In this document: one piece after another, positions 1-26,123 of the stretch
How positions within the stretch are numbered: position 1 is the stretch's first letter
Layout: every line of letters begins with the position of its first letter
IMG/VR virus record: IMGVR_UViG_3300046820_001081
Span: 1-26,123 of that record
Length of the DNA stretch: 26,123 nt
Reading direction: 5' to 3' (one strand)
From: a virus
Translations under genes and position numbers: made by a program
Notes under the pieces: model-generated
What the model was told of the DNA's origin: nothing
The model's input: only the letters and a program-made list of their open reading frames with translations
The model's database searches: none

Positions 1-1458
1 GTAGTCTGCATCTGGCAGATATTTTTCTGCTAGGTCAGCATAACGAGCTGCTGTTGCAGTTCCGTCAAATAATACTGCTAACAAATTACCACTTGAATCT
101 CTAGCTGCAATAGTATTAGCTGTGGCTGTAGTTTTTGCTGATCTGTATGATGGATTAGAATCTGTAGCAGCATTGTCGATCTTTATTCTATCTGCTTTGT
201 CAGTTGTACCAACAAATTGTGTAGCATAAAGATTACCACTGGCATCTCTAATTGGAACTGATGTCTTGTCTACTGCGCCAGGAATAGCTACTTGTGGAGC
301 GATTCCGTTTAGTTTGGTTGCATCGTCTGCAATACCAGTTAAGTTACCTTCTACTGAACCAAACAAGTTACCTTTGATAGTTGCTCCAACATAACCAATT
401 TCTTTAGTAGATGCATTGACTAGTACCTGTGTATCACTAGCTAACAAATTGCCTGTATGTGTACCAGTTGTATTACCTGTTACGTTGCCTACAAGATTAG
501 CGTTAACTGTACCAGCATAGACGTTGTTCCACTTAGATAAAGTAGTACCAAGGTCAAATGTTAAATTAGCACCAGGCACTACACCCGATGATCTAATAAT
601 TAAAGGTTTAAACTGAGACGATTCAGATACTGTGATCTTAAATGTTAAGTCGTTTCCGAGTCTGTTTTCAAAGACAATACCGTCGACTGCTTCTTTACGT
701 ACTCTTAGATCGTTGTTGTCACCTAGCTGGAAGCCTGGATCTTTAAATCTAATTTCGTTGTCAAATATAATGCTGCCTTTTTGTACAAAGTTACTAGCTT
801 CAATGCCGCCTAATCTGGCAGCGTTAGATGCTGTTCCCCAAAAATAATGATCGTCTGATGTAACTCCGGTGGTACCTGTTTTAACTAATGTAACACCTTT
901 CTTGATCTGTGAAAAATCTTCAATTGGGTTTGTAGTGCTGTTAAGAGTAAATGCATCTTGGCTGACAATAGCAATAGTTTTACCGCCTGACACCATTTTA
1001 ACAATAGTGTGATTATTGTTTAATGTATCTTTAACAACCTGTGCTGTAACTGCACTGGCTCCTAGGTCTGGACTTGCTGCTGGGCCAATCAATACATAGT
1101 CAGTTCCGGTCCAAGTATACAATTGTTTTGCGGAGGTATCGAACCAAAAATCGCCTGTAGTTAACCCAGACGGTGCTGAACTACCAGTCTCTGCTCCGCC
1201 TGCAACACGGAATCTAGACCCGTCATAAAATTTTAATTTCTTATTACCGCTGTCATACCAGATTTGGCCTGTAATAACTTTGGGTGGTGCCGATGTGTTG
1301 GCAAAGTTTTCCAACAAATGCAGATAATTTTCATTCTGCACTTCACCGTAACCGGCATAATTTTTACCAACAAATCTAAGATCTGTAGTAGTGTCTATGG
1401 TACCGTCTTCTACGGCTACTAGGAAAGTACCATTAAATTTGTTTACTTGATAGGCCAT
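1..1458 (-). CDS. Tail-fibre-like protein 4, C-terminus cut by window edge
   Basis: An open frame of 486 codons starting at ATG 1458 and running off the left edge. The start is supported by GGAG about 9 bases upstream. Residues 1-190 match the N-terminal domain of the three fibre genes upstream: the start MAYQVNKFNGT, then GKNYAGYGEVQNENYLHLLE, then two 'G-x-[IFL]-W-[YF]-D ... L ... G' units near residues 65 and 105, and QDAFT near 170. After that come fibre-shaft modules: an FDLGTTLSKWNNVYAGTV segment, glycine/asparagine-rich NLVGNVTGNTTGTHTGNL, and repeated 'RDASGNLYA'-type units. The last visible residues read RYADLAEKYLPDADY, which I recognise from the distal part of structural proteins in marine T4-like phages. 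It probably attaches to the baseplate by its N-terminus and projects a shaft. The tip and any chaperone lie outside the window. Family assignment is by motif recognition. The specific receptor is unknown. Confidence 0.8.
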   Translation of the reverse strand, partial: MAYQVNKFNGTFLVAVEDGTIDTTTDLRFVGKNYAGYGEVQNENYLHLLENFANTSAPPKVITGQIWYDSGNKKLKFYDGSRFRVAGGAETGSSAPSGLTTGDFWFDTSAKQLYTWTGTDYVLIGPAASPDLGASAVTAQVVKDTLNNNHTIVKMVSGGKTIAIVSQDAFTLNSTTNPIEDFSQIKKGVTLVKTGTTGVTSDDHYFWGTASNAARLGGIEASNFVQKGSIIFDNEIRFKDPGFQLGDNNDLRVRKEAVDGIVFENRLGNDLTFKITVSESSQFKPLIIRSSGVVPGANLTFDLGTTLSKWNNVYAGTVNANLVGNVTGNTTGTHTGNLLASDTQVLVNASTKEIGYVGATIKGNLFGSVEGNLTGIADDATKLNGIAPQVAIPGAVDKTSVPIRDASGNLYATQFVGTTDKADRIKIDNAATDSNPSYRSAKTTATANTIAARDSSGNLLAVLFDGTATAARYADLAEKYLPDADY

Positions 1459-1481
1459 TTATATAACTCCGCAATATTTTA

Positions 1482-1489
1482 TATTTACA
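1482..1489 (-). promoter_or_regulatory. Possible late-promoter-like octamer upstream of fibre gene 4
   Basis: On the minus strand this reads TGTAAATA, one mismatch from the T4 late consensus TATAAATA. It overlaps the stop codon of the 118-aa gene and lies about 24 bases before the ATG at 1458. T4-like late promoters need little beyond such an octamer. In AT-rich DNA a 7-of-8 match can easily occur by chance, so this is a weak call. Confidence 0.25.
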
Positions 1490-1841
1490 CGATTCTAGAA
1501 GCTGCCGCTTCACGCTGTTGTTCTAATTCTAGGTACTGAGCTTCTGATAGTGTAGTTTGGATGCTCAGTGCTTTTTGTCTGATATGTCTTAATACTTGCC
1601 AATCTGTGCTGTTTAAGAATTCTTTGTTTTCAGCATTGGTTAGTTCTCTAGATTTTTGTGCTGCTAGGTCGCCGGCGACTGGTTCTACTCGTTGAGTTCT
1701 AACATTGAAATAATGGGTTTGAGCCTGTAACTGTGCAGCTTTAGCATCGTCAATCTCAATAACAAGAATTGATGACGGAACTGACGGTCTGTAATTTAAT
1801 ACACTAACAACATTATTATTTTCTACGCATACGTAATACAT
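1485..1841 (-). CDS. Small tail-fibre assembly / chaperone-like protein
   Basis: A 118-aa cytosolic-looking protein with no signal peptide or membrane segment. The C-terminal half contains the pattern NKEFLNSTDWQVLRHIRQKA followed by LSEAQYLELEQQREAAASRIV. This 'L-x-x-T-D-W-x-V-x-R-H ... L-[ST]-x-x-E/Q-Y-x-x-L-x-x-x-R' layout is what I recognise in the C-terminal parts of small phage tail-fibre assembly proteins (Caudo_TAP type) and related XkdW-like proteins. It begins 3 bases after the stop of the 753-aa fibre gene, with GGAG 8 bases before its ATG. A chaperone gene directly downstream of its fibre is a common arrangement in tailed phages (T4 37-38 is the classic pair). Inference: it helps trimerise or cap the 753-aa fibre, or is a minor component of the tip. 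It could instead be a structural protein. The N-terminal 50 residues are not recognised. Confidence 0.6.
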   Translation of the reverse strand: MYYVCVENNNVVSVLNYRPSVPSSILVIEIDDAKAAQLQAQTHYFNVRTQRVEPVAGDLAAQKSRELTNAENKEFLNSTDWQVLRHIRQKALSIQTTLSEAQYLELEQQREAAASRIV

Positions 1842-1844
1842 CTG

Positions 1845-4106
1845 TTAACTCCAAATAGCTAGATAGTTTGCTGCTGGTGTAGATCTTTGTTCTGTATTTT
1901 GTACATAAACACGTATTCTGTCACCTAAATTACTCCAAGTACATCTCAAAGAGTCGTTTCCGTCTACACCGCCTGCATAATGTATTACCGCAATGCTAGG
2001 AATAAATGCAAGTAGTTGGTTCATTGATTTGCCGTAAGGGGGGAATACATCAAAATAGTTAGCACCGTTATTCCAACTACCTACTTGATTAGTGTAGCCT
2101 GACTGGCTGTAAATTGTATTGCCGTAGGTAAATGTAAACTGCTGTGCAAATGTATCAACATACTGCTTAGTTGCAGCGTGTAATCCGCTAACTGGGTTGC
2201 CAACTAATGTTAAGTAACCGCTCATTGAATCGCCGGTCTTAGCGACTCTGGTTGGATCAGTAGCTTGTACCGTGATGTTTGCAGAACCGTCAAAACTTAC
2301 ACCGTTGATTGTTCTAGGTGTTTGTAATCTAGTAGCAGTTGAAGCATTACCTGTTACCTGTCCTACTAAATTAGCTGATATTGTGCCAGCGTAAAAATCA
2401 CCGCTGGCATCTCTAGCTACAACTTTGTTTGCAGTGTTAGCCGATGTTGCATCAACTGACCAAGTTCTATCAACTGATGTATCATAGTCTGATCCGCTGA
2501 CATAAGATCCAGGACGAAGTTTTTCAAAGGCCAAACTACTCCAAACTAATCCGCTGGATGTAGCTCTTAGATATTGTCCGTTGTTTCCTAACGGAAGCAT
2601 TGTGGTTGTATTAGATGCTGTTTGATAAGGAATTGCTCCGGCGGCGCCACCGACTATGTTTGTTGCCCTAGTAGCCAAGGTAGCTGTATCAGCGTTGCCT
2701 TTTAGTTCATTAGCCCAGACTGTTTTCCATCTATACGTTTGATGACCCAAGTTTGTATCATTGCCGAATCCCGGAATCAATGCCGGTTTGTTTTCGCCGC
2801 TTTCGGCTAGACTAATTGTACTAGAAATTAAAGTTACGTTGGCAAAGCCTGATGGTCTTGTAGTATCAGCAACATCTATAGCTAATCCAGTGTTTGCAGA
2901 TTCGCTTCTAACTGTTGGCATTCCAGTAGCTGTTAATTTTAATTTTGAACCAATTAAAATTCCTTCTGCTTCTACGGTTAGATCTGCCAATGTTCCTACG
3001 TGTTCTAGATAAGAATTTGTAACATTAGGAGCCAGTACCGTTCCAGTTAATGTATTTGCTGCGGCAGGAACAGTAACATTGGAAGTTCCGTCAAATGTTA
3101 CACCGTTAATTAATCTTGCAGTTTCTAATTTAGTTGCTGAAAACGCATTACCAGTTAGCGTTGCGCCAACAAATCTATTGGCTGATACAACATCAAAACT
3201 ACTTGTACCAGTAGTAGATGTAACATTTCCTTGTACGTTACCGACTAAGTTTGCTGTGATAGTGCCTGCGGCAAAATCTCCGCTGCTGTTTCTAATTACT
3301 ACTTTGCCAATTAAATTACTGGAAGATGCATCAACAGCCCAAGTTGTTGGCGATGAGCCATCAAAGTCGTTACCTGTTAGGCCTTCGCCTCGAACAAGAT
3401 AATTTGTAGTACTTGATCTAATAGTAACATCAGCAGTACCGTCAAACCCCACACCGTTGATCAATCTTGCATTTTCAAAACGGTTAGCACTTTCAGCACG
3501 ACCTTGTAGATTGCCTTTAATATCGATCAACGACAATAAATTAATACCAGCAATTAAAGTTCCAAACCCTGCCGGAGCTGTTGCCGGAGCTAGTGTAAAT
3601 GCTCGACTAGCAATAATCCCAAGAATTGTTCCGTTAACTTCGATTAAAATTACAGGATTGTTATTTCCGTCAGAATCAATTAATGTTGTAGATCGAGCCC
3701 TAGTTGTTCCAAATCCTTCAGCAGTTTCTGGGCCAATGAACTTCCACTCAACGCCATCCCAAAGATACATTGTTCTGTAAGGCATTTTGTACCATAGTGC
3801 TCCAGCCGGAGGAGCTTCTGGTGCTGTTTCAGATACTACAGCCGAGCCAACAATTACCCACTTGGAATCATCCCAAACGTGCAACAAACTATTTGTAGTG
3901 TTAAACCACAGTTGTCCTTCTATTGGTCTTGCGGGCGGATTAGAGTTGGCAAAGTTTTCTAATAAATGTACAAAGTTTTCATTTTGTACCTCGCCATATC
4001 CTGTGTAATTTCTGCCAACAAGACCTATACTGGTAGACGTATCAATAGTTCCATCTTCTAGAACTATTAACTGTACACCACTGTATTTGTTAATTGTATA
4101 AGCCAT
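1845..4106 (-). CDS. Tail-fibre-like protein 3 with Phage_fiber_2 repeats and compact tip
   Basis: 753 aa, starting at ATG 4106 with a strong AGGAG 8 bases upstream. Residues 1-190 are the N-terminal domain common to this fibre cluster (MAYTINKYSG; NYTGYGEVQNENFVHLLENF; GQLWFNT; GALWYKM; ASRAFT). The shaft holds three 'ARLINGVxFDGTxxVT' units at about residues 208-230, 326-347 and 592-614, the signature of Phage_fiber_2 repeats. It also holds two 'VVxRxxSGDFxAGTIxANLVG' units near 268-290 and 561-583. At 621-650 there is the common fibre motif KTGDSMSGYLTL ... HAATKQYVD. The last ~85 residues form a distinct tip: FPPYGKSMNQLLAFIPSIAV, then GNDSLRCTWSNLGDRIRVYV and NTEQRSTPAANYLAIWS. I recognise this tip type from other phage fibres. 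Followed at once by the 118-aa chaperone-like gene, this looks like the fibre whose folding needs a partner. Role: probable receptor-binding or side fibre; the receptor is unknown. Confidence 0.82.
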   Translation of the reverse strand: MAYTINKYSGVQLIVLEDGTIDTSTSIGLVGRNYTGYGEVQNENFVHLLENFANSNPPARPIEGQLWFNTTNSLLHVWDDSKWVIVGSAVVSETAPEAPPAGALWYKMPYRTMYLWDGVEWKFIGPETAEGFGTTRARSTTLIDSDGNNNPVILIEVNGTILGIIASRAFTLAPATAPAGFGTLIAGINLLSLIDIKGNLQGRAESANRFENARLINGVGFDGTADVTIRSSTTNYLVRGEGLTGNDFDGSSPTTWAVDASSSNLIGKVVIRNSSGDFAAGTITANLVGNVQGNVTSTTGTSSFDVVSANRFVGATLTGNAFSATKLETARLINGVTFDGTSNVTVPAAANTLTGTVLAPNVTNSYLEHVGTLADLTVEAEGILIGSKLKLTATGMPTVRSESANTGLAIDVADTTRPSGFANVTLISSTISLAESGENKPALIPGFGNDTNLGHQTYRWKTVWANELKGNADTATLATRATNIVGGAAGAIPYQTASNTTTMLPLGNNGQYLRATSSGLVWSSLAFEKLRPGSYVSGSDYDTSVDRTWSVDATSANTANKVVARDASGDFYAGTISANLVGQVTGNASTATRLQTPRTINGVSFDGSANITVQATDPTRVAKTGDSMSGYLTLVGNPVSGLHAATKQYVDTFAQQFTFTYGNTIYSQSGYTNQVGSWNNGANYFDVFPPYGKSMNQLLAFIPSIAVIHYAGGVDGNDSLRCTWSNLGDRIRVYVQNTEQRSTPAANYLAIWS

Positions 4107-4127
4107 TTAAACCGCTCCTGAATTTCA

Positions 4128-5939
4128 TTATGGTGGAAGCACAGTGTCTGAAACGTGGTTCCAGGCACCGGCAATAATTTGGAATACTTTAATAATCCTT
4201 GTTGTACTTACACTAGGTGCAGGTACTGTAGCAACGTTAATACCAACGTTGGTTACGGCAGGTGCTGTACCAGTTGGAGTATTAAATGTTGAAGTACTTT
4301 GATTAATCAATGGGTTTACATCAAGGTTTACTGTTGAGTTGCTTAACAAGGTGCAAAGAATACGTGCAATTGTGCCATCACGGTAATCAGCTACCGGTGC
4401 AATATTATTAAGAATATTTGAAACAATATAACTGTTTGGCTTACCGTCTGACAAGTCCATACTTAATACTATTGATCTAGTTTCTATAGTATTGTCAACA
4501 TATTCTTTTGTTGCCGCATCTTGGGCAGATGTAGGATCTGCCATACCTACAATCTTTGGACTTCCTATTAACGAAATATTTCCAGTACCTTGAGGTTCAA
4601 TTTCAAGATCTTGGTTAGTTAATAGAGTGCTAATTCGATTGTTTTGTAATCTTAGATATGCAGGATCACCAACTAAGCCAGGCCCCACGTTAATAACTGT
4701 TTGTTTACCAAACGATGTAACACCTGGAATGCTAGTAATGCCAACACCTAATGAGTTTTCTGTTAAAACTTCTATACCGTTGATTCTATAACTCTTGCTA
4801 CTAGCAAGATTCATATGTTCAGAACTGTTCCAAGCAGCACTAGCGGTTGTCCAGATCAAAGTTTTATCTGAATCAACTCCCGCCTTTAGTGTTATACCAC
4901 CGTTGTTAGCATCTGCATTTGTTTCTGCACCCGATGCTAACTCAATATTTTTATCTTCAACTGTAACTGTTGTTGTGTTAACTGTTGTAGTTGTACCTTC
5001 AACTGTTAAATCTCCAGAAATTACCAACGAGCCGCCAACAGTTACAACACTGTTAGAGTATCCAGAATAAAATTTAACTTCCCTAGTGTCGGCAAGTACT
5101 GTAATAGCATCTTCTTGGTTAATACCTTTTCTAACGTTAAGAATTAAATTCTTGTCAGATGCAGCGTTTGATAGATACACGTTACCTGTGTTAACTGTTA
5201 AGTTGGCCTGTCCTGCAGAACCAATAACAATTCCTAAATCTGTGGTAATTCTTAATTGTCCGGAGATAGCATTGGAAGTATCTTTACGAACATATGTTGT
5301 TGCTTCTGTACCGCCTAGGTTATCTGCGTTGGTACAGGTAACATTAAATTTAATTCCGGTTAGGTTACCAGCATTGAATCCTGGTGCAATGCTGCCAGTA
5401 AATCCGTCAATGGCATTCTTAGGAGTAAATGAGTCTTTAGCAAATATTCCTAATAAAATTCCGTTGTTGTATAGATAGGTAATAACTCTAGTTTGGTTTA
5501 GTGTGTCAAGAATACTTGCTACTCTTAGACCACTAACGCCTTGGCTAGCCGAGTAAGCTGGCGCTAATAAAATTGTAGTTGTACCGTCAAAGAAATACAG
5601 TTGACGATCAACATCGTTAAACCAAAGATCGCCAACACCTAATGTACTTGGTTGCGAGTTTGAAATTGTTGCAGAACTAACTGGTTGGAAAGCAGTTCCG
5701 CTATAAACTTTTAATTTTAATTCGCTAGTATCAAACCAAATCTGTCCTCTAATAGGATGGGTTGGTCTAGATGTACTGGCAAAATTTTCTAATAATTTTA
5801 TAAAATTTTCATTTAACGCTTCGCCAAACCCGCTGTAGTTTTTACCTATTAGGGTTAGATCCGTGCTAAGTTGATCAACCTGGCCGTCAGCCACTGTTGC
5901 TACTATAGTTCCGTCTGTTTTGTTTATTTGATAGGCCAT
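4128..5939 (-). CDS. Tail-fibre-like protein 2
   Basis: 603 aa, from ATG 5939, 13 bases after the previous stop, with only a weak purine stretch (GAG) as a ribosome site. Residues 1-190 carry the cluster's common N-terminal domain (MAYQINKTDGT; GKNYSGFGEALNENFIKLLE; GQIWFDT near 65; VGDLWFND near 102; AKDSFTPKNAIDGF at 167-180). Around 308-400 is a module I recognise from many marine phage structural proteins: SGDLTVEGTTTTVNTTTVTV, then EDKNIELASG, NNGGITLKAG, and NSSEHMNLAS with SYRINGIEVL. At 457-485 there is the fibre motif 'GSPKIVGMADPTSAQDAATK' followed by EYVDN. The last ~110 residues (from about 490) form a unique tip that I do not recognise. Virion protein, probably trimeric and fibrous, docked through the shared domain. 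It is distinct from fibre 1 (no collar) and fibre 3 (no Phage_fiber_2 repeats). Confidence 0.8.
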   Translation of the reverse strand: MAYQINKTDGTIVATVADGQVDQLSTDLTLIGKNYSGFGEALNENFIKLLENFASTSRPTHPIRGQIWFDTSELKLKVYSGTAFQPVSSATISNSQPSTLGVGDLWFNDVDRQLYFFDGTTTILLAPAYSASQGVSGLRVASILDTLNQTRVITYLYNNGILLGIFAKDSFTPKNAIDGFTGSIAPGFNAGNLTGIKFNVTCTNADNLGGTEATTYVRKDTSNAISGQLRITTDLGIVIGSAGQANLTVNTGNVYLSNAASDKNLILNVRKGINQEDAITVLADTREVKFYSGYSNSVVTVGGSLVISGDLTVEGTTTTVNTTTVTVEDKNIELASGAETNADANNGGITLKAGVDSDKTLIWTTASAAWNSSEHMNLASSKSYRINGIEVLTENSLGVGITSIPGVTSFGKQTVINVGPGLVGDPAYLRLQNNRISTLLTNQDLEIEPQGTGNISLIGSPKIVGMADPTSAQDAATKEYVDNTIETRSIVLSMDLSDGKPNSYIVSNILNNIAPVADYRDGTIARILCTLLSNSTVNLDVNPLINQSTSTFNTPTGTAPAVTNVGINVATVPAPSVSTTRIIKVFQIIAGAWNHVSDTVLPP

Positions 5940-5952
5940 TTCAGTTACTCAA

Positions 5953-8079
5953 TTAAGTTGATGTGGTAAATGCTGGAGGACCTGAACGGATAATATAGTT
6001 CAATGTCAAGAACGGGTTCATAATACCAACTGCTGTTCCCAACGCAAATGTTGGGTCTGGTTTTTTGATACCTCCAGAATCTTGTAAGTATTGCATCTGT
6101 CCAGGTGCTGTCGGACCAAAGCCTGTTGATGCAGGAGGATTAATAGCTGTGTCATATTTGACAACAGAATATTGAACTCCATTGTAATTTAAAGAATGGC
6201 TGTGCTCTGGTAAATTACCTAGTGTCAATGTTACAGAACTTTGACCAGCATCACCGCCTAAAATTTGAGCTTTAGTGTCTGGAACTCGGCTAGCTGTGCC
6301 TCCGCCTCCATCTACATATCCGCCAAACGAGTTTGGAACAGTAACACCATTATCCATATTATCACGACCTAGAGCAAATCTTCCTCTAAGATCCGGAAGT
6401 CTAAATGTGTTTACACCTAATAAAGCTGTTGTTCCGTTATATGTTGTACCGATTATATCGTACAATTCTGGATACTTTGTTTTTTCAACCTCTGAACCGT
6501 CACATAAAAGATAACCATAAGGTGCAGATTGACCAGCGTAGGGAATGATACCGCCTAGTGGTATTCCAAGGTCTCCAACAAATGTATCTCTTGTTTGTTT
6601 TAAAAGACCAGACGATGAACCTGCTGATTCACTAGCTCTGTAAGTTAGAATAAAATCAGTGGACTTAGATACGTTGGGAGCTGGTAGAGGTTTTCCGTTA
6701 ATAATATTAGCAGTCAGCGTTGTGTTAAAAATTTTAGTATAGCTACCGACCTGCCCGTCAAACTGGATTGCTGGACTAACCACGTCGCCCGCTAATTGAA
6801 ATGTTGTAACTGTTTTTAAGTTAGTAGCAGTATTAGCGTTACCGTTAATGTTACCAGTCAATACACCTTGAATTTCGTCAGCAATAACAGTCTTGGCTCT
6901 AACGGTGTTCCATCGTTTTAACGAAGTACCGTTGTCATAGGTGTCAGTGGTTTTAGGTTGCAATGTAGTAACCTGTGTTGTACCAGAAACATCTAATGTT
7001 GTTCCCACTAGTAAATTTTTTGCAATGGCAGCGCCGCCTGCAATTCTAAGACTACCGTTGTTTAAGTTTGTGCTTTCTGATTCGTTAGAAACAATCAACG
7101 ATCCAGTTAGGCCAATGTTACCATCTACATCTAGTGCTTGGTCAGGACTGGCCTTGTTAATACCAACTTTGTTATCTAAAATTCTTAAAATAGTACTAGG
7201 AGTACCGTTTCTGTTAACTTGAAGATCTAAAGAACTACCAGATGCAGAGTTATAAATCTTAGCTGCGGTAGGAGAAGACGAGATGTTAAAGGTACCATCA
7301 ACACCTAAAGTAAGACCAGTGTTGCTTCGTATGTTGAAACCATAATCAGTGGTATTAACTGTATCCGATCTTAAGAATTTACCCGAGGCTACTTCTGCAC
7401 CATTGATGATCAAAGCATCAGCACTAGTAGCTGTTCCGTATAACTTAGGCAAATAGCCGCCAACAAAATCTTCTACTTCAGCAGAAGTTGCTGGAATGTT
7501 AATGTTGATGCCGGACTTAACTGTAACAAATCCTGCAATTTCAACCTTTGGAGTAAAACTATCCTTAGAGAAAATAATTACAGGAACGTCTGCAATATAA
7601 AAAATTAAAATAGAACGGTCAACGTTGTCAGAGTCGGGTACTCTTTCAATAGCTGGACCGTATCGTAGTCCGTCTACAGAACTTTCGTTTGGTCCAACTA
7701 AAATCCAACGTGTGCCTGTATAGATTCTCAACTGTTGATTAGTAGTGTCAACCCAAAGTTCACCAACTTTAGATGTCTCAACTGATGGTTCAGTTGCAGA
7801 CTTTTGAATATTTGATGCAGCCTTCCAACTAGTATTATCCCACAACTGAAGAACGCCGTTGGTACTGTCATACCAAAGTTGACCTTCTACTGGGTTAATT
7901 GGAGCTGCTCCGCTTGAAAAGTTTTCTAGAATATGTAGAAAGTTTTCAGCAATGATTTGCCCATAGCCTGTAACGTTACGACCTGGAAAAATTAAACTGG
8001 TATCTGTACTTGAAGTATTGTCAAATACCGTAATAGGACTTTTATTGTCTTTGTCTGTAAAATTTACGATATATGGCAT
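5953..8079 (-). CDS. Tail-fibre-like protein 1 with phage tail collar domain (short-tail-fibre-like)
   Basis: 708 aa. The ATG at 8079 follows a double TAA stop of the upstream gene, and GAGGT lies 8 bases upstream. Residues 1-192 are the shared N-terminal domain, the most divergent copy (MPYIVNFTDKDN; GRNVTGYGQIIAENFLHILE; GQLWYDS; VGELWVDTT; SKDSFTPKVEIAGF). The middle carries shaft elements including SLRIAGGAAIAKNLLVGTTL and LKRWNTVRAKTVIADEIQGV. From about residue 508 to 626 is a phage tail collar domain: GGIIPYAGQSAPYGYLLCDG, YPELYDIIGTTYN, NTFRLPDLRGRFALGRDNM, then LPEHSHS. In T4 gp12 an HxH motif in the distal part coordinates a metal ion on the trimer axis; the HSH here may do the same, which is inference. 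It may be the functional counterpart of the short tail fibre, although its N-terminus belongs to the local family and not to gp12. Confidence 0.85.
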   Translation of the reverse strand: MPYIVNFTDKDNKSPITVFDNTSSTDTSLIFPGRNVTGYGQIIAENFLHILENFSSGAAPINPVEGQLWYDSTNGVLQLWDNTSWKAASNIQKSATEPSVETSKVGELWVDTTNQQLRIYTGTRWILVGPNESSVDGLRYGPAIERVPDSDNVDRSILIFYIADVPVIIFSKDSFTPKVEIAGFVTVKSGININIPATSAEVEDFVGGYLPKLYGTATSADALIINGAEVASGKFLRSDTVNTTDYGFNIRSNTGLTLGVDGTFNISSSPTAAKIYNSASGSSLDLQVNRNGTPSTILRILDNKVGINKASPDQALDVDGNIGLTGSLIVSNESESTNLNNGSLRIAGGAAIAKNLLVGTTLDVSGTTQVTTLQPKTTDTYDNGTSLKRWNTVRAKTVIADEIQGVLTGNINGNANTATNLKTVTTFQLAGDVVSPAIQFDGQVGSYTKIFNTTLTANIINGKPLPAPNVSKSTDFILTYRASESAGSSSGLLKQTRDTFVGDLGIPLGGIIPYAGQSAPYGYLLCDGSEVEKTKYPELYDIIGTTYNGTTALLGVNTFRLPDLRGRFALGRDNMDNGVTVPNSFGGYVDGGGGTASRVPDTKAQILGGDAGQSSVTLTLGNLPEHSHSLNYNGVQYSVVKYDTAINPPASTGFGPTAPGQMQYLQDSGGIKKPDPTFALGTAVGIMNPFLTLNYIIRSGPPAFTTST

Positions 8080-8082
8080 TTA

Positions 8083-8724
8083 TTAGACCTCAGTGAATCC
8101 AGTTAAGCTCTGGCAGCGAATTGTATAATCAATTTGAATCAATCTGTTTAGTGATTTCTGCACAGGGTGGAAAATAACGTGGGTGAGTAGTTTGCCAGAT
8201 CCGTTAGGATCGTAGCTCTTTAGACCTAGTTCGTCGAAGACAAAGTTACCGCTTAGGTCAACGCTATTATCAAACGCTTCTTGATCTAAAGGCTCACCAT
8301 AGTCTAACAAACAACTAATTAAAATATCACTGTAGGTTGCACCGCTGATGTGGCGAACTTCCATTTTATTACGAACAGGGTCTGTGTTTTCTACAGCGTT
8401 TGCATCCACTACTTTGTTATATGTTTGATTATAAAGACTAGAATTTACACCAATAGTATTTGGTGTAAGATAAGTGATAAGCCCTGTAGGGTCTACACTG
8501 GTTCCGCCAGTACCAAAAACCATTTCATAGATAAATCCTTGGCCTTGGTTACTTAAACTTTGAACCATAGCCACTGACATATTTTCGTAATGAATTGCGT
8601 TACGTTGGTCTCTATAAACTTCCCCAGAAATAGGGTCAAATATTTTAATATGCCCTTCAAAATGAAAGCCGCCCTGTTCATTAGGCTGCTTTGCGGGCTG
8701 TTGTGAGTTGATTGTTTCTGGCAT
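8083..8724 (-). CDS. Small virion structural protein of unknown function
   Basis: 213 aa from ATG 8724 (MPETINSQQPAKQP). The frame stays open upstream to a GTG at 8772 (16 extra residues) with ATGs at 8748 and 8745 in between. I prefer 8724 because it avoids overlap with the upstream gene and has AGAG 6 bases before it; the GTG at 8772 has a stronger AGGGAG but only 3 bases of spacing. The first ~20 residues are polar and probably disordered, followed by GGFHFEGHIKIFDPISGEVY, a beta-rich segment around MVFGTGGTSVDPTGLITYL, and a C-terminus rich in beta strands (FHPVQKSLNRLIQIDYTIRC). There is no signal peptide or membrane segment. I do not recognise a named family. Its place between the giant baseplate-type gene and the fibre genes suggests a baseplate rim or fibre-attachment component, which is inference from position only. 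Confidence 0.7.
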   Translation of the reverse strand: MPETINSQQPAKQPNEQGGFHFEGHIKIFDPISGEVYRDQRNAIHYENMSVAMVQSLSNQGQGFIYEMVFGTGGTSVDPTGLITYLTPNTIGVNSSLYNQTYNKVVDANAVENTDPVRNKMEVRHISGATYSDILISCLLDYGEPLDQEAFDNSVDLSGNFVFDELGLKSYDPNGSGKLLTHVIFHPVQKSLNRLIQIDYTIRCQSLTGFTEV

Positions 8725-8752
8725 TTTAGTCTCTTTTAATTCCATCATAGTA

Positions 8753-8760
8753 TATTTATT
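8753..8760 (-). promoter_or_regulatory. Possible T4-type late promoter octamer
   Basis: On the minus strand this reads AATAAATA, fitting the T4 late consensus TATAAATA at 7 of 8 positions and the NATAAATA form reported for cyanophages. It overlaps the TAA stop of the giant gene's second frame and lies about 29 bases before the preferred ATG at 8724. It would give the small virion protein and fibre genes their own late transcript, and would favour start 8724 over GTG 8772. Composition alone makes such matches fairly frequent, so confidence is modest. Confidence 0.35.
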
Positions 8761-11700
8761 CGGGCAAATCACTAGCTCCCTGAGCTATGAAATTAGCGAT
8801 TGTAGTGTTATTTTCCAATAAAGTAATGCCTTTGCTTGCATTACTTGTGCCTCGCTCGTACCATATCTGACCGGTTTTTCTAATTACAGAAATTCTTGTT
8901 CCAGCAGCAACGGCCTGTGTTAATCTTATGTAATAATCGGCACCGTTAACTGCAAACTCAGCTTCAATTTGCTTGTCTGCATACGGGCTGCTGGCTCCTA
9001 GTGTTTCGTCATAGACTGTAATTGAATCTTTACGCAGTCTGCGGCCGGCAACAAAGACCTCTACTTGATCGCAAGGACCGTAGTTTGCAGGAATATTTCC
9101 TTGGTACCAGCTGCTTCTAGTTGATTTGGTAGGAACGTAGTTCAACGGCCCAATTAATACTGTGCTTCCGTCGCTGATAAAATCTACACGATCTTGATTT
9201 TCATTGTAAGGTATAGTGTGTTGATAGCCAACATCAACTACCGGAGTTCCAACAGCATAGCTTGAGCCGATAGGTGTTCCAAAACTACCTCTGCGTAGCT
9301 GAGATAATATGTTACCCACCTTGCTCATATATTCTATTTTTTCTCCGTTAATGTGTACTACGCCTGGAATATTTCTAGAAGAAATTGGTTCTGTTAAAGG
9401 CGTAGCATCATTTACTTCGATTGAAGTATCGTAGTAATTTAACTGCTTAGTTAAGGTCACCGAATTAATAGAATATCTGTGATATTGATATCCGTTTAAC
9501 ATATCTTTGTAAATTTCAAAGGCAGCTGGCGCCTTGTATGTTTGATCACCAAACAATACAATTTTAATTAAATCAGTATCAATAGTTGATTCTGTTAGGT
9601 AAACAGCATTTCTTGGCAGGTCAACATAGTAATCTTGATCTGCGGTTAATCTAGTACCATTCTTATACACCCAAATAAAATCAATACTTATAGGAGTATA
9701 ATCTAATCGATAGTTGACTTTGCCGCCGGCATATTCATCTGATACCATTTGTAAAGAAGGATACTCAGAGAACCAAGTAATTTCTATTTGATCTTCATCT
9801 ACTAGAGTGTAACTATCAGAAATTACAATGTTGTTTCCTTCGATATAATATTCAGTACGGAAGTCATTTTCTATAAGAATAAAATCACCGTTGGTTAATC
9901 TAGATGTTAGAATTACCAGCTCTTTTAGAGTACCGTCGTAAGTATAATCTTCAATGAAGGTTAATAATTGTTCATTTACAAACACTCTAATATTTGTAGG
10001 TAAAATTGTTCCAGATGGTTCATATGGATCAGTACCTAATATAAACGAATTGTTAGTACCATCGTAAACTGCATTGATACTGTCAACTCCTCGAAGAGCA
10101 GTACCGTTAACTTCAACAATAATCGAAGACAGTGCAGAAGCACGTTCTAAGTTTACAAAATTATCAAGGTCAAAACTTCTTGTGCTACCTTCATAGGTAA
10201 CAGTTTGCTTGTTTACTCGAACTACCGATAATCCTGTAGAATCAATATCAGAGTTTGCACCTAGAGAAATAATTTTAACAATACTTCTGTTTGGTGGCTT
10301 AATTCCAAACTGTACTACTGTTTTTTCAGTAATTTCAAAATCATCAGAACTGTTAATAAATCCTACGTCAGTTTGTTCACCGTTTACCGTGACAAATACT
10401 GAGCTAGTATCTGAGTAGTTTGCATTTGTTAAAAATAAACTAGTGTTGCCATCTGCTTCATATTCTTTGTAATCTAACAATGCAAGACCGCCAATACTAA
10501 TAGCAATTATTTCTATAATTGAATTAGCAGCAGGTGGTGTTGTGAATTCTACTTCATTTGTAGTAAAGTCAATAGCGTAATCAGTTTGTTTAATTTTGTC
10601 AACATAGACCAACACTGATTTTTGTTCAAGAATATTAATACCAATATCAAAGAATCTAGTTACACCGTCTGATACTAACACTGACGATTTAATAGCACTA
10701 GTGCCTGTCTTAGTAGTCTGGAACACTTTAATAGACACGCTGTCTAATACCTGACCTGGAATATTTTCTTCTGGTGCGGGCACTTGATCGGGACCAATAA
10801 ACTTGCCTCCTTCGATAACAATTTCTTCAGGTGTTAACCCTGTAGCAGTAGCGTATGCTCCGCTCATTGCACTTAGAGAACCACCACTAATTTTTGTATC
10901 TAATAGATTAGGATCGTTAATAGTTACCGATCCATCACTTTCTATTGGTCTAAAAATTAATGTGTCGCCCGCAAACGTTGAAATGTATCTTCCAATTTCA
11001 ATTGTTGCAGTAGATCCGTCGCCAATAAAAGTTGGCATTTGGGCCGCTGGGTTTGTTACTACTGACGAATCCCAAGCGTCAGTGTAGTTAGGATCGTCAA
11101 TGCGAGTAGTTTTTATTTCTCCCTGACGCTTAATATAAACTGTAATAACTTGCCCATCTTCTGGAATATAAGGTAATGTAATTTCTGTAGTGCTTCCGTC
11201 ACAAGAGTGGTAGTAGTCTGCACTAGCTTCTACTGAATCCCAGTTGTCTGTGAACCAGGGTAAGGCATCCCAACCACCAGTAACATCAAAGGTAGTTCCT
11301 TGAATTGAAACACCGCCATAATCAATACCTGTCATTAGCTGTGACAATTCATTGCCGATCATTCCAGCAGTTGGAGCATAATATTTTTCAATCCTGTTGA
11401 TGCTGTCTAACAACTGATCATTCTTTTCATAGGTAACTGTAATTACATCACCGGTTGCTGGAACTTCTACAAATCGAAGTTTTCCTTTTAACAGGCTGTA
11501 AGTGTCAACGGTAGAAGTGTAAAGAATAATTTCATATTCGTTAGTCAACACTACTTGATCGTTTTTCAAGATTTTAATCTTGCTCTTATCGCGAGTTGCT
11601 GCATAATTTAGATCAAAAATAGCAGTATAACCAGTTGCTGTAAATGTTTGAGATTGAGTTAACGAACTGTAGTATCCGTGTTTAGCTACCCTGTCAAATT

Positions 11701-13063
11701 TAACAGTTAGATCAAAGCTTCGAGCTTTGTTATCTCCTAAGATAGGCACTGCTCTAGCTAGAGTTGCGCCTGTGGCGTTGCCGCCAATTAAAGATACTGT
11801 TGGAGCACGAGTGTAGCCGGAACCCGAAGTTAATACCTTAACTCCAGATACTTGACCATTTGAAATGTAGGCTTGAGCAGTAGCACCAGTGCCGTCACCG
11901 GTAATTACCACTCGAGGAGCTGTAGAATATTCAGTGCCTGGATTGGCAATTTGAATATCTACAACAGAATATCCTAGATTGTCTTTCCACCACTTCCAAG
12001 GATATTGGTCAATTTGACTGTTACGTTCGGTTACCGGAACAATTTTGCCTTCTGATTTTAAAAATGTAGGTGGCAGGTCAAAGTCTGTTGTTGCCATTCC
12101 TAACGGCTCAGTAGTGTTATATCTACTTACATATTGTCTTACAGTGGTTCTATACGGCTTAACTTCATTGATGTAATCTTGGAAGCTGGCAAGATTATCA
12201 TTTTTGTAATTTAATTTTTGCTCTAAGGCGCCAATGTTATGTGTAGCTGTAAGGAAGCTGGTCTTGAATGCCCAGTCGACATATAGTTGCTCTGAGAATA
12301 CATATCTAATACAAGTAAAGAATAATTTATTCCATTCAACAGCATAGTTTCCAACAAAGATGTTTTCCTTAATTGCTGTAAGGATATTTCTTAATTCTTT
12401 TGAATTTTCAATATCATAGAATCCAGTATCAAAACTAGATACGTTGTCATAACCAATACCTGCAGAATTAATATTATACAAAGTGTCAGTTAATTGAATA
12501 GTGCCTAATTTTCTAGCCACCATTTTATATTTGTCTAAGAAAGTATTTCCTGTTTCAGCAATCTTCTCAAACCAAGCCCAACCACCGCTAGCGTATTCTT
12601 TGATTTGAATTACATCGCCTAGTTGAACTGAGATTGTTGGTTCTTCTGCAACGTTGATAATTTCTTTGGTTAGTCTAGTACCTGAGCCATACCCTGCGGC
12701 ATACCAATCGCTGTAATTCCAATAGCGAGTAGTATCAAATGCCTGCGATGCACTTCTAAAGAAATTCTTTCTTTGGTCATCCCAAGCATAAATGCTCCAG
12801 AATCCGTTGGCGGTTGAATCTGATTTAACTAATACACTAAACTGTCTAGCTGATGCTACAGCAGAATTGTATCGTTTTCCTCTAGAGGTAATGTTTATTC
12901 TAACTATTCTACCTTGGTTGTCTAAAACAGCTTCTGCCGATGCGCCAACGCCATCGCCGTCAATAACAATCGGCGGTGCTACTTTATAACCAGCACCAGA
13001 GTCTAAAATATCAATAGTGTCTAATTCGCCATCAACAATGTTTATTTGTAATGAAGCTTGTTC
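8756..13063 (-). CDS. C-terminal part of giant baseplate/tail protein, in the +1 frame (frameshifted continuation)
   Basis: Open for 1435 codons between a TAA at 13066-13064 and the stop at 8756. The first ATG, GTG or TTG is the ATG at 12523, which has no ribosome site (preceding bases GACAAATATAAA). The 180 codons before it read as ordinary protein, for example WSIYAWDDQRKNFF and RYWNYSDWYAAGYGSG, so a start at 12523 is unlikely to be the whole gene. The frame opens with a GxGY unit (DTIDILDSGAGYKVAPPIVI, then DGDGVGASAEAVLDNQG). Two more follow near 11,960-11,760 (NPGTEYSTAPRVVITGDGTG and TSGSGYTRAPTVSLIGG). From about 11,210 to 9,000 there are about eight degenerate beta-sandwich-like units of the type 'DGxTxxFxL ... 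VxVYVNG ... DYxxD', as seen in fibre-type virion proteins. The C-terminus has SQLRRGSFGTPIGSSYAVG and a final GQIWYERG. Role inferred: outer baseplate or tail structure. It is best read as one polypeptide with the upstream 3123-aa frame. Alternative: a separate protein begun at 12523. Confidence 0.75.
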   Translation of the reverse strand, partial: EQASLQINIVDGELDTIDILDSGAGYKVAPPIVIDGDGVGASAEAVLDNQGRIVRINITSRGKRYNSAVASARQFSVLVKSDSTANGFWSIYAWDDQRKNFFRSASQAFDTTRYWNYSDWYAAGYGSGTRLTKEIINVAEEPTISVQLGDVIQIKEYASGGWAWFEKIAETGNTFLDKYKMVARKLGTIQLTDTLYNINSAGIGYDNVSSFDTGFYDIENSKELRNILTAIKENIFVGNYAVEWNKLFFTCIRYVFSEQLYVDWAFKTSFLTATHNIGALEQKLNYKNDNLASFQDYINEVKPYRTTVRQYVSRYNTTEPLGMATTDFDLPPTFLKSEGKIVPVTERNSQIDQYPWKWWKDNLGYSVVDIQIANPGTEYSTAPRVVITGDGTGATAQAYISNGQVSGVKVLTSGSGYTRAPTVSLIGGNATGATLARAVPILGDNKARSFDLTVKFDRVAKHGYYSSLTQSQTFTATGYTAIFDLNYAATRDKSKIKILKNDQVVLTNEYEIILYTSTVDTYSLLKGKLRFVEVPATGDVITVTYEKNDQLLDSINRIEKYYAPTAGMIGNELSQLMTGIDYGGVSIQGTTFDVTGGWDALPWFTDNWDSVEASADYYHSCDGSTTEITLPYIPEDGQVITVYIKRQGEIKTTRIDDPNYTDAWDSSVVTNPAAQMPTFIGDGSTATIEIGRYISTFAGDTLIFRPIESDGSVTINDPNLLDTKISGGSLSAMSGAYATATGLTPEEIVIEGGKFIGPDQVPAPEENIPGQVLDSVSIKVFQTTKTGTSAIKSSVLVSDGVTRFFDIGINILEQKSVLVYVDKIKQTDYAIDFTTNEVEFTTPPAANSIIEIIAISIGGLALLDYKEYEADGNTSLFLTNANYSDTSSVFVTVNGEQTDVGFINSSDDFEITEKTVVQFGIKPPNRSIVKIISLGANSDIDSTGLSVVRVNKQTVTYEGSTRSFDLDNFVNLERASALSSIIVEVNGTALRGVDSINAVYDGTNNSFILGTDPYEPSGTILPTNIRVFVNEQLLTFIEDYTYDGTLKELVILTSRLTNGDFILIENDFRTEYYIEGNNIVISDSYTLVDEDQIEITWFSEYPSLQMVSDEYAGGKVNYRLDYTPISIDFIWVYKNGTRLTADQDYYVDLPRNAVYLTESTIDTDLIKIVLFGDQTYKAPAAFEIYKDMLNGYQYHRYSINSVTLTKQLNYYDTSIEVNDATPLTEPISSRNIPGVVHINGEKIEYMSKVGNILSQLRRGSFGTPIGSSYAVGTPVVDVGYQHTIPYNENQDRVDFISDGSTVLIGPLNYVPTKSTRSSWYQGNIPANYGPCDQVEVFVAGRRLRKDSITVYDETLGASSPYADKQIEAEFAVNGADYYIRLTQAVAAGTRISVIRKTGQIWYERGTSNASKGITLLENNTTIANFIAQGASDLPE
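8776..8781 (-). promoter_or_regulatory. Shine-Dalgarno-like AGGGAG before alternative GTG start
   Basis: AGGGAG lies on the minus strand inside the end of the giant frame, 3 bases before a GTG at 8772 that is in frame with the small virion protein. If used, the protein gains 16 residues (MICPNKYTMMELKETK) and overlaps the upstream frame by 17 bases. The spacing is shorter than usual. It is recorded because it is the main argument against start 8724. Confidence 0.3.
13032..13063 (-). other. Frameshift site (+1) joining the two halves of the giant gene
   Basis: The upstream frame ends here at TGA (13034-13032, after ...FITNKHC). The downstream frame is open from 13063. Only these 32 bases are open in both frames, so a single +1 step (or -2) inside them joins the two into about 4548 codons. 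One example is skipping one A at GTA-A-GAA, giving ...GTVEQASLQINIVDGELD. The next frame-0 codons after TGA run into a second TGA, so readthrough would not help. Whether this is a real indel, a sequencing error or programmed frameshifting cannot be decided from the sequence. Confidence 0.75.
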
Positions 13064-16000
13064 TTACAGTACCAACTGCAGAAAGATCGCTATAAGTGTC
13101 TACAGTAACATCGTAGAGATTTAAGGCCTCAGTTGGCGCAAGGTCAACTAGATTTAAATTTTCGTAGTTAATTGTATCAGCAAATGCTTCTTGTTGCAAC
13201 ACAGTGTTTACATTATTAACAAGAATTTTTAACACTGCAAGTCTGTTTACAAACATACTTTGACGAGGTCTAAAACTTAGTCCATATCGTTGTTTAGCCG
13301 GTAACGCTAGATCTGGAACCCTGTTGCCTGCTTGGTCGTAACCTACCAAACTGTCAAACCATTTAGTTTCTAACTTCTTAGATGGTAGACTATCTGCAAC
13401 TCCGTCTGACAGCAATTGATACTCGTTGTGTATTTGATTTAAATCTGTTTGATTTTTCTTAAACTGTATATTCATTACTGCGGTTGCAGAACTCATTACC
13501 GAAGGAATGTTATATGCTAAGAATTTATCTTGATCAATTAAAGAAATAAATGCAATGCCCGAAGACGACGGATTAGTTATTAAATTAGCCACTGCGGCTG
13601 CAGAAAGTGTTCTAGTTGAATTTTCAGGAACTAGAGTTTTATTTTTTACCCAATAGTAATATAAAGTTTCTGTTGGTTGGCCAGATATTGCACTGTACAA
13701 GACTTTAACTGAATATACATCATCATTAGGGTAAAGAGGTTGTCCAGAAATACCGTTGGCTATACCTTCGTTGGTGTCTGCCAATGCGGCCCATTCGCTT
13801 GGTAACAACGGTGTCTCAACCCACTCGCAGATATCAACTGATGCACCTTCAGCTAGAACATTCCAATTACCTAATCTATATGCTAGGTCCGCTTGTTCGT
13901 AATATTTCCACTTGGCTGTAGACAAATTCCACCATAGTTGCCCAACAAATTTTCCTGTCCAATTTTGTCCGGCGTCAACAACTTGATCTTCTGTGCCTAT
14001 TGAATAAATTGCAGGATCATAGGATGTCTTAAATCTAAGTTCTTTTTCTGCAACATTAAGAATTTTTAACTTAGCGTGGTCAACATAATCGATATCTTGA
14101 ATTTTAAAATTATTTGTAGTATCGTACAACGAAATGCTTTTAATTTTACTAATATCAACTACAGGAGTTTGTTGAGCAATGGTATTCAACGAAGACACAT
14201 CGCTAGATTTCTTAAACAATCTAACAGTACCAAATTTAGATCCTGTAGTAGAATCTTTCCAGTCAGGAGAACCTACTACTATTGCCGAAGATGATACATC
14301 AACACTGTAGCCAAAACTTTCAAAAGGTTTAAAATCTGTTTCTAGTTTTTCTGCTAGTAGATATGAATCCCCCTTGAGTTCAAACACATATACTGCTCCG
14401 CTGTAGCCTTGGCTTTCAATAAATCTAGTTCTTAGTTTATCAAATGTTGTTGCTGCGGTAACATCAAACAATGTTGGAATTACAAACGGAGTATTCTTAG
14501 CTCCGATTACAACTTTTTCAGTGTTAGGACTAATCTGAACACTCTGACCAAAGAATTCGTTAGGATATTGTTCAAAGCTTTCTAGTTTTTGTTTTAGTCT
14601 ATATTCTACTGGAGCATATCCGCTGGTACGGAATACATAAGCACTACCTTGGTTTTGTAAATTAACATCTGCAAGAGGACTTGACACAACCAATGTTGAG
14701 CCGCTGTAGTCAATGTCTAAACTCCATCCAAACTTATCGCCTGTGCTGATAATGTCGCCTGAGTCGATATCATTAAACTGCACCATTGATTCAGCATTGA
14801 TAGTCTGTACAAAATTATATGTACCAGATAACGAACGCTGATAGATGTAGACTTTTCCTGAAGATTCCGAAGTACTATCACCTACTATGTCCCAAGGCGC
14901 ACCTTCAGGAACTTCGTTGTAGCTTCTAGTGGTTGATCCGTCTAGCTCGTCTATTCTTTGATTTAATTTGTAATAGTTGTCTTGGTGTTTAACAACATCA
15001 CCTTCAACATACTCGATGTCCGGTCTCCAAATGCCACGATAGTTGGCAAAATATTGACCGTCACTGTTTGGTGCTCCTACTACTAAGATACTGCCGTCTC
15101 GGCTCATTGCAAGACTAGTACCAAACTGGTCGTCTTGCTTTACCATCTCAGCTAACTGAGTTTCGCTGATTAATCCTAGTGCTAGTGTAGAACCGTCGTC
15201 ATCTAGTGAAATATTCTGTGGTAACGAGCACTGAGTTGACACAGCATCTAATTGTTGCCAATTTATGCTGTCAACGCTAATAGTACTTCCGTCACCGTAG
15301 GTGTCAGATGTTGCTTGCCATAGCTGACTGTTGTACCATACAATAGATCCTGCAGGATAGTAAACAGAAGATGAAGAACTGTAAATTCCTTTGTAGTTTT
15401 GATTTTCTAGATGTTTCCATTCGCTGTCATAGATGTAAAGATATACACGGCCTCTGTTATCTAAAGAACCAGTAGCTGATACAGCCATATAATAATTGCT
15501 GCCGCTTATTCCAACAACTACTTCAGAACCAAAAGATTCTGCATTAGATGGGCGAGGGCTAACAAATGAATCTTGTATTGCCCATTGTTGATTTATATAT
15601 TCGTATATCGAAATCATACCTTGGCCAGTATAACCTGTGCCACCACCAACTGGGGTTGCTGGAATGTTTACTGCGGTGGTCCAATCAGCTGTTGAGATAT
15701 CAATGGTACTGCCGTCGCCGGCTACATCATTAACTGCTTTCCATAATTTACCAGCATACAATACTACATCACCTTCTAGGTAAGATCTAGTAGGAGAGTA
15801 CTCTCCTATAAAATCGCTGGCAACATTATTAGCTCCAGGGCTAGTAATTATTAAGAATCTACTGTCTGGAGACAATGCCATTTTAGAACCAAAGGTTCCT
15901 GCTACGTTGGCTTCAAATCCCGAAGGCGGTGCAATAATTTGTTTTATTTCTAACCCATCGATGCCTTCAACATAACACATTACATATCCCGATCCAGGAA

Positions 16001-19000
16001 TACTAGCAATGACCTGTTTTAATTTGTCATCATATAGTACCTTAGTTCCTGCATACAAGGGACTAGTAATTCCGTAATCTTGAATTTTATGATCTGTATA
16101 TTGAATCTTTTTATTGAGAACTTCCCAAATGTCTTGGCCGTTGTTATCAACCCAGATTTTAGAATCATTTTTTAACAACGATACTTTCTGAGGAACTGTG
16201 TCATCGTAAGACGAATATCTACATTCTGTTAATGTATAGATTCCTAACACCGAACTAATATCCCATTCAGGAGTCTGAGCATCTGCAGAAACTTCTATCG
16301 ATACAGAAGTTAAATCAACTGCGGTGATTTTAAAGAAACCTGTTAAGTTTACAACTGAACGAATACCAATAATATCCCCTACAACAAAATCGTGTCGTCT
16401 AGATAATGTAACGGTGACTGTTTGATTTGTCTTAACAATGTTTTCAATGACAAGAACTGGGCTTTGATTAAATCTCAAAACGTTCCAAGAAGGCGAATCA
16501 AAAGTAATCCAAATATGATTATTTTCTTTTAGTTGACTAATATCTAAAGTCAATAAATCATCTCTAGTCTTTAAGATAAAGTCAACGTGATTTGTGTTTA
16601 CATAGCCTGCGGTTTTAACTGGCTCAGCATCATACGACACTGGATTAATTGATGTAGTGTAAGGAATTGGTTCGATGGTAAAATCAGATTTTACAATTCT
16701 ATAATTTTGATCAATGTCGCCAGATGGTTGGAATTCTGTTACTAACAAAGGTTGAGGATTTAATTCAAAGTTTTGTTTTAGAATGTTAAACTCTACTTCG
16801 CTTAGTTGATCAACTCCGCCAAGACGGCCAATGCGGAACGCCCACTCTTCATTAATTTCAATACTTGATTCTGTGGTTCTACTTAACTTATCGAATACCT
16901 TAGTGATAGCATTAGCTGTACCTTTTTCTCTAATAAAGCCTTGGTACATCTGGAATTGAGTAATTGGATCTTCTGCTAGATTTTGTAGATAATCTCTAGT
17001 CTGATAACCAAGAGCGTGTCTTGCTAGGTCACGTTGATCTTCTCCAATGCCTTGTGAGTCAACATTGTAGTAATCGTATATTTGATTAATTCTGTAATCA
17101 AAGTTTGGTATTAATTGTTTTTCTGGGGTAGAATCTAATTTAGACCAGAATGTTTCGTCAAAGTTTTCTGATCCGTTTTGATTCATCAAACTGGTCCAGT
17201 TATAAGATCTGTAGGCAACAATGTCACCTAGCTTATAATCAGTCCAAGGCTTCCAGGCTTCAATGTTTACATTATCAAATAAGAAGCCAGGGCTAGTGTA
17301 ATCACCGTCCCAGTCTGTGGTTCTAAAACCTTGTGTCTTGATACGTTCTTGACGATATCCAGTAGTCTTGTCATAGATAACATCGTTGAATACTGTTTTA
17401 TCTGTAAAGACCACAACGTGTTCTTTTAGAACATAATATAGTTTTAGATAATAGATACCTTCAGTAGTACCTGTGGTTTCAACTGTTAGTGATTGAAACT
17501 CTCTGTTTACGTTTATAAAGTTAGGCAATAAAGGTTTGCCGTCGCCCTTTAATACGTTATAATCATAGAAACTGTCTAACAGGCTATCAGCAACACCTAC
17601 CGACACGTTAATTTTTAATCTGTTAGCCGCAGGGCTTAGTGTTAGTAAAGACCCAACTGGCCAAGATTGCTTAGTCCAGAATAAGAATTCTTTGACAGAA
17701 GTAAACCAATCTTCGTTGGCCTGCATTTCTGGATTGTAGTTGTCAAATTCAAAACCTATAGATTTCAAATAAACTTCGTAGCCTAATAAGAAATCAACAA
17801 CGTCTTGACGTGTACTTAAGTTAGTACCATAACTAAGTTTTTGAATTTTAAGAGTGTTAAAGTTTCTTCTACGGAAAGCTTCTATTGCACCTACTTGAGG
17901 TATGCTGTTTAGTTTAGCCCAGAATGAAAGATCAAACGTATCATCACTGACGTGTGTTCTTAAGGCTCTGTAATAAACATCATTGTATCTAACTAGCTGA
18001 CCATTGATGTACGATTGGCCGCCAGTCCATATAGCAAACTTTTCGCTGATACCACCAACAGAAACCAGCGGATCCTTTTGATTAGGAACTGCCTTATAGT
18101 AATTAAAGTATGGAGCAATATCGTCATAGCCGTTGACTGTCCAACCGGTGTCAGTTTTTTCTAATATAACGCCACTATAGGTTACGTTTGTAATTGGAGC
18201 ACTTACGTTAAAAATAATATCGTAGTTTTCTTGAGGTACAAATACTGTGCCGCTTGAACTACTCGGACTCTTAGAATCAAGTAGATATTTTTGTTGAGCT
18301 TTATCAACAAATCCAGATAATCTAGAAGACAATCTAATATCTAAATTCTTAACTGTATCTGTGATTACAGAATAATCAAGCCCTTTAGATTTTACATATC
18401 CTGCAAGGTATTGTACAAGACCAGATGTAAGAGAAGTTTCTGTAAAATCTAACACATCTGTTAATTTTGTAAACAAGCCAGATTCTTTATTAACTGACTG
18501 ACCTAATTGATTTGCAACAACTCTTGAAGTGTCAAGATGATCAGTAATATATTCAAATGGTCTCATCAGACACATTGCCATTACTACTGCAAATGGCCAC
18601 TCTGAACTAGATCTCCATCCGTACTCCACAGGAGCGATATCGCCTAGTTTAAATGGGCCTCTGTTATTGATTAAAGTATAGTTTCCAGCAAGACCAGAGT
18701 CTAACGGACTTAACAGATTGCCGTCACCGTCTGTCGGAATATGAGACAACAGGGTAGGTCTCTTGTAACGATCATAGGTCCCCGCACGACTACCTTGACG
18801 GATAATTCCGTTTGATAAATCTTCCCACAAGATTGCATTGTTTCTTGTATATGGTGCTGGACCGTATTCACTTTCCCACCAAGTTGGCTTTTCGCTAAAT
18901 CCTAACATCTCCCAAGGACAACGATGTGGGCGATCTGTATCATAGAACCACTGATACACACCTCTCCAATGGCCTGGAAGATTTTGTGTTCCAGTTGGAT

Positions 19001-22000
19001 CCACCATATTTGTATAGGTGTAGGTGAAAGAATTTTCACTGTCAAAGTAGACGTTATTGATATAATCAATGTTTGTGTTCATTATCCACTTAAGAAAATT
19101 TTGAGCCACAATTTCATCTAGCTGAGATTTGTTATATGTGCCTACACCGTTATAACCGCCAACCACAGTATCGATATCAAACACTGAAGTGTCGTACTGT
19201 TGTTTTATATTGTTATAAATTCTGTATTCTAATTCTAATAAAAGATCATCTCTATAGTCACCAAACGCCTGTGTTAAACTTCCGTCGTGACCTTGAATTA
19301 CTGCTCTTGGTGATATGTAAGTATCGTCAACAAACATCATTGGAGTATATTTTTTGTATAGTCCCATAGACGTAGGTGTTGGAGGAATGAAACAACTTGA
19401 GGTTGTTACATATTCTCTAATTTCAATAATATCACCAATAACTGTGTCAGCTTTAATTCTTACAAAACCGAATGTAGGGTCAAACTCATAGTCTTGACCG
19501 TTTAATAACTGTACGCTGTTGATATAAACATAGACTGCCTTTCTGCTTAATTCTGCTAGACTAAATTTTTCAGTAAGACTAAATGTTTTAATTCCTTCGT
19601 CTTCAACAACATATTTTATAAGATTGTATGCACCACTACCAATAACGTCCGAGTCTGCAAACGGGCTTGCTGATGTTTTTACTCTTCCTAGATCAGAAAC
19701 AATGTCGTCAACAAAATCTGGAACATTATTATTAAAATCTAATTCTGTGGCTCTCTTTAAAAAGTTATTTTTAAAAATTGTGTATGCCTTGTTGGCATAT
19801 TGCACAGCTTTGAAAACGTTAACGTTTTTATCACACAACAAAGATATTGCAACTGGTGCAACTCCTGAGTGCTTTAAAAAACGCTTTCCAAAAAATCTGT
19901 ATTCTGAAAGGTCTCTTAGATTTGACGCACCGGGAATTACTCCAGAGAATGTATCATCAAATTCTACTGAAGTTGTAATGTGATCAACTGCCTGCCCTAG
20001 AGTAAATTCTGTAAGATCTGCGTTGAAAGGATTTTTTTCTAATCCTGCAGGAATTTCATAGTAACCTTGATCAGGATCAAGATCAGTTATAATTTTAATG
20101 CTGACTGAATCCTTTTCGTTAAATGAGGTATCAAAGGTAAACACATTTCCAGCTCTAGAATATGCTCCTGTATATTTCTTTCCATTTACATAAAATCTAA
20201 TAATAGGTTCAGAAGTTAACAACGACCAATTAATCGATTCAAATGTCAGCTGATTAGTAACCGATGCTACTACTTGACTGTCAATAATTGGCTGGGCAAA
20301 TTTATCGTTTAATTTTTCCCAAGAATTAGCATAGGAATTGTCTAAGGTAAATTTGTAGAATCCAGTTGATATCTTTTTACTATATTTTGTTTGAGCTATT
20401 GTGTAATAGAATGAATCTTTGTCCCAATTCCAGTTAAACAAGATATCGCCTACGTTGTCAATTTTTTGATAACTTAGACTAAACCCTAATTCTGTATCAA
20501 CAACGCTGTCTCCAACTTTGTAAGACAACAATTCTGTTCCTACAAAAGAGCTAACTGGATATGTATCTGGATCAGCAAAACTAACTCCGTTGCTGTCAAA
20601 TACATCAAATAGAGGACTTTGATTTACTGTGGTTTTTTGCTGGCTTAACTTCCAAGACACACCGTCGAAGTGATACATTAAGCCGGCATTTTTTATACCG
20701 CGGCGAATTAACACTCCCTGATCAATTATAGATTCAGAGTCAGCTGTTTCTTTTAAGCTGATCTGTTTGCGTCCATTATGTGTAATAAATGTTACTTGGT
20801 AGATTTTATTGTTTGCTAGGGTGTCAGTGTCGGCTGTGACTAAAACTCTTGCACCTTCAAATAAGAATTCGCCATCAACGTTATATCCTGTACTACCTTC
20901 AACTTTACTAAAAATGTCGTCTGTAAAATTGTCAATATAGTCTACAACTTCTTTAGCAACTGCTCCGTGGTTAAACAATTTAATGTTAGGACGGAATTCA
21001 ATAATTGGACGCTTGGCTCTAGCAGTTTCGTCTGCAGAGAAATCTTGCCCTCTTAAAGAATAAGAATATTCTAAAACACTTCTGTGGAACCAACGATTGT
21101 ATCTGCTCCACGGATTTTTATCTTGGCTGTCTTTACTAATAGTAATGTAATCTTTAACTCCAGGATAGGCCGCAGCATCATCAAACGGTTGTGTATCAAA
21201 CCCGTCATTGTCAAACAACACTTCGGGAACTTCTGTAGTTAAAACAGGAATAACCAAACTATTAAATTTAGTTAAAGTAATTTTATCGCCAACGCCTTCT
21301 ACTAACCAAGAGTCTGTAGCATAGACAGCAGGAGTTACTAGGCCTGTAAATTCTACAACTAGACCATTTGTAAATTCAATTCCGTTGCCGCTGGTATAAT
21401 TTGTTTTACCAACAATATCTTTTTCGATGTCAATTTTTGTGTTGCTTTCAATATCAGAAATTATTAAACGACCAAATTTATTTGGATCTGTAACGCTTTG
21501 ATAATATAGGACATCTGGGGCATCGTAAGGTACTGAGAATGTAACTGTACCAGTTTCAACTTTATTATTTGTAACACCTTGGTTGTAATCTAACGACACT
21601 GCCTGGCTTGAAACAATTTCTAAAAACTGCCAATCTTGACTGTCAAGGTCAATACTGCTACCGTCTGTAGGCAGAACTTCTCTTAGAGCTTTCCATAATT
21701 TATTGTCGTAGACAACAATGCTGCCGGCAAAATAAGTTTTAACAGGGTTATATAGAATAGAACCAGTGTCATAGCTAGTTCTAATTACAAACCCATCACC
21801 GGGAACATTAACATTAAATTTGTAAGTTTGTCCTCTGTATAAAGTTAGACTTGGGTTATTTGTAAACGAGTCCGGAGTAAAGACAAAAGAATTTACAGAA
21901 GAACGAACTTTATATGTGCTGGTAACCTTTGCCGACTGACCAGAAATCTTTACAGAAGGCGGGCCGCTTGGAACCCAAAAGTATTCTCTATAGTTAACAA

Positions 22001-22403
22001 ACTTGTCCCAGTCGATTGGGGGATTCCAAGTATAGTGTGCCTGTTTTGTAAACAGGTCATCTCTTTCTTGAGTGTTACCAAAGAACTTTAATTGATTTTT
22101 AAAATCAAGATAATCGTAGTAGTTGGTGATCTTTTGATCTTTCGAATATACAACTCCTGGCTCTAATTGGTAGCGACTTCTTAATGTGTTATCAGTGTCA
22201 AGATAGATATCTGTACCTTTATAGGTTTTTCCATATCTTCTTCCTATGTAGCCAACAGTCTTTTGTAATACGCCCGGCTGAACCAGCGGATCAACTACCC
22301 CAGATAAAAATTTATCGTTGGTATCAGTTTTAAAAATCGTAGGCAATAGCTCTACGGTCTTTCTTACTGGGATTTGACTTTGTGGGAATTTTTTATTTGC
22401 CAT
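13032..22403 (-). CDS. Giant modular baseplate/tail protein, N-terminal 3123 residues
   Basis: 3123 aa from ATG 22403, 1 base after the gp6 stop and without a clear ribosome site, so probably translationally coupled to gp6. Seen in order: a conserved-looking N-terminus (QPGVLQKTVGYIGRRYGKTY near 43-62); a beta domain with PSLTLYRGQTYKFNVNVPGD near 183-203; CBM5/12-like module 1 (218-261); a long region with EDEGIKTFSLTEKFSL and VIQGHDGSLTQAFGDYRDD (about 1025); modules 2 (1459-1498) and 3 (1717-1756); then an FG-GAP-type propeller at about 2170-2735 with modules 4-6 inserted. Near 3020 lies QRYGLSFRPRQSMFVNRLAV. T4 has gp7 (about 1030 aa) at this place in the order 25-6-7. No similarity to gp7 is visible to me, so the wedge role is inferred from synteny. 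The propeller and CBM-like modules suggest sugar or surface binding. It ends in a frameshift into a second long frame. Not recognised as a named protein. Confidence 0.85.
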   Translation of the reverse strand: MANKKFPQSQIPVRKTVELLPTIFKTDTNDKFLSGVVDPLVQPGVLQKTVGYIGRRYGKTYKGTDIYLDTDNTLRSRYQLEPGVVYSKDQKITNYYDYLDFKNQLKFFGNTQERDDLFTKQAHYTWNPPIDWDKFVNYREYFWVPSGPPSVKISGQSAKVTSTYKVRSSVNSFVFTPDSFTNNPSLTLYRGQTYKFNVNVPGDGFVIRTSYDTGSILYNPVKTYFAGSIVVYDNKLWKALREVLPTDGSSIDLDSQDWQFLEIVSSQAVSLDYNQGVTNNKVETGTVTFSVPYDAPDVLYYQSVTDPNKFGRLIISDIESNTKIDIEKDIVGKTNYTSGNGIEFTNGLVVEFTGLVTPAVYATDSWLVEGVGDKITLTKFNSLVIPVLTTEVPEVLFDNDGFDTQPFDDAAAYPGVKDYITISKDSQDKNPWSRYNRWFHRSVLEYSYSLRGQDFSADETARAKRPIIEFRPNIKLFNHGAVAKEVVDYIDNFTDDIFSKVEGSTGYNVDGEFLFEGARVLVTADTDTLANNKIYQVTFITHNGRKQISLKETADSESIIDQGVLIRRGIKNAGLMYHFDGVSWKLSQQKTTVNQSPLFDVFDSNGVSFADPDTYPVSSFVGTELLSYKVGDSVVDTELGFSLSYQKIDNVGDILFNWNWDKDSFYYTIAQTKYSKKISTGFYKFTLDNSYANSWEKLNDKFAQPIIDSQVVASVTNQLTFESINWSLLTSEPIIRFYVNGKKYTGAYSRAGNVFTFDTSFNEKDSVSIKIITDLDPDQGYYEIPAGLEKNPFNADLTEFTLGQAVDHITTSVEFDDTFSGVIPGASNLRDLSEYRFFGKRFLKHSGVAPVAISLLCDKNVNVFKAVQYANKAYTIFKNNFLKRATELDFNNNVPDFVDDIVSDLGRVKTSASPFADSDVIGSGAYNLIKYVVEDEGIKTFSLTEKFSLAELSRKAVYVYINSVQLLNGQDYEFDPTFGFVRIKADTVIGDIIEIREYVTTSSCFIPPTPTSMGLYKKYTPMMFVDDTYISPRAVIQGHDGSLTQAFGDYRDDLLLELEYRIYNNIKQQYDTSVFDIDTVVGGYNGVGTYNKSQLDEIVAQNFLKWIMNTNIDYINNVYFDSENSFTYTYTNMVDPTGTQNLPGHWRGVYQWFYDTDRPHRCPWEMLGFSEKPTWWESEYGPAPYTRNNAILWEDLSNGIIRQGSRAGTYDRYKRPTLLSHIPTDGDGNLLSPLDSGLAGNYTLINNRGPFKLGDIAPVEYGWRSSSEWPFAVVMAMCLMRPFEYITDHLDTSRVVANQLGQSVNKESGLFTKLTDVLDFTETSLTSGLVQYLAGYVKSKGLDYSVITDTVKNLDIRLSSRLSGFVDKAQQKYLLDSKSPSSSSGTVFVPQENYDIIFNVSAPITNVTYSGVILEKTDTGWTVNGYDDIAPYFNYYKAVPNQKDPLVSVGGISEKFAIWTGGQSYINGQLVRYNDVYYRALRTHVSDDTFDLSFWAKLNSIPQVGAIEAFRRRNFNTLKIQKLSYGTNLSTRQDVVDFLLGYEVYLKSIGFEFDNYNPEMQANEDWFTSVKEFLFWTKQSWPVGSLLTLSPAANRLKINVSVGVADSLLDSFYDYNVLKGDGKPLLPNFINVNREFQSLTVETTGTTEGIYYLKLYYVLKEHVVVFTDKTVFNDVIYDKTTGYRQERIKTQGFRTTDWDGDYTSPGFLFDNVNIEAWKPWTDYKLGDIVAYRSYNWTSLMNQNGSENFDETFWSKLDSTPEKQLIPNFDYRINQIYDYYNVDSQGIGEDQRDLARHALGYQTRDYLQNLAEDPITQFQMYQGFIREKGTANAITKVFDKLSRTTESSIEINEEWAFRIGRLGGVDQLSEVEFNILKQNFELNPQPLLVTEFQPSGDIDQNYRIVKSDFTIEPIPYTTSINPVSYDAEPVKTAGYVNTNHVDFILKTRDDLLTLDISQLKENNHIWITFDSPSWNVLRFNQSPVLVIENIVKTNQTVTVTLSRRHDFVVGDIIGIRSVVNLTGFFKITAVDLTSVSIEVSADAQTPEWDISSVLGIYTLTECRYSSYDDTVPQKVSLLKNDSKIWVDNNGQDIWEVLNKKIQYTDHKIQDYGITSPLYAGTKVLYDDKLKQVIASIPGSGYVMCYVEGIDGLEIKQIIAPPSGFEANVAGTFGSKMALSPDSRFLIITSPGANNVASDFIGEYSPTRSYLEGDVVLYAGKLWKAVNDVAGDGSTIDISTADWTTAVNIPATPVGGGTGYTGQGMISIYEYINQQWAIQDSFVSPRPSNAESFGSEVVVGISGSNYYMAVSATGSLDNRGRVYLYIYDSEWKHLENQNYKGIYSSSSSVYYPAGSIVWYNSQLWQATSDTYGDGSTISVDSINWQQLDAVSTQCSLPQNISLDDDGSTLALGLISETQLAEMVKQDDQFGTSLAMSRDGSILVVGAPNSDGQYFANYRGIWRPDIEYVEGDVVKHQDNYYKLNQRIDELDGSTTRSYNEVPEGAPWDIVGDSTSESSGKVYIYQRSLSGTYNFVQTINAESMVQFNDIDSGDIISTGDKFGWSLDIDYSGSTLVVSSPLADVNLQNQGSAYVFRTSGYAPVEYRLKQKLESFEQYPNEFFGQSVQISPNTEKVVIGAKNTPFVIPTLFDVTAATTFDKLRTRFIESQGYSGAVYVFELKGDSYLLAEKLETDFKPFESFGYSVDVSSSAIVVGSPDWKDSTTGSKFGTVRLFKKSSDVSSLNTIAQQTPVVDISKIKSISLYDTTNNFKIQDIDYVDHAKLKILNVAEKELRFKTSYDPAIYSIGTEDQVVDAGQNWTGKFVGQLWWNLSTAKWKYYEQADLAYRLGNWNVLAEGASVDICEWVETPLLPSEWAALADTNEGIANGISGQPLYPNDDVYSVKVLYSAISGQPTETLYYYWVKNKTLVPENSTRTLSAAAVANLITNPSSSGIAFISLIDQDKFLAYNIPSVMSSATAVMNIQFKKNQTDLNQIHNEYQLLSDGVADSLPSKKLETKWFDSLVGYDQAGNRVPDLALPAKQRYGLSFRPRQSMFVNRLAVLKILVNNVNTVLQQEAFADTINYENLNLVDLAPTEALNLYDVTVDTYSDLSAVGTVRTSFITNKHC
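14880..15029 (-). repeat. CBM5/12-like module 6, inserted in the propeller
   Basis: Residues 2459-2508 of the giant protein: WRPDIEYVEGDVVKHQDNYY, KLNQRIDELDGST, then PEGAPWDIVG. It is the longest and most divergent copy, again between two FG-GAP-type units. Confidence 0.55.
15249..15362 (-). repeat. CBM5/12-like module 5, inserted in the propeller
   Basis: Residues 2348-2385 of the giant protein: YYPAGSIVWYNSQLWQATSD, TYGDGSTISV, then DSINWQQL, preceded by a run of five serines. It sits between two FG-GAP-type units and is closely similar to module 4 (shared 'DGSTI' and terminal W). Confidence 0.6.
15672..15800 (-). repeat. CBM5/12-like module 4, inserted in the propeller
   Basis: Residues 2202-2244 of the giant protein: YSPTRSYLEGDVVLYAGKLW, KAVNDVAGDGSTIDI, then STADWTTA. 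It follows the first FG-GAP-type unit directly. Confidence 0.65.
17136..17255 (-). repeat. CBM5/12-like module 3
   Basis: Residues 1717-1756 of the giant protein: WKPWTDYKLGDIVAYRSYNW, TSLMNQNGSEN, then FDETFWSKL. Same pattern as module 2, with GDIV in the core. Confidence 0.6.
17910..18029 (-). repeat. CBM5/12-like module 2
   Basis: Residues 1459-1498 of the giant protein: WTGGQSYINGQLVRYNDVYY, RALRTHVSDD, then FDLSFWAKL. It has the leading W, the Y-x-x-G-x-x-V-x-Y core and the closing FW of the CBM5/12 pattern. Confidence 0.6.
21621..21752 (-). repeat. CBM5/12-like module 1
   Basis: Residues 218-261 of the giant protein, YNPVKTYFAGSIVVYDNKLW ... DSQDWQFL. It fits the chitin-binding type 5/12 pattern: Y-x-x-G-[DS]-x-V-x-Y-x-x-x-x-[WY]-[KRY]-A ... 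W near the end. This is the only copy in the N-terminal 1400 residues. Confidence 0.6.
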
Positions 22404-22404
22404 A

Positions 22405-25400
22405 TTATGTTGTACTTACAATACTGTTAACACTTGCTCTTACTTCTGCTGCGGTAATTGCTGAAACAATTTCAATGTCGTCCACTGTTGCACCGCTGAC
22501 AAAAATCTCGCTGCTCTTGCTTTGAATTTCAAATAGACTACCAAATTCTTGGCTAGTCTGTCTTGGTAATATTACCATATTGCTAACATCAGGAGCTACA
22601 CTATTAATTACATAGGTTATCATCTCGCTGAGATAAAACTTATCACCAAAGTCCCAATTATTAACATCAAAAAACTCGTTGATAGCTGTAATAATTCTTA
22701 CTTTCAAATCATTGTCGTTGATGCTCTTTGCAGGATTTTTTACAACTTTAAAACGTGCCTGTAGCTTTTCATCTGCTGTAGGCCCAAACAATACTTTGTA
22801 TTCTACAGGATGATAAATGATTTCATCGCTGATAGATTTAATTGTATCTAACTTAGAACCAAAGCTAATACGAAGACTGTCGCTGTCTGGTGCAACTGGC
22901 TCGTCTTCACCGCCCATTAAGAAGTTTCTAAAACTAGTATCGTAACTTCTAGTTAAAATGTAAACGTCAATGATGTTGCTAGAGCTTGGATCAATTCTTC
23001 TATTGATACTTGCATTGTGAATGTATTGGAACTTTAACTTGTCGCGACCGACAACACCTTTATAAGTGTTATCTAACACCAATGTGTTTGTTGCTCTATG
23101 TACACGCTTGACTCTGTTTTCATTTGCATCCCAGAAATAGATTAATTGTCCATCGACGTAATCGCTGACATTAATTTCAGATTCTTTTTGGCGGACTAAT
23201 ATCGTGTCGTTGCTGTTATCAATTAATGTTCTGGTTAGATAACCTGTGTTGTCTAAAACTTCCTGGAAGAAGATAAAGCTCAATTGATTGTCTTCGCCAA
23301 CTATTTCTTCAAACGCATCTGGGTCGTCAATAACTCCGTCATCGTCGGAGTCTCTAAAAGATAATTTAATTTCTGCGGTACTTTCGTATCCATCGTCAAA
23401 TTTAATAGTATCATCTATTTCAAAATCAATATCAGATTTTAAAACATTTATTCTGTCATTGCCTGTGTTAATTCCTAAGACATTGATAGTGTCTTTGACT
23501 ACGCGACCTAATTGATTATTGTACTGTTTTTCGTTAGCATCAAAATAAAATCTATTTTGTTCTACGCTACCAAAAATATAGTTCATAGAACGAATTCTAA
23601 TGTTATAGTAATCTGCTTCTTTTACAAAGGCCATAAGCCAAGAACTGTCTAGGTTAGCATTAGTAGTATCGCCAGCTTTACCTAAACTAAAATCGCTTAA
23701 CAGATCAAGGTTTGTTGAAGTTATAATCTTCCAGGTTTGATCTGAAACATTAAATCTCAAAGCAAAATTTAAATCTTGAGATATTTGGTTTACCATTTCT
23801 GTTTCGACTGCAATTGGAAGATCGTTAATAAACTTTGGAACAATTCTAGATGCAATAGCACCTGTTGGAATAGTGTCGCTAAATGACACTGGACCTAATC
23901 CTGTTGTTAACATTCCGCGGCCGGCATTAGTTCCGTCTCCGACTACTTTAACAACCTTTGTCCATAGATAATTTACTTGATCAGGATCATCTGCAGAAGT
24001 AACAACTGTTTTTCCCTTCTTAAAAGAATATCCAGCAGGTGGCACAAACTTAATTAAAGAACCAGAAGAAACATACTTTAAACTATTAGTAGAATATGTG
24101 CCTACTTTTAACAATGAATTGTCAACGTTATTTTTAAAATATCCGGTGCAGAGATTTACATCTGTAGTGACTTGATTCCATACTACGTTTGTATCTGTAA
24201 ATAAAATTCTATCAAATTTTGTTAGATAAAAGTTATAAACATCGTTGCTGGTAAACGCTGGCTCAACGCTGCGTCTAATAAAGTTAACAGCGTCAATTCT
24301 GCTGGTGTACTTAAACGATAGAATTTTTTCAACTTCTTCTTTGTATACATAACCATCGTTGGCAAATACATTTACAGAGCTGTATCTTCCTGTGGCATCA
24401 ATAACATCAAAATTTCTAGAAATACCTGAGCTTACTCTGTTTACAGATTTAATTTTTAAAATGTTTTGGCTGCTGGTTAGCGGAGCAAGATTATAATCTT
24501 CTCCGGTGATCATTCTATTCTGTGTATAAAAACTTGCAGGCGCATTAGTTCTAATGCTGTCTGTTGATTCAGACGCAGCAGAATTTGCCACAGTATATTG
24601 TAAACCTAGACCAATAGTAATATTATGTTCTTCTCCCCTCTTATTGATGTAAGGGATAGAAATGTTAATGCCTCTTAATTCGTTTGGAGAAATTACATAA
24701 CTTAGTCCGTTGCTAACTCTGTAATAAACACGGAATGATCCTTGAGGCAAGTTTCCATAAACACCGTCAGCAAATACTAAATCAACTCTATCATCTGTTT
24801 TAGTCAACACAGAATAGATGTTTCTTATATCTTGGTTAATACTGTTATAAACAATATTGCTGCCTACTAGGTTAGCAACCTGTGTCCACTGATCAAGTTG
24901 GGCACCGTTAGGTGCAAGTCTATATAACCATAAGTCTTCATTGTTAATTCCGGTAGCATCAACTGCCACTGTTTCATTAGTAGTTGGAGCATCGACAGCA
25001 AAGTCAGCAAGTTCAAGACTACCTTGCTTGAACATCATATAGAATCCAGTATTGGCGCTTCCAGGACCGGCACCGTCATTTCTATAAATGAAACCTACTT
25101 GGTTGCCAGGAACAGGCGGCTCTTCATATGGTGTTTCTGCACCAGTAAATGCGGTGCTGACAATTTCAAAATTCATACCTCTAGCTGCTACAGTTTTTGT
25201 AAAAGCAAAAATTGGCACATCCTGACTAATTGTTCTAAATCTATATTGTTCTGTTTGAATGCCTTCAATGACTGCAGAACCCTGGCTTCGGCCAAACTCA
25301 GTGTTGTCTGCCATTGCAGAGTTGAGCACTAATAGAAACTGTTCTAACCAGTTTGAGTTAGTTGGGTCGTTCCAGCTGATAATTTGATTACCTAAATTTT

Positions 25401-25803
25401 TGCCGTTACTATCTACAATTTCTTCTGTGGTAGTAACTGTAGAAAACTTTAATAGACCTTTTGATGCAACATTTCGCTTGGCATTATAGCTGAGCATTTT
25501 TGCAATTCGTAGGACGCTTTCTTTAGTTTCTGCTAGTTCAATAAAGTTTTCACGGCTGGCTAGATCAATACGGAAGGCTAGACTTTGACCTAGGAATGCA
25601 ACAGCGTCAATAAGGGCCATATACTCAGAACTTTCAATGTAATCATTGAAATCTTCTGGGTAATTTTCACGTAGATACGTAATAATAACTCTACGTAGGT
25701 TTTCAAAATCGTAGGATTTGAAGTCAGCATTTTTAAATGTCTGATAGATTCTAGTCCAATCTTGATTTAAAATAAGGTTATTTTGTCTAGCGGTTGTTGT
25801 CAT
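22405..25803 (-). CDS. 6: Baseplate wedge protein, gp6-like (baseplate J-like)
   Basis: 1132 aa from ATG 25803, with an AGGA-containing ribosome site about 9 bases upstream. In T4, gp6 forms the dimeric ring of the inner baseplate that ties the wedges together and opens during contraction. Recognised features: the N-terminal helical region (NADFKSYDFENLRRVIITYL, SSEYMALIDAVAFLGQSLAF, then FIELAETKESVLRIAKMLSY); the baseplate-J-type core with ITGEDYN near residue 430; and a C-terminal region from about 1040 (NEFFDVNNWDFGDKFYLSEM, APDVSNMVILP, FGSLFEIQSKSSEIFVSGAT, VDDIEIVSAITAAEVRA), all typical of the gp6 family in marine T4-like phages. At about 816-832 there is DSDDDGVIDDPDAFEE, a calcium-loop-like acidic motif. 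It is clearly longer than T4 gp6 (660 aa), with extra sequence in the middle. It sits 41 bases after gp25 and 1 base before the giant gene, the standard 25-6 order. Confidence 0.9.
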   Translation of the reverse strand: MTTTARQNNLILNQDWTRIYQTFKNADFKSYDFENLRRVIITYLRENYPEDFNDYIESSEYMALIDAVAFLGQSLAFRIDLASRENFIELAETKESVLRIAKMLSYNAKRNVASKGLLKFSTVTTTEEIVDSNGKNLGNQIISWNDPTNSNWLEQFLLVLNSAMADNTEFGRSQGSAVIEGIQTEQYRFRTISQDVPIFAFTKTVAARGMNFEIVSTAFTGAETPYEEPPVPGNQVGFIYRNDGAGPGSANTGFYMMFKQGSLELADFAVDAPTTNETVAVDATGINNEDLWLYRLAPNGAQLDQWTQVANLVGSNIVYNSINQDIRNIYSVLTKTDDRVDLVFADGVYGNLPQGSFRVYYRVSNGLSYVISPNELRGINISIPYINKRGEEHNITIGLGLQYTVANSAASESTDSIRTNAPASFYTQNRMITGEDYNLAPLTSSQNILKIKSVNRVSSGISRNFDVIDATGRYSSVNVFANDGYVYKEEVEKILSFKYTSRIDAVNFIRRSVEPAFTSNDVYNFYLTKFDRILFTDTNVVWNQVTTDVNLCTGYFKNNVDNSLLKVGTYSTNSLKYVSSGSLIKFVPPAGYSFKKGKTVVTSADDPDQVNYLWTKVVKVVGDGTNAGRGMLTTGLGPVSFSDTIPTGAIASRIVPKFINDLPIAVETEMVNQISQDLNFALRFNVSDQTWKIITSTNLDLLSDFSLGKAGDTTNANLDSSWLMAFVKEADYYNIRIRSMNYIFGSVEQNRFYFDANEKQYNNQLGRVVKDTINVLGINTGNDRINVLKSDIDFEIDDTIKFDDGYESTAEIKLSFRDSDDDGVIDDPDAFEEIVGEDNQLSFIFFQEVLDNTGYLTRTLIDNSNDTILVRQKESEINVSDYVDGQLIYFWDANENRVKRVHRATNTLVLDNTYKGVVGRDKLKFQYIHNASINRRIDPSSSNIIDVYILTRSYDTSFRNFLMGGEDEPVAPDSDSLRISFGSKLDTIKSISDEIIYHPVEYKVLFGPTADEKLQARFKVVKNPAKSINDNDLKVRIITAINEFFDVNNWDFGDKFYLSEMITYVINSVAPDVSNMVILPRQTSQEFGSLFEIQSKSSEIFVSGATVDDIEIVSAITAAEVRASVNSIVSTT

Positions 25804-25820
25804 TTTTAGGTCCTATCCTA

Positions 25821-25828
25821 TATTTACC
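25821..25828 (-). promoter_or_regulatory. Weak late-promoter-like octamer between gp25 and gp6
   Basis: On the minus strand this reads GGTAAATA, sharing the last six bases of the T4 late consensus TATAAATA. It lies in the 41-base gap between gp25 and gp6, 17 bases before the gp6 ATG. A chance match is quite possible. Confidence 0.2.
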
Positions 25829-25844
25829 AAACAAAATTAACTGG

Positions 25845-26123
25845 TCAGTTAATGATAGAATTGTTTTTGTCAAAGTTAAACGTCATACGTTCGTTGATGT
25901 TAAAAGGAATATAGGTGATATCAGCCTGTATTCTTATTCCTTGGTCCGTGCTGTCTATTTGTATTTCGTTTACCTGTATACGTGGGTCGTAATTAATAAT
26001 TGTTTCGACATCTTTAGAAATAATGTTTTTAACTTCTTCTGTAAAAGGTTCAAAAAGAATATCCCAAATTACAGTACCAAACTCTGGGTTTTCTAGCTTT
26101 TCACCTTTACGAATATAGAAGTG
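25845..26123 (-). CDS. 25: Baseplate wedge protein gp25-like, N-terminus cut by window edge
   Basis: The last 92 codons of a gene entering from the right edge, ending at TGA 25847-25845. The visible protein reads FYIRKGEKLENPEFGTVIWD, ILFEPFTEEVKNII, NYDPRIQVNEIQID, then DITYIPFNINERMTFNF. 'NPEFGTxIWDxLFEPxT' and the 'YDPRIxVxxI' segment are hallmarks of the GPW/gp25 family (PF04965). T4 gp25 is 132 aa and sits in the inner baseplate, where it primes sheath polymerisation; related proteins occur in type VI secretion baseplates. About 40 N-terminal residues should lie beyond the window. It is followed by gp6 as in T4. Confidence 0.9.
   Translation of the reverse strand, partial: HFYIRKGEKLENPEFGTVIWDILFEPFTEEVKNIISKDVETIINYDPRIQVNEIQIDSTDQGIRIQADITYIPFNINERMTFNFDKNNSIIN

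Follow-up and report, generated by a model that had tools for sequence, protein, structure and literature searches.

The stretch of DNA analysed here (the window) is an entire virus record of 26,123 bases and covers part of the genome of a T4-like phage whose kin include the jumbo phages Atu_ph07, Phosso and PA5oct; one contig related to it, L149, comes from a record of 280,019 bases. The window encodes four consecutive fibres that are adjoined by genes for gp25-like and gp6-like baseplate wedge proteins (Table 1), the arrangement characteristic of the baseplate and fibre module of T4-like jumbo myophages. A small gene between fibres 3 and 4 was missed by the original prediction. The open reading frame of fibre 4 runs past base 1 without a stop codon and the window is the complete record, so the gene is truncated, and the distinct "ADLAEKYLPDADY-type end" once attributed to it is merely the point where the sequence stops. 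A relative of the 229-aa protein is encoded directly upstream of the array in 106 of the 107 uncultured loci that extend 500 bases or more in that direction, among the matches listed and with array sizes not deduplicated. Searches of PDB sequences with the 229-aa and 118-aa proteins gave only matches at E 0.29-0.69. The Collar domain is the sole Pfam match above the cut-off in the window's fibres, and a search of NCBIfam gave a single match far below the cut-off.

Table 1. Genes and domains of the fibre array and its neighbourhood in the window
Feature	Position	Strand	Basis
Fibre 1, 708 aa	5953..8079	-	ORF and N-terminal domain match
Fibre 1, shared N-terminal domain	7510..8079	-	Alignment
Fibre 1, Collar domain, residues 509-568	6376..6555	-	PF07484, E 6.7e-21
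Fibre 2, 603 aa	4128..5939	-	ORF and record search
Fibre 2, shared N-terminal domain	5376..5939	-	Alignment
Fibre 2, GDLTVEGTTTTVN, residues 309-321	4977..5015	-	Motif scan
Fibre 3, 753 aa; slot with variable tip among relatives	1845..4106	-	ORF and tip classes
Fibre 3, shared N-terminal domain	3546..4106	-	Alignment
Fibre 3, T3-class tip, final 90 residues	1848..2117	-	Tip classing; shared with other phages
118-aa tail-fibre-assembly-like gene, companion of T3 tips	1485..1841	-	phrog_188 and relatives
Fibre 4, 486 residues, then contig end	1..1458	-	ORF without stop
Fibre 4, shared N-terminal domain	892..1458	-	Alignment
Chaperone-like T0 end, first 12 residues from DLAE; remainder beyond record	1..36	-	Fold and motif in relatives
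229-aa protein, conserved beside the array (phrog_11259); putative docking partner	8083..8772	-	Profile match
1255-aa structural protein (context)	8756..12523	-	Profile matches
3123-aa giant protein (context)	13032..22403	-	ORF
gp6-like baseplate wedge (context)	22405..25803	-	phrog_10646, E 5.1e-282
gp25-like baseplate wedge, 5' end missing (context)	25845..26123	-	PF04965, E 2.8e-7

Related loci were taken from the best 80 of 598 and the best 80 of 523 confirmed stretches. Fibres were assigned to array positions by profile scores, and single-linkage BLAST of their final 90 residues defined the tip classes; incomplete genes and proteins shorter than 300 aa did not enter the tip counts. Merging of near-identical arrays reduced 53 arrays to 42 distinct ones; rank correlations were calculated only for arrays with four complete genes, 35 of which were kept, and arrays with other tip classes at position 4 were dropped from the within-class figures for fibre 4. 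The per-slot entry counts (98, 19 and 36) and the array sizes are not deduplicated.

The common N-terminus of the four fibres, on which the original prediction was built, is clearly recognizable: it forms a domain of about 185 residues with 33-41% pairwise identity (71/211 to 94/229) and 32 invariant columns, after which the proteins diverge, as is typical of multi-fibre arrays with homologous N-termini and unlike distal parts. When the 230 N-terminal residues are aligned locally, the top scores of the pairs are 282-424, versus a maximum of 63 for shuffled sequences (200 shuffles per pair), which rules out chance similarity, and fibre 1 used as a query against the whole record matches exactly four places, namely the four fibres. 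The motifs proposed to be common to all copies are less uniform. The strict form of GYGE..NEN[FY]..LLENF is present in fibres 3 and 4 only and is missing in fibres 1 and 2, and [SQ].[AD][SA]FT is found in fibres 1 and 4 only and not in fibres 2 and 3; two strict G.LW units occur in fibres 1 and 3 only, and all four fibres have two if the pattern is relaxed to G.[LIF]W. Judging solely from its position, this domain is likely to attach the fibre to the tail. The N-terminal profile matched nothing among PDB sequences at E <= 1, and the predicted model had no Foldseek match at E <= 0.001; in the fold search, the best match (Z 5.3 over 50 residues) is not confident, and the absence of a family from these results does not exclude it.

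The N-terminus tree comprised 76 sequences drawn from the window and 20 related loci. A single branch sets apart the fibre 1 sequences, another those of fibre 2 and a third those of fibre 3 (SH-aLRT 98, 97 and 99, respectively), and the fibre 4 sequences require two changes. Each N-terminal copy is nearer to the copy at the equivalent position in related phages than to its array neighbours, which is the pattern expected of old paralogy and indicates that the duplications predate this clade; the proposal of diverged, not recent, copies is borne out, and the positional clades rule out recent duplication. The four N-termini do not resemble those of unrelated phages more than one another, although the similarity to the strongest Atu_ph07 copy (39.6% identity over 125 residues) is about as high as that among the paralogues. 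The N-termini of Atu_ph07 and Phosso fall, on a long branch, on the fibre 1/2 side of the tree, whereas the ends of the same fibres are of the fibre 4 kind.

Fibres 1 and 2 are conserved among relatives. The predicted collar domain of fibre 1 scores above the gathering threshold (74.4 bits against 24), and the distal module ascribed to fibre 2 is present, with GDLTVEGTTTTVN starting at residue 309. Among the matches listed, without deduplication, fibre 1 has a single tip class in all 98 complete entries and fibre 2 in 85 of 98, the other 13 having other tips. The rank correlations between tip identity and genome identity are 0.77, 0.81, 0.23 and 0.38 for fibres 1 to 4, respectively (35 arrays among the matches listed). 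Within fibre 2, agreement with the genome is poor in stretches around residues 321-405 (rho 0.12 and 0.25). From these sequence comparisons, fibres 1 and 2 seem mostly to have retained one distal type, in step with genome history. In PA5oct, gp358 combines an N-terminus that matches fibre 1 (E 4e-13) with a C-terminal Gp10_C domain (E 9.8e-24), and fibre 1 could accordingly be a gp10/gp12-like pin or short fibre. The constancy of these tips among the matches listed and their tracking of the genome rule out equal shuffling across the four fibres; the domain shuffling envisaged in the original prediction is supported for fibre 3 and the C-terminal ~115 residues of fibre 4, but not for fibre 1 and mostly not for fibre 2.

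Fibre 3, by comparison, has 11 tip classes in the 42 distinct arrays among the matches listed. The repeats that had been noticed in this protein are real, with INGVxFDG occurring three times, but their assignment to Phage_fiber_2 found no match at E up to 0.1. In two pairs of close relatives, fibre 1 is 90% (L131/L161) and 91% (L145/L147) identical, yet the fibre 3 tips belong to different classes (T0 and T11, and T9 and T3, respectively), and in both pairs, identity falls within the fibre 3 gene. Tips of the same class are also mixed among close arrays: L125 and L126 are 93% identical in the N-terminal domain and 78% in the tip, whereas for L125 and L149 the respective values are 89% and 99%. 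Identity at four-fold degenerate sites gives no general sign of recent exchange in the T3 pairs or in fibre 4, the pooled values for the N-terminal domain and the tip being 53% and 51% in close T3 pairs, 32% and 36% in distant T3 pairs, 56% and 53% in close fibre 4 pairs, and 39% and 38% in distant ones. The silent sites of distant T3 pairs are near saturation, which rules out recent transfer as the source of the high T3 tip identity in distant phages.

The tips of fibre 3 are accompanied by distinct genes. The 118-aa protein resembles tail fibre assembly proteins (phrog_188, E 2.4e-5) but matches no Pfam family at E <= 0.1 and, with tblastn, nothing in the phage collection. Among the matches listed, such a gene directly follows fibre 3 in 19 of 19 entries with a T3 tip and in 0 of 36 entries with other tips (entries not deduplicated). 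Class T4 tips are accompanied by two other genes; the pairing of tips and genes is not one to one because the gene pair of the T4 type accompanies a different tip in L146, and one gene of that pair accompanies a different tip in L145. The Pfam oxygenase match of the L145 gene is weak (19.9 bits against a cut-off of 31.2), and PHROGs labels the family DNA endonuclease. The T3 tip is shared with other phages (12 records). The gene next to it in Synechococcus S-8S55 is related to the 118-aa family (hhalign E 5.2e-6, probability 86); no kinship with this family was detected for the next gene in Winogradskyella Peternella_1 and Cellulophaga phi38:2. The link of T3 tips with the assembly-like gene and of T4 tips with the gene pair is an association in gene order, and the 118-aa protein is predicted, probably, to help fibre 3 fold.

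In relatives of the window, fibre 4 ends in a domain, T0, that resembles the self-cleaving chaperone of phi29 gp12 (Z 15.4 to both 3suc and 3gqh; AF2 model pLDDT 84.4); the window's copy breaks off after 12 residues, so the fold was examined only through relatives. The T0 profile matches the Dpo31 chaperone (E 7e-4) and gp12 (E 0.015), and no Pfam chaperone or peptidase match was found for the domain. The DLAE motif, present in all 82 distinct T0 domains and in the window, places a conserved Asp at the cut position of the phi29 gp12 type: residue 46 of the T0 model aligns with residue 692 of 3gqh, the start of that chain, and lies near residue 690 of the uncut 3suc if the alignment is ungapped. 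Fibre 4 might thus trim itself ahead of DLAE. Decoration proteins of phage heads have the same fold (Z values reaching 12.8), so a cleaved chaperone is not proven by the fold alone. Variation in the last ~115 residues is uncoupled from that in the remainder of fibre 4 (rho 0.08, same tip class only, among the matches listed), and the median identity is 63% for T0 versus 42-45% for the stem. Among 61 T0 ends, those of fibres 3 and 4 lie on two sides of a branch with a support of 99, L195 being an exception that is flagged as a long branch; this split rules out that the T0 end of fibre 3 is a recent copy of the fibre 4 end of the same genome.

The array is a variant of already known multi-fibre arrays. 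The receptor-binding proteins TSP1-4 of Escherichia coli phage CBA120 and gp526-gp534 of Klebsiella phage RaK2 share N-terminal assembly domains and differ in the distal parts, similarly to the fibres of the window; those proteins are either tailspikes or branched fibres, and they possess enzymatic domains as well as gp10-like XD domains (PMC10253068), whereas in the window's fibres only Collar is detected by Pfam above the cut-off. The N-terminal model shows a short, weak match to TSP4 in a comparison with the gp10-like XD domain (Z 2.6, 37 residues, rmsd 2.2), and the one copy of the window's N-terminus in RaK2 is ORF065, outside gp526-gp534. The same N-terminus is present in Atu_ph07, Phosso, PA5oct and Stenotrophomonas phage RAS14, and the first three also share the upstream 229-aa family and the baseplate neighbours; in the RAS14 stretch searched, no upstream relative of this family was found. 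The number of copies differs, from one strong in Phosso and one strong plus one weak in Atu_ph07 to four in the window, two adjacent plus three elsewhere in PA5oct and six adjacent genes in RAS14. A DLAE end is also carried by gp176 of Atu_ph07, gp359 of PA5oct and the Phosso fibre. The PA5oct record carries ESI-MS/MS notes for gp358 and gp359, both with the window's N-terminus, an argument against PA5oct having just one type of fibre. Compared with phi29 gp12 and the self-cleaved tailspike chaperone of Dpo31 (D4), T0 has the same fold and starting Asp-x-Ala-Glu motif; it differs in that it comprises about 115 residues, is 19-21% identical where the sequences align and is located on baseplate-linked fibres, with cleavage only predicted. 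Alteromonas phages A5/V22 have a tail fibre with a separate chaperone, and the fibre end and chaperone gene are reported to be common to distant phages (PMC10579305); the likeness is one of description, and in the window the tip and its gene make up one slot of a four-fibre array.

The best explanation, to which we assign a probability of roughly two in three, is that this locus is an adsorption-fibre cluster composed of old positional lineages, in which slots 1 and 2 are mostly fixed and slot 3 changes its tip. The cluster would provide adsorption fibres, next to the baseplate genes, to T4-like jumbo phage kin. The four fibres, presumably trimers, probably dock on the baseplate via the one shared N-terminal anchor, perhaps through the 229-aa protein. 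Comparison with relatives shows that the copies derive from old tandem duplication, every array position being a separate lineage, that the distal parts at positions 1 and 2 are mostly retained and that the tip at position 3 is repeatedly replaced, which might make position 3 the slot by which the phage changes receptor. The T0-ended fibres bring along a domain at the C-terminus that resembles the chaperone of phi29 gp12. A more elaborate version, which we put forward tentatively, is a rack in which some slots are fixed and others exchangeable. Slot 3 would be a cartridge bay in which unrelated receptor-binding tips are swapped along with their own folding system (a fused self-cleaving chaperone, a separate assembly protein, or an oxygenase-like gene plus a small one), and slot 4 would exchange the disposable chaperone itself, with the break near the self-cleavage site.

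Free shuffling of distal domains among four interchangeable receptor-binding fibres, as originally proposed, would account for the unlike distal parts, the T0 ends of both fibres 3 and 4, and the T4 tips in entries that the profile scores place at positions 2, 3 and 4. It is nevertheless highly improbable given the near-constant tips of fibres 1 and 2 among the matches listed, their agreement with genome history, and the branch that separates the T0 ends of fibres 3 and 4 with one flagged exception. In T4, gp9-gp12 are encoded in a similar place, and the four proteins might instead belong to separate sites of the baseplate, as pin, socket or short fibre, their common fold being a matter of history, with only fibre 3 binding the host. 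The Collar domain of fibre 1, the Gp10_C domain of its PA5oct counterpart and the conservation of fibres 1 and 2 fit this alternative, but the long stem and chaperone-like end of fibre 4 suit a projecting fibre, and we consider it unlikely. Somewhat doubtful too, and rather improbable on balance, is that T0 is a permanent receptor-binding or decoration domain, so that exchange in slot 4 would reflect host-range change. Its independence of the rest of fibre 4, like that of a receptor-binding tip, the stable head decoration proteins with the same fold and the lack of Pfam chaperone or peptidase matches are compatible with such a role; against it stand the best structural match, to the phi29 gp12 chaperone in both cut and uncut forms, the profile matches to Dpo31 and gp12, DLAE conserved at the corresponding place, and a conservation above that of the stem, unlike that of a fast-changing receptor-binding tip.

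If the array is indeed an adsorption-fibre cluster of mostly fixed positional lineages with a changing tip in slot 3, change would be tolerated mainly in one slot, with a matching folding helper, and not across all fibres. This would predict the host-range-setting gene in a widespread lineage of uncultured phages, and the arrays would constitute a natural data set on how folding strategies based on a fused chaperone and on a separate protein replace each other.

The virus record of 26,123 bases is, as a search of the record indicates, the window in full, and its long genes lie on the minus strand throughout (Table). The phage is T4-like and kin to jumbo phages, because its gp6-like protein matches phrog_10646 (E 5.1e-282) and, among the 30 records listed of 62, proteins of jumbo phages including SCTP-2, Phosso, Atu_ph07, PA5oct and GAP32 (32-36% identity).

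Table. Genes of the window, in gene order, and loci compared with them
Feature	Coordinates	Strand	Remark
gp25-like wedge fragment		minus	start of gene order
gp6-like wedge subunit		minus	
3123-aa giant protein	13032-22403	minus	FG-GAP_2 and CBM_5_12 matches; adjoins baseplate wedge genes
1255-aa protein	8756-12523	minus	two stretches match PF03906 (T7 tail fibre N-terminal family), E 1.1e-6
229-aa protein	8083-8772	minus	
Fibre 1	5953-8079	minus	
Fibre 2	4128-5939	minus	
Fibre 3	1845-4106	minus	tip class T3
118-aa gene	1485-1841	minus	
Fibre 4	1-1458	minus	runs off contig
T4 cassettes, three array settings	L142:11509-12505; L176:14873-15847; L226:3690-4690		T4 tip, oxygenase-like gene, ~156-aa gene
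Stenotrophomonas phage RAS14 (cultured)	L088:24370-33047		six adjacent genes with the N-terminus
RAS14 gene	30387-31430		annotated D-alanyl-D-alanine carboxypeptidase, yet first ~110 residues are the shared domain

The common N-terminal domain claimed for the four fibres in the original prediction is borne out by pairwise scores of 282-424 (at most 63 for shuffled sequence) and by a search of the record with fibre 1, which found four places only, the four fibres themselves; the motifs written for the domain proved only approximate when checked against the fibre sequences. Neither Pfam (above the cut-off) nor NCBIfam gave a match to the domain, and a PDB sequence search gave none at E <= 1. With its AlphaFold2 model (pLDDT 83.7, pTM 0.48), Foldseek retrieved nothing at E <= 0.001, and the fold matches are short and weak, the best being a collagen trimerisation domain (Z 5.3, 50 residues). 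From its position, we infer that this domain anchors the fibre to the baseplate.

The N-terminal profile, searched against 39 records (31 uncultured contigs and 8 cultured phages), matched in 30, one of which (G021) gave nothing but weak matches; the nine records lacking a match are all contigs and may end short of the region. When 76 N-termini of the window and 20 related loci were placed in a tree with two outgroups, they sorted by array position: fibres 1, 2 and 3 each form one side of a branch, and fibre 4 requires two changes. A bigger tree added a sister group of three-gene arrays without fibre 3; L133 was scored as a three-gene array solely through its contig end. Where the 229-aa relative lies upstream and no less than 2 kb remains past the last copy, four copies are present in 13 loci, three in 21, two in one and one in two (not deduplicated). 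Five-copy arrays occur in L142 and three kin, the fifth gene of the kin being incomplete or short. Cultured phages carry a single copy (Phosso, SCTP-2, RaK2, 121Q), one strong and one weak copy (Atu_ph07), two distant ones (Vibrio phage 2.275.O), two adjacent copies and three elsewhere (PA5oct) or six (RAS14). Of the 107 uncultured loci that leave enough space, 106 have the 229-aa family directly upstream, and it lies beside the domain in seven of eight stretches from cultured phages, the exception being RAS14, where none was found. Contigs from bacterial or archaeal genome bins (L223-L232; e.g., Neomarinimicrobiota, Pacearchaeota) have the N-terminus too; they are probably phage contigs inside those bins.

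For 326 complete fibre genes, the ends were sorted into tip classes. Fibre 1 ends belong to a single class in 98/98 entries and fibre 2 ends in 85/98, and fibre 4 ends are T0, a class with a DLAE motif, in 69/75; the fibre 3 ends of 42 distinct arrays comprise T0 (17), T3 (15), T4 (2) and eight other classes (1 each). In 35 arrays with all four genes complete, the identity of a fibre's last 110 residues correlates with genome identity at rho 0.77 for fibre 1 and 0.81 for fibre 2, against 0.23 for fibre 3 and 0.38 for fibre 4 (0.28 and 0.08 within one class). In close arrays with unrelated fibre 3 tips, the switch point falls within the gene: in 30-column windows, identity drops from 63-97% to about 20-30% in L131/L161; in L145/L147 it drops from 60-93% to 10-30% and then recovers in part, to about 50%. 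Tips are mixed among close arrays inside class T3 as well: L125 and L126 have 93% identity in the fibre 3 N-terminus and 78% in the tip, L125 and L149 89% and 99%.

Some tips travel with neighbouring genes. The 118-aa gene directly follows T3-tipped fibre 3 in 19/19 entries, other fibre 3 entries in 0/36 and complete fibre 1, 2 or 4 entries in none, and its family profile found those 19 copies and no others in the searched loci. Phages of Cellulophaga, Winogradskyella and Synechococcus have T3 tips as well (12 records; 43-46% identity, with about 60% of the query aligned); in Synechococcus phage S-8S55 the gene after the tip is annotated as a tail assembly chaperone and is related to the 118-aa family, and in the two other phages checked the following gene shows no relation to that family. 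In 8/8 entries with the T4 tip, whose positions were scored as fibre 2, 3 or 4 and which comprise 5 distinct tips, two genes of about 162-174 and 156-160 aa come next; L146 has the same pair after a different tip, and L145 the first gene alone after another. From recognised residues, we tentatively take this first gene to be oxygenase-like.

What had been described as a ADLAEKYLPDADY-type end of fibre 4 is the last 13 residues ahead of the contig end; complete relatives continue for about 115 residues. The T0 profile matches Dpo31, a tailspike that carries a chaperone (E 7e-4), and phi29 gp12 (E 0.015), no stretch being significant singly. For a T0 model built from relatives (pLDDT 84.4), the closest alignment is to phi29 gp12 (3suc, Z 15.4, rmsd 3.1, 116 residues; 3gqh, Z 15.4, rmsd 2.0, 108 residues), followed by a Haloferax virus capsid protein (Z 12.8); by Foldseek E-value, capsid proteins were placed over gp12. 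The DLAE Asp, residue 46 of the model, aligns to residue 692, the start of the 3gqh chain, and mature gp12* is modelled up to residue 691, according to excerpts of PMC6542822. The D4 trace of Dpo31 starts at Asp664 and D4 is absent in the mature protein (excerpts of PMC13317679); by residue count, Asp664 belongs to Dpo31's own ADYAE, and this motif is set on ADLAE by the D4 alignment (28nb), the full-chain alignment being off by three residues. Because of this likeness and of DLAE at the matching place in 82/82 distinct T0 domains, T0-ended fibres probably trim themselves. The T0 end is old, since it is also found on Atu_ph07 gp176, the Phosso fibre and PA5oct gp359. In L179, the fourth array gene ends shortly past YADLAEK, the chaperone end being absent or broken in the record.

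Both halves of the fibre 4 stem track the genome, at rho 0.65 and 0.62; past DLAE there is no tracking in 32 arrays (rho 0.08, Mantel p 0.24), the controls giving 0.81 for fibre 1 and 0.77 for fibre 2 (p 0.003). In 40-column windows, rho is 0.49 from residue 455, then 0.08, -0.09 and 0.20, the Asp of DLAE being residue 485 of the reference; discordant pairs show a level shift near DLAE in nucleotide scans too. Low windows also occur in fibre 2 (0.12 and 0.25), and the opening fibre 4 windows reach 0.33-0.37. Fibre 4 exchanges are not generally recent, since pooled silent sites do not differ between stem and end (56% vs 53%, 23 close pairs; 39% vs 38%, 1513 distant pairs).

We favour, at roughly two chances in three, an array of four fibres with a common docking domain that arose by old duplication and combines fixed slots with an exchangeable slot 3. 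All four fibres would dock through the one domain. Fibre 1 may be pin-like or short-tail-fibre-like, given its Collar domain and the gp10 C-terminal domain of PA5oct gp358, whose N-terminus matches fibre 1. The tips of fibres 1 and 2 are mostly kept, fibre 3 is the position at which tips and helpers turn over, and fibre 4 probably folds by its built-in chaperone. More tentatively, and at somewhat less than even odds, slot 3 could be a bay that swaps receptor-binding tips together with their own folding system, with slot 4 exchanging a disposable chaperone at a break near the self-cleavage site. Confidence in both readings is tempered by the silent-site controls and the weak fibre 2 windows. 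By analogy with PA5oct, whose gp357-gp360 carry ESI-MS/MS notes in the record, several fibre types may occur on one virion. According to the Atu_ph07 paper, microscopy showed short tail fibres; the genes it gives as tail fibres are four others, and its main text does not name gp176.

Receptor-binding sets with common N-termini are already known from CBA120 and RaK2 (excerpts of PMC10253068), as are fibre ends common to distant phages together with their chaperones (excerpts of PMC10579305); of the open-licence titles and abstract openings surveyed, none describes this array or slot-limited exchange. Altogether, the array is real, old and widespread, and known in kind; its division into fixed and exchangeable slots is unusual.
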